Positions 1 through 64,000 of a stretch of 64,000 nt of DNA are shown here, piece by piece. The position numbers and the translations under genes are program-made. The stretch covers positions 3,968,001 to 4,032,000 of the forward strand of contig JAHRBC010000001.1 of NCBI GenBank assembly GCA_022702545.1. The letters run 5' to 3'. The DNA is from Phycomyces nitens (lineage: Eukaryota; Mucoromycota; Mucoromycetes; Mucorales; Phycomycetaceae). Position 1 is the stretch's first letter. Every line of letters begins with the position of its first letter. The notes under the pieces were generated by a model. That model worked only from the letters and a program-made list of their open reading frames with translations, was not told the DNA's origin and did no database searches.

Positions 1-1
1 C

Positions 2-1198
2 TTCAAGTCCCGTCACTGGTGGCCAACCATGCGTACAGATATCAAGGAATGGCTGAGCACTTGTCCAGAATGCCAGCTGAACGCAAGAAAAGATGGTAAT
101 CACCATGATGAGATGCATCCCCTGAAGGTCCCTGGTGCATTCCAGTGTTGGCACCTCGATTTTGTTGGCCGACTCCCCACCACGCAAAAAGGCAATCGTT
201 GGTTGCTAGTCGCAGTAGACTACACAACGAATTGGCCAATTGCACGCGCTGTACCGGTGGCATCCGCTGAAGCTGTGGCCGACTTCATCCATGAAGAGAT
301 TGTGATGCGTTTTGGTTGTCCTGCCGAAATTTTGACCGACCGTGGTGCAAATTTCACCAGTAAGCTTGTTGCCTCTTACCTCGCCCGCCTAAAAGTGACC
401 CACCGCCTGACCTCTGCTTTTCATCCAAGAACCAATGGAAAATGCGAGCGTCTAAATGGTACCATTAAGCAAATGATCCGCAAGTACACTAATGGTGCCA
501 TCCATCGCTGGGACATGTTCATACCCGCTGCTATTTGGGCCTGCCGCATCCGCACTCATGCCACCACTGGGTTTAGCCCCTTTTTCCTGACTTATGGCCG
601 TAATCCTGTCCTGCCTGGTGACACCATGGAACCTTATATCGACAAAGCCGTTTCCGAAGACCCGCGTGATTTTGCCGAGGCTCGAGCTCAAGAACTGGAA
701 AAACTTGATGATGCTCGCCTTGCTGCAGAACTCCGGTTGTCTCTCGCCAGTGACAAGGACAAGGTGCGATGGGACGCAGCCATGAAAGCCATTTCTTTTG
801 AGCTAGGTGACCATGTTAAGCTCACTCACGAAGGTCGTTTTGGTTTGGAACCCAAGTTCAAGGGTCCATTCATCATAGTCAACAAGAACACGGAGTATGG
901 TACCTACAAGTTGGAAACTCTTAGTGGTGAGCCTCTCGCGTCCTGGGTTCATGTTGACCGCCTCTATCCCGTTCGCGGTGATGTCTCTGACACACCCTGG
1001 TATGACCCCACTGCTTCTCGTGCCGCTTGGCGTGCTGCTATGCGCCTCACCAATTCTGATGTCCCCAACGATGCTGTCGATCCTGTATCCCCATCTTCCG
1101 ATGATAGTGCTCGAGGACGATCACAAAGCCAGGAGGGGGGTAATGTCAGAGTTGACATAGCGAATAATAACCCAGATAATCAGGTACCCAATCGGTAA
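2..1198 (+). CDS. Ty3/gypsy pol polyprotein, integrase part (5' partial)
   Basis: The reading frame is open from base 2, before the first ATG at 29, so this is the tail of a longer pol. It starts with the CPEC half of the HHCC zinc finger. The integrase core follows, with the three acidic residues in HLDFVG (Asp), LTDRGANF (Asp) and GKCERLNGT (Glu). A GPFIIVNKNTEYGTYKL segment looks like the SH3-like C-terminal DNA-binding fold. The frame has no internal stops, so this copy was recently functional at least here. The last 18 codons run into the 3' LTR and end inside its 53-bp inverted repeat (stop at 1196-1198). Integrase joins the cDNA to the genome. The family call rests on motif order; the exact clade is not resolved. 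Confidence 0.9.
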   Translation, partial: FKSRHWWPTMRTDIKEWLSTCPECQLNARKDGNHHDEMHPLKVPGAFQCWHLDFVGRLPTTQKGNRWLLVAVDYTTNWPIARAVPVASAEAVADFIHEEIVMRFGCPAEILTDRGANFTSKLVASYLARLKVTHRLTSAFHPRTNGKCERLNGTIKQMIRKYTNGAIHRWDMFIPAAIWACRIRTHATTGFSPFFLTYGRNPVLPGDTMEPYIDKAVSEDPRDFAEARAQELEKLDDARLAAELRLSLASDKDKVRWDAAMKAISFELGDHVKLTHEGRFGLEPKFKGPFIIVNKNTEYGTYKLETLSGEPLASWVHVDRLYPVRGDVSDTPWYDPTASRAAWRAAMRLTNSDVPNDAVDPVSPSSDDSARGRSQSQEGGNVRVDIANNNPDNQVPNR

Positions 1199-1543
1199 TG
1201 CTTTTAACATATGTCCTCAATGTTATACCGATTGGTTCCCCTTTTTGTAAAACCAAGACATATTCTCATCGCCTCTCATAAAGAGATAACCAATGTGTCT
1301 TGAGTAAAGAGTAATTAGTTTAGATAGTTTCACTCATAAAATCTGTATAAATACTACAACGATTTGTAACAATAAAAAGCATTGAATTCTCTATATTCCT
1401 ATTTATCCTAAACGTCCTAGTTGGTGGTAATCTATTGCAAAACTTATCTAAGTCAAGCATTAGCAAGATACACCCAGTCGAGACTTGACAACCGATTGGG
1501 TACCTGATTATCTGGGTTATTATTCGCTATGTCAACTCTGACA
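1144..1543 (+). repeat. 3' LTR with 53-bp terminal inverted repeats
   Basis: A 400-bp LTR beginning TGTCAGAGTTG and ending CAACTCTGACA, directly after a purine tract. It has a TATA-like TATAAATA near 1349 and AATAAA near 1371, as expected for a promoter and poly(A) region. Its first 53 bases (1144-1196) are a perfect reverse complement of its last 53 (1491-1543), far longer than the 2-6 bp usual at LTR ends. The alternative is a 400-bp MITE with 53-bp TIRs that landed at the end of pol. I prefer the LTR because of the tract, TG...CA ends and promoter-like core. Confidence 0.7.
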
Positions 1544-1624
1544 AAGAAGTACTGCGGTTAATCATCTTCAGATTTTACGGATTCATCAAAATAATGTCCA
1601 ATAATATCTTCTACAAAAGAAACT
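1544..1624. other. Short spacer between LTR and tRNA
   Basis: Eighty-one bases between the gypsy LTR and the 3' end of the tRNA-Ile gene. No gene seen. Read on the minus strand it is the tRNA's downstream flank; no clear T-run Pol III terminator was recognised. Confidence 0.5.
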
Positions 1625-1698
1625 TGCCCACTACAGGGGTCGAACCTGTGGCCTTGGCGTTATTAGCACCACGCTCTAACCAACTGAGCTAAGCGGGC
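1625..1698 (-). tRNA. tRNA-Ile (anticodon AAT)
   Basis: On the minus strand the sequence folds as a complete cloverleaf: 7-bp acceptor GCCCGCT/AGTGGGC with one G-T pair, D-arm GCTC..GAGC, anticodon stem TGGTG/CGCCA with loop CTAATAA, 5-nt variable loop, and T-arm ACAGG-TTCGACC-CCTGT, plus discriminator A. Anticodon AAT (read as IAU) decodes isoleucine. The internal promoter is present as the A box around TTAGCTCAGTTGG and B box GGTTCGACCCC. There is no intron. Its 5' end, at 1698, is the insertion point of the LINE array, and insertion has left the gene intact. Confidence 0.96.
1684..1698 (-). repeat. 15-bp LINE target site, tRNA copy
   Basis: Plus-strand CTGAGCTAAGCGGGC is the first 15 nt of the tRNA-Ile gene and includes the start of the A box. 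The same 15 bases recur at 7186-7200, 11921-11935 and 12932-12946, each time right after a LINE 3' end. This is the pattern of a target site duplication. Confidence 0.85.
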
Positions 1699-1708
1699 CA
1701 GATGGAGA

Positions 1709-2719
1709 TGACACGGGTGTTGTAGTTTTTCCAGCTTCGCCCACTTTCGCAAGCAACGTCATCCTTTTCCAGACTGCCTTGCCAGAAAGAGTGACGTCGT
1801 GTCCAGTCAATATGGCAACGTCACTCATACCGCATCGCAAGTCACTTTTCATTCATATACCTCTTTACATTTCCATCTTTATCTCCCATAATCTGCATTT
1901 GAATTCTCATTCTTGTGTCTACTTTTTGTCATCTATCTCATTTTCTCTTTCCCCATGTTCCTGTCTGTGCGCATTTATCCTTATCTTCACTCTACATTTT
2001 TCTCACATATCTATATTTTCTTTATCATTATTGTCACCTATTTTTACATTATCATTTTTACTGCATATCTTGTTTTCTCATATTTTCATATCTCTGTCTT
2101 GTCTTATCATTTTACATTTTACACAATCTCTCATTATCCTTATCCATTATCTCATATTACTGTTCTATCTTTCATTCACACATCCATTTTCTACAATTCA
2201 TTATCAATCAATTCACAATTAGCTACAAAGTAATATTTTACGAAGTCTATATAAGAGACTAAAAATTCAATCAATAAACATCATCAGTTACCTCTCTCTT
2301 AATTTCCGTCCCTGAACTAGTGAATTGTCTTGTATAGAAATTCCTAGCCATACTTGTGCCAAGATTGATTTTTTCTTTTCATCCATTTCCCTTTTCGGTC
2401 AAATTTGTATCCCTCTCGTACTTTGCTGTCAACTTGTCTAATTGTCCTGAGTGAAATTATCAAGTTCCCTTCCTCTATTTTATCTCTTCCTTTTTGTACC
2501 GTTTGCTGTCAAGAATATATTCAACTGTCCCGAGCGAAGTTCTATATTTCTTTCCATATCTTACCTTTCTCTTCTCTTGTCCGTTTCTTGCTGTCTAACT
2601 TCGGTTTCTACCCCGTTGTTATCCTTATTTATTGCACCATCGTTATTGTCAACGAGTGGTATTTAATTTTCTATATTTTTCTGACTCGTTTTCACTCACA
2701 ACAAACTCAACACGCGTCA
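1709..2719 (+). repeat. 5' LTR of gag-pro element
   Basis: 1011 bp, TG...CA ends. It contains a TATA-like CTATATAAGAG near 2249 and AATAAA near 2273, which would give transcription start and poly(A) signal. It includes long pyrimidine-rich stretches that create meaningless open frames. Its left 600 bp are almost identical to the 3' LTR, but its right 400 bp differ at many positions and by small indels. Confidence 0.88.
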
Positions 2720-2855
2720 GTGGAGGTCGTGCCGAGGATTAATCAAATACAACGTGTTGAGCATCCTCTACCAATTTTTCTTTCTTATTATCTTTATTAT
2801 CTTTATTACCCCTTTTTTCTTTCGTTCTTTAAAAAAAAAAATCAATTTTCTTGCC
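2720..2855 (+). other. Leader between 5' LTR and gag
   Basis: Holds the putative primer-binding site (TGGAGGTCGTGCC at about 2721) and a pyrimidine-rich stretch ending in an A-run just before the gag ATG at 2856. No upstream ATG-initiated frame of note. A GTG-initiated extension of the gag frame exists but is not used here. Confidence 0.55.
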
Positions 2856-3686
2856 ATGAGTGATTCTACCAAGATATCCAAGTTTCTCTCCCCTCCCGAG
2901 ACGTTTTCCGGTACCGCCCAACCAGACCCGTTGACATGGTTGCAACATCTGAACCGTATCCGTAAGGCTATCGGAATGACCGATGAGGAAGCCCTGATTG
3001 TTGCCGCTTCGCACTTCAAGGGCAATGCCATTCGTTGGTGGAACATCTATGAGAAGCACACCACGAAGTGGGAGGACTTTGAATTTGCTTTCAAGAGGCA
3101 ATTCATCTCCCGTCATCTTGAAGATTTGTGGTGGGAAGAGCTTGAGACGATCAAGCAGTTGCCGTCGCAGTCGGTCGACGATCTGGCTCTCCGTCTTCGC
3201 GAGTTGTTCTCTTTTCTGGACGTCCATAGTGAAACCCAGAAGATTCGTATCTTTCTTCGTGCGGTTAACGACCGTATTGGGTACCTCCTTGAACAACAAG
3301 GTACCAAATCCGATTTTGACGGGGTGATTTCTGCTGCCCGCAAGTTGGAGATTGTCGAGGAAAAGTACCGTTCCGTACAACTAGGAGCAAGAGTTCCTTT
3401 GGACGAGTTGTCCTCTGTGTCTCGACGCACCTGGCCAACTGCTCCCCCATCAGACCAGTCGGTATATCCAGAGTCTTTCCACTCTACCCTCACCCAGTTG
3501 GCCCAAGGCATCGATGCCATCCGCGCTCGCCTGAACGAAGTCCCGGTCAATGTTGTTGCCCCAGTTGGGAACAGCGGTCCAAGAAGGCCACCTACATGTT
3601 TTGGTTGTGGCCAAGAGGGCTATCTGAGACCAGACTGTCCGGTCAAGCAAGGCGAACCGTCGGGAAAAGCCAACGGGCGGCAATAG
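2856..3686 (+). CDS. gag: Gag (capsid/nucleocapsid) of Ty3/gypsy-type element
   Basis: 276 codons from ATG at 2856 (MSDSTKISKF). A Retrotrans_gag-type core (about residues 15-150) contains the pattern TWLQHLNRI, HFKGNAIRWW and FKRQFISRH. Near the C-terminus is a zinc knuckle CFGCGQEGYLRPDC. The usual histidine is replaced by tyrosine, which fits a single C-to-T change and may weaken RNA packaging. Gag builds the virus-like particle in the cytoplasm. The stop is TAG at 3684-3686. The protease frame lies -1 relative to gag and overlaps its end. Confidence 0.9.
   Translation: MSDSTKISKFLSPPETFSGTAQPDPLTWLQHLNRIRKAIGMTDEEALIVAASHFKGNAIRWWNIYEKHTTKWEDFEFAFKRQFISRHLEDLWWEELETIKQLPSQSVDDLALRLRELFSFLDVHSETQKIRIFLRAVNDRIGYLLEQQGTKSDFDGVISAARKLEIVEEKYRSVQLGARVPLDELSSVSRRTWPTAPPSDQSVYPESFHSTLTQLAQGIDAIRARLNEVPVNVVAPVGNSGPRRPPTCFGCGQEGYLRPDCPVKQGEPSGKANGRQ
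3662..3668 (+). promoter_or_regulatory. Likely -1 ribosomal frameshift site GGGAAAA
   Basis: In the gag frame the bases read G GGA AAA, the X XXY YYZ layout of a -1 slippery heptamer, 18-24 nt before the gag stop. Slipping back one base enters the protease frame exactly (GKSQRA follows). A structure downstream was not evaluated. Confidence 0.65.
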
Positions 3687-5527
3687 AGAGGGATGTTGCC
3701 GCCCCCCAAACTCAAGTTAGTCCCTCTAACCAGGTCAACGTCGTTGAAGTTTTCGCTGCGGAGAAGCGAACCCCCATGAGAGCAGCACCAGCCAATCCAA
3801 TGGCCCGAAAGGCGAAGGAGGTGGATAGGCCTATCCAACAAGGTGCCCAGGGTGCGTTCTACCCAGTCCCCATGGAAGGAGTTGGTGGTTACCAGCAGCA
3901 GGTTGGTCCCCAAGGTGCTCCGTTTGTTATGTCGGGTGTCCAACCCCAGGGAAGTGTTCCCATCCAAGGTGCCTACCAAAGTGGTCTGTCAGGCGTGCAG
4001 TACCAGGGAGTTGCTCCCATGCAGACTGGGTACTCAGGTGGTCCTCCAGTGCCACAGGTCCAAGGTGGTTTCCCAGTTGCTGGTGGTGTGCAGGAGGCAC
4101 AAGGTGTAGATGGTGTTGTCCGCGGTGGCGGTCAAGATGTGCAAGGTGTGCACAAGGAATCTAGAAGGAAGAGAACTCCCCCTCGTCGTCTTCCCGTTGA
4201 GCTGAAAAAGAAGGACTTTTGGGAGCGTCTAAAAGCTCTAGACTCGGGCCTGTCGATGGCAGATTGGCTATCGTTGGATAGGCGTGCGAAAGATGATGTG
4301 AGGGACGGTTTGCGGTACATTTACGGTCGCAAGGACCCTCAGCACAGTTCTGCAATGGTGCACATGGTGAAGAACAAATCCGAATCTTGGGATTCAGAGT
4401 CCGAGTTTGAAAACTCTTCAAACGAAGACAATGGGTCTTGGGAGGAGGAGGAGTCGTTTGTTTCTGAGGCTGCGTCCGCTGGTTCCGGTTCCGAGGCCGG
4501 ATATGATTCCGATGATACCGAGTACAGTTACCGGTATAACTACCAGAAGTTCTCCCACAGTCAACCCCTCAAGGCGCCCATCATGATCAATGGCCAAGTA
4601 ATCGAAGCAATCTTTGATTCGGGGGCAAGCGTGTCGGTGATCAGCAAGTCGTTGGCCGAACAGCTGAGCCTCATGCCCAATGGTGACCAGTTGCCGATTT
4701 CCTCTCTCAATGGTATCCTGCACAGTCCATGCGAGATCACCATTGATGTTCCTGTACGAGTTGGTGGGAAGCTTCGTCCGGAAGCGATGTGCATCCAGGA
4801 TACCCATCCCAACCGTAAATTGTGTCTTCTGGGCATGACTTGGTGCCGCGCCTATGGTGTCCAGCTGAGGCTCCAAGATTCCGTCATCATTGTCCCTACC
4901 AAGCACGGTGCCGACTCCATTGAGGTCCAGGGCCGATCTGAGGCGATGAGCGAGTGGAAGAGTGGTGCACCAGGAGTGTTTTTTGTGGCGAGCAGGGAAG
5001 AAGATGTCCCAACTGAAGTCGTGCCAGTTGTGGATAAAGGTGCCCAGTTGTTGCCAGCCCATGACAAGGAGGTCATGTTTGTTCCCGGTTTGGAGGAGGA
5101 GCCTCCAGAGGCGATCCAGCCGTTGGTTCTGGTGAGCCAAGATGTCTGCGTGGAGAAGTCTGGTCCTGGTGTTTGTCCTGTTCTGGTCCACGAGATCCCT
5201 GTTGCCAATTGTGTTCCCGTTTGGCCATGTCCGTCTTCGTTGGCCAGGGAAGAAAAGGAGGTCTTGGACAAGAAGTCTGTCCGGTTGCTTGAGCTTGGGC
5301 TCGCAAGATCTTCTCGAGGTGCTTGTGCCTCACCCGTTGTTCCTGGTGCTCCCATGTCTGTGGACATCAGTGGTCCGTTTGGTTCTCTTGGTGGTGTTTC
5401 TGCTTCTCGGCCTTGGAGAAAGCCAGTGGTTCCTGGCAAGTGTCTTCCGGAGAAGAGTCCACCCAACGTACCTGTTTCGTCCCGAAATAGAGGACGTTTG
5501 GGCTTTCAGCCATGCCCCTTGGTCTGA
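3665..5527 (+). CDS. pro: Protease and truncated pol start, expressed by -1 frameshift
   Basis: The frame follows gag by -1 slippage; the ATG at 3596 in this frame only shadows the zinc knuckle. After a Gln/Gly/Pro-rich linker (about 3840-4140) and an acidic, serine-rich stretch (about 4380-4530), a retroviral-type aspartic protease appears with active site FDSGASVSVIS near 4615 and the later LLGMTW motif near 4829. It would cut gag. Near 5190-5340 the frame shows HEIPVAN, VWPCPSSLAREEKEVLDK and CASPVV, the linker that leads into gypsy reverse transcriptase. The RT palm never follows. Instead about 60 unrelated codons lead to the stop. This is an internal deletion of most of pol. Confidence 0.85.
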   Translation, partial: KSQRAAIERDVAAPQTQVSPSNQVNVVEVFAAEKRTPMRAAPANPMARKAKEVDRPIQQGAQGAFYPVPMEGVGGYQQQVGPQGAPFVMSGVQPQGSVPIQGAYQSGLSGVQYQGVAPMQTGYSGGPPVPQVQGGFPVAGGVQEAQGVDGVVRGGGQDVQGVHKESRRKRTPPRRLPVELKKKDFWERLKALDSGLSMADWLSLDRRAKDDVRDGLRYIYGRKDPQHSSAMVHMVKNKSESWDSESEFENSSNEDNGSWEEEESFVSEAASAGSGSEAGYDSDDTEYSYRYNYQKFSHSQPLKAPIMINGQVIEAIFDSGASVSVISKSLAEQLSLMPNGDQLPISSLNGILHSPCEITIDVPVRVGGKLRPEAMCIQDTHPNRKLCLLGMTWCRAYGVQLRLQDSVIIVPTKHGADSIEVQGRSEAMSEWKSGAPGVFFVASREEDVPTEVVPVVDKGAQLLPAHDKEVMFVPGLEEEPPEAIQPLVLVSQDVCVEKSGPGVCPVLVHEIPVANCVPVWPCPSSLAREEKEVLDKKSVRLLELGLARSSRGACASPVVPGAPMSVDISGPFGSLGGVSASRPWRKPVVPGKCLPEKSPPNVPVSSRNRGRLGFQPCPLV

Positions 5528-5850
5528 TTCCCACGCCCGTAATCTTCCTGAGGAGTTAGGCTACTTGTTCTTGGCGCCGCTTCCTCAGCGACCTTTTTTT
5601 TTTTCTTTACCGATGATTTATCATTTTCCTGAATATATGAAGACCACTGCAAGTATCTCGCCTTGGTTTTCAGCCCGAATATCACTTTTCCTTTTTCTTC
5701 TTTCTTCTCTGTCCTGTCACACAAACCCAAGCATTCTGTCACCGCAATCAAATCCAAAGCCAGCCCCATTTCTTCTCTCGCCTGGATGGATCCTCTTCTT
5801 TTCTGTTGCCCTTGCTTTCTCTTTCGTGGCCTTGCTTAGTGGGGGGACCC
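5528..5850 (+). other. Non-coding 3' region and polypurine tract
   Basis: No gene. The region is pyrimidine-rich and ends in AGTGGGGGGACCC (about 5838-5850), a polypurine tract that would prime plus-strand DNA at the 3' LTR. Confidence 0.7.
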
Positions 5851-6861
5851 TGACACGGGTGTTGTAGTTTTTCCAGCTTCGCCCACTTTCGCAAGCAACG
5901 TCATCCTTTTCCAGACTGCCTTGCCAGAAAGAGTGACGTCGTGTCCAGTCAATATGGCAACGTCACTCATACCGCATCGCAAGTCACTTTTCATTCATAT
6001 ACCTCTTTACATTTCCATCTTTATCTCCCATAATCTGCATTTGAATTCTCATTCTTGTGTCCACTTTTTGTCATCTATCTCATTTTCTCTTTCCCCATGT
6101 TCCTGTCTGTGCGCATTTATCCTTATCTTCACTCTACATTTTTCTCACATATCTATATTTTCTTTATCATTATTGTCACCCATTTTTACATTATCATTTT
6201 TACTGCATATCTTGTTTTCTCATATTTTCATATCTCTGTCTTGTCTTATCATTTTACATTTTACACAATCTCTCATTATCCTTATCCATTATCTCATATT
6301 ACTGTTCTATCTTTCATTCACACATCCATTTTCTACAATTCATTATCAATCAATTCACAATTAGCTACAAAGTAATATTTTACGAAGTCTATATAAGAGA
6401 CTAAAAATTCAATCAATAAACATCATCAGTTATCTCTCTCTTATTTTCCGTCCCTGAATTAGTGAATTGTCTTGTATAGAAATTCCTAAACATACTTCGT
6501 GCCAAGATTGATTTTTCTTTTCATCCTTTTCCCTTTTTCCTGATTTTGTAACTTCCCAGTACCTTGTTGTCAACTTGATTAATTGTCCTGAGCGAAATTA
6601 TCTAGTTCTCTCTCTCTCTTTGTATCCCTATCTTTGTATCCGTTGCTGCCAAGAATATATTTAACTGTCCCGAGCGAAGTTCATATATCTCTTTCTATTC
6701 TCTCACCTTCTTCCTTTCTTGTCCTCTTGCTGTCTTTGAATCGCGGTTTTACCCCCGTTATATTCATTCTTTATCGCACCCTCGTTATTGTCAACGAAGT
6801 GGTATTCAAATTAATATATTTTCTGACTCGTTATCACACACAACAAACTCAACACGCGTCA
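5851..6861 (+). repeat. 3' LTR of gag-pro element
   Basis: 1011 bp with the same ends and TATA/AATAAA positions as the 5' LTR. It is followed by the GAGA target duplication and then by LINE A sequence. It is nearly identical to the 5' LTR in its first 600 bp and clearly divergent in the last 400 bp. Confidence 0.88.
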
Positions 6862-7185
6862 GAGACTATGCCCATGAGACTGATCATGGCCTTTCTTGGC
6901 ATTAGTTTAGCTAGATTTCTTTTCTTTCTTTCCACTCTTTCTGAAATGTTTCTTGTTCTGTAAATCTGTCTCCTCCCTTTCACTGTTACACCTTTTTACA
7001 CAGCTGCAAAGTGGAGAGCAGGTTCAGGCTTTTAGCTTAGTATGATTTGTTTCCCTTCTCCCCCTCTACTTTTTTTGTCTTTGTGATTTCCTTAGACTTT
7101 TTTGTTCCTCTCTTTTGCACCTGGGATGCTATATGATCTATAGATTGCCAGCATTATATCCCTATAATAAAAAATAATCTTTAAT

Positions 7186-7200
7186 CTGAGCTAAGCGGGC
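7186..7200. repeat. 15-bp tRNA-derived target duplication (A/B junction)
   Basis: CTGAGCTAAGCGGGC, identical to the first 15 nt of tRNA-Ile in reverse. It separates the A-rich 3' end of LINE A from the first base of LINE B. Confidence 0.85.
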
Positions 7201-7430
7201 ACTGCTCTTTCACTTTAACATTTATTTTAACCGGTTGGCAATTTTTATTATTGCCGCATCCATTCAAAATCGATATCCATCCATCCAACAAACACTCTAA
7301 AACGACGCATCCATTGACGAAATCGTTGCATCCATCGTCCATCAACCCCCAGCTGCATTCATCCATCCCCCAGGTACCTCAGAAAATTTTTTCCGGGCTC
7401 TCCAACATTTTTTCGTTTTCACAATCTCCG

Positions 7431-8318
7431 ATGTCCACATCGTTGCCACAATCTGCAATGCAGGGATTACCTGACGAACTTGCTGCATTCCTGAGCAACA
7501 TGCATGCTCAATTCACCGAACTCCAGTGCAGAACTGCCCAGCTGGAGACCCTTGCTGCCGCCAATTCCCGATTGACCTCGGAATTAGACCAAGCCAAGAA
7601 GATGATTGCCGATCTCAAAGCTGAGAATGCAATGTTGGCCGGAAAAATTTTTCCTGCTATTTCGAACCCTGCCGGCACGCCTCAGCCCCCTTTACAAAAT
7701 AAAGAACCAGGCACTGCAGCTTCAACTTGGGCTCAAACAGTGAGTTCTAACCGCCCTGCTAAGCAAAGACTTGCTCCTTCTGCCCGCCGAGTTGCCACTT
7801 CTACTCGTATGTTTGTCCTTCCTTCTGGTCCTACAGGATATAAGTATGTATATATTCCTCGCTCTCGCCACCTTACACACCGTGAAGTTCGGCAATCTCT
7901 CAAAACCCTTAGTGTTGAATCCTCTCGCCTTTTGGATATTACTTTTCCTGCTCGTGGTGTTGTTGGCATCCTTGTGCATCTCCAGTATCTCTCTGAGTTC
8001 CAAGCCCAGTTGTCCTCTGCATCTATCAAGTGGTTAGATGACTTTGATCCCCTGGATCCAAGTCATATTGCTGATCCCAAATATGCCAGGCTGTCAATCC
8101 ATGAACTTGCCCAAACTGCTGCTCAACTTCACAATAACCGCTGTCTCCATGCTCTCAAGTATCTACGCCCCCATATTGCTATCCCTGTTGCCCACTTTTT
8201 CTGTAATGAAGGGTGGATTGCTCCTGAAGATGTCCCCACTCGTGCTGCTCCTGGTTCTGGCTTGCTGGACAACTCTCTTAAAAGATCTCGCAGTGGTTCT
8301 GTTGGCATGTCTGAATGA
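7431..8318 (+). CDS. LINE ORF1 protein (coiled coil, RNA-binding role)
   Basis: The ATG at 7431 (MSTSLPQ) is the only ATG upstream of the conserved region and matches the start in LINE C at 13171. The open frame upstream lacks ATG. The predicted 295 aa include a heptad-like coiled coil (about residues 15-70, with LQCRTAQLETL and LTSELDQAKKM). After a Pro/Ser linker comes a conserved globular part (YVYIPRSRHLTHREV, FPARGVVGILVHLQYLSEF, YLRPHIAIPVAHFF). No CCHC knuckle is seen. Its role is presumably to chaperone element RNA. The globular part resembles no family I can name. The end TGA overlaps the ORF2 ATG. Confidence 0.82.
   Translation: MSTSLPQSAMQGLPDELAAFLSNMHAQFTELQCRTAQLETLAAANSRLTSELDQAKKMIADLKAENAMLAGKIFPAISNPAGTPQPPLQNKEPGTAASTWAQTVSSNRPAKQRLAPSARRVATSTRMFVLPSGPTGYKYVYIPRSRHLTHREVRQSLKTLSVESSRLLDITFPARGVVGILVHLQYLSEFQAQLSSASIKWLDDFDPLDPSHIADPKYARLSIHELAQTAAQLHNNRCLHALKYLRPHIAIPVAHFFCNEGWIAPEDVPTRAAPGSGLLDNSLKRSRSGSVGMSE
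8315..8318 (+). promoter_or_regulatory. ATGA stop-start overlap between LINE ORFs
   Basis: The ORF1 stop TGA (8316-8318) overlaps the ORF2 start ATG (8315-8317). The same ATGA is kept in LINE C at 14051-14054. This suggests termination-reinitiation coupling, as known for some other LINEs. Confidence 0.7.
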
Positions 8319-11300
8319 GTGACATCTCATTAGGACTTTGGAATGCTAATGGTCTTCAACGCCGTGCTATTCATGATGTTCTTCAACACTGTCAGTCATT
8401 ACATATGCTTTTTATTACCAAAACTTGGCTTCTCTCTCCTTCTCTCATTCCCACTTCCTGGTCTCAAATCCACCTTTATGGTTCTCCAGTTGCTGGCTCC
8501 TACCGTGGTTCCATGGGAGTTTCTGTTCTCATCTCCCCTTCCTGTCCTTACCCAGTTACCCAAGTCCCTATGCCCTCAAAATATGCCCTTGCTGTCAAAA
8601 TTGGACCACTTCGTGTTATATGTCTATACCTTCCCCCCACTATGTCCACACCTGATGCTCTTGCCATTCTGTCCTCCCTTCCTTTAACCCATGATACTAT
8701 TATCTGTGGTGATCTGAATGCACGCTTGGGCTCTCTCACAGGTGACTATGCTACTAACTCATGTGGTCTTGCCTTATGCCAATGGATTGAAGAGCGCCAG
8801 CTTCATGTTGTCAATGGTGACCTGGCCCCTTCTATCCCCACCTACCTCTCCTTCCGCCTCAATGTTGAAATCAGCAGCATTGTTGACCTCTTCTTGACCA
8901 ATATGACCCTCCAAAACGCCTCCCTTGATATCCACATTGACCTCTCCCTTAACTCTGACCACCGCCTATTATGCCTCTCCTTCCCCTATGCTTTTGACTC
9001 ATCCTCCTCCTCCTCTCCTCCCCCCTTGAGGCAAACATGGAATCTCTCCCGCCTCCAAGAACCTGATGTCAGCCAACTCTATGCCAATACCTTTATGACT
9101 ATGTCCTCTGAATTTAAGTACACTCTCCTGACCATAACCCAAGACCCCCCAACCACCTGTCCTCCAATTGATCTCCTCACTGATCAATTCAATTCCCTCC
9201 TTTATGAATCCCTTACCAACTCTATTGGCAAGCGCCTCTCACGTCCCAAGCACTGGAAAGCCTTCTGGAACCCATCATTGCAACAAGCTGCTGACCACCG
9301 CAATTATTGCTACAAGAAATGGCGGGGTGCCAGTGGCATTGACAAGATCCCCTGGTGGGATAAGCATGTAAAAGCCCAGACTGAATTTTGCTTACAAGTC
9401 CAAACTGCCAAACGCCAATCCTGGCATGTCTTTTGCAGATCAATGGAACGCGATTTTGCCAAGGCCACATCAAAGATCAAGCAACTGAAACGTAGGCGCC
9501 AACCCCAGCACGTTTTCCAACATGATGATGGCCCAGCCCATGCAGCTTCTATCATGTGTGACCACCTTGCCTCTGTCTATAGTAGACATATTCTTCCTGC
9601 TTCGCGCCCACCCCCTCCTTCCTCCTCTGCTGCTTTGCCCTTTGCCTCTGCTGACTCCCCATTTGATTCTTCAATGGTGGAGGGATGCATGCGATTCATG
9701 CCTAACCGCAAGGCCCCTGGTCCAGATCATATACGTGCTGAAATGCTTAAGCCCCTTCGTCCCCATGTTGCCCCTATCCTTGCCCTCCTTTTTACCCTAT
9801 GCTGGCAATGGTCCTATGTCCCTCTCCTTTGGCGCCAAGCCCAGGTGTTCCCCATTTTCAAAAAGGGTGATCCTACTCAGGCTGCCAATTATAGGCCAAT
9901 TTCACTCACATCTGTCCTACGAAAGCTGCTTGAAATGTGCCTCTCTCCCCTCCTACACCAGTTCTCTCCCCCTCTTGACGTTGCCCAGGGTGGATTTCGA
10001 CCTAGACGTGGTGCAATGGACCAAGCCCTCTGCCTTCATGACCTTATGAAAACTTATTTCCATCGTCATAACCATTACCCCGTTGTTGCTTTTCTGGATA
10101 TCAAAGCTGCTTATGACACTGTAGACCGACGTGTTATCTGGGATGCTCTGGCCAAACGATCCACTCCCCCTGCTCTTCTTGGTCTTCTGGTCAACCTCTT
10201 TGATGATGTCTCCATTTCTGTTCTCCTTGGAAACTTCTCTTCACACTCCTTTACCCCTGTTACTGGTGTTCTCCAGGGTTCAGTTCTCAGCCCCCATCTG
10301 TACTCCATCTATGTCAACTCCTTACCTCCTCTCCTGCGCACAGTTGCCTCCCCCCTCTCCTCCACCTATGTCCCCTCCAAGTCCCCCTCCTCCTTGGAGT
10401 CTTACCAGTCCCTCCTTGCCCCACCTGGTGCCAATGGTTTTGACCATCCTGTTGCCCCCACTCCCATCAACTCACTCCTTTTTGCTGATGATGTTGCAAT
10501 ATTTGGTTCTGCTGCTAATGTCCAGAGTATGCTCAACCTTGCTGCCCAACATTCCTTTAAACTTGGCTATCGTTGGAGTCCCTCCAAATGTGCCATCCTC
10601 TACCCTCCTTCCCGTTCTCTTCGCCATCCCAATCTCTCTCTGTATGGTGAGTTGCTCCCTGCAGTAGATGAGTTCATATACCTTGGTATGCCCTTTCGTA
10701 ATAAGGGTATTTTTGGCCCCTCTATTGTTACCCATCGCCGTTCTGGAACGTTGGCTACCATGGCTACCCTCAATGCTGTTGGGGCCTGCAGATCTGGCTT
10801 CTCCCTTCTCTTGAGTTCAAGACTCTATCGCACTTTTGTTTGCCCAAAGTTTGAGTATGGCCTTGCTATATCACGCCTCTTGCAAAAGGATCTTACCCAG
10901 CTTGAAAAGATCCAGGACAAATGCCTGCGTATAATAGTTGGTGGTCATGCAACATCCTCTACAGCCGTCCTTAAACACATATGTAACTTGCCCTCTATGC
11001 GATTTCGTGCTGATATCCTCATCACCAAGTTCTGTATCCGTGCTCATTACCTTCCTTCTGGCTGCCTATTGTCTCTCCTTCATCTTCACCATCCTCAATC
11101 CTCTTCTCTTGCCTCTCTTCAGCAGAACCCACTGCTCCTCAGCATCCCACTTGATCTGAATGTTCATTCTTCCAATGCCTTGTCATGCCACTTTGAGTCT
11201 TTTCGACAACAAAAGTTTGACCAATTCAGAGTATCCACAAGCCAAATCCTGCTCCTTGCCTGCCGCCCTCTTCTGGAAGTAGATCCTGTGTTGTTTCTGC

Positions 11301-11635
11301 CTGCAACTCGCATTGAACGTGGCCGTTTAGTTCGTTGGAGAATGGGCTGGCTCCCTGGTAAACCCAGAGAGTGCACTTGCCAACAGGACCACACCTCAAG
11401 ACGCCACCTCCAAACCTGTACTGCCCTTCCTTCTGACCTCCTTGCTCTCCTTCCTTCTCCACCCACCCCTGATCTCAATTTGATTGACTACGCCCTCACC
11501 TCCCTGCCTACCACAGCTGCCACACGCCCCTCCTACTGGACTGCTCTCCTTACTATCCTCTGGCATATTGATACCCTCTGTAGCCCAGATGGGAACTATG
11601 CCCATGAGATTGATCATGGCCTATCTTGGCATTAG
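8315..11635 (+). CDS. LINE ORF2: endonuclease and reverse transcriptase
   Basis: 1106 aa, uninterrupted. An APE-type endonuclease is at about residues 1-230 (LWNANGLQ, IICGDLNARLG, LNSDHRLL). The first catalytic acid is lost: the usual ITETW motif, kept in LINE C as FITETWLL, is FITKTWLL here. A reverse transcriptase lies at about 450-770 (RKAPGPDHIRAEML, FKKGDPTQAANYRPISL, FLDIKAAYDTVDRR, GVLQGSVLSP, and the catalytic LLFADDVA). A C-terminal Cys/His cluster ECTCQQDH..HLQTC is at about 1030-1050. There is no RNase H domain. The enzyme would nick the tRNA-Ile site and copy its RNA there. The Glu-to-Lys change probably makes this copy unable to nick. Translation likely depends on re-initiation at ATGA. 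Confidence 0.93.
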   Translation: MSDISLGLWNANGLQRRAIHDVLQHCQSLHMLFITKTWLLSPSLIPTSWSQIHLYGSPVAGSYRGSMGVSVLISPSCPYPVTQVPMPSKYALAVKIGPLRVICLYLPPTMSTPDALAILSSLPLTHDTIICGDLNARLGSLTGDYATNSCGLALCQWIEERQLHVVNGDLAPSIPTYLSFRLNVEISSIVDLFLTNMTLQNASLDIHIDLSLNSDHRLLCLSFPYAFDSSSSSSPPPLRQTWNLSRLQEPDVSQLYANTFMTMSSEFKYTLLTITQDPPTTCPPIDLLTDQFNSLLYESLTNSIGKRLSRPKHWKAFWNPSLQQAADHRNYCYKKWRGASGIDKIPWWDKHVKAQTEFCLQVQTAKRQSWHVFCRSMERDFAKATSKIKQLKRRRQPQHVFQHDDGPAHAASIMCDHLASVYSRHILPASRPPPPSSSAALPFASADSPFDSSMVEGCMRFMPNRKAPGPDHIRAEMLKPLRPHVAPILALLFTLCWQWSYVPLLWRQAQVFPIFKKGDPTQAANYRPISLTSVLRKLLEMCLSPLLHQFSPPLDVAQGGFRPRRGAMDQALCLHDLMKTYFHRHNHYPVVAFLDIKAAYDTVDRRVIWDALAKRSTPPALLGLLVNLFDDVSISVLLGNFSSHSFTPVTGVLQGSVLSPHLYSIYVNSLPPLLRTVASPLSSTYVPSKSPSSLESYQSLLAPPGANGFDHPVAPTPINSLLFADDVAIFGSAANVQSMLNLAAQHSFKLGYRWSPSKCAILYPPSRSLRHPNLSLYGELLPAVDEFIYLGMPFRNKGIFGPSIVTHRRSGTLATMATLNAVGACRSGFSLLLSSRLYRTFVCPKFEYGLAISRLLQKDLTQLEKIQDKCLRIIVGGHATSSTAVLKHICNLPSMRFRADILITKFCIRAHYLPSGCLLSLLHLHHPQSSSLASLQQNPLLLSIPLDLNVHSSNALSCHFESFRQQKFDQFRVSTSQILLLACRPLLEVDPVLFLPATRIERGRLVRWRMGWLPGKPRECTCQQDHTSRRHLQTCTALPSDLLALLPSPPTPDLNLIDYALTSLPTTAATRPSYWTALLTILWHIDTLCSPDGNYAHEIDHGLSWH

Positions 11636-11920
11636 CCTAGCTAGTTTTCCTTTCTTTTCTTTCCTTCCTCTCCTTCTGAAATGTTTCTTGTTCTGCAATT
11701 CTGTCTCCTCCCTTTCACTGTTACACCTTTTTACACAGCTGCAAAGTGGAGAGCAGGTTCAGGCTTTTAGCTTAGTATGATTTGTTTCCCTTCTCCCCCT
11801 CTACTTTTTTTGTCTTTGTGATTTCCTAAGACTTTTTTGTTCCACTCTTTTGCACCTGGGATGCTATATGATCTATAGATCGCCAGCATTATATCCCTAT
11901 AATAAAACATAATCTTTAAT
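11636..11920 (+). other. LINE 3' UTR
   Basis: Conserved among copies A, B and D. It includes AAAGTGGAGAGCAGGTTCAG, GGGATGCTATATGATCTATA and the end TATAATAAAACATAATCTTTAAT, which may be what the reverse transcriptase recognises. No gene. Confidence 0.75.
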
Positions 11921-11935
11921 CTGAGCTAAGCGGGC
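11921..11935. repeat. 15-bp tRNA-derived target duplication (B/D junction)
   Basis: CTGAGCTAAGCGGGC again, between the 3' end of LINE B and the first base of the short LINE D. Confidence 0.85.
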
Positions 11936-11945
11936 ATGATTTGTT

Positions 11946-12793
11946 TGACACAAGTGTTGTAGAATGTTCCAGCAACGACCACCAACCCTCAATTTACTAG
12001 TGACTTTGAAGTTTTTACCTTGGGACAGTCAAAGACGTCACCTTCCCTTGGGACATGCAAGGCATGATCTGATCTCTTGGAATCATTTGTCTACGTCAAC
12101 AGCCCCGTTGAGTTCTAAATGTTTTCCCCTTTCTTTTCCTTTGATTTATATTTCCTTTTTCATTTGCTTCCCACTGCATTGCACTTGTTCCTTTCGCACT
12201 TCTTGATATTACTCCTTTTGTATACTTCCCGATAGTGCATTTCTCTCTTGATGTTTAGTTTCCTTTTTGTTTTCCTTTTGTGATTATGCCCAAAGAACTG
12301 TACACTCTTCTTGATAATCATCATTCAGCATAAGTTATATCTAGATTGTCACTATGTGCACAGTTGTCAATTAGTATAAAAGAGCTCCATTTTTTATTCA
12401 ATAAAATACATTCAGTTTTCTCTCTATTTCTTTTGAACATTGTCCCTGAACTTGAGCTATTGTCCTGCGGGAAATACTAAGTTGCACACTGTTAGGATCT
12501 ACAAGTACTGTCTCATCGTTTGTCTGTTTGTTCGTTTGTCCGTTTGTCTGTTTGTCTGTTTGTCCATTTGTTCGTTGTCCGTTTACCTGTCCGTTTGCCT
12601 GTCCGTTTGCCTGTCCGTTTGCCTGTCCGTTTGCCTGTCCGTTTGCCTGTTTACCGTCTTTATCTATTTCAAGTCCCGTCTGATTGTCAAATTCTTCTTG
12701 TTGGATTGTCCTGAGCGAAATCACAAGAATACAATATATATTATTTATATATTCTGACCTGTTGCACCACACACCATAACTCAACACGCGTCA
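11946..12793 (+). repeat. Solo LTR of the gag-pro gypsy family
   Basis: 848 bp, TGACACAAGTGTTGTAG...CAACACGCGTCA, related to the LTRs at 1709 and 5851 at its ends but divergent inside. It is flanked by a 4-bp target duplication TGTT (11942-11945 and 12794-12797). No internal region is present, so it arose by LTR-LTR recombination. It has AATAAA near 12400 and a 12-bp minisatellite. Confidence 0.85.
12515..12652 (+). repeat. Minisatellite inside solo LTR
   Basis: Variants of GTTTGTCT/GTTTGTCC pass into about five near-perfect copies of the 12-mer GTCCGTTTGCCT. Absent from the two 1011-bp LTRs. The open frames across it on both strands are artefacts of the repeat. Confidence 0.8.
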
Positions 12794-12931
12794 TGTTTCC
12801 CTTCTCCCCCTTTACTTTTTTTGTCTTTGTGATTTCCTTAGACTTTTTTGTTCCTCTCTTTTGCACCTGGGATGCTATATGATCTATAGATCGCCAGCAT
12901 TATATCCCTATAATAAAAAATAATCTTTAAT

Positions 12932-12946
12932 CTGAGCTAAGCGGGC
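12932..12946. repeat. 15-bp tRNA-derived target duplication (D/C junction)
   Basis: CTGAGCTAAGCGGGC, followed by the 5' end of LINE C (ATACTCTTTCACTT), which matches the 5' end of LINE B. Confidence 0.85.
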
Positions 12947-13170
12947 ATACTCTTTCACTTATAGGATATTTTTCCCCAAAAAATTTTCTTTTTTAGTAAT
13001 TTTTTGCCGATACCTATCTACCCATAGCAACATTGAACATCCCCAAGCATCCATCGTCTAAGACGTCGCATCCAACAGCCATAACACCATCCTCAACACG
13101 CTTACCCGTCATAGCACCCACTGACCAAGTCTCAGAACGATCGAACAACTTTTTTCCGTTGAGATTACCG

Positions 13171-14054
13171 ATGTCAACATCATTGCCCCCATCTCTCATG
13201 CAGGGAATGCCAAGTGATCTCATGGCATACCTTGCTGATCTTGCCAAGAAGGTCGATGCCCTCACTGCTGCCAGTGCCCACTGGGAAGCCGTTGCGGCCA
13301 AAAACGTCCGGTTGACAGAAGAACTTGCTGAGACCAAGTTGCAGCTTGCCAAAGTTTTGGGCAAACAAAACTCTTCCCCCCAGGGTCCAGCCCCTATTGT
13401 TTCACTCTCCGCCCCTGTCCCCACACCCAGTTCCCAGGAACCAGGGTTAGAAGCCTCCACCTGGGCTGTAAAGGCCAGCGTCCACCGCCCTCCCCCACCC
13501 GCAAGAGTCTCTCTCCTCGTCGAGTTGCCGCCTCCCAGCGAGTATTCACTGCCCCCTCTGGCCCCAACGGATATGAATACATTTATATCCCACGTTCCCG
13601 CCACCTCACCCATAGGGAAGTGCACAGTTCCCTCAGAACCCTTGGCGTTGACACAGCTCGTCTTCTGGACATCAACTTCCCTGCTCGCGGCGTTGTGGGT
13701 ATCCTTGTCCACCTCCAGTTTGCCTCTGACTTCAAGACACAGCTTGAAAAAGCTGGTGTCGAACTCATCTTGGATTTCTATCCTTTGGACCCCCAGCACT
13801 TGGCTGACCCTAAGTTTAGGGATATGTCAATTGACGACCGTGCTGACAAGGCCATGGAAATCCAGCACGATAGGTGCATCCAAGCCCTTAAGTTCCTGCG
13901 CCCCCATGTTGCCATACCTGTGGCCCATTACTTTGTTGAAGCAGGCTGGATCTGTAACGACGAAGTGCCCACTCGTACAGCTTTGGAGGGTGATGCTGAA
14001 TCAGCCTTCAAAAGAAAACGTAGCCTTGCTCCCAGCAACCATATGGAAGAATGA
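13171..14054 (+). pseudogene. LINE ORF1 (copy C), frameshifted
   Basis: Starts MSTSLPPSLMQGMP like copy B and keeps the coiled coil (LTEELAETKLQLAKVL). A frameshift near 13490-13560 moves the conserved second half (FPARGVVGILVHLQF, FLRPHVAIPVAHYF) into another frame that ends at the TGA 14052-14054. The ATGA overlap with ORF2 is kept. Confidence 0.8.
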
Positions 14055-15200
14055 GTGAGATCTCATTTGGACTATAGAATGCAAACGGTCTTCAACCCCA
14101 TGCTATTAACGACGTGCTCAACCACTGTCAGTCTCTACATATGCTCTTCATCACAGAAACATGGCTCCTATCACCTGCGCGTATACCCACATCATAGTCC
14201 CAAATTCATTTGTACGGATCCCCTGTTGCTGGGAACTACCGTGGGTTGATGGGAGTTTCATTGTTAATCTCCCCCTCCTGCCCTTATCCCGTCACCCAAA
14301 TCCCTATGCCCAACAATTATGCCCTCACAGTCAAGATTGGCACCCTTCGACTGGTTTGCCTATACCTGCCACCAAACATGCCCACTGCCGATGCCCTTTC
14401 CATCCTCTCAGCCATTCCTTTAACTGATGACACCATTATATGTGGCGACCTCAACGCCAGACTGGGTTCTCTCACTGGTGATTATGCCACCAATTCCTGC
14501 GGCCTAGCCCTCTGTGAGTGGCTAGAAGAATGCTCCCTTACTGTCCTTAACGGCTCCCTCTCTCCATGCACCCCCACCTACATTTCCTTCTGCCATGATG
14601 TTGAAATCAGCAGCATCATTGACCTCTTCATCACCAACACCAACCTCACCAACCCCTCCCTCCACATTGCCACCAAACTCTCCTTGGGCTCTGACCACCG
14701 CCTCCTCTCCCTTTCCTTTACCTATGCCCTCCAACCCGCCCCTCCCCCTCCCCCTCCCATTCGACGCCTCTGGAACCTATCCCGTCTCAAGGAACCAGAG
14801 TGTTTAGACTTATATACCTCCACCCTCATCACCAATTCCGCCCCCCTCCGTTCCACTCTGCAAGAAATTGTAGAAAATCCGCCCTCCTCTCCTCCCCCTA
14901 TTGATGCCCTCACTAACGATTTCAACTCACTCATTTATGACTCTCTTAGTAGCTCAATAGGTAACCACCCTCCCCGTCCCTCCAAGTGGAAGAAGTTCTG
15001 GACACCTGCCCTTCAAGAGGCAGCCGACCATTGTGATGGTTGCTACAAGCAATGGCGTCGAGCTTGTGGCATAGACAAGATCAATTGGTGGAGCCGGCAC
15101 CAACGAGCACATCTGGAGTTCCGCCAAGCCGTTCAGACCGCCAAACGCGCTTCCTGGCACGCCTTCTGTGAGGCTATGGAGAGAAACTTTGGCAAAGCTA
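14051..15200 (+). pseudogene. LINE ORF2 (copy C), endonuclease part only
   Basis: ATG at 14051 overlaps the ORF1 stop. Two early in-frame TAG codons replace the Trp codons seen in copy B (near 14078 and 14198); the frame is then open to the Tc1 insertion. Endonuclease motifs are complete, including the Glu of FITETWLL that B has lost, GDLNARLG and GSDHRLL. The RT domain is missing. Confidence 0.82.
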
Positions 15201-16811
15201 CAGTAGGTGGAAAAAGGGTTCGCATGTTCTATTAAAAAATATATATTTTGATAGTACTCTTTCAATTTTTAATATTTTCATATAAAACAAAATGTTTTAT
15301 ATACATTATATATAAAACTACCACATATAAAAATATCAACGGCTGAGAATGAATATTAATTTAATAAAACTCAGACAAATTTTTGAAAAGTATGTGAACC
15401 CTTTTTCCACTTTGGATAAATTAGTAGAAAATAAATTATTTCTCTGTGACTTTTGCTTATAAATCGTTCAAAGTCACATATAATAGTCAAAATGAGTCAT
15501 ATAATCGGAATATAAAACAAAAACATATATAAATGACTAAGTTTTTCTTTTTATTTTCATATTATTCCTTGTTTCTTTTAAAATGAAAATTCTACCTCTT
15601 TCTCTCAGAAATTCTATCCAAAGTCAGCTTCAAAGTGGTACCTCTGTCAAGAAAATTTCCAAGAACCTTTCTATCTCTGCTGGGACTGTATCCAAGTATA
15701 AAAAGAAGATGAAGATCACTGAAAAAATCTCTATTGGTGGCCAAATTGCAAAAATTTCCCAAGTCAGAAGGCGCCTGTTAGTAAGACAATTTGTAACTGG
15801 TGAAATACAAACTGCCAAAGAAGCACATATGAAATTAGATCAAGAGGGACTGCAGCTTGACTATTCTACTGTTTGCAAGACCCTGAAGGCACTTGGTTTC
15901 AGAGCAGCAATTAAAAAGAAGAAGCCAATGATATCAGAGAAAAATCAACAAACAAGACTTAAATGGGCTTTAGAGCATCAACACTGGACTGTTCATGATT
16001 GGAAACATGTTATATTCTCAGATGAGACCAAAATCAATATTTGGGGATCTGATGGAGTAAAATATCATTGGAAAAGGCCAGATGACCCACTACGAGACCA
16101 TCATCTTGATTTAACTGTAAAACATGGAGGAGGCAGTTTGATGATGTGGGGATGCATGACTTATGAAGGCATTGGATATGGTTGTCACATACAAGAACTC
16201 ATGACAAGCAAAGTTTACTGTGATATACTTGAAGATAACCTGAAAGAAACTATAGATTTCTATAGTTTTGATAAGCAAAATATCATTTTTCAGCATGATA
16301 ATGACCCAAAACACACAGCCAAGACAACCAAACAGTACATCAGTGATATGGAATTGTAAGTACTCCCTTGGCCAGCCCAATCCCCAGACCTGAACCCAAT
16401 TGAGCATCTTTGGCATCATTTAAAGTTGCAACTTTCTTTATACTCTTTGAAGGCTAAAGGAGTACATGAACTTTGGGAAAGATGTGATAAAGAATAGAAC
16501 AATATCACGCAGGATATTTGTAAAAAGTATATAGATACAATTCCAGCAAGAGTTGAAGCAGTAATTAAGGCAAAAGGCAAAAATACTAAATATTAATAAA
16601 AGTGGCAAAAGGGTTCGCATGTAATAAAAATCTTTGTATTTATTTATCTCAATATGTTTTGAATCTCCGCTTATAAAATTTATAATAAATATACACCTAA
16701 AAAATATCTTTCAAATACTTTTTGTTTTATGCTAATATGATGCATATTCATAGAGATATTATAAGAATAATAAATAATATATAAACATGCGAACCCTTTA
16801 TCCACCTACTG
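15201..16811 (+). mobile_element. Tc1/mariner-type DNA transposon
   Basis: 1611 bp with terminal inverted repeats CAGTAGGTGGAAAAAGGGTT / mirrored at 16786-16811, flanked by TA on both sides (15199-15200 and 16812-16813), the Tc1/mariner signature. Each end also has a second, inner copy of the TIR core in inverted orientation (near 15388-15413 and 16600-16622). The transposase has stop codons. Confidence 0.92.
15583..16596 (+). pseudogene. Tc1-like DD34E transposase with two stops
   Basis: From ATG 15583 the frame carries an N-terminal helix-turn-helix (VKKISKNLSISAGTVSKY) and a second one, then the DDE domain: FSDETKINIWG, FQHDNDPKHTAKTT and SPDLNPIEHLWH. Spacing between the second Asp and the Glu is 34 residues, as in Tc1. 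An in-frame TAA (16357-16359) falls before the catalytic Glu and a TAG occurs near 16494, so no active enzyme is made. Without the stops the frame is 337 codons, a normal Tc1 length. Confidence 0.92.
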
Positions 16812-16813
16812 TA

Positions 16814-16964
16814 TGCTTAAGTTTTAATAAAATATGTCTTTACTCATTTTTAAACAAGATTGCATACCAGAATAAAATAAACAAGTATAGGATTTGAATG
16901 AGTCTTTAGGATTGAGTGCATGAGAGGAGCAAAGATGAGGTTTTTTTATTTTTTTTAAATTTTT
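16814..16964. other. Spacer, no gene seen
   Basis: AT-rich, not LINE sequence. It probably belongs to the CACTG-type element whose companion gene follows. Confidence 0.4.
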
Positions 16965-18175
16965 TTAATTTCTAACGGCCCATTCAGGCGGGGGAGGGAC
17001 CATTCCCTCCGGGACTGCTACTTCGTCGACGCGGCCAAACTTTTGACGAAGCATCTGACGATGTCTTGTTCCCAAGCCGGCAAGTACGTAGTCATCGACG
17101 AGTTCAAGGAAATGATTGAACTAAAATATTCATTAGTATTCTATAAAAATAATAAACAATATTCTTTGCGAATTTATTTACCTCGTCACTTTGCCAGCTT
17201 GGGCGCGCAGTGAGGATGCGACGCCCGAACGAAGCATCACTCCCCTCATTGTCAGACTCACCCTCAGACATTGCTGCCTTTTGGATGAGATTGCTGCAGT
17301 CCCGGTCCATTTCTTGGTCAATCGCCGCCTTGTTATTGGAGTATGCCTCCCGGCGGCGAGTGAGATGCTGATGAAATATATGATTGTCAATTGAGTTAAT
17401 AGGAATCCTTTTCATAATAAAAATAATAACTCACGTCTGCCTGACGGCCATTTCTTCTTGAGCGAGCATTCGCTTCTGCTCGCTTCTCAAAAGACTTCTT
17501 CTCCTGAGTCTGCCTTCCATTGAAGTTGGTGTATATATACTGGCGGAGGTCAGGGTACCTCAACCCAGACTCGAGAAACCTTGGCTGGAGATAGGCCATT
17601 ATCTCAAGTACCAACTCTTTGTTGGGACTCTCGTTAAAGGCCACATCCGTTCTCCAGCTAGGCTTTTGGTTGTTAGCCTCAACCAAGTCTGGGTTGTTGG
17701 ACCTGAAGTTTTGGGTCTTCAGGTAGCGTCTGATGAAGCCCTAATATATTTTTAGAAGGTATTAGACTAGCAATATATTTCAATAGTATATACTCACATA
17801 CGCGCGGTTGGTTTCCTGCATTTGAGGAGCTTCAAATGCAGCAAGTGCAACCACAGTGGGGGAGAGAGGAGCAGCAGCAACGGGAGCAGCAACAATGAGG
17901 GCAGCAACAATGGGGGCAGCAGCAACGGAAGCAGCAGCAACGGGGGCAGAAGAGGTTGCCCCAGGGACATTTCCAAAACCATCCAAGATGGCAATGGTAC
18001 TGGCACCATCTTGGATGATAACACCAAGCCTGGTGTCCATAGTGGCTAGCCTGGTGCCAACAGAACGCACCTCTCCAGTCACATTGGACAAACCAGCCTC
18101 CACACTGGTCAATCTGTCCATCAATTCCCTGAACTCGTCGGTTGTTCGAGGAGCAATTGCACATCTGTTTGCCAT
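16965..18175 (-). CDS. CACTG-element companion protein, four exons, copy J
   Basis: Function unknown. Minus-strand gene from ATG at 18175 (MANRCAIAP) to TAA at 16965-16967. Four exons join in phase at GT-AG introns (donors GTGAGT, GTGAGT, GTAAAT). Exon 1: a helical segment ending in TRLGVII, then an Ala/Pro-rich run. Exon 2: EANNQKPSWRTDV and PNKELVLEIMAYL, ending in basic residues. Exon 3: AIDQEM..., the acidic MSEGESDNEGSD, and RPSWQSDE. Exon 4: NHFLELVDDYVL...PPPPEWAVRN. Homologues are at 20809-21960 and 51765-52951, both lying tail-to-tail with a tnp2-type transposase. Here the transposase partner is missing. By position it could be the second protein of the transposon, comparable in role to TnpA of En/Spm, but that is inference. 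Confidence 0.75.
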
Positions 18176-18669
18176 AATCTACAAAATATCAAATAATAAT
18201 TTTCAATTGTTAATTGTCTTTATTTCATGGGATCTCATATAAAATATGTAATGTCTTATACATACAAATGATATTTGTTTTATTGAAAGGTTTTGGGAAG
18301 CAGAAGGGTGTGTTGTGTGTGAACAGGCCTTTGAGAATATAAAATACAGAGTATTTATAAAAAAAGAGTTTGATGAGTGGATCCAAACACTTCTTGTACA
18401 CACTAATGAATGGCTCCATTTGTTTTTAGATTCTATCCATTACACCTATTCTGTCTCTGTTTCAAATTATATATCCTTGTATTCTTTTCTTTTTTGCTCT
18501 TTTTTCCTTTCCCTCGTTTCCTATATCCGGGCCCATTTTTTCTTTCTTTTTTACACCTCTTTACACTAAAAAATCGGCGGCTTCTTTATAAACATGCGCT
18601 CATTCCAATACATCCTGCCTGCATTGCTCATCCAAACAATCCGTGGTCAGTTGAATGTGCCTTTAGCAT
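18176..18669. other. Upstream region, no gene recognised
   Basis: AT-rich upstream flank of the companion gene. The open frames here contain only hydrophobic, low-complexity translations. A short frame with a hydrophobic start (MRSFQYILPALL at 18594) stops within about 30 codons; I cannot support it as a gene. Confidence 0.4.
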
Positions 18670-19860
18670 CTTGCAAATTATCCTGACTCTCTTTTTTTAT
18701 TTTATAGACCTCCTCAACTCACACAGCTTTATTATATGGTTCAATCATCAATATTGGGCTAAAAAAATCTTTTTGTGTCAAACGATTTTCTATTCTAACG
18801 TTGCTTATTTTATTGTAGACCACACCACCAATCACCCCATCTACCTCTTCCTTCATGTACGATTATAATCATAATGGTAATATCTTTTTTTGGTCTTTAT
18901 ATTTTTTATAATATTATTCTGATCCTCTCTTTTTATCTTATAGCCTTCCGCCACTCACACAGTCTATTATATTGGTATTGTCATCAGTGTCATGGTAAAA
19001 AAGAACCTTTTGGTGTCAAACTTTTTTTTTCTCTAACGTTGTTTATTCTACTTGGGTCACCCCCATCCCACCCTGTCCGTCTCTTCCATCATCTACAACT
19101 GGTTATCATAATGGTAATGTCATTTCTTGGTCTATACTTTTCTATAATATTATTGTTATTCTCTCTTTTTATTTTATAGACATATTCCGTTCACACGCCT
19201 ATTATATGGTATGGTCATCAGTGGCATGGTAAAAAATCGTGTCAAATAATTTTCCCCTTTAACATTTCTTATTCTACTATAGACTGCCGCCATCAATCAC
19301 CCCATCTGGCTCCCCCATCATCCTCAACTGTTATCATAATGGTAATGCTGTCTCTTAGTCTTTCTACTTTCCATAACACTATTCTGATTCTCTCTTTTTA
19401 TCTTATAGACCTCCTCTACTCAAACGGTCTATTATATGGTATTGTCATTGGTGGCTTGGTAAAAAATATTTTCGTGTCAAACTATTTTATCCTCTAACGT
19501 TTCTTATTCTACTATAGACCGCCGCCATCAATCACCCCATCTGGCTTCCCCATCATCCTCAACTGTTATCATAATGGTAATGCTGTCTCTTAGTCTTTAT
19601 ACTTTCCATAACACTATTCTGATTCTCTCTTTTTATCTTATAGACCTCCTCTACTCAAACAGTCTATTATATGGTATCGTCATTGGTGGCTTGGTAAAAA
19701 CTCTTCGTATCAAACTATTTTCTCCTTTAATGTTTCTTATTCTACTATAGACCGCCGCCATCACTGTCCACCCCATCTGGCCCCTTCATCATCTACGACT
19801 GGTTATCATAATGGTAATGCCTTTTCTTGGTCTTTATCTCTTTCCATAATATTATTCTAG
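18670..19860 (+). repeat. Tandem repeat of five ~235-bp units with splice-like signals
   Basis: Five units. Each contains TTTATCTTATAG followed by ~50 nt (core TCTATTATATGGTATTGTCA) and TGGTAAAA, then ~60-70 nt, then TTATTCTACTATAG followed by ~60 nt (core CCATCAATCACCCCATCT) and CATAATGGTAATG. The spacing imitates alternating 50- and 60-nt mini-exons bounded by ATAG and GGTAA. The putative exons do not keep a common frame across units, so coding is not supported. Confidence 0.7.
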
Positions 19861-20784
19861 CTATTTACTAATATTGTTCTATACTCTTAATAAGAATCTA
19901 TTGTTGGTCATCACGTAACATCCCTCTACTTAATTGTCAACTCTGTTTCTGGTATGTAAATTGATTATTCTATTACCCAATTCACCCATACTAATTTACT
20001 TTACCCCATCTCTAGTCAATCTAATCATACAAGATGTCATGCCATGCCGCACAACTCAGCCCCACTTTGTCTGTTCTTATCCATCCCTTACAATGTAAGT
20101 ATAAAATACCTCGCATCTTGAACAACACCCGCACTCTTGAATATATGTCACTAATATAACTTTTATTGTATTAGAATACTGCCGCAACCACCCAAATCGC
20201 CATCGGTCCCTATTTTCAGGTATTGTTCAGTAGTGAAGCACCCGATCCAAGTAGTATCAAGTAGGCCGGTAGAAGCGGCAAGGATATACAGTAATAGTAT
20301 TAGAGCTTGTGTACAGAGCCATTCTATTCTTTCCAATAAACACAAATATAAACCATAAACCTAATAAGTACGGGGTATAAAACAATGGGGGGGATCATTC
20401 TATGCTTGATTGCACAGTAATAGTATTCGATGATTGGTTAATTGCTTGAGGATATCCTTGATACCATGGAGAAAGCCAGCTTCTCCCCAACTTTATTTGC
20501 TGTGTGTAATCATCTTTTCAATTTATAAACACATAATCTATTACACTAAAAACATAGTTTTAAGCACAAAAATCTGGTAAACACCAAAAATCTATATGCA
20601 GAAAAAGCTAACGAACCCTACTCTCCCAAAAGTTTTCAACTTTGCACCTGTATGAGATTCGACTTTGAGCCCAGGAGAAACCTTGCTTACTCCCATACTT
20701 GTAGTATTCTGTTCTCCCCTGAAAACCTAAACTTTTCCCCTATTTATTTCTGGTTATATACATGGTTTTACCCCACAGTTTTTG
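19861..20784. other. AT-rich region, no firm gene
   Basis: Nothing certain. A last-exon-like stretch (20174-20263, ending in TAG) follows an ATTAG acceptor, and AATAAA occurs near 20334, so a transcript continuing from the tandem repeats is possible. I do not call it. Confidence 0.35.
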
Positions 20785-20789
20785 CAGTG
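20766..20789 (-). repeat. Candidate CACTG terminal inverted repeat
   Basis: On the minus strand this reads CACTGCAAAAACTGTGGGG, like the element starts at 48188, 48346 and 63521. It could be the right end of the element that owns companion gene J, inserted at the 5' end of companion gene A. No target duplication could be tested. Confidence 0.4.
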
Positions 20790-20808
20790 TTGTCCTGCTA
20801 CTGCTGAC

Positions 20809-21960
20809 ATGGATCTGATATTGGAAAAGCTTGTTGCCATGGAGAACAAGATGACCATTATGGAAAGCAAGATGGTGACATCAAACACCAGACTTGGTGT
20901 CATTATTGTAGGAAACCGTGAGACTATCACTGCCATTGATAATTTTGTTGAGGCTGCTCCTGCTGCTCCTGCTGCTCCTGCTGCTCCTGCTGCTCCTGCT
21001 GCTCCTGCTGCTCCTGCTGCTCCTGCTGCCTCCACCAGTGCAATTAGCAATGTTGTTGTGGCGGATCCCATTGCTTTGTCAAACCCCAGCAAGAGAGTTT
21101 CCACAGAGGTCTATGTAAGTATTATACTAAAGAGTAAAGACTATACTATCAGTTTGTTAACTTTTATATATTATTAGGCTGTGATCCGCAAATTCATGTG
21201 GAATCCAAAGTTTTGGTCAACTGTCCCAGCAGAAGTAGAGGCCAACAACGATAAGCCCAGGTGGAACACCGATGTTTACTTCAACGTGACTCCCAACAAG
21301 GAGTTGGTTGATAAAATGCTCGTCTACCTGGGGCACAAGTTTGCTGGCGATGGAATGAGGCAAAAGGATCTTTGTGAGAGGCTCCACAAGAATTTCATTA
21401 GTAGATGCTAAAAAGTGAGAGAGTCTCCTGCTGTGAGGGCTGTGTTGAACAGATGTTCATGAAGATCTGGTTGTGCAAACGAAGTAAGTTGTTTGCAATA
21501 TATTAAAAATCCATTAAACGCATATTAATAATAATATTTGTAGAACTATGCTCGTTGTCTGGCAGCATATGACAATAACAGGGCTGAGATCAACCAGGAG
21601 ATGGGTTGGAACTGCATAGGTGCACTCCAAAAGGGAGCAATGTCTGAGGGAGAATCAGATGACAAAGTCTCTGAAGCAGGAAGAAGATGTGTGGTTTGCA
21701 CAATTCGCCCAAGTTGGAGAAGCAATGAAGTGAGTTGTTGAGCTGATTATAAATAGTATATTGAATGACTGTAGATTACTGATGTGCAATTGATATTTTA
21801 ACCAATTCATCCAAGTCGTTGACAGATTTGTTGGTCTCCAACTTGGAGCAAATGCTCATCAAATATTGTCAAGGGTTTATGCCAGAACTGTGGACGTGGC
21901 AGTCCCAACTAATTTTAATCCCAGTCTTCCTCAGTGGGCTCTTAGACATGGGCTTTAATA
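20809..21960 (+). pseudogene. CACTG-element companion gene, copy A, with two stops
   Basis: ATG at 20809 (MDLILEKLVAM). Exon 1 has a coiled-coil-like start, TRLGVII, and a run of Ala-Ala-Pro coded by CTGCTGCTC-like 9-mers (20950-21030). Exon 2 (from 21179) is the best conserved: NDKPRWNTDVYF and PNKELVDKMLVYL. It contains an in-frame TAA near 21409 and a TGA near 21461. Exon 3 (from 21543) has AEINQEM, MSEGESD and RPSWRSNE. Exon 4 (about 21800-21960) has NQFIQVVDRFVG and LPQWALRHGL. All introns are GT-AG in phase 0, the same plan as copy J. The two stops make it non-functional as read. Role unknown. Confidence 0.75.
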
Positions 21961-22137
21961 AAATATTTTTTTTTATCTATCCATCTATTTTTTTTGACAT
22001 GCGTTACGTTTTGACAACATTTATAAAGGCAATGCTATTTCTGTTTGTTTTTTTATGAAAGAGAAAAGATATTTATTTATTTATTATATGTAAAGTTTCT
22101 TTGGCAAAGGGATGACCAGCATCCTCTTTATACCATT

Positions 22138-25100
22138 TCAGCTTGTGTGCGTGGCAGTTGCAACTTCCAAGAGAAGGCGATGGACTGGCAAGATGCACTC
22201 ATGGGTAGCAGGAGAAAAGCCAGGCAAACAGATGTCAACACCTTCATCCTCACGCAAATGATCATAGGACACATCATACCATCTGACAAAGGCGAAAACA
22301 TGCTGGCTTTGATGAGCATGGCGATTTAGATGAACAGAGGCAGAGAGAGGTGGCGTGAACTGGTGGACAAAAATATACTGTATTTTGCCAGTATATGCGG
22401 TCTGGTTCCCACCAGTGCTATTGCCAAACAAAGCTTGGACACGAGATCCACCATTTCCAGAGCCATTGTGCCCACAATATACTTGGCCAAGGAGATTTAT
22501 TGATTTTAGCTTTATGATCTGACTGTCAACAAACAACAAAGAAGAAGTAGCATGTTGATAATGCTGGAGGGTGTCAATGTCATACGTATCCACATAGTAA
22601 GCCAACAATTGAGGATAGTCAACATCACTCATTTTTGTGGCAGACTTTTGCAACAGAGGAAACACAGAGGGTGGAAGAGGCTCGTTACCCTTGATTGGGA
22701 ATTTGGAATCTTGGGATGCATCCACAAAATTTTGAATTTGGAATGGGCGTCGTGTTGGTGCAGGTGCAGGTGCAGGTGGAGACAAGGTGGCAAAGGACAA
22801 ACAGAGCTTGGCAATGAGTGGGAGGAAAGGAGCTGATATCGAAGACTTGAGGATGGCATTCATATAGTCCTCCTTGTATGAATTCTGGACAAATGTTTTC
22901 ATAAACGTTGACTCGAACCCGTCTCTTCTGTTTGTCTCGATGTTCTTCAACAACCCATTGTATCTCTCAAACCCAAAGAGCCAATAGCCGTACACTGGTC
23001 CAAAATCACAAATGGTCTCGCGAAGATGGAGGTGTAGGTGCATATTGCAGGTGAGGACAGTGTGTGGGTATTGTTGTTCGCAGGCTTGACCAAATTTTTC
23101 CAGGTGACTATGGGCTTCATCAAGTTCGTCAAAAGTGATGGTTGGCTTGGTAAGGAGGCGGCAGGCGTCGACATAGCTGATCCAATTCTGGAACTTGGCA
23201 GCAGGGAGAACAGTCTTCAACAGAGCAGGGGAGTAAACGAGCACCCAGGATTTCCACTCGTCGGCCTTCATATGGGGAAATCCCTTCCCAATCTTTGTCT
23301 TCAACACTGCATAATCTGCAGGCAACACCATGGTCTCTGCCACCATCTGCATCTCACAAAGATTGTTGTCTGTGATCAGACCACTGGTAGTCCACGTCTC
23401 AACCATCCTCTTTGCCGTTCCCAGGAATATGTTGTGCATGGGATCAATGATCATTCCACGTACTAGATCAAAGTATCCAAGGCGATGCAACTGCAACCAT
23501 TGAACACCATTTTCGACCTCCAGCTGATGCCTTTCTGAGGGCGTACTTGCACTCTTCCACTCCTCAGCATGCACCCGGTTTTCAGCACCATTTGCAAGCC
23601 TCCACTTGGCAAACTCGAACCCACAAAAGTCTACATGGCTTGTGCCTTCCAAGCAAGAGAAACTACGGCTGCATTTGTAGCATGCATGCGTACTGTTGTG
23701 GGACGTGAATCCACTGGTTTTTCTGGCGGCAGGGATATCACATGCAACCATTAAGAGCGCAGCACAGACAGTTACTCCAGTGGGGTGTTCATAACTTGGA
23801 ATAGACATTCCAACATACAGCTGCTCCAACTCGTCGACCAAGGGCTTGAGGTAGTTGTTAATCTCCTCTGATCTTGGTTCCTTTGGCCCAGGCATCAGAC
23901 CAACAAGAATCACGTTTTCTGCCTTGAACCTATCCTCTTGAGGCAAATTGTTGATTGCCAGGTAAATGGCTCCAGAGGAATGACTGATACCATCGAATGA
24001 CTGAAACCAATCAATGTTGAGAGTCAACATGAGTGATCGAGAGTCTTCAACAAAGGGAACGCCGTTCTTGTCCTTCAACCCCTTCCACATTGCACCATCG
24101 TAAACGTCGCACATGGCATCAACAATCTTCAACTCCTGGTTCCATTGTCTGATCTTGCTTTCGAAATCCGGGCAGAGGAAAAGGACTCTCAACGCCTGCT
24201 TGACGGACTGGTAGCTGTATTGACGTTTGAGGACTAAAGCACCAGATGATGATTGCTTCATCAATTGGCAACCACATGGAGAAACGGAACCGAGCTTGGC
24301 GGAACTGCACTGAAGGGGAGCAGACCCAGCTTCCTCATAAACTGTGTGGCAATCCTGGCACACAACAAATCTCTTTACACCCTTGGTCAAGGCAGTGAAA
24401 CCCATCATGCTTTGGAGACCAGAAAGGCTTGAAGGCAATTGGAAGTCCTGTCCGTAAATTGTCAAGAGTTTGTTGATAAACTCAATCAAGACAACAGCAC
24501 CCTTATCGACCACATAATGGGATGCAAACAGAACAACGAAAATGGCAATTGCCCTGTGCACTGGGTTTTTGGGCATACCAGGAGTAGCAAAAGGGTCTAT
24601 TATTTAAAAAGAAAAATTATTAAAACTTAATCTTTGCTTGCTTTTGTATTGTAGCTATTCAATACTGACCTTCACTATCAAACTCCTCAACCTCAACCTC
24701 GATCTCTTCAACATTGGGTTCATCATCACTGTCATTCTCAGAGTCATCGGTGATTTCAGCATCATCGCCATTGACCTCATTGTCAACTGAATCATTGTCA
24801 GACATCGGGACAGAATCCAAAAATGGTAGGCCGATCTGACCATCCATTTCCATGGATTCAGATTGAGAGGTTGGGATTGTTACAAATATAGAATACATTA
24901 GTTTAGTGCCCTGTACTGGTGTTCAAATAAATATTTTTTACCCTCAACATCAATGTCCATCATGGCACTTTGTGTGTCTGAGTTCAATTAAAGGCTAATG
25001 GTTATTATTGCGCAGCAAAGATAAAATTAATATTGAAAATAACATACTGTTTTCAAAATCCAAGACTTCTTCAAATATTGCTCTCTTGGCATGATGCTGG

Positions 25101-25195
25101 GAAATGTGCTTGGATACAATAGAGAATCCTTGCTGGTTGTTGTTGCATTTGTTGCAGTAACAGGCAGTATTGTTAAGAGCAGAAATAGAAGACAT
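22138..25195 (-). CDS. tnp2-type CACTA transposase, copy A
   Basis: Minus strand, four exons. Exon 1 (from ATG 25195) has a Cys/His cluster ACYCNKCNNNQQG...SQHHAKRA, a likely zinc-binding DNA contact. Exon 2 is tiny. Exon 3 is very acidic (DDAEITDDSENDSDDEP). Exon 4 (24596 to 22138, over 800 codons, no stop) is the catalytic part with tnp2 hallmarks: INNLPQEDRFKAENVIL, GLMPGPKEP, KPLVDELEQLY, VACDIPAARKTSGFTSHNS, and DPMHNIFLGTAKRMVE. The far C-terminus (KIQYIFVHQF...HVFAFVRWYDV) is a module also kept in the CACTACGG family. The exon 3 acceptor is AA here where copy B has AG, so splicing is probably damaged. It cuts and moves the element. Confidence 0.88.
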
Positions 25196-25437
25196 TGTTT
25201 ATATGATTTGATTGTGAGATAAAAAAGGAAACAAGTGCTACATATTTTAATTTGCTGTCATTTTATAGATGAAAAAAAAGCTATTGTTTTTTAATCTTTT
25301 GCCCGAACCAATAGGATGGATTAGAATTACACTTTTTATTTGAAGTAAAAAAAATATCTGAGATGAAAAAAAGCTCTATATTTCTACTACTCTTTTGCCA
25401 CATTGATACAATGCTAAATTTGGGAGTTTTTCCAGTG

Positions 25438-26829
25438 CATTCCCATGTACAGTTGTTCCAACTCATCAACCAAAGGCTTGAGATAATAGTTAATCTCTTT
25501 GGACTTTGGCTCCTTTGGCCCAGGCATGAGTCCAACAAGGATAGTGTTCTCTGCCTTAAACCGCTCCTCATGAGGCAAGTTGTTAACCACCAAGTAAATG
25601 GCCCCACAAGAGTATGTGACCCTGTCAAAGGGCTGGAACCAATTGATGTTTAACGCCAGCATCAAAGAACAAGAATGGGCAACAAAAGATTCACCACTGA
25701 TGTCTTTCAACTCCTTCCACATCACACCATCAAAGATATCACACATCGTGTCCATTATTTTTAACTCTTGATTCTAGTGTCTAAGCTGGCTTCAAAATCA
25801 GGGTGAAGGAAAAGAATTTTCAAGGCATGCTTCAATGACTGGTACTGGAACACGTGCTTGGGAACCAATGCTCCAGATGATGTGACCTTGGTCAACTTGC
25901 AGTTACATGTCAAGCGTGCACCAACTTTTCTGAAAACACAGCAAGGGGGGACAGACTGGTTCTCTTCATAAACTGCGTGGCAATCAGGACAGGCTACAAA
26001 TCTTCTGATACCATTGGAAATCGCAGAATATCCTGTCATTCTTTGCAGACCAAGAAGACTGGATGGGAGCTGGAAATCCTGCTCATAAATCATCAAGAGT
26101 GTGTTGATGAACTCAATCAAGACAACAGCACCCTTGTTGACCACATAGCGGGATGCAAAGAGGACAACAAAAATGGCAATAAACCTGTGCAAAGGATTTT
26201 CAGGCATATTGGGGGTTGGGAAAGGGTCTATTTTAAAATTGAAAAAATTAATATTCAATTTGTTTCAGGCTTTTTTCTTTGCTGCTTTCTCTTTGCTTTT
26301 GGCTATTCAACATGCACCTTCACTGTCAAATTCCTCAACCTCAATCTCAGCTACATCTTCGCCTTCATCTTCATCATCATTGCTTTCATCATTGCATTCG
26401 CCATTGGCATTGGCCTCATTAGCAACTGAATTGCCCTCATCCAGCATTACATCGGCATCCCAAAAAGGTGAGTTGGTCTGACCATCCAATACATCTGAGG
26501 GTCCAGACTGTTGAGTAGAAATGACCGGTTATAGAATATGATAGTTTCTTAGTCTCTACTTTTTTTTCAAATAAACTTTTCTTACATTGAACATCAATAT
26601 CCATGTCTGCTTGAGTGTCTGTGTTTCATACCGCCAAAATTATTATACAATACATAAAAATAAACACTGAAATTATCATACCCATCTCATTTGAGTTGCT
26701 CTGTTCAATTCTTGCTCTCTTGCTATGATGCTGAGCAGTTTGGCTTGCTACCAATGTGTAGCCTTGGCCATTGTTATTGCATCTATTGCAATAGCACTTG
26801 GTGTTGTAAAAAGTATTTGAAGATGACAT
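25438..26829 (-). pseudogene. tnp2-type transposase, copy 2, broken
   Basis: Starts MSSSNTFYNTKCYCNRCNNN at 26829. An acidic exon is at 26307-26489 and the catalytic exon starts near 26229 (MPENPLHRFIAIFVV). A frameshift near 25795 and an amber at a conserved Trp position break it. It then continues through INNLPH-like and GLMPGPKEP to DELEQLYMGM, where copy A is inserted. About two thirds of the protein is missing. Confidence 0.85.
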
Positions 26830-27073
26830 TGTGTTTGTGTTTATAATGTTAAAACAAAAAGGAAACGAGTGTTACATATACTTTATTTATTATTATTTTA
26901 TAGTGGTAAAAAAGCAATGTTGTTTTATTCTTTTTAATCAGGCCAATGGGGTCAAGCAAAAGAACGTTTTTAATCAGAACACAAAAAAAGGTGTTGAGCT
27001 GCAAATTTGCCCTAATTTTCCTCAGGTAGACAGCTTTGCCTACACATGAGTATTCAGACCTATTTTTCCAGTG
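25438..27073 (-). mobile_element. CACTG-type element, copy 2, right part only
   Basis: Right end at 27073 reads, inward, CACTGGAAAAATAGGTCTG. Distance from this end to the transposase ATG (26829) is 244 bp, nearly the same as in copies A, B and D. The left part is cut off by copy A at 25437. No second half was found further left. Confidence 0.75.
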
Positions 27074-27210
27074 TAATATAATAGCTGCAATTCTAGGGCT
27101 ATTAGAAAAGGAATCTTATTGGAAAGATGATGTTCTAAGAATCAGGTAAGTTTCTTGCCTACTACTTTACATATAATATCACCTAATACTAGTTTTTTAC
27201 CAAATTTTGT
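27074..27210. other. Short spacer, nothing recognised
   Basis: 137 bp between the end of CACTG copy 2 and the start of CACTACGG element I. No gene or repeat recognised. Confidence 0.4.
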
Positions 27211-27750
27211 CACTACGGCTAAGAAATCGGCAGTTATCTACTGTTTTGGTAACATAACTGCCGATTTTTTGGTGGGGAAAAACGGTAGATATGACCCTGT
27301 GTAAGGCAAATTTGGTAGTAGCTACCGTTTTTATAGTGGCAAAAATCGGCAGATAACTACCATTTTGGTAACATAACTACCGTTTTTCCCCACCAAAAAA
27401 TCGGCAGTTATCTAATGTTTTGGTAACATTGCTACCGTTTTTTTGGTGGGCCAAAACGGTAGATATGACCCTGTGTAAGGCGAATTTGGTAGTAGCTACC
27501 GTTTTTATAGTGGCAAAAATCGGCAGATAACTACCGTTTTGGTAACATAACTACTGTTTTTCTTCACTAAAAAAACGGCAGTTATCTACCGCTTTGGTAA
27601 CATTGCTACCGTTTTTTTGGTGGGGAAAAATGGTAGATATAACCCTGTGTAAGGCGAGTTTGGTAGCAGCTACCGTTTTTTGCTAATAACTAATCGGCAG
27701 ATAACTACCGTTTTGGTAACATAACTACCGTTTTTTTTACCAACCAAAAA
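27211..27750 (+). repeat. Subterminal array of CGGTAG / CGGCAG motifs
   Basis: A dense run of ACGGTAG, TCGGCAG and their complements CTACCGTTTT, in both orientations, arranged in ~200-bp blocks with the recurring phrase ACCCTGTGTAAGGC. Such subterminal repeats are where the transposon DNA-binding protein sits in known CACTA elements; the equivalence here is inference. Confidence 0.8.
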
Positions 27751-30700
27751 TGCTTCCGTTATACACTAACCTCTCTTTTATAGTACTCTATTTGATAATG
27801 GGTTCTGCTATTCTTTTACGACCATTCTTTTGAAAGAATGGGTTATTCTTTATTATAGAATATCTTGATTTAATTCATACTGTATTTTGCGCACAATTAT
27901 TATAGAAAAATACTTAAAACTAATGCTATTTAATATTATAAAACATATATAGTACAAACCTTTGTTATAAGCTATACACGCATAATAATATTACGTTGAT
28001 ATATATTAGATGATCCTTAGCATTCATTCAATTGCTAAAAATTTATTGTGGTTAGAAAAAGAAGCAATCATATAAACCTAGTACATTATTTTGTACTGCT
28101 TACAAGTATATATTATGCTTGTCAATTACTATACCATACCTCTTGTTTTGAATGATTATACTGAAAGGGATCTCCAGATATAAACACTATGTAATAGGAG
28201 GTAAATAGGATATGCGCGGTAAAATTAGTTGAAGAATAATATAATTATTAGACAATCGTCTTACCATAGAAAATCAACTTTGGGATATTCAAATCATGAG
28301 ATTCAAAACAGATTTGAATCTCATTGTAGCAAACAGAGTAATCAGCTCATTAGAAAAGAAAAGTGTATATCTTACAGAGATTGCCAAGTGTAAAAAGGAC
28401 AAACTGTATTGTAATATGGCCGTAAAAAGTTTTCGCTCTTTTGTTTCTGGGGAAAAAAGAGCGAGCTGCATTTCATTCCTAAATCAAAGGTAATCGAGCT
28501 AAAGATGGTTCAATTAGGATGTCAATCAGGTGTTTATAACCGTGCCGATCTTACATGAAGGAAGCTCATTTGGTTTTATTTCAAAGAGTCAATACAAAGA
28601 CAAGACAAGAGAAGCAAAAAAAAAAGAAAAAAGAAAGCACACTAAGCATATACTAAAAAATGCTATGGGGCCAATAAGAGTCGCCTAAAAGAACAATCTT
28701 AAACCCTTGTTTTATTGCTTAGCACTTACACAATACTCGTTTTTGGCAGTATAGAGCTATATTAAAGAGTAGAAATATTATGTTGGCATTAGATTAGCAA
28801 TAGATGATCAACAAAGCAATTACCCATTGCACATCTGTCATGATTGCTAATTCGGCGCCATCACCAAGTTGCAACATATCTTCAAAAAAGAAAAGAACGG
28901 CTTGGACTTTGCTGTTGTATTGTGATAAATAATATTGTATTAACTACAATACATATTCAAAACATATATTAAAGAGTCAACTTACTTTATTATTCTCTAT
29001 TATTTATTTATGAGCCTGATTATTGATTGTAAAGCCCTTTCAAAGACGTTTGGTGCACAGCATTCTATAATATTTATATTGATTCTGTGATAGACCATTA
29101 TATTATTTTATGGCTATAGGATAGTGTTCTTGTCAATTAAATAGTGTTTGATAATATAAGACCATGCTTTTAGTTGATGCTGCGATTCATAGTCAAAGCA
29201 TGGTTTGAGAAAAATATTAACAAAAACAAAGGTTATTCTCTATGGGTTGTCTTGTGTCATATTTTTTGATCTTGGTGATAAAGCACATTATGTCAATGAA
29301 GTTTACTCTTTTCTTTGAGACCACCACTTGTATCAATCACTAACTTACCAAGCCAATCAAGGTATTTGTCCAATTGATCCCTTTTTATACCAAATATCCA
29401 TTTACAAAATATGAAAAATATATACAAACCAACCACTTTAACAAACTATTGACTTTTGAATATTCCTTTGGGTTGATCAATCTTCATTTGATTGCAAAGG
29501 TTTTTGGTGAAAATATTAGTAAAATAGCTTGCTGTCCGATACTTGCCAAGCATGGATAATAACCATATCCTTTACATTGTGAACAAAGGAATGGGCCTTG
29601 TATCTTAATATAACTTTTGCGTTGCCAGATAAAATAAAAACACAAGTTAAATCATAGTATAGCATTTTATTGTTGTTATAATCAATTATTACCTTTTCCA
29701 TAAGATACACTTTAAGAATCTGCGCAACTTACTTTCCCAACAAGATTATAGCAAGCACTACAAAAGTCTAAGAGTATTATGTAGATAAAACTTATAAAAT
29801 AAGCTACTTAATTGTATAGTTTTACTATGCTTTTGGTAATATATAATCGTGATCTGTAGTAGACTAAAAAGATATGGGAGTGAACTGAATCATCCTACCT
29901 ACTGGTGTACAAGAATCCAATGTAGAATATTTAAATGCCCTCAAACAGTGCAAAACTTAAATATACATTGTAGCCACAATATATTCTTAGTCGATCTACC
30001 CTTTTTTGCATTGTATTTTACGATACACAGACAGTTTGTGTCAGGGGAGATTGACCACTTACAAACAACCAGTTTTATCTTTCATTATATTTTATAGTGG
30101 GTTTTATAATATGTTTTAACAGTCCATCAAGGATGATTGTAGACTATTGCAAGGTAATTGTAGTTATTCTATGCAAACAAGCCTCTCTGGTTCATTGTTT
30201 TTTTGGAGCAATAGATTCTGAAAATTTTTATTTTTTGTTTTATTTGATAAAAAATAGATTTGTGCTATATATTCTAGTCTCTAGATTATTTCTTTGGTAT
30301 ATCTATTCTACCAATCAATATTTCTTGGTCAGCACCATCAACTGGTTCTTAATAGAGCCAGGATACTTACCTAGCTGAGAGAAAGCCAATACTGTCTAAA
30401 AGTAAAAGAGAAGATTGTTAGTAAATTATTTTTATATAAATCATTCATTCTTATACTTACATTTTTAATATAATAAATAGAACATTTGATAGACTCTCTG
30501 TAATATACCAACAAATGATTATTATCTAATAGATATATATTAATATTTGTAGATAAACAATATGTAATACTAAAATATTAGTTTACTTACAAGATATAGC
30601 CATTGGAATGGCCAGATAATTTCAATCGGGAATCAATATAAGAGCATAGCAAGATGTCTGTTATAGATGTTATTAAAGAGGACATATTTATAATATAAAA

Positions 30701-31877
30701 GGTTTACCAGAATATTATATTGAGATAGATAGAAAAATAGAATTTGTGGCTATATATAAAAGAGTGATTTGGTTAATAAAGAATAGCTTTAGCATAATAT
30801 GATCTTACCTTTGGATATACAGCCAAGTGCAATAGAGAGCCCCATAATATATTTATAAGCAGTTACCTATGAATAATAAAATATATTGAGTAAAAAATAT
30901 ATTCACAAGAGAAAGAAAAGAATTAATTACCAGAGTATTTTGCGGTAATATTTAGGCACAAAAGAATATAAAAAATAAAAAGGAAAAACAAATACTTTGT
31001 ATTAAAAGGCTGTTTGACCCTGATAAAATGCGGGAAATAAAAATGATAATTCAAAAGAATATGCCTGCCATCATTTTCATATCTTTGTAATTTATAGTTT
31101 ATTAGGTTAAAAAAGATGTCTAGATATAGAACAAGAGTGTACACAATGCTGTTAAATAATAATAAAACTATAAGACAATTCATTATCTTCAGTCAACTTA
31201 TTTACTTGCAAGCATACTGGTCATATTTCTCTTCCTTCTTATGAGAATAAACATGATAATAATTGATTTGTTTATTATTTCTACTCCAATTAATTTAATG
31301 ATATAGTTACAAGAAGTAGAAATAAATCACAAACAAATATGACATCTAAAAGGCTCTACTTTATTATTCTATCCAATAGAACATATTGAATAATATAATT
31401 GCCATCAAAAATAAAAAAGTTTATTATGTTTAACTTCAGTCTACTAATGGTAAGATAATATAGTAGTTTGTTATGAATGAAACCACTCAATTTTTGTAGT
31501 GAAGACTATATCTTGGTCTCTTTTAAACTATTCAAAATTACCTGATACACCTTTTTTCATATAATAAATTGCCGAGGCCCATTACAAAGCTGTTCCACTC
31601 AATTCATAGAGAGAATTATAAGTAAACTGGATAAGCTCATTAGATACTTTGAAATTCGCGGCTATATTAATATAGCAATTAGTATGTATCATAATATTAA
31701 ACTTTTGTAACCACATACATATACTAAAGCTCATTTTTGGGATATTTTCAATGGGAGAAGTGGTGACCAACTGTGTAAGCTTTTCAGTCAATTTGTCTAT
31801 TTAAATATTAATGTTATACACGGCATAAGAATAGTATAAATGAAATTCTGTTTAGTTATTACCTGTGGCATACTGAT
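27751..31877. other. Interior of element I, no intact gene
   Basis: The first ~1.3 kb can be aligned by eye to E (for example CAATTGCTAAAAATTTATTG near 28030 and CATCTGTCATGATTG near 28833). About 29.1-31.5 kb is AT-rich with only short random frames. I see no gene, RNA or clear repeat in it. Confidence 0.5.
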
Positions 31878-33507
31878 TTGAATGCTATGGAGGTTGATGT
31901 TTCCACTGTCATTGTTAATGTCCATCATTGGACGGATTCAACTTTGCATTCTTCATTTATATACCCAAACGGTGATATTAGCACTGACAACACTACGGCG
32001 GAAAAAACGGTAGCTAACTACCGTTTTGGTAGCATTACTACCGTTTTTTCCCACCAAAAAAAACGGTAGTAAAGACTCTGTATAAGGCGATTTCGGTAGC
32101 TGTTACCGTTTTTCTAGTGCGAAAAAAAAGGGTAGTTATGAGGCAGGAATAGGCACAGCTACCGTTTTTTTATCCAACCAAAATCGTTTCTTTATATACT
32201 ATAGCCTCTCTTTTATATTACTTTATATACTAGCACCCATTCTTTTTTTACTGCCATTTATTTGAAATAATGGTTTATTTTTTATTATAATTTCGATTTA
32301 TTTCAAATAATATTAAAATATATATAATAATAATATAGAAACACCAAAAGCAAATACTATTTATATTATAAAACGTATATGGTACAAACCTTTTACTCAA
32401 TCTATACACGATGCCAACAACATGTTGTTATGACTTGGATGGCCTTTGGTCTTCATCGATTGCTATAAAAATATTGTGGTCAGAGAATGAAGCAATCAAA
32501 TAAACCGAATATATTGTTTTGGGTAGCATACCAGTATATATTGTGCTTGTTAATCAGCGTGCCGAGCATCTTGTTGTGAATCACTGTCATGACTTGGAAG
32601 GCCTTTGGTCTTCATCAATTGCTATAAAGATATTGTGGTCAGAGAATGAAGCGATCAAATAAACCAAGCATATTGTTTTGGGTAGCATACCAGTATATAT
32701 TGTGCTTGTTAATCGGTATACCAAGCATCTCTTGAATTAATGCCACTATATGAAACGTACAGATGTAAATACTAGATGCAGTAGAAGGAGAATAGAGAAT
32801 GCGCAATATGATTAATTAAAGAGTGTAAACATATTATAATATTCTTACCATAGAAAATATATTGCTGTAAAGTCAGCTCATAAGATTTAAAACTAATTCG
32901 AATATAATGGTAGTTGGCAGAATGAGTACATCATTAAGAAAACAATATGCATATTCTACAGAGATTCCCAGGTGGGGAGGTGGGGAACGACAAACTTTAG
33001 TGTAATATAGCTGTAAAAAATTTTCACCTTTTTTTAGTGTCTGAAAAATTATGAGATGAGTGTTTCATTCCTTGATTAAAGATAGCAGAGCTGAAGATGT
33101 GGTATACAAGATTCCAATCGGATGTTTATGTAATTGACAACCTTACATAAGGGAGGGTCATTTAGTTTTATTTCAAAAAAGTAGAGCAAAGAAAAGAAAA
33201 GAAATATAAACTAACCTCGGCGTAATACAGCTATAAAAAAATTTCATTTTTTTTGGTGCTTGAAAAAGGGCGAGATGTGTGTTTCATTCCTAGATTAAAA
33301 ACAACAGAGCTGAAGATGTGGTATACAAGATGCCAATCGGGCATTTATTAAGGTGGCAATCTTACGTGATGGAGAGTTATTCGATTTTATTTCAAAGGAG
33401 AGGACCAAAGCAAAGATAAAACAGCTAAAGGAAAAGAGGAAAAGAAAAAGTGCGCTAAAACATATACTAAAAATATGAGAGAACCAATAAGAGCAGCCTA
33501 AAGAATA

Positions 33508-33894
33508 TTAAAGACTTAGTCTGTTTCTCTTAGATGAAGGCTCATTGCTCATTCCTAGTGGTGTAAACCTATATCAAACAGTAGAAATATTATATTAATA
33601 TTAAATTGAGAATAGATGAGCAACAAAAAAGCTCTAACTTATAGTACATCTGTCATGATTGGGGATTCAGCCTCGTCATCCGTTTGAAATACCTCATCTT
33701 CCGAAAGAAAAGAACTGCTTGCTCTTTCCTGCTATAACATAATAAAAATATTGTATTAATTATAATGTATATTCAAATGTTTGTTAATTAATAAACTTGC
33801 CTGGCTGTTCTCTGCTATTTTTCTCTTACAAGTCTGGTTTGCACTCTTAAAGGTGTCTTGAAGAAGATTCTTGGCACACCACATTCTTTTGCAC
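33508..33894 (-). pseudogene. Small acidic spliced gene, copy E
   Basis: Same three-exon plan as copy F (37448-37823) on the opposite strand. Here the second donor reads AT where F has GT, so the last exon (GMSNEPSSKRNRLSL) cannot be joined normally. Function unknown. Confidence 0.5.
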
Positions 33895-34036
33895 TTGTAA
33901 ATGTGGAGTGCTATTGTCCTAGCCGTGCCTCACTGGCCACAATCATTGATGACAGGTACGTTGATTTTGTCATCATTGACCAAGAAGTGTCTTTGCTGCT
34001 GTTGCTATTATTAGTCAAATAATCTCTTACCTACCC

Positions 34037-34914
34037 ATGGAAAAAGTAATTAGAGTATACTCCAAGCTTATCACGTCAAACTTGAAGGGCGGTAGAAATG
34101 CCAGTTTGCTTGTTGAGCGCTTTGCTGTTCATAGCTTTGTCAGTTCAGCAAACAGCTCTCAGAATTATCCTAGTACAAGTCAGCCGTCCACATATAATGA
34201 AGCAAGTTTCTTAGATCTTCCAGATGGTGTAAGTGCTGCCCAGCTATGGGAGCCATTCAACTGACATGCCAGTTTGAATGATGATGACTTGGAAGGTGTC
34301 AGCAGCCCTGTTGTCAAGAATACTTTGGCAAAGTACTATGTGCGAAACAGTGGTATGGACAGTATTGAACTTGATGACCCGACGATTGTTGTTGCTTCTC
34401 GTCTTTGGAAAAATTCAACCGTACATTCTTCATGTATGTACCGAAGAATAAAAAACGAGACCAGACGTGGCAATCATCATGTGATGTTCACCTGTCCATA
34501 CAGAAAGTGAGTATTGGTATTAGTCAAAATACAAAATAGAGATCACTCGCATTTTTTATATTTTTATCTAGCCGTCGCAATATAACTATTCAAAGCTGGT
34601 TTGTTGGCACCGTGGAATTTTATTTTGAGCATAAAGAGGTTGATGGCACACCGCACTTTCTGGCATTCGTTGAAGTGATGAAAGAGCATGGTACAGCAGC
34701 CCATGACTCATCTGTGCCAATCGTAATACGGCGGTCACACAGCTCAACTGGACAAACAACCCAGCCAAAATATGCTGTTAATGTGGATGACATTCAGCAT
34801 CAAGTTGGGCTCATCCAGTACCCTCCGAGTAGTAATCAGTTCTTTATCATTGCATCATATTATGTGTTTAATGACAATCTGCATGTGACCAGGGGTAATC
34901 TTGCCACTTTATAA
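34037..34914 (+). pseudogene. Tail of a tnp2-type transposase, copy E
   Basis: ATG at 34037 (MEKVIRVYSKL). The segment KGGRNASLLVERFAVHSFVS lines up with the part of tnp2 after the catalytic core. NSTVHSSCMYRR, then an intron near 34508-34571, then WFVGTVEFYFEHKEVDG and HFLAFVEVMK, match the C-terminal module of the CACTG transposases (YAGRIKYLFVH...HVFAFVEWY). A TGA after WEPFN (34262) is shared by copies E-H. The catalytic part is absent. Confidence 0.7.
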
Positions 34915-36393
34915 AAATTTTCTTTTTCTTTTTTCTTTCTTTATAAATATCAATACCAAATAAAATAAAATAAAATGGCTAATAATGTCAAAAACAAAAA
35001 AATTGTTTCAAAAAACGGTAGCATAACTACCGTTTTGTTCACACAGGCGAAAAATTATTTTTCTCAAAAATGTGCAACATCTTTAACACCAAATAAAATG
35101 CTCATTTCAATAAACAAGGTTGCCTAAAAACTTACGAGCCCTTTCTATGGTACTACAACTACCTCATTGCCTGATGAAAAGACATTCCATGCAACTTTTA
35201 TGATTCGGGATCGATGACATTACCTTTCAACCACAATCTGCGGAGATAAAGTGCTCTAATAAATATTAATGTCATATAAAATAAAATAAAATGGCTAATA
35301 ATATCAAAAACAAAAAATTGGTTTCAAAAAAACGGTAGTTATGCTACCGTTTTGTTCACACAGGCGAAAAATTATTTTTCTCAAAAATGTGCAACATCGT
35401 TAACACCAAATAAAATGCTCATTTCAATAAATAACGTTGCCTAAAAACTTACGAGCCCTTTCTATGGTACTACAACTACCTCATTGCCTGATGAAAAGAC
35501 ATTCCATGCGACTTTTATGAATCGGCATCGATGACATTACCTTTCAACCACAATCTGCGGAGATAAAGTGCTCAAAAATCATAAAAAACGGTAGTTATGC
35601 TACCGTTTTCGGCACAGCTACCGGTCCTTCCGCCGTAGTGCAATCACCACCCAACACCCCCTTGTCCTTGTAGAAAATAAATATAGTATTAGTAAAAACA
35701 CAAAGTAGGAATCACATGCTCCTTGTACATGCTTACCTAGCAATCACAATATAACTAATGAAAACCAGCTCATTAGTATTGTTCATCTCTACTTTTAATA
35801 TAGAGATTAAGACTTTAGTCAATACTTTGTTACTTTAGAAAAAACTCATGAAGGAGCACGGTATTGCAAACGATGACTTGTATGTAGCAGAAATAAAGTA
35901 GCATCCCGCACTTTGTACAACAGGCTATATACTACAACCGACATTTGCAGTTATTAATGTAGATGACGTCCAACATCAACAACTCAATCAATACCTACCA
36001 GATGGAAATAATTCTATCACTATGGCGGAAGGACCGGTAGCTGTGCCAAAAACGGTAGCATAACTACCGTTTTTTATGATTTTAGAGCACTTTATCTCCG
36101 CAGATTGTGGTTGAAAGGTAATGTCATCGATGCCGAATCATAAAAGTCGCATGGAATGTCTTTTCATCTGGCAATGAGGTAGTTGTAGTACCATAGAAAG
36201 GGCTCGTAAGTTTTTAGGCAACGTTGTTTATTGAAATGAGCATTTTATTTGGTGTTAAAAATGTTGCGCATTCTTGAAAAAAATAATTTTTTGCCTGTGT
36301 GAACAAAACGGTAGCATAACTACCGTTTTTTGAAACAATTTTTTGTTTTTGACATTATAAAAATTTTCTTTTTCTTTTTCTTTCCTTATAAAT

Positions 36394-37250
36394 ATCAATA
36401 CCAAATAAAATGGCTAATAAAGTGGCAAGGTTACTCATGGTCACACGCAGATTGTCATTAAACACGTAATATGGTGCAATGATAAAGAACTGATTACTAC
36501 TCGGAGGGTACTGGATGAGCCCAACTTGATGCTGAATGTCATCCACATTGATAATGGCATATTTTGACTGGGTTGTTTGTCTAGTTGAGCTGTGTGACCG
36601 CCGTATTACGATTGGCACAGATGAGTCATGGGCTGCTGTACCATGCTCTTTCATCACTTCAACGAATGCCAGAAAGTGCGGTGTGCCATCAACCTCTTTA
36701 TGCTCGAAATAAAATTCCACGGTGCCAACAAACCAGCTTTGAATAGTTATATTGTGACGGCTAGATAAAAATATAAAAAATGCGAGTGATCTCTATTTTG
36801 TATTTTGACTAATACCAATACTCACTTTCTGTACAGACAGGTAAACATCACATGATGATTGCCACGTCTGGTCTCATTTTTTATTCTTCGGTACATTCAT
36901 GAAGCATGCACAGTTGAATTTTTCCAAAGACGAGAAGCAACAACAATCGTTGGGTCATCAAGTTCAATACTGTTCATACCACTGTTTCGCACATAGTACT
37001 TTGCCAAAGTATTCTTGACAACAGGGCTGCTGACACCTTCCACGTCATCATCATTCAAGCTGGCATGTCAGTTGAATGGCTCCCATAGCTGGGCAGCACT
37101 TACACAATCTGGAAGATCTAAGAAACTTGCTTCATTATATGTGGACGGCTGACTTGTACTAGGATAATTCTGAGAGCTGTTTGCTGAACTGACAAAGCTA
37201 TGAACAGCAAAGCGCTCAACAAGCAAACTGGCATTTCTACCGCCCTTCAA
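36394..37250 (-). pseudogene. Tail of a tnp2-type transposase, copy F
   Basis: Same two-part tail as in E on the minus strand: NASLLVERFAVHSFVS, the shared stop after WEPFN, then the intron and GTVEFYFEHKEVDG...INVDDIQHQVGLIQY. There is no catalytic core. Confidence 0.7.
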
Positions 37251-37447
37251 GTTTGACGTGATAAGCTTGGAGTATACTCTAATTACTTTTTCTATGGGTA
37301 GGTAAGAGATTATTTGACTAATAATAGCAATAGCAGCAAAGACACTTCTTGGTCAATGATGACAAAATCAACGTACCTGTCATCAATGATTGTGGCCAGT
37401 GAGGCACGGCTAGGACAATAGCACTCCACATTTACAAGTGCAAAAGA

Positions 37448-37823
37448 ATGTGGTGTGCCAAGAATATTCTTCAAGATACCTTTAAGAGTGCAAACCAGAC
37501 TCATAAGAGAGAAATGGCAGAGAACAGCCAGGCAAGTTTATTAATTAACAAACATTTGAATATACATTATAATTAATACAATATTTTTATTATGTTATAG
37601 CAGGAAGGAGCAACCAGTTCTTTTCTTTCAGAAGATGAGGTATTTCAAACAGATGACGAGGCTGAATCACCAATCATGACAGATGTACTGTAAGTTAGAG
37701 CTTTTTGTTGCTCATCTATTCTCAATTTAATATTAATATAATATTTCTACTGTTTGATATAGGTTTACACCACTAGGAATGAGCAATGAGCCTTCATCTA
37801 AGAGAAACAGACTAAGTCTTTAA
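37448..37823 (+). CDS. Small acidic spliced gene of the CACTACGG family, copy F
   Basis: Function unknown. Three exons: 37448-37531 (MWCAKNILQDTFKSANQ, with a second ATG at 37514 giving MAENSQ), 37604-37689 (acidic, FLSEDEVFQTDDEAESP) and 37763-37823 (GMSNEPSSKRNRLSL). The first intron uses a GCAAGT donor and the second GTAAGT; both acceptors are ATAGCAG/ATATAG. The joins are in frame and end at TAA. The gene runs antisense to, and away from, the transposase tail. The acidic middle and basic end recall the N-terminal exons of tnp2 proteins, so it may be a leftover of such exons. Only copy F keeps both donors. Confidence 0.55.
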
Positions 37824-38599
37824 TATTCTTTAGGCTGCTCTTATTGGTTCTCTCATATTTTTAGTATATGTTTTAGCGCACTTTTTCTTTTCCTCTTTTC
37901 CTTTAGCTGTTTTATCTTTGCTTTGGTCCTCTCCTTTGAAATAAAATCGAATAACCCTCCATCACGTAAGATTGCCACCTTAATAAATGCCCGATTGGCA
38001 TCTTGTATACCACATCTTCAGCTCTGTTGTTTTTAATCTAGGAATGAAACACACATCTCGCCCTTTTTCAAGCACCAAAAAAAATGAAATTTTTTTATAG
38101 CTGTATTATGCCGAGGTTAGTTTATATTTCTTTTCTTTTCTTTGCTCTACTTTTTTGAAGTAAAACTAAATGACCCTCCCTTATGTAAGGTTGTCAATGA
38201 CATAAACATCCGATTGGAATCTTGTATACCACATCTTCAGCTCTGCTATCTTTAATCAAGGAATGAAACACTCATCTCATAATTTTTCAGACACTAAAAA
38301 AAGGTGAAAATTTTTTACAGCTATATTACACTAAAGTTTGTCGTTCCCCACCTCCCTACCTGGGAATCTCTGTAGAATATGCATATTGTTTTCTTAATGA
38401 TGTACTCATTCTGCCAACTACCATTATATTCGAATTAGTTTTAAATCTTATGAGCTGACTTTACAGCAATATATTTTCTATGGTAAGAATATTATAATAT
38501 GTTTACACTCTTTAATTAATCATATTGCGCATTCTCTACTCTCCTTCTACTGCATCTAGTATTTACATCTGTATGTTCCATATAGTGGCATTAATTCAA

Positions 38600-39060
38600 G
38601 AGATGCTTGGTATACCGATTAACAAGCACAATATATACTGGTATGCTATCAAAAACAATATGCTCGGTTTATTTGATCGCTTCATTCTCTGACCACGATA
38701 TCTTTATAGCAATTGATGAAGACCAAAGGCCTTCCAAGTCATGACAGTGATCCACAACAAGATGCTCGGCACGCTGATTAACAAGCACAATATATACTGG
38801 TATGCTACCCAAAACATTATATTCGGTTTATTTGATTGCTTCATTCTCTGACCACAATATTTTTATAGCAATCGATGAAGACCAAAGGTGCTATCCAAGT
38901 CATGACAGTGATCCATAACAAGATGCTTGGCACGTCGATTGACAAGCACAACGTATACTGGTATGCTATCCAAAATAATAAGCTCGGTTTATTTGATTGC
39001 TTCATTCTCTGACCACAATATTTTTATAGCAATCGGTGAAGACCAAAGGCCATCCAAGTC
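38600..39060. repeat. Tandem ~125-bp repeats in copy F
   Basis: Three units containing CTGGTATGCTA...GGTTTATTTGAT...CTTCATTCTCTGACCAC...GAAGACCAAAGG. Copy E has two units, G three and H one. Confidence 0.75.
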
Positions 39061-39504
39061 ATAACAACATGTTGTTGGCATCGTGTATAGCTTGAGTAAA
39101 AGGTTTGTACCATATACGTTTTATAATATTAAATAGTATTTGCTTTTGGTATGTTTCTATATTATTATTATATATATTTTAATATTATTTGAAATAAATC
39201 GAAATTATAATAAAAAATAAACCATTATTTCAAATAAATGGCAGTAAAAAAAGAATGGGTGCTAGTATATAAAGTAATATAAAAGAGAGGCTATAGTATA
39301 TAAAGAAACGATTTTGGTTGGATAAAAAAAACGGTAGCTGTGCCTATTCCTGCGTCATAACTACCCTTTTTTTTCGCACTAAAAAAACGGTAACAGCTAC
39401 CGAAATCGCCTTATACAGAGTCTTTACTACCGTTTTTTTGGTGGGAAAAAACGGTAGTAATGCTACCAAAACGGTAGTTAGCTACCGTTTTTTCCGCCGT
39501 AGTG

Positions 39505-39990
39505 TATTTTATTGCACTGTACTACATATTCAAGAATAATTGACGCGTCACCATGAGTAGCCTCTTTATTTTATAATTCTTTCTTTATAATGCTCTCTCT
39601 ATACTTCTTCATATTATTATATAGACACCAAATAAAATAAAGCAGCTAATAATGTCAAAAACAAAAATTCGGTTTCAAAAAACGGCAGTTATGTTACCGT
39701 TTCGTTCACACAGGACAAAAAGTATTTTTTTCAAGAATGCTCAACATCTTCAACACCAAATAAAATGCTCATTTCAATAAACAATGCTACCTAAAATTTT
39801 ACGAGCCCTTTCTATGTTACTACAACTACCTCATTGCCAGAGGAAAAGAGATTCCATGCGACTTTTATGAATTGGCATCGATGACATTACCTTTCAACCA
39901 CAATCTGCAGAGAAAAAGCAGTCTAAAATCAGAAAAAACAGCAGTTATGTTACCGTTTCGGTAGCTGTTCCCATTCCTCTCGCCGTAGTG
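39505..39990 (+). other. Right end of element I
   Basis: Continues element I after copy F. It contains the family's end block (GAGCCCTTTCTATG, ACTACCTCATTGCC, CAACCACAATCTGC) with partly decayed CGGCAG/CGGTAG motifs, then the terminal CGCCGTAGTG. Confidence 0.75.
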
Positions 39991-40161
39991 TGTCAGTCTT
40001 GTCAATATCAATTGTCAGTCTTGTCAATCTTTATTGGCGCAGTGGGGAATAATTATTAGTGATCTAAAGCAGAAGGATCCGAGGGGAAAACATCAATAAT
40101 TATTCCCCACTGCGCCAATAAAGATTGACAAGACTGACAATTGATATTGACAAGACTGACA
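39991..40161. repeat. Perfect 67-bp hairpin with 37-nt loop
   Basis: Arms 39991-40057 and 40095-40161 are exact reverse complements; the loop is AGTGATCTAAAGCAGAAGG... (40058-40094). Within each arm a 15-mer GTCAGTCTTGTCAAT-type unit is repeated. The left arm begins at the target duplication of element I. A transcript would form a long perfect duplex. It may be a small foldback element or a small-RNA precursor. Confidence 0.85.
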
Positions 40162-40283
40162 AAATTTGGTAAAAAACCAGTAGATAAAGCTATTAAATTG
40201 CAAGATATATATAGAAAATTTTTTTAAGTATGCAGATAAAAAGTATGGCTTAGAAAGCCTAAACATCATTCTCAAGACGCCAT
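40162..40283. other. Spacer between hairpin and copy G
   Basis: No gene. Unique AT-rich sequence that serves as the target flank of copy G. Confidence 0.5.
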
Positions 40284-40693
40284 CACTACGGCAGAAGGAC
40301 CGGTAGCTGTGCCAAAAACGGTAGCATAACTACCATTTTTTATGATTTTAGAGCACTTTATCTCCGCAGATTGTGGTTGAAAGGTAATGTCATTGATGCC
40401 GATTCATAAAAGTTGCATGGAATGTCTTTTCATCAGGCAATGAGGTAGTTATAGTACCATAGAAAGGGCTCGTAAGTTTTTAGACAACGTTGTTTATTGA
40501 AATGAGCATTTTATTTGGTGTTAAAGATGTTGCGCATTTTTGAGAAAAATAATTTTTTGCCTGTGTGAACAAAACGGTAGTTATGCTACTGTTTTTTTGA
40601 AACAATTTTTTTGTTTTTGACATTATTAGCCATTTTATTTTATTTTATTTGGTATTGATATTTATAAGGAAAGAAAAAAGAAAAAGAAAATTT

Positions 40694-41571
40694 TTATAAG
40701 GTGGCAAGGTTCCCCATGGTCACACGCAGATTGTCATTAAACACGTAATATGGTGCAATGATAAAGAACTGATTACTACTCGGAGGGTACTGGATCAGCC
40801 CAACTTGATGCTGAATGTCATCCACATTAACAGCATATTTTGGCTGGGTTGTTTGTCCAGTTGAGCTGTGTGACCGCCATATTACGATTGGCACAGATGA
40901 GTCATGGGCTGCTGTACCATGCTCTTTCATCACTTCAACGAATGCCAGAAAGTGCGGTGTGCCATCAACCTCTTTATGCTCAAAATAAAATTCCACGGTG
41001 CCAAAAAACCAGCTTTGAATAGTTATATTGCGACAGCTAGATAAAAATATAAAAAATGTGAGTGATCTCTATTTTGTATTTTGACTAATACCAATACTCA
41101 CTTTCTGTATGGACAGGTGAACATCACATGATGATTGCCACATCTGGTCTCATTTTTTATTCTTCGGTACATACATGAAGAATGTACGGTTGAATTTTTC
41201 CAAAGACGAGAAGCAACAACAATCGTTGGGTCATCAAGTTCAATACTGTTCATACCACTGTTTCGCACATAGTACTTTGCCAAAGTATTCTTGACAACAG
41301 GGCTGCTAACACCTTCCAAGTCATCATCATTCAAGCTGGCATGTCAGTTGAATGGCTCCCATAGCCGGGCAGCACTTACACCATCTGGAAGATCCAAGAA
41401 CCTTGCTTCGTTATATGTGGACAGCTGACTTGTACTGGGATAATTCTGAGAGCTGTTTGCTGAACTGACAAAGCTATAAACAGCAAAGCGCTCAACAAGC
41501 AAACTGGCATTTCTACCACCCTTCAAGTTTGATGTGATAAGCTTGGAGTATACTCTAATTACTTTTTCCAT
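40694..41571 (-). pseudogene. Tail of a tnp2-type transposase, copy G
   Basis: Same tail as E and F: MEKVIRVYSKL at 41571, the shared stop after WEPFN (about 41344), MNDDDLEG-like continuation, intron near 41036-41098, then GTVEFYFEHKEVDG to GNLATL. No catalytic core. Confidence 0.7.
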
Positions 41572-41723
41572 GGGTAGGTAAGAGATTATTTGACTAATAA
41601 TAGCAACAGCAGCAAAGACACTTCTTGGTCAATGATGACAAAATCAACGTACCTGTCATCAATGATTGTGGCCAGTGAGGCACGGCTAGGACAATAGCAC
41701 TCCACATTTACAAGTGCAAAAGA

Positions 41724-42099
41724 ATGTGGTGTGCCAAGAATCTTCTTCAAGACACCTTTAAGAGTGCAAACCAGACTCGTAAGAGAAAAATAGCAGAGAA
41801 CAGCCAGGCAAGTTTATTAATTAACAAACATTTGAATATACATTATAATTAATACAATATTTTTATTATGTTATAGCAGGAAAGAGCAAGCAGTTCTTTT
41901 CTTTTCGAAGATGAGGTATTTCAAACGGATGACAAGGCTGAATCCCCAATCATGACAGATGTACTATAAGTTAGAGCTTTTTGTTGCTCATCTATTCTCA
42001 ATTTAATATTAATATAATATTTCTACTGTTTGATATAGGTTTACACCACTAGGAATGAGCAATGAGCCTTCATCTAAGAGAAACAGACTAAGTCTTTAA
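41724..42099 (+). pseudogene. Small acidic spliced gene, copy G
   Basis: Same three-exon plan as copy F. The second donor is ATAAGT instead of GTAAGT, which should stop splicing to the last exon. Coding is otherwise kept. Confidence 0.5.
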
Positions 42100-43784
42100 T
42101 ATTCTTTAGGCTGCTCTTATTGGTTCTCTCATATTTTTAGTATATGTTTTAGCGCACTTTTTCTTTTCCTCTTTTCCTTTAGCTGTTTTATCTTTGCTTT
42201 GGTCCTCTCCTTTGAAATAAAATCGAATAACTCTCCATCACGTAAGATTGCCACCTTAATAAATGCCTGATTGGCATCTTGTATACCACATCTTCAGCTC
42301 TGTTGTTTTTAATCTAGGAATGAAACACACATCTTGCCCTTTTTCAAGCACCAAAAAAAATGAAAATTTTTTATAGCTGTATTACGCCGAGGTTAGTTTA
42401 TATTTCTTTTCTTTTCTTTGCTCTACTTTTTTGAAGTAAAACTAAATGACCATCCCTTATGTAAGGTTGTCAATTACATAAACATCCAATTGGAATCTTG
42501 TATACCACATCTTCAGCTCTGCTATCTTTAATCAAGGAATGAAACACTCATCTCATAATTTTTCAGACACTAAAAAAAGGTGAAAATTTTTTACAGCTAT
42601 ATTACACTAAAGTTTGTCGTTCCCCACCTCCCCACCTGGGAATCTCTGTAGAATATGCATATTGTTTTCTTAATGATGTACTCATTCTGCCAACTACTAT
42701 TATATTCGAATTAGTTTTAAATCTTATGAGCTGACTTTACAGCAATATATTTTCTATGGTAAGAATATTATAATATGTTTACACTCTTTAATTAATCATA
42801 TTGCACATTCTCTATTCTCCTTCTACTGCATCTAGTATTTACATCTGTACGTTTCATATAGTGGCATTAATTCAAGAGATGCTTGGTATACCGATTAACA
42901 AGCACAATATATACTGGTATGCTATCCAAAACAATATGCTTGGTTTATTTGATCGCTTCATTCTCTGACCACAATATCTTTATAGCAATTGATGAAGACC
43001 AAAGGCCTTCCAAGTCATGACAGTGATTCACAACAAGATGCTTGGCACGCTGATTAACAAGCACAATATATACTGGTATGCTACCCAAAACAATATATTT
43101 GGTTTATTTGATTGCTTCATTCTCTGACCACAATATTTTTATAGTAATCAATGAAGACCAAAGGTGCTATCCAAGTCATGACAGTGATCCATAACAAGAT
43201 GCTTGGCACGCCAATTGACAAGCACAACATATACTGGTATGCTATCCAAAATAATAAGCTCGGTTTATTTGATTGCTTCATTCTCTGACCACAATATTTT
43301 TATAGCAATTGGTGAAGACCAAAGGCCATCCAAGTCATAACAACATGTTGTTGGCATCGTGTATAGATTGAGTAAAAGGTTTGTACCATATACGTTTTAT
43401 AATATTAAATAGTATTTGCTTTTGGTATGTTTCTATATTATTATTATATATATTTTAATATTATTTGAAATAAATCGAAATTATAATAAAAAATAAACCA
43501 TTATTTCAAATAAATGGCAGTAAAAAAAGAATGGGTGCTAGTATATAAAGTAATATAAAAGAGAGGCTATAGTATATAAAGAAACGATTTTGGTTGGATA
43601 AAAAAAACGGTAGCTGTGCCTATTCCTGCCTCATAACTACCCTTTTTTTTCACACTAAAAAAATGGTAACAGCTACCGAAATCGCCTTATACAGAGTCTT
43701 TACTACTGTTTTTTTTGGTGGGAAAAAACGGTAGTAATGCTACCAAAACGGTAGTTAGCTACTGTTTTTTCCACCGTAGTGCAT

Positions 43785-44340
43785 CCTTTGCACAACCCAA
43801 ATTGTATTCCTTTTGTGTGATAGTCGTATAATAGGGGAATAACCTCTGTCCTTTATTAGATAGGAGAATGGGATATGTTATAAGAGTTAATGTTATACTA
43901 AGGATAAATATAGAAATAGTGATAGTAATTGGTTTCTAGACAGCGCATCTGTCACATTTTGTAACAAGAAATAAATTTTGGGACTAATTCCACCTTAAAA
44001 AAATAATAAACTGACATAACAAATCAAATTAAGTTTTGTGTGTGCGTGCATATGTGCGACTTACAGGTTCATATGATGAGTAAAGTTCAATATTTGTCTA
44101 TGCGTAAATATGCATTATAATATTAATATTACGCAAACACCAAAATTAAAAATTAAAGGTTATAAAAAAACATAACGTTTGCAACTTTTTAGTGTTCTAT
44201 ATTGAGTTTATGGAGTTAGAAAGCCTAAGTAAAAGGCAAAATGTGTAACAATTTTTCACTGCTTAAAAGTGTAACAATTTTCCCTGCTTAAAAATGTAAT
44301 ATTTTTCATTTTGTAGAAGACAGTTTATTATCTTTACACA
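43785..44340. other. AT-rich region with short repeats, no gene
   Basis: No gene seen. Near 44245-44320 a ~30-bp unit around TGTAACAATTTT...CTGCTTAAAA occurs about three times. A related unit returns near 45095-45125, on the other side of the LINE relic. Confidence 0.5.
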
Positions 44341-44492
44341 GTCACGCTTCTTTGATCGGCGGTGCTGGGGATGACTTAATGGCCTCATGTCTTATGAGAT
44401 GAAATTATGTGGGAATAATATAGAAGAGCTATGTATAGGGCGGGTGATGAAAATAAAGGAAGGACTTGGAGTGGTAGAGTCTTGTAGGCTAT

Positions 44493-45010
44493 TTAGGATA
44501 TATTGGCTTGATCTATGCATGTATGGAGGAGCTTATGGGTAGAGGTAGTGATGTTTACAGAAATGAAAGGTATGGCATCAAAGATAAATGCCCAATAGGC
44601 TCGCCAACCTACCTGTAGGACAGCACCAAAAACCTGGGAACTGGGGAGGAAAGGGTCATTGGGAGGAAGCTTTATCTTCGAGAGGGCAGAAAGTATGCTA
44701 TCTGGCAAAGGAGAGAAAGAAGGAATCCAGTGTGAGAGAATATTGGCCCATACCTTCCACATCTTAGGGCAACTTATCAGGAGGTGTTCGGGTGTCTGGT
44801 TGGGATGGGAGCATAATCTACAGGCAGAAGAAGAGACGATGGTAGGCATAATGTGATGGAGTAAGCTTGCAGAAGATATAGATTGATGAAGGAAGCAATA
44901 CCAGATGTTACGGGAGATATGAGAGAGTGGAAGGGACCAGAATACTGTCCATTGGGCAGGAGAAAGTTGCGGTGTGGGTGCATCTTTGACAGACTGGATG
45001 GAGGAAGGAC
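44493..45010 (-). pseudogene. Relic of a second LINE type, RT C-terminal zinc region
   Basis: A minus-strand frame without start codon reads TPQLSPAQWTVFWSLPL and IWYCFLHQSISS, then the zf-RVT-like CRLCSHPNQTPEHLLISCPK...VWANILSHW. This is the zinc-binding segment after reverse transcriptase in some LINEs, and is unlike the C-terminus of LINE B. No RT core is seen upstream, so only the 3' end remains. Confidence 0.65.
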
Positions 45011-45013
45011 ACT

Positions 45014-45511
45014 GGTTTCTAAAGGAGCATGCTGAGAATTTTTGAATGAATGGAGAAGTAAAGAAGGAGACTTGGAGTGGGAGGGGTGATTAAAAATGTA
45101 ATAATTTTACTGCTTAAAAGTGTAAAGGATTTGTCACGTGATTCAATTTTGTTCTTTTCTAAACATGGCACAGCAGAGATTCTAATAGTAAGAAAAAGAT
45201 AGTCTTTATTCATTGATATTTGCTTTGTAGTTGTATTATTTGTTAATTATTAATTGCTATATAAAAGTTAAAGAATATTACTGAGGAGAATATTTTCTAT
45301 TGTTGTGTCTTGGGGAATATAAGAGTGGTATGAGAATATGGTATGTTGATTGTGATAATGATACAAATCACATTTGGGATTGTGACTGTTGGACTGACAA
45401 CTCACAGTTTTAAATTGTTTTTCATGTTCTACTCACCCTATTTTGCTTACTCTTAACTTTTATTTCTATTCATATTCATTATTATAAGATAAACCATTAT
45501 AAATTAAAAAT
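45014..45511. other. Region before the Helitron gene, no gene seen
   Basis: AT-rich. It probably includes the 5' end of the Helitron, but no terminal TC signature could be placed with confidence. Confidence 0.4.
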
Positions 45512-48065
45512 ATGCCTAGAGCTATTCTCACTCCTGAAGAAAGAACTGAAAGACAGTAGCGGTACATGAGAGAATACCAATGTAATCATCAGCAAGCAAT
45601 GCAGGCAAAATTAACAGTAACAGAAGAAAGGAATCCCATCTCTCGGACTGAGTACATGCGACAGTATCGACGTAATTGTCGTCAAGCAACAGAAACAGAA
45701 GTTGACAATAATCATGATTCTCGAGCAGAATATATGCGACAGTATTGACATAATCTTCATCAAGCTACAGATATAGAAGTTGACAATAATCTTAATACTA
45801 GGGCAGAATACATGTGAGAATATTGATGTAGCCACCAGCAGTCTACTGAAGTAGAAGAGGTGGAAACAGAAGTAGAAGTCCAGAGATCTTGTGCAGAGTA
45901 TATGCACCAATATAGATGTAATCAACAGAATAGACCAATTGAAGACAGCAAGAGAATTACAAGAAGACGTAGACTAGACAAAGAAGTGGAAGCAGATGAC
46001 TGGGCTAAAATTTTAAGAAAATATGAAAATATGCTTAGAGAAGGGCCTACTGCTATATGCAGCTGTTGCGGGGGTCTTTTCTTCAGAAAAGATATATTTG
46101 TAATTGAAAGAAACACGCTGGAAGAAACTTGGGACTGTGATGATAATACTGTTAGAAAAGCTTTCTGGGCAATCAATAATCAACATATCACAACTGCTTT
46201 TCTGAATAGCTTAACAGCTGATCAGATTCCATTATGCTCCACATGTAAACTGTTCTTAAAGAAGAAAACCATGCCTACTATTGTCCTATCAGGTGGCCTC
46301 CATTTTCCTGATCATGTTGATTGCATAGATGATCTAACAAGATTGGAAGAAAGACTCATTTCCCCTTGTCATGTTTTTCAATCAATTTGGACACACAAAG
46401 GGTTAACTGGCCAATACAGAAGCAAAGATGGCATAGTGAATGTTCCAGTTAATGTAGACACAACAGTTTCATCACTTCCTCAAAATCTTGATGACACCAA
46501 TACAATTCATTTGAGCTTGGCCCATAGAATGTGTTATATTAAGGATTATATTAGAGGCAACATTAGCCCAACCAAAGTCTGGAGAGCGGCCATTTTCTTG
46601 CAATCTACACCACTTTACCAAGAGTACAACATTTCTTTGAGTGACGACTGGGTAGATAGAGCTGCAAGAAATGTTACTGAGATCGCAGAGGATGAGACTG
46701 TTGAAGAAATAGATGGGAGTATCGAAGAAACAGTGGATGAAACGTTGAACCCTGGTGATCAAGAAACTGTGATTGTCTCTGATCATGAAGCAATTAGACT
46801 TTTGCCTGGAGATGGAAGAATTCTGTTGTCTGTTCTAACTGATAAAGATAGCAACTTTCCATCCTTTCTGAAAATATTCTATGAGCAGCAATTATCAATG
46901 CCTGATCTTATATCTTATTCATCCTTGACTAAGTCTATTGCAAGAAGATTTGATTGTAGAGCTGCCCAAACAGTAGAGTACATATTGTATATGGATTGTA
47001 AAAATCAATTGATCAGAATGTACAGCAACTTGAACACTGTTCTCCGTAAGAAAAGAAATACCAACAATAACAACACTCCTTATATTGCATCAGACTTTTC
47101 AAGTGACAGTAGCATTGAAGGATTAATCAGCAAAGATCAAGCCTACAAGACATTCAGTGGCATTCGTTCCACTGCAGAATACTGGAAAAATAAGAAAAAG
47201 AATCTTTTGGCAATGGTTTGGCAATTTGGTATCCCTACAATTTTTGTTACTCTGTCTGCAGCTGAAGCAAGTTGGCCAGAACTACTCTGCATTCTTAAAT
47301 TTGTAACAGATGGGGTAACAATTACAGAAAATCAAGCTGAGCAATAGTTGTATGCAGAGAAGGCAACTCTTATACAAAAAGATCCTATAACTTGTGCAAG
47401 ATATTTTGATTATTGATTCAGGCAGTTGAAGAAGACATGGAAAGCACCCCTTGGACCTTTTGGAAATTACCCTATAAAGGAATACTTCTTCAGAATCAAA
47501 TTCTAGCATAGAGGTTCACCTCACATTCATATGCTTGTTTGGCTTGAAGGTGCTTCCAAGTATGAAGGCAACATCTCCATAGACCAGACTACTTTTGAAA
47601 AACAGCAAAATGCTATCTGTGGCTTTGTTGATAGTGTACTAACATGCAAAAGGAAATGGGATGGGATGCCCCATAATAGACAAACTGATTGCTGTAGTGA
47701 AGATACCTGGAAAGAACTGTTGAAAAGCCAATTTCATGTGCATAGGTCCACTTGCCAAAGAAAACCCAATAATGCTACAGTTTGTTGATTCAACATACCA
47801 TTTTATCCCATGGACAGAACTTGTATACTTTGTCCATTTAGTGCAGAAGAAACCCCATCAGAGAATGCACAAAAGAAATATAAACAAGACATTACTCGTG
47901 TTAAGGCATACCTTGAAGAGCATTATGAACAACTTGGATCATCAACAATGAGATTTACGGATTTCCTGGCAGCTGTAGACATTACATCCATGGATGAATA
48001 CATACTAGCAATTCGTAATAGCCTCAAAATGAACTAGCTTGTAATCAAATGAGAGCCAAACAAAG
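45512..48065 (+). pseudogene. Helitron Rep-helicase, N-terminal half, decayed
   Basis: Opens with several copies of a peptide of the type EYMRQYRRN (45512-45950). Several stops interrupt it, including TAG at 45556 and TGA where Arg codons are expected. A long open part (45860-47347) follows with a Cys-rich stretch (ICSCCGGLFF) and acidic runs. After a few more stops the Rep HUH motif GSPHIHMLVWLE appears near 47510-47545. The part ending ITSMDEYILAIRNSLK leads straight into 61223. Rep nicks and joins DNA during rolling-circle transposition. It cannot be functional as read. Confidence 0.85.
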
Positions 48066-48580
48066 TAATACTATGGTGGAAGGACTGGTAGCTGTGCCAA
48101 AAATGGTAGCATAACTACTGTTTTTTATGATTTTAGAGCACTTTATCTCCGCAGATTGTGGTTGAAAGGTAATGTCATCAATGCTGACACTGCAAAAAAT
48201 AAAGAAATTCCAATAATGTAAAAGTGGCAATACTGTACTATAAAGCAATATTTTAACATAGGGTGGTTTTTTTTCCAACTATGAGACAAGCTACCTTGTC
48301 AGCTATCTCGTTGACGTGCTATCTAGTAGTGGATTTTTGAAATAACACTGCAAAAATGGTGTTAAATCAATGATTAATTGTGGGGTGTTATTATCAATAA
48401 CAGTATATGAAAAATTGCAACTCAGGGAAAATCCTTTGGTTAGTATCATTGACAGATATAAGCATATCTTATTGGTTAGATAGATTACAGAGTACCTGAA
48501 AGTAATAATAAAACTATAAAGGAACTGGCAATAAACTACTGCTATTATATATTCTCTTTTGATATAAACCCGAAAAAAAA

Positions 48581-51500
48581 ATGTTTGCCATTCCCAATGC
48601 TAATGAAGTTGAATGCCGATGCTTGAAATGCGTATGCAATCCTGCTGGCTACATGATCACTGCCAAAAGAACTGCCAAGCGTCATGCTCAGAGTGACAAA
48701 GACAGAGAATTGGATAGAAATATCAATCGTAAATAAAATGGCAATTATATAGTGTGGGCTATAATATTAATAATATTTTAAATAGTCTTGCCCGTCCAAC
48801 AAAGCAGTGTTGATATGGACATGGAAGCAATTCAATTTGAAGAGGACATTGAATGTACATAGTATTTTACTTTTTATACTCAATATACACTTTACTTATG
48901 CTCGGTTTCAATAGATGACAGTTACTCTAATGATGTACCGTCATCCATGGAATATCCCGATGGGTTCTTACCTCTTTCGGCCGAAGATTTTCTTTTTGGA
49001 ACAGATGAGCTCATTGAAGAATATTTATCTGAGCATGAATCGTCTGATGAAGATGCCGAGGAAGAAGAGGCCGAGCAGGGTGAAGGTCAGCAATAAACAA
49101 GTGTTGCTAGTGCCTTTGGATAAAAGATATTAATATTTAATTATCATTAATACTCACAGAGAATTCAGCCAATCTTCCTGAAGATCCATGGCATAGATTG
49201 ATAGCCATCTTCCTTGTCATGTTCATTTCTTCTTTTGTTGTTGATGAGGGTGCCATGATATTGATTTCATTCATTAACGCAATCTTGGAGCACTATGGGG
49301 AAAGCTTCAGACTCCCAACAAGTATCCCCAGTTTAAAGAAGATGACTGGATACAGTGCTATGACAAGTGGTGTGTCAACATTTGTTGCATGCAGTGATTG
49401 TCACACTCTGTATAAAAGCAATAGTGAAGTACCTACTTGTTGTACTGGAAAGAAACTTGGCCGCCAGAATGAATGTGGAAACAGTCTGTTCAAGTCTGGA
49501 ATTAGTAATGGATTGACTGCAAAGCGCACTTTTGTATACAACTCGCTGAAAACTGCCTTGGCAAAGCTTTTCAAGCGTCCTTCATTTGAAACAGCCATAA
49601 ACATGTGGAATCGTGGTCCAAAGGTTCCTGGCACCATGTTTGATGTTTATGATGGAAAGATGTGGAAGGAGTTTGTGGACGAGGACGGCATGCAGTTTGT
49701 GGCCAAAGAAAGATCATTGCTGTTAACACTCAACATCGATTGGTTCCAGCCTTTTGATGGGGTAACTTATTCTTGTGGTGCGATATATCTTACCATCAAC
49801 AATTTGCCAAGAGATAAACGTAATAAGATGGAGAATGTGATTCTCATTGGGCTCATGCCAGGTCCCAAAGAAGCAAGCACTGCTGAGATCAACAACTACC
49901 TGCGCCCCCTTGTTGATGAGCTCAAGGATCTGTACACTGGTATCAGTATTGATACGTATAGTCGTTCTGGTGCTTTGGTTCGTGCTGCTCTGCTGATGGT
50001 TGCATGTGATATACCTGCTGCAAGAAAGACATGCGGATTCACTTCTCACAACAGCAGAAACGCATGCCATAAGTGCAATTGGCACTTTTTCCGTTTTGAA
50101 GGCACATCCATTGTTGACTATTCTGGATTCAACTCTTCAGAGTGGATTGGTCGCACAAAAGAAGAGAACCGCCAGCATGCCATCATGTGGAAAAACGCAG
50201 CAAGCTTGACAGAGAGAAAGCAATTGGAAGTTGAGAATGGAGTGCGGTGGTCTGAGCTTCACCGCCTTTCATACTTTGAGCCAGTCAGGGCAACCATTGT
50301 GGACCCGATGCACAACCTCTTCCTTGGAACGGCCAAGCGCATGATGGAAAAGTGGATCCTGTGTGGTCATCTTGATGATAATGACCTTTGTGAGATGCAG
50401 GTTGAGACAAACACGATTACATTGCCCATGGAATATGCCACTCTCACCACCAAGATCGCAAAGGGATTTCCATTCATGAAGGCAGATGAATGGAAATCAT
50501 GGTGCTTGATTTACTCGCCTGTTGTGCTGAAGGGACGGTTGGAAGATAATCTGTTTGCCAACTGGATCGAGTTTGTGGATGCCTGCCGATTATTGACAAA
50601 GCCAACAATCAGTGAAGAAGAGGTTGAGCTTGCTCATGATAGTCTCGAGAGATTCTGCAGTGGGTGTGAAGAATTGTACGAGCATGATGTCCTGTCTCCA
50701 AACATGCACCTTCACCTCCATTTGAAAGAGACAATCCAAGATTTCGGGCCCATTTATGGATATTGGCTGTTCAGCTTTGAACGTTACAATGGGCTTGTCA
50801 AAGGCTTTAATACCAATTGTAAAGCCGGTTTTGAGAAGACATACATGAATAAGTTTGTCCAAAGTGGTTCAAAAGGTGACTTTTACCAAGCTCATCTCGC
50901 CACCATCACCAGCCCAAGTCATCTTGCTCTGTTCAACAGACTGTCTCCCACCACTGTGTTTGCCCCTCAGCAAAATAGGCTGTCGATTTTTTCTCTCCCT
51001 GCCTTTTTGGAATCAGCAATGGATCCAACAAAGCAAACGTTTGGCAATGAGCCCCTTCCGTCATCTGCCCTGCCATTGGTCCTGAAAACACCAACAACAA
51101 TGAGGAAAATTGAGTACGAATGCCTGCTGAAGTATTACAAGATAGAATATGCCGATGATGATCTTTGCAGTGCAAAGAACATCATTAGAAGCACAAACTT
51201 TGTCAATGACAGAATCCAGAAGTTTACCTCGATAAATCTTCTTGGACAAGTCTATAAAGGCAGCGAGGGGGCAAACGGAAGAGGTTCATATATCCAGGCA
51301 ATGTATATTGAGAAAAACGGTGATTCTGGGGAGATATATGCTGGTCGTATTAAATATCTTTTCGTTCACAATTTTTCGCCAACCCCTACTCCAGCCAACT
51401 TTCTTGTGCGCCTGAATCCTCAGCATGTTTTTGCTTTTGTTGAGTGGTATGAAATCCCTTACCATCAACCAAGAATCAACCAGGGTATTGAGCTGTATAA

Positions 51501-51642
51501 GCCAACTTTTCAAAAGTACAACTATGATAATATTTTGCCTGTCCATCACATCCTTTCGCCAATTGCGATAGGCAATCATATTTCTGGTCGTGGTGCAGCC
51601 AAAGTTCTTGTCATTCCCTTGCCTAGAAAGCTTTATGCTTAG
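48581..51642 (+). CDS. tnp2-type CACTA transposase, copy D, intact
   Basis: Four exons joined in frame by GT-AG introns. Exon 1 (ATG 48581) has ECRCLKCVCNPAGYMITAKRTAKRH, a zinc-cluster start. Exon 2 is short and acidic (DMDMEAIQFEEDIE). Exon 3 is acidic (HESSDEDAEEEEAEQG). Exon 4 runs from about 49160 to TAG 51640-51642. Catalytic-region motifs: DVYDGKMWKEF, LTLNIDWFQPFDG, INNLPRDKRNKMENVIL, GLMPGPKEA, VACDIPAARKTCGFTSHNS, DPMHNLFLGTAKRMME and YGYWLFSFERYNGL. The C-terminal module reads YAGRIKYLFVHNF...HVFAFVEWYEI. No stops. This is the best candidate for an active source of the family. It converges with the companion gene, leaving about 120 bp between their stops. Confidence 0.88.
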
Positions 51643-51764
51643 ACTTCTTTTTCTTTTTTATTATTATTATTATTATCTTTCACTATCTTATATAAAACAT
51701 ACAATACTTGTGTATTCAAAACAATATTAATGAAAGTATAGGAATGAGAGATGCAAGTAATTGT

Positions 51765-52951
51765 TTATTCACGTTTTGTCCACGCGGGCATTTTGGCTAC
51801 TAAGCCACGAGGAATTGCTTTTGATACAACTATGTGATGGCGAGCCTTCAGCTGGCCTGCTCTCTTTCCCAAATCACTTATTGCAAGAGTATCGAGAAAG
51901 TCAAAGAACTTATTCAACTACCCAAATATTTTCTTTGTTAAACATATAATAAAAGTGGAAATATATGTTATAGCTACCTCATCACTTCGCCAGCTTGGGC
52001 GAAGCACTGTTACAGTTGTGTCTGTATCACTTTCGTCATCAGACATGACATCTCTATAAAAGACGCCACTGTAGTCTCTCCCAAACTTTTCAATGGAGGC
52101 GGCCTTGTGTTTGGCAAACGTTCTCTTCCGTCTCTTGAAGAGCTAAAAAATATAATGATAAATATATTTATGTTTCTCTTATTTTTTATAGAGCCACCTA
52201 CGTCTGTCTTGCGATTGCCTCTTCTGTTTGCCTTTTTTTTTGGCTTCTTTGCCCTCCAGTGAGAGCTTGCTGTTGGCCATGCAGTTGTAATAGTTGTTTA
52301 CTATCATACCACATAATTCTTTTGTTGGAACAAAGGCAGACACACTCTGGCCACGCAGATACACCAACAAGTCATCTGCCACATTCTTGTTGACCTCATC
52401 AGACAACCCAACACTGACATCCCAAGTCATCTTTGCATCATTCTCACTTATTGTTTGGGGATCATCAGTGTTGAGATTCATGTTTCTGAGGCGATCACGA
52501 ATGAGTTTCTAGTTTATATTGATTAATAATGATTCAAGCAGTGTTTACTTTTAATATTTACTGAGATCTTTGGGTTTCTGCTATTGCCAACAACATCTCG
52601 CAGTTGGATCTCAAAATTACTACTCTGGATAGCCTGTGGACCGGCCAACTGAGGAGCTTCTTGTCTCTTCATTGCATCAAAGACAAGACCATCCACGGAA
52701 GTCATCATCTTGCTTTCACTATCCTTGAGTGTGCCGACATCATTGCACATAGTTGTCATTTTTTTGTCCAAGGTGGACAAGAGGTTGACTATGTTATCAA
52801 ATTCCTCTCTAGAAACCCCAACAACATCTTGTCTAGGAACAAGAGAAGGACGAACAGGTCCTACACGGCCATTGCTGACAGTATTAATCAATGGTCTGGA
52901 CATTGATCCATTTGCAGATGCATTTCTGGCGGTATTGATTCTTGGTGCCAT
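51765..52951 (-). CDS. CACTG-element companion protein, copy D
   Basis: Function unknown. Minus strand, ATG at 52951 (MAPRINTARN) to TAA at 51765-51767, four exons as in copies A and J. Exon 1: FDNIVNLLSTLDKKM, a coiled-coil-like stretch. Exon 2: KMTWDVSVGLSDEVNKNVAD and DLLVYLRG, ending basic. Exon 3: FGRDYSGVFYRDVM, MSDDESDTD, RPSWRSDE. Exon 4: NKFFDFLDTLAIS...MPAWTKRE. The exon 2-3 junction is one base out of phase if the best donor (GTAGGT) is used, so there may be a small indel or another splice site. The strand arrangement relative to transposase is the same as in copy A. Confidence 0.68.
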
Positions 52952-52971
52952 TTTCTTAATTATTCAATAAA

Positions 52972-53891
52972 TAAATCAGCATATATAATATATTTTGATA
53001 GCCCATTATGAACTTACATGATAAAGAAGATGGTGGTTAGAGTTATTGAAAGAGTAAAGAAGTATATGTAGATATTAATAAGAATATAAGAGACTCTATT
53101 ATACTTTGTCTATAAACCAAGACGGAGTCAAATTCTTATTAATATATAGACCAAAACCTTTTTCTTGGGCACTTTCAATGTATAACTAATATGACTCTCC
53201 GATTTCAAAGCAAGAGAGAATGATCATGCGTATTTCAGGGGGCATAGATATTTTAATCGTAATTTTTATTTTTTATTCTTTTACCCTTTTTCTGCTCTTT
53301 AACACTATGTAAGTATATCACCTAAAATTCTCGCACCTTACATTATATACACATAGGGTGCCAAACATCAGATTTCTTTTATACAAAAGATAATTACTAT
53401 CAATCACATTCTTTACACGTTGGTCATGTCTCTTACCATAATATTTTCAAATAGCTGCGACTTGCCATGATATCATTTTATAATCCATGTTTATCAAAAA
53501 AGTTATTATTGCACCCATGTATGTATTTCTTCCTTTCTTTACTTTCTCATTTATAAAAAAGACATTGCTCTAACATGATTGCAGTTTACATTGTATACTC
53601 TTAGTAAACCAAATATCTATTTATTCAACTGCCAAAGGTATGTATTTTCAACTATTTCTCTTGTTAAAAATATTTTTCTAATATTAATTATAGTATATCC
53701 ATGCCCAAATGTATCCATTATTGTGAGCATATGAATATATACTGGCTTGTTTATATCAGTATACTCTTGTTTCTTTCATTTAATGAAATACCCGGTTGCC
53801 AAGTAAGTACCTTGCCTTTCAACTCTATAAAATGCTATAACAAAAAATCTAAAATGTGCTCTTTTACTCAATTACTAGACTGGATCTCTAA
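52972..53891. other. Left flank of Merlin within copy D, no gene
   Basis: AT-rich 5' flank of the companion gene. No supported coding region; the frame at 53701-53898 is low complexity. Confidence 0.4.
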
Positions 53892-54475
53892 AGGTTGATG
53901 GGGTTTTAAAGGTCAGATTTAAACTCCGCGTTTTTTGATTTTGATTATAGACATTACAAAAGTTAAAAAGTATAAAAAAAATAGTTCCGCTCATATAAAT
54001 TTGGCTGTGACAGCTTAATTTTCAGTTGATTTATAATAGTTTTAAAATTTTAAAAAAATATATTAAATATATAAATATCTTTTGCAATATTTGGCTTAGA
54101 GTAATGTATATATAGTCAAAAAACTCGTCATAAAATAGGCGTCACAATGAAATACTTCAAAATGTTTTTATATATAGTAGATAGCTTATGAATTATATCA
54201 ATAAGTGATATTTATAAAAATATATATAAATTTAATTATATTAAAATAAGTCACAATATATTAATTAATATAAATGAGTTATAATATAGCAGCTGGTATG
54301 AATGAGTCATAAACAAGTGACTTGTATAAATGAGTCATAAAACAGTGACTGGTATATAGGAGTCACAAAAATTTAATTTTTATATGACTGGTTTTTTAGA
54401 TAAATTAATAAATAGAGATCTAATTTTTACTATTCTTCTTTACTTTTCTTTCTACAAGTTCATCTTTTTATAATT

Positions 54476-55663
54476 ATGTCAATCACTACTCAAGACCTTT
54501 CTTTCCCTTCACTGCCAACTACAAGATGGATCACAATGACTACAATTGATATTGAATCTACTAAGCAGTAAGTATAATTATATATTAAATATATTTTATT
54601 AATTTAAAAAATTAATAGATATTTAATTGCTATGGGGGTGTATTATCCAAGAAACCACCCAATTTTTACTTGTTCTGGTGGAAGCCCCATGGGATATATC
54701 TTTGAAAGAGATAGGGAATTCAGCTACAGATGCAGTGGTACAAACATCCAAGGACAACAGTGCTGCAGAAGAGAGAGAAAAACAGAAAGAATAGATTCTT
54801 TCTTTGCCAAGAGACATCTTTCTGTAAATCTGGTCCTAGAAGGCATGTTTTACTGGTTAAACAAGATCCCAAGAATGACAATCAGTAGCATGCTTGGGTG
54901 TTCTCCAGAAAGTACCAGAAATCTGATTTCTGGGATCCATCAGCTGATTCAAATGGATCTAATGAATGAAGACATTCAAATTGGTAAGTAATATAATTAT
55001 TTATTTATATATGATCTATATACTAATATAAAAAATAGGTGGATTAGACAGCAATGGTAATCCTATCATTGTTGAAATTGATGAAAGCAAGTTTGGCAAG
55101 AGAAAATACTACAGAGGCCACCGTGTTGAAGGTGTTTGGGTTCTTGGGGGGATTGAGAGAACAGCAGACAGAAAGACATTTTTGGTGACAGTCCCCCAGA
55201 GAGATGCTGAAACTCTCCTTCAGATCATAAAGAAGTATGTCAGACCAGAAAGTATTATTTATACTGATTGGTGGGCTGCATATGGAGGACTGGAATCAGT
55301 GATTAACAGTAATTATACTCATAAAACTGTTAATCACAGTGTTGAGTATGTGACAAGTGATGGTGTACACACCAATACAATTGAAGGTAAACTATTATGA
55401 TATAATATTAATATATATTTAATAATTATTTTATAGGTCTCTGGAATGGGATAAAAATGAACTGTTCTCCCAGATTGAGAACAAAGAAGATGATGCTTTG
55501 GTTACTCATGGAATTCATTTGGAGAAGAAAGTATGAAGGTAAACTTTGGGAAGGTTTACTTAAAACCTTAAGAGAAGTTTCTTTTGGAAATATAAATTCA
55601 GCTGCCATATTTACAGATTTTGAATTTGTTTATGATAATAATGAAGAATATGCTGAAGATTAA
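54476..55663 (+). CDS. Merlin transposase (DDE_Tnp_IS1595 / ISXO2-like), intact
   Basis: Four exons with GT-AG introns: 54476 to ~54568 (MSITTQDLSFPS), ~54619-54984, ~55040-55385 and ~55438-55663. Exon 2 has an N-terminal Cys-containing region (RCSGTNIQGQQCCRRERK) and a helix-turn-helix-like stretch (MTISSMLGCSPESTRNLI). The DDE core follows: IVEIDESKFGKRKYYRGH (first Asp), IIYTDWWAAYGGL (second Asp), and HTNTIEG|LWNGIK (Glu, split by intron 3). It ends EEYAED. No stops are seen, and all catalytic residues are present. It would cut and paste the Merlin element. About 307 aa, a normal length for the family. Confidence 0.87.
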
Positions 55664-55735
55664 AATAAAATATTTTTTAAAATATAAAAAATTATACTTT
55701 ATTCAATCTAAATTAAATATAAATTATTAAAAAAG

Positions 55736-55810
55736 ACTTTACCATGAATTGAACATGGGCCATTTATTTGATAAGTAAAAAAATTACAACTGGACTATAG
55801 TTATAATTTA
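55736..55810 (-). other. tRNA-like relic inside Merlin
   Basis: On the minus strand an A-box-like TATAGTCCAGTTG is followed about 40 nt later by a perfect T-arm CCATG-TTCAATT-CATGG. The acceptor ends do not pair well, so it is not called as a tRNA gene. It may be a decayed tRNA or SINE head. Confidence 0.3.
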
Positions 55811-56147
55811 GTAATTTTTATTTTTTTACACATATAACCAGCACAAAACATGGTTTGTTAATTTAACTTTTTATTATAATCTATAGATAGTTTTTCTGAT
55901 AAAGTATTATATGCTTGTTATATATTGATATTGATTACAAAAAAATTTCAGAACGAATGATATAACTTTTATCAAAATAGGAGTAATATTCATAGAGAAA
56001 ATATCAAAATAAAAATAAATTATATTATTGGATATAAAATTAAAAACTAGTCACATTTGCATTAAAAACTTTATCTTGAATTTGAATATTCATTGATATA
56101 ACTAACAAATAGGTACTTAAATCTGGGTCCGAAAACCCCGGCAACCT

Positions 56148-56755
56148 TCATTCAACCACTAGACTATAAAACTTGGTCAGGTAAATATAATCGGAATCCA
56201 TGTTCTTCAGGTAGGAAATAAAATATGGTCTGCAAGAACCATTAGACGTATTATTAGAATAAGACCATGTAGTCCAGATCAAGAGATTATATTACTGCTA
56301 GTGCTTTTACAAATAAAAATATTATAATAAAATATACAAAATTATTATATCCTACCAAAACAAAATCAATATCAAATGTGTTTTTTTAAAAATCCGATCA
56401 ATACCAGGTGTTGTTGAAGCAATTGATCCAATAGAATGAATCAATAGGCAGCCAAAACTACCTAGTATTGAAAAAATAACAGCTCTCTCAAATCCAGGTG
56501 GTTTATAAATGGGGTTTTTTAGTAATCTATATTTGTAATTTTACAGATACTTGGCTTTCAATTAAGGTTCGCACACAGATAATGTACCTAAGCTCCCTTT
56601 CATAATGACAAAGTAATCAATACCATTTGGGCAAAAATCCAATATTATGTCAGCTAGGTATTCTATAATATTATGCTGTCAAGCATTATTATGTTACATA
56701 ATATCCCAATAACCAACACCTGTTATTTCTATGATTTGCGTATATTTTTCCAATG
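56148..56755. other. Right end region of copy D, no gene
   Basis: AT-rich, no gene. It ends with GCGTATATTTTTCCAATG, the putative right terminal repeat of copy D. Confidence 0.45.
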
Positions 56756-57911
56756 TGATCGAGAGTCTTCAACAAAGGGAACGCTGTTCTTGTCCTTCAA
56801 CCCCTTCCACATTGCACCATCGTAAACGTCGCACATGGCATTAACAATCTTCAACTCCTGGTTCCATTGTCTGATCTTGCTTTCGAAATCTGGGCGGAGG
56901 AAAAGGACTCTCAGCGCCTGCTTGACGGACTGGTAGCTGTATTGAAGTTTGGGGACTAAAGCACCAGATGATGATTGCTTCATCAATTGGCAACCACATG
57001 GAGAAACGGAACCGAGCTTGGCGGAACTGCACTGAAGGGGAGCAGACCCAGCTTCCTCATAAACCGTGTGGCAATCCTGGCACACAACGAATCTCTTTAC
57101 ACCCTTGGTCAAGGCAGTGAAACCCGTCATGCTTTGGAGACCAGAAAGGCTTGAAGGCAATTGGAAGTCCTGTCCGTAAATCGTCAAGAGTTTGTTGATG
57201 AACTCAATCAAGACAACAGCACCCTTATCGACCACATAATGGGATGCAAACAGAACAACGAAAATGGCAATTGCCCTGTGCACTGGGTTTTCGGGCATAC
57301 CAGGAGTAGCAAAAGGGTCTATTATTTAAAAAGGAAAATTATTAATACTCAATCTTTGCTTGCTTTTGTATTGTAGCTATTCAATACTGACCTTCACTAT
57401 CAAACTCCTCGACCTCAATCTCTTCAACATTGGGTTCATCATCACTGTCATTGTCAGAGTCATCGGTGATTTCAGCGTCATCGCCATTGACCTCATTGTC
57501 AACTGAATCACCGTCAGACATCGGGACTGAATCCAAATATGGTAGGCCGACCTGACCATACGTTTCCATGGATTCGGATTGAGAGGTCGGGATTGCTACA
57601 AATATAGAATACATTAGTTTATTGCCCTGTACTGGTGTTCAAATAGATATTTTTTACCCTCAACATCAACGTCCATCACGGCACTTTGTGTGCCTGAGTT
57701 CAATTAAAGGCTAATGGTTATTATTGCGCAGCAAAGATAAAATTAATATTGAAAATAACATACTGTTTTCAAAATCCAAGACTTCTTCAAATCTTGCTCT
57801 CTTGGCATGATGCTGGGAAGTGCGCTTGGATACAATAGAGAATCCTTGCTGGTTGCTGTTGCATTTATTGCAGTAACAGGCAGTGTTGTTAAGAGCGGAA
57901 ATAGAAGACAT
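56756..57911 (-). pseudogene. tnp2-type transposase N-terminus, copy B
   Basis: Nearly identical to copy A over exons 1-3 and the first ~185 codons of exon 4 (MSSISALNNTACYCNKCNSN at 57911; acidic exon at 57381-57614; MPENPVHRAIAIFVV at 57298). It stops where copy D is inserted, after SFVEDSRS-like residues. The exon 3 acceptor AG, mutated in copy A, is intact here. The catalytic region is missing. Confidence 0.85.
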
Positions 57912-58153
57912 TGTTTATATGATTCGATTGTGAGATAAAAAAGGAAACAAGTGCTACATATTTTAATTTGCTGTCATTTTATAGATGAAAAAAAAGCTAT
58001 TGTTTTTTAATCTTTTGCCCGAACCAATAGGATGGATTAGAATTACACTTTTTATTTGAAGTAAAAAAAATATCTGAGATGAAAAAAAGCTTTATATTTC
58101 CACTACCCTTTTGCCACATTGATACAATGCTAAATTTGGGAGTTTTTCCAGTG
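57912..58153 (-). promoter_or_regulatory. Transposase upstream region and right end of copy B
   Basis: 242 bp between the transposase start and the CACTG end, matching 25196-25437 of copy A almost base for base. It would hold the promoter and transposase-binding sites; none were individually identified. Confidence 0.5.
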
Positions 58154-58465
58154 TGAGTCATAAAAGTTGCATGGAATGTCTTTTCATCTGGCAATGAGAT
58201 AGTTGTAGTACCATATAAAGGGCTTGTAAGTTTTTAGGCAACACTGTTTATTAAAATGAGCATTTTATTTGGTGTTAAAGATGTTGCGCATTCTTGAGAA
58301 AAATAATTTTTTGCCTGTGTGAACAAAATGGTAGTATAACTACTGTTTTTTTGAAACATTTTTTTTTGTTTTTGATATTATTAGCCATTTTATTTTATTT
58401 TATTTGGTATTGATATTTATAAGGAAAGAAAAAAGAAAAAGAAAATTTTTATAAAGTGGCAAGGT

Positions 58466-59329
58466 TACCCCTGGTCACACGCAGATTGTCATTAAACACG
58501 TAATATGGTGCAATGATAAAGAACTGATTACCACTTGGAGGGTACTAGATGAGCCGAACTTGATGCTGAATGTCATCCACATTGATAACAGCATATTTTG
58601 GCTGGGTTGTTTGTCTAGTTGAGCTGTGTGACCGCCGTTTTACGATTGGCACAGAGGAGTCATGGGCTGCTATACCATGCTCTTTCATCACTTCAATGAA
58701 TACCAGAAAGTGCAGTGTGCTATCAACCTCTTTATGCTCAAAATAAAATTCCATGGTGTCAACAAACCAGCTTTGAATAGTTATATTGCAATGGCTAGAT
58801 AAAAATATAAAAAATGCAAGTGATCTCTATTTTGTATTTTGACTAATACTAATACTCACTTTCTGTACAGACAGGTAAACATCACATGATGATTGCCACG
58901 TCTGGTCTTGTTTTTTATTATTTGGTAGATACATAAAGAATGTACAGTTGAATTTTTCCAAAGACAAGAAGCAACAACAATTGTTGGGTCATCAAGTTCA
59001 ATACTGTTCATACCACTGTTTCGCACATAGTACTTTTCCAAAGTATTCTTGACAACAGGGCTGCTGACACCTTCCAAGTCATCATCATTTAAGCTGGCAT
59101 GTCAGTTGAATGGCTCCCATAGCTGGGCAGCACTTACACCATATGGAAGATCTAAGAAACTTGCTTCATTATATGTAGACGGCTGACTTGTACTAGGATA
59201 ATTCTGAGAGTTGTTTACTGAACTGACAAAGTTATGAACAGCAAAGCGCTCAACAAGCAAACTGGCATTTCTATCACCCTTCAAGTTTGACGTGATAAGC
59301 TTGGAGTATACTCTAATTACTTTTTCCAT
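58466..59329 (-). pseudogene. Tail of a tnp2-type transposase, copy H
   Basis: MEKVIRVYSKL at 59329, the shared stop after WEPFN, EGVSSPVVKNTLEKYYV, intron, then the FYFEHKEVDS...INVDDIQHQVRLI segment followed by an extra stop at the end of QVRLI. More changes than E-G. Confidence 0.7.
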
Positions 59330-59481
59330 GGGTAGGTAAGAGATTATTTGACTAATAATAGCAATAGCAGCAAAGACATGTCTTGGTCAATGGTGACAAA
59401 ATCAACGTACCTGTCATCAATGATTGTGGCTAGTGAGGCACGGCTAGGTTAATAGCACTCCACATTTACAAGTGCAAAAGA

Positions 59482-59858
59482 ATGTGGTATGCCAAGAATC
59501 TTCTTCAAGACACCTTTAAGAGTGCAAACCAGACTCGTAAGAGAAAAATGGCAGAGAACAGCCAGGCAAGTTTATTAATTAACAAACATTTGAATATACA
59601 TTATAATTAATATAATATTTTTATTATGTTATAGCAGGAAGGAGCAAGCAGTTCTTTTCTTTCAGAAGATGAGATATTTCAAATGGATGATGAGGCTGAA
59701 TCACCAATCATGACAGATGTACTATAAGTTAGAGCTTTTTTGTTGCTCATCTATTCTCAATTTAATATCAATATAATGTTTCTACTGTTTGATATAAGTT
59801 TACACCATTAGGAATGAGCAATGAGCCTTCATCAAAGAGAAATAGACTAGGGCTTTAA
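59482..59858 (+). pseudogene. Small acidic spliced gene, copy H
   Basis: Same plan as copy F. The second donor is ATAAGT, and the acceptor before the last exon is ATAAG instead of ATAG (near 59799), so it is not spliceable as in F. Confidence 0.45.
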
Positions 59859-61222
59859 TATTCTTTAGGCTGCTCTTATTGGTTCTCTCATATTTTTAGT
59901 ATATGTTTTAGTGCACTTTTTCGTTTCCTCTTTTCCTTTACCTGTTTTATCTTTGCTTTGGTCCTCTCCTTTGAAATAAAATCAAATAACTCTCCATCAC
60001 GTAAGATTGCCACTTTAATAAATGCCCGATTGGCATCTTGTATACCACATCTTCAGCTCTGCTGTTTTTAATCTAGGAATGAAATACACATCTCGCCCTT
60101 TTTCAAACACTAAAAAAAATGAATTTTTTTATAGCTGTATTACGCTGAGGTTAGTTTGTATTTCTTTTCTTTGCTTTGCTCTACTTTTTTGAAGTAAAAC
60201 TAAATGACCCTCCCTTATATAAGGTTGTCAATGGCATAAACATCCAATTGGAATCTTGTATACCACATCTTCAAGTCTGCTATCTTTAATCAAGGAATGA
60301 AACACTCATCTCATAATTTTTCAGACACTAAAAAAAGGTGAAAACTTTTTACAGCTATATTACACTAAAGTTTGTTGTTCCCCACCTCCCTACCTGGGAA
60401 TCTCTGTAGAATATGCATATTGTTTTCTTAATGATATACTCATTCTGCCAACTACTATTATATTTGAATTAGTTTTAAATCTTATGAGCTGACTTTACAG
60501 TAATATATTTTCTATGGTAAGAATATTATAATATGTTTACACTCTTTAATTAATCATATTGCGCATTCTCTATTCTCCTTCTACTGCATCTAGTATTTAC
60601 ATCTGTACGTTTCATATAGTGGCATTAATTCAAGAGATGCTTGGTATACTGATTAACAAGCACAATATATACTGGTATGCTATCCAAAACAATATGCTCG
60701 GTTTATTTGATTGCTTCATTCTCTGACCACAATATCTTTATAGCAATTGATGAAGACCAAAGGCCTTCCAAGTCATAACAACATGTTGTTGGCATCGTGT
60801 ATAAATTGAGTAAAAGGTTTGTACCATATACGTTTTATAATATTAAATAGTATTTGCTTTTGGTATGTTTCTATATTATTATTATATATATTTTAATATT
60901 ATTTGAAATAAATCGAAATTATAATAAAAAATAAACCATTATTTCAAATAAATGGCAGTAAAAAAAGAACGGGTGCTAGTATATAAAGTAATATAAAAGA
61001 GAGGCTATAGTATATAAAGAAATGATTTTGGTTGGATAAAAAAAAATGGTAGCTGTGCCTATTCCTGCCTCATAACTACCCTTTTTTTTGCACTAAAAAA
61101 ATGGTAACAGCTACCGAAATCGCCTTATACAGAGTCTTTACTATCATTTTTTTTGGTGAGAAAAAATGGTAGTAATGCTACCAAAATGGTAGTTAGCTAC
61201 CGTTTTTTCCACTGTAGTGTAA

Positions 61223-63520
61223 TGATCAACAACTACAATCCAAAAATACTCAGTATGTTCCGATCCAATATGGACATCCAATTTATCCTTGATCCTTATG
61301 CATGCTGTGCATATGTTGTTGACTATATCAATAAGGCAGACAGAGGATTAAGTAAGACATTGGAGGAGGTCTATAAAAAGCACAAAGAAGATAATAGTTC
61401 TATGCCTATAGACACAATGAGATCACTTGCAGCTACATATTACAACACTAGTGAAATTTCAGCTCAAGAAGCTGCATACAATCTACTATGTATCAGAATG
61501 TTTGAAGCAAGTACCATCACAGTGTTTATACCAACAGGCAGACCTGAAAACCGTATGCATATACTGAAAAAACAATCTGAACTTGAGTCAATAGACCCAG
61601 ATTCAACAAACTGTTTTGAGCCAGGCCTTATTGAACATTACACTTCTTGCCCAGGGATCTTTGAGAATCTCAACTTGGCTCAGTGTGCAACCCATTTTGA
61701 GTATTCAAGAAAACAACCATCATGAGCCCATGACACAACTCTCACAAACCACGATGAAATAAATATTGATAGTATAGATCCTGATAATGATCAGAGTGAA
61801 GTCCAAGTAGCAGAAACCAACCAAACTTCCGAGAGTATTACAAGCCATATATTCTATGGTGAGCCAGGCATAGTATATCCTCTTTTACAGAACCAAGGAT
61901 ATATCCAAAAAAGAACAAAACCTCAAGTTATCTGCTACTACAAGTTTAATGTTGATCAAGATGGTGATGATTATTTTCATTGTCTTCTAATGTTGTATTC
62001 AAGCTGGAGAAACAAAGATGAGCTTTTAAGCATCAACTGTGAAGAGAGGTTTTTGGAAAATTCTGAAGCTATAATATTAGTAAAGAAAGAGTTCTGCCAA
62101 GTAGACGATGATGTTCTGGATGGATATATTGAAACAATTTCAGTTGAACAAGATACCCTGGATACAGAAAGAGAAAACAATCCTTCTGATAATACATATC
62201 CTATAGTACTATACATTGACAAAAATGATTTCAGATGCTACACTTTGGATATTGACAATAGTTCTGATGGCCAATACCATAGAGAAACAGACTTGACTGA
62301 CGAGTTAAATCCAAATGGAAATACTAGAAACAATCACCTAACCTACCTGGAAAAAACCAAAGTTCTGAAATGGCTTCCAGAATCCGAGTACCAAGAGCTT
62401 CTTTCAATGTTAAACTTAAAACAATGCCAGTATCTGTATCATGTCATTGATCACATCAGAAACAACAATGACAACATTCTATCACATCAACTCAACTCTT
62501 CTATACCATCGCAACCTTATGCACCCTTTTACCATTTTGTAACTGGAGGAGCAGGTACTGGAAAAAGTCTGCTGATAAAAGCTATATACCAATCTCTTGT
62601 GCGTCAATTTGACAAAAGTAGAGAACAAGATATGAATACACTATTGGTATTCCTATGTGCTCCAACCAGAAAGGCAGCTTTTAATATCTCAGCACAAACT
62701 CTACACAACACATTCAGTTTGCCTGTGACCCAACGTGCAAATGAAGGCCTCACTCAACTCTCTGCTGACGTCTCCCACTCAATGAGCATTTGCACTTCCA
62801 GATTTGAACGTAATCATCATTGATGAAATTAGTATGGTAGGAGATACACTGTTTGGTTGGGTCAATCGAAGGCTTCGTGATATTTTTGATCCTTCAGTAC
62901 CTTTTGGTGGAAAATCTGTAATTGTATTTGGCAATTTCTTACAGCTACCACCCATTGAAGACAGCCCTTTATACAGCACAAATCGTGCTAGGGACACCAA
63001 TCCGTTCCTATCTTTATTTGGATACAAGATATGAGATCTATTCAAAGTGCATAAATTAGAGGAGATTATGAGACAGAGGGATGATGCTCCATTTGCTACA
63101 ACATTGAACAATATGGCCATAGGAGCAATGACCGAAGCTGATATTGAGATCTTTCAAAGTCGAGTTGTCCAACTAAGTCCTGAAAACGCAGCTGATATAA
63201 ATAATAGAAAAATCACTATCCCACCCAGCATAATTAGCCAAGAAAGCACTTCTTCCACAGACACCAGTTCCAAGCCAGTATATCTTTTCAGTAGAAACTC
63301 ATTTGTTCAACAAACAAATCAGGATATACTGATGAGTTTAACCACAGAAGGTGCAATCTCAAAGGCATTTGACCGAATTATTGGACAGTGTAGGGATGGA
63401 AGTTCTATCCAACGACTCCTATACTCTGCTGATAATCACACAAAACAATCCGATATACAAGGTCTCATCAAAACACTTTTATTGAAGATCAGTGGAAAAT
63501 ATATGACAGCCAATATCAAT
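61223..63520 (+). pseudogene. Helitron Rep-helicase, C-terminal half, decayed
   Basis: Continues the Rep domain: MDIQFILDPYACCAYVVDYINKADRG holds the two catalytic tyrosines spaced as YxxxY (near 61309-61330). A PIF1-type helicase follows, with Walker A GGAGTGKS near 62545 and Walker B IIIDEISMVG near 62810, then HKLEEIMRQRDD. Stops at 61723 (TGA at an expected Arg) and 63032 (TGA), plus a frameshift near 62800, break it. The protein is cut off at KISGKYMTANIN, where a CACTGC end begins. It is not functional. Confidence 0.87.
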
Positions 63521-64000
63521 CACTGCAAAAAATACCCAATTTCAACTCTGAATACATCAATTGAAACGAGGGGAGTATAGGTCTTGGATTAGCCCTTTTC
63601 TTGATTGCTCACTTTAGACAACGTTAAGAATATTTGGTAGTTCTATTGGATAGACATTAGAATATGTCTTTATTTTTGTTGATTATTCAACTACGATATT
63701 TTCTCTGTCTTTTGAAGGTCGCAAAATTAATATTCTTGGGGATGTTGAAGATAAATTATCAAATATGGGCAAGAGTGCGCAGCTGAGACTACTTGAAATA
63801 TATATTTAGTTAAAGTATATTTTAATGACGATGTACTTTGGTTAATGAAGAGTTGGAGAAATAGACATGATATCATATTATTAAAAGATGTATATACAAA
63901 ACAACTACTTGGTATATAGTTGTGACGAGGGCCAACACCCAAGTCATAAATCATTGCCATATTTGGCTGCCCCCATATAATCACTAAAGAACTCATTTGA
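63521..64000 (+). mobile_element. Left end of another CACTG-type element
   Basis: CACTGCAAAAAATACCCAAT matches the element start at 48188 for 14 bases, and the Helitron frame loses all similarity exactly here. The flank on the left is AAT; the other end lies beyond the window. No transposase start is seen in the first 480 bp, so the copy may be of a different layout or deleted. Confidence 0.6.

Follow-up and report, generated by a model that had tools for sequence, protein, structure and literature searches.

A lineage of LINE retrotransposons in Phycomyces nitens very probably uses target-primed reverse transcription to enter certain tRNA genes at a single fixed position, rebuilding the genes as it does so. 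In the window (the whole stretch of 64,000 nucleotides that was analysed), LINE copies A, B, D and C are found next to an intact tRNA-Ile(AAU) gene, anticodon AAT, as originally predicted (Table 1), and this observation proved to be both real and understated. The 15-mer CTGAGCTAAGCGGGC was found by search on the + strand at each of the four expected places, 1684, 7186, 11921 and 12932, compared with none in 100 shuffles and a chance expectation of 0.00 even with two mismatches. Since the tRNA gene is on the minus strand, with its nucleotides 1–15 corresponding to the + strand 15-mer at 1684–1698, the 15-mer is the reverse complement of tRNA nucleotides 1–15 and the LINEs are directed away from the tRNA. 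The original prediction spoke of four LINE 3' ends or copies; there are indeed four copies, but only three 3' ends in the window (A, B and D). The two copies with a full 5' end (B and C) both begin one base after a 15-mer, and the 3' ends of A and D stop one base before one.

Table 1. Features of the array beside tRNA-Ile(AAU), in window coordinates.
Feature	Position	Strand	Evidence
Intact tRNA-Ile(AAU) gene, target	1625..1698	-	ARAGORN; Rfam 64.6 bits
LINE A, first 10 nt of 5'-truncated copy (ORF2 part), GAGA at end	1699..1708	+	sequence
Ty3-like LTR element inside LINE A, 10 nt from tRNA	1709..6861	+	
LINE A, remainder, second GAGA to LINE 3' end	6862..7185	+	94.5% identity to LINE B
15-bp target-site duplication	7186..7200	+	15-mer match
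LINE B, full length	7201..11920	+	sequence comparison
LINE B ORF1, 355 aa, listed from a TTG	7251..8318	+	
LINE B ORF2, 1106 aa, endonuclease and reverse transcriptase	8315..11635	+	PF14529, PF00078
15-bp target-site duplication	11921..11935	+	15-mer match
LINE D, first 10 nt of 5'-truncated copy, TGTT at end	11936..11945	+	sequence
Solo LTR (TGACAC...CGTCA) inside LINE D, 10 nt from 15-mer	11946..12793	+	
LINE D, remainder, second TGTT to LINE 3' end	12794..12931	+	97.1% identity to LINE B
15-bp target-site duplication	12932..12946	+	15-mer match
LINE C, 5' end intact, broken inside ORF2 near 15223	12947..15223	+	65.6% identity to LINE B over ORF2 residues 1–392

Both LINE A and LINE D are 5'-truncated, and each is interrupted by its own LTR element, which begins exactly 10 nt away from a 15-mer and is flanked by a 4-bp duplication, GAGA in LINE A and TGTT in LINE D. 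The element in LINE A carries a pair of LTRs (approximately 1709–2720 and 5851–6861) together with gag and protease domains, Retrotrans_gag scoring above its Pfam cut-off and Ty3_capsid below. Reading LINE A as an LTR-only stretch was rejected because LINE ORF2 sequence and the 4-bp repeat are present on both sides of the LTR element; the same ORF2 stretch that supplies its 10-nt piece is unbroken in another copy, L030.

The element is a non-LTR retrotransposon (LINE) with an apurinic-type endonuclease, and endonuclease (PF14529, residues 100–218) and then reverse transcriptase (PF00078, residues 516–793) are encoded in one ORF. Among proteins of solved structure, the best matches to ORF2 were LINE-1 ORF2p and R2 proteins, and no RNase H domain was matched by Pfam in ORF2 of LINE B; Pfam matches to ORF1 were all sub-threshold and of coiled-coil type. 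As is typical of LINEs, there are 5'-truncated copies (A and D) and target-site duplications, including five copies at off-target sites, and the element has no LTRs of its own. Among named proteins, the closest come from Phycomyces, followed by Mucor, Rhizopus and Umbelopsis. LINE B ORF2 has a lysine at one conserved position that is glutamate in all 13 aligned relatives, a point that counts against the proposed account.

Genome-wide, 57 distinct 3' ends of the LINE lineage were read and the next 15 nucleotides compared with tRNA genes. It can be seen that these are the reverse complement of tRNA nucleotides 1–15, with 0–1 mismatches, at 41 of the 57 ends; one further end has four mismatches and falls in neither class, and 15, scored as off-target, have six or more. 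In a control, none of 20,000 random 15-mers from the window came within three mismatches of a tRNA 15-mer. Most copies thus occupy one exact position, between tRNA nucleotides 15 and 16, as expected of a sequence-specific LINE, and the concern raised with the original prediction, that other copies might not be followed by tRNA 5' ends, is answered by the same count. Site specificity is not absolute, as 15/57 ends are at unrelated sites. The 5' 15-mer of the tRNA was correctly identified as the site, but the supposed restriction to tRNA-Ile did not hold, nine tRNA species being hit (Ile, two Thr, Phe, three Ser and two Leu). In the 49-Mb assembly there are 20 copies of CTGAGCTAAGCGGGC, 11 in intact tRNA-Ile genes and nine alone after LINE 3' ends. 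All 66 places carrying the 13-mer LINE terminus were examined and sorted, partly by eye, into 38 tRNA-type ends, 14 off-target LINE ends (L098 and L104 being the weakest of these calls), one in neither class and 13 non-LINE.

Identity of the four 15-mers in the window would also fit an invariant LINE RNA tail that is not copied from the target. We give this almost no credence and reject it, as LINEs with the same 3' terminus are followed by different 15-mers that track the adjacent gene (Ser(AGA) vs Ser(UGA) vs Leu), and off-target copies have unrelated 15-mers on both sides. The stubs are of the Ser(UGA) type at two Ser(UGA) genes and of the Ser(AGA) type at six Ser(AGA) genes. At 22 tRNA genes called by ARAGORN, 38 distal copies of the 15-mer match their gene, 33 exactly and five with one mismatch; for those more than 5.5 kb away, the partner is taken to be the closest correctly oriented gene bearing the identical 15-mer, with most of the DNA in between unread. 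All 14 copies at 4.3–5.5 kb match their own tRNA gene exactly, indicating that the 15-mer is a target-site duplication. At six places a tRNA gene was predicted to lie one LINE length away, and at five of these it was found. C7:4085300–4085700 (L090) was rejected as a tRNA site, since it holds an LTR and the start of a LINE; a tRNA-Thr(UGU) gene lies to its left, at L113.

Five of the 15 off-target copies were checked for duplications and all five have them at 15 bp, three exact and two matching at 13/15, which indicates that the 15-bp stagger is intrinsic to the element. Together with a first nick after nucleotide 15, inside the A box, an intrinsic stagger of this length places the second nick at nucleotide 1; the position of the duplications thus agrees with the proposal that nicking occurs within the A box, between nucleotides 15 and 16.

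We suggest that the endonuclease, as the probable source of target specificity, would nick the tRNA sense strand first, in the A box after nucleotide 15 (...CTCAG^ or ...GAG^), and that the freed 3' end would prime copying from the 3' terminus of the LINE RNA (...CTTTAAY). The cut in the other strand would fall 15 bp away, precisely at the tRNA 5' boundary, and repair would duplicate nucleotides 1–15, leaving a whole tRNA gene on one side and a 15-nt stub behind the LINE on the other. The rebuilt gene, which presumably remains active, would be open to further hits, and arrays would grow outward as each new LINE moves older ones away. Ty3-like LTR elements are present at the same genes approximately 10 nt upstream of nucleotide 1, producing layered LINE and LTR records.

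A LINE at nucleotide 1 is absent at some genes of targeted species, for example L013, L022, L073, L075, L118, L123, L138 and L139, and the Thr(AGU) 15-mer without a preceding LINE fits ten places, four of which were read. The 15-mer CTGAGCTAAAGCTGG at L034/L132 (C8:40145) has no second copy in the assembly, and no tRNA there matches it. The Rfam tRNA search is not a census, since 63 of 2276 candidates were scored.

An array could also arise if one ancestral insertion were multiplied, either by tandem duplication or by unequal exchange. Near-equal units at tRNA-Leu(CAA), C4:7999804, have spacings of 4746, 4744 and 4731 bp, and the first two LINEs there share an extra GGAC at the 5' end; single units of that array may have been duplicated. 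As a general account, however, duplication is very unlikely, because single LINE units with matching ends are found at many separate tRNA genes, and for the window a duplicated single block was rejected, in agreement with the original prediction, because the copies differ in truncation point, in subfamily (compare C with B in Table 1) and in LTR content.

Ty3-like LTR elements lie 9–13 nt from nucleotide 1, an offset counted from the tRNA and not from the start of transcription, at 21 of the 45 tRNA genes read, a set that is limited to targeted species and partly chosen via LINEs and so does not give a genome-wide occupancy rate. LTRs are also found 9–12 nt beyond 27 of 41 stubs. The LTRs thereby make the arrays layered, with LINEs and LTRs together. 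If new LINEs inserted at lone 15-nt stubs as well as at intact tRNA genes, array order would not be time order, and since the stub holds the entire duplicated part of the target, such an insertion would look identical. We consider this unlikely, although less so than duplication: the LTRs beyond stubs fit an intact tRNA adjoining the stub when the LTR arrived, and the stubs that carry a mismatch are more distant from the tRNA (five at 21.6–27.8 kb vs 33 at 4.3–27.4 kb; one-sided Mann-Whitney P = 0.003, in a small sample with far pairs assigned rather than read through). If arrays do grow at the tRNA end, their insertions are ordered in time, which is rarely possible with LINEs.

The lineage comprises two groups. 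The targets of one are class I tRNAs that start with GCC (Ile, Thr and Phe), those of the other class II tRNAs (Ser and Leu). All 39 distinct contexts scored show agreement between group and target; two pairs of near-identical contexts were merged for this scoring, hence 55 ends rather than the 57 distinct places. At off-target sites, the three nucleotides preceding the nick agree with the tRNA targets of the group concerned in 6/6 cases for GAG and 7/9 for CAG, where the G before the nick carries no evidential weight since the search pattern forces C after TTTAAY. It is possible, although we lean against it, that the LINE reaches tRNA genes through TFIIIC, TFIIIB or the polymerase and that the endonuclease adds little specificity. 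Every on-target site falls within a Pol III promoter element, and the same genes host Ty3-like LTR elements. Tethering by Pol III factors has been proposed for Ty3 and TRE5-A; the precedents are Ty3 integrase–TFIIIB and TRE5 ORF1–TFIIIB (PMC5911963, in the part available). Tethering is, however, a question of how the site is found and not of where the insertion goes, and the nucleotide-exact position, the division of tRNA species between LINE groups and the shared off-target trinucleotides all count against it as the sole mechanism. The two may act together.

On balance we favour a gene-preserving LINE specificity, in which the 15-bp nick spacing would equal the distance separating the A-box nick from the 5' end of the tRNA, subfamilies would split the tRNA repertoire by CAG vs GAG and, with the Ty3-type elements, tRNA genes would be layered, traceable records of transposition. 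No account of such a tRNA-docking LINE was found in the literature searched, mostly without subscription papers. The short, conserved target makes the endonuclease a good candidate for dissecting LINE target choice, and the two natural groups, at CAG^ and GAG^ sites, allow comparison.

Kojima and Fujiwara 2004 is reportedly the source for the site-specific LINEs R2 (28S rRNA), Mutsu (5S), Keno (U2) and Dewa (tRNA-Leu spacer). These share with the P. nitens LINE an exact site with off-target exceptions and an endonuclease/reverse transcriptase protein, but have other targets, and it is the P. nitens insertion that would rebuild the target gene. The Dewa site is given as the tRNA-Leu spacer and not the tRNA in the available part of PMC3706591.

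The dictyostelid elements TRE5, TRE3, NLTR-A (D. purpureum) and NLTR-B (P. pallidum) are likewise LINEs found at many tRNA genes without destroying them. According to the available parts of PMC5911963 and PMC5006619, TRE5 inserts 40–54 bp upstream, TRE3 40–150 bp downstream and NLTR-A 2–6 bp upstream of the tRNA. In contrast to these insertions at a set distance outside the gene, the first nick of the P. nitens LINE would be inside it, and the duplication is tRNA nucleotides 1–15; as far as the available descriptions go, NLTR-A and NLTR-B also have the RNase H domain that P. nitens ORF2 lacks by Pfam. Several lineages of Dada DNA transposons insert in the tRNA A box at nucleotides 8–13, including tRNA-Ser and tRNA-Ile (PMC8869645, in the part available), but these have a DDE transposase and 6–7-bp duplications, unlike this reverse transcriptase element with its 15-bp duplication. 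Dada sits inside the tRNA gene, interrupting it, whereas the tRNA-targeting retrotransposons tabulated in PMC5911963, as far as available, adjoin theirs. With the present lineage, the known means by which mobile elements reach safe ground come to include a tRNA site that is exact to the nucleotide and non-destructive.

According to section 7 of PMC2699053, Ty3-like elements of Rhizopus oryzae are often found together with tRNA genes; LINEs at tRNA genes are not mentioned there. The LTR partner in the arrays has a Ty3-like position near the tRNA and is a neighbour of the LINE, not the LINE itself.

Pieces of apparent parental flank are present at some LINE 5' ends: L081 carries 13 nt of tRNA-Leu(UAG), and L057 the last 12 nt of an LTR. 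If truly parental, such pieces would allow moves between tRNA genes to be traced.

Four copies of the element lie head to tail in the window, reading away from the 5' end of a tRNA-Ile(AAU) gene, and each of the first three is followed by the reverse complement of nucleotides 1-15 of that gene (hereafter the 15-mer). The 15-mer occurs four times in the window and was absent from 100 shuffles of it. Judged by its ORF2, the element is a LINE: the best sequence matches among solved structures are human LINE-1 ORF2p and R2 proteins, and named relatives occur in Phycomyces, Mucor, Rhizopus and Umbelopsis. LINE B has two open frames of 355 and 1106 amino acids, the longer (ORF2) carrying endonuclease and reverse transcriptase domains. 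Its ORF2 residue 36 is lysine; the other copies in hand and 13/13 aligned relatives have glutamate here, which we take to be a catalytic residue of such endonucleases. Between the two LTRs of the Ty3-like element within LINE A, identity per 100 nt is 98–100% up to nucleotide 600 and 75–88% beyond, as though one of them had been pieced together from two LTR families.

Table. Features of the LINE array and other mobile element sequences in the window.
Feature	Position	Strand	Description
tRNA-Ile(AAU) gene	1625-1698	-	gene prediction and Rfam
LINE A	directly at tRNA-Ile(AAU) 5' end		5'-truncated, interrupted by Ty3-like LTR element, then 15-mer
LTRs of Ty3-like element	1709-2720, 5851-6861		
LINE B	after LINE A's 15-mer		full-length, then 15-mer
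LINE B ORF2	8315-11635		
LINE D	after LINE B's 15-mer		truncated, interrupted by solo LTR, then 15-mer
LINE C	after LINE D's 15-mer		5' end intact, ORF2 broken
Tc3-type transposase ORF	15583-16359		HTH_Tnp_Tc3_2; near breakpoint of LINE C
Transposase_21 gene	22138-24576	-	open, 812 aa
Helitron_like_N with DUF6570	45860-47347		possible Helitron piece
Transposase_21 gene	49198-51642	+	open, 814 aa
AAA/PIF1-like helicase fragment	61990-62823		possible Helitron piece

Across the assembly (49 Mb, 11 contigs) there are 20 exact copies of the 15-mer, 11 in intact tRNA-Ile genes and nine behind LINE 3' ends. Related LINE copies, mostly 65–75% identical in ORF2, share a common 3' terminus and are followed by differing 15-mers, which are the 5' ends of Thr(UGU), Thr(AGU), Phe, Ser(AGA), Ser(UGA), Ser(GCU), Leu(CAA) and Leu(UAG) genes. 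The insertion at tRNA-Ile 5' ends noted originally is borne out, and the finding is broader than was first stated, since other tRNA species are hit too. Among 57 distinct LINE 3' ends read, 34 are followed by an exact match to one of the nine tRNA 15-mers, seven by a match with one mismatch, one by a match with four, and 15 by sequence with at least six. Of 20,000 15-mers drawn at random from the window, none was as close as three mismatches. We regard this anatomy of insertion as secure.

The 15-mer had also been proposed to be a target-site duplication, and the copies lying away from the genes show that it is. At the 22 tRNA genes that could be paired with one or more distal copies, 38/38 distal copies match the gene (33 exactly, five with one mismatch), the match of those beyond 5.5 kb not being independent because they were assigned to the nearest correctly oriented gene with that same 15-mer. 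A cleaner test comes from the copies at 4.3–5.5 kb, a distance close to one LINE length, of which 14/14 match exactly. A fixed RNA tail as the source of the 15-mer is excluded, since near-identical LINE ends carry the Ser(AGA) or the Ser(UGA) 15-mer, whichever gene adjoins. Where no tRNA was yet known for a LINE 3' end, its partner gene was sought one LINE length (approximately 4.74 kb) upstream, a prediction able to fail: of six stretches so inspected, five (L083–L087) contained a tRNA gene whose 5' end matched and the sixth (L088) did not. For this last LINE 3' end, a tRNA-Phe gene bearing its 15-mer, together with a LINE start (L116), lies 11.9 kb away.

Of 15 off-target ends, five, from short truncated pieces, were examined on both flanks, and every one has a 15-bp duplication, exact at C1:2034141, C9:959182 and C7:668530 and 13/15 at C4:8595581 and C7:1586458. 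Since these copies away from tRNA genes show it too, the 15-bp spacing is a property of the element itself. The first nick would fall inside the A box, between tRNA nucleotides 15 and 16, and the second at the first base of the tRNA; with 15-bp spacing, the gene would therefore be rebuilt. LINE group (class I at Ile, Thr and Phe genes, class II at Ser and Leu) agrees with tRNA class in 39/39 distinct on-target contexts. Off target, the trinucleotide before the nick, whose last G was fixed by the search pattern, is GAG at 6/6 class-II-type ends, and CAG at 7/9 and GAG at 0/9 class-I-type ends, a split with a chance probability of 1 in 5005 by our own arithmetic. Off-target sites thus echo the tRNA targets of their own group.

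The 5' flanks of 45 tRNA genes of targeted species were read and scored by eye, and a LINE starts at nucleotide 1 in 30: Ile 6/11 (including truncated LINE A), Thr(UGU) 3/3, Thr(AGU) 2/4 read, Phe 7/9, Ser(AGA) 5/8, Ser(UGA) 2/2, Ser(GCU) 1/1 read, Leu(CAA) 3/6 and Leu(UAG) 1/1 read. The ambiguous L077 was left out of the 30, and 13 of the calls are based on a LINE remnant of 9–13 nt ahead of an LTR, with LINE sequence found past the LTR at two (L014, L021).

LTRs of several kinds, all beginning TGACAC, start 9–13 nt from nucleotide 1 at 21/45 of these genes, and 9–12 nt beyond 27 of 41 stubs (lone 15-mers behind LINE 3' ends), at exactly 10 nt in 15 of the 27. Ty3 requires a working tRNA gene; if the TGACAC elements do too, an intact tRNA would have adjoined each such stub when the LTR arrived, which supports growth of the arrays at the tRNA end. 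One-mismatch stubs lie farther out than exact ones (5 vs 33, P = 0.003), a small sample that agrees with such growth. At two tRNA-Ile genes (L018, L019), an LTR starting near position 5017 is followed within 3–4 bases by a different LTR, so LTR elements too stack at one site.

Two full-length copies appear to retain flanks of their parent copies, carried in the transcript. L081, a Ser(AGA) copy on C9, has 13 nt of the Leu(UAG) 15-mer between its own 15-mer and the LINE 5' end, and in L057, the second copy at C4:4952103, the 15-mer gives way to the terminal 12 nt of an LTR. Transcription would then begin a short distance upstream of the LINE. The additional G residues seen at the 5' ends of L076, L083 and L087 could, speculatively, be copied caps.

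In the literature searched, outside which most subscription papers lie, we found no LINE with fixed-nucleotide insertion inside tRNA genes. The dictyostelid LINEs TRE5, TRE3 and NLTR-A insert 40–54 bp upstream, 40–150 bp downstream and 2–6 bp upstream of tRNA genes, respectively (PMC5911963, PMC5006619), and thus outside the gene, whereas the Phycomyces nitens LINE enters at a fixed nucleotide inside it. Zebrafish Dewa targets the tRNA-Leu spacer (PMC3706591), Ty3-like elements of Rhizopus oryzae often co-localise with tRNA genes (PMC2699053), and Dada DNA transposons insert into the A box, at nucleotides 8–13 (PMC8869645), interrupting the gene that the Phycomyces nitens LINE would rebuild.

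Among the 63 tRNA candidates scored of 2276 in the assembly, 12 of 13 hits that share one score (65.1 bits, 73 nt) are located no more than approximately 40 kb from a contig end (for example C4:4394, C7:5287, C1:9938416 and C9:13199), suggesting a subtelomeric repeat that contains a tRNA. In C2:16911-160421, many tRNA hits are repeated at intervals of approximately 66.9 kb, possibly reflecting a concatenated mitochondrial contig.
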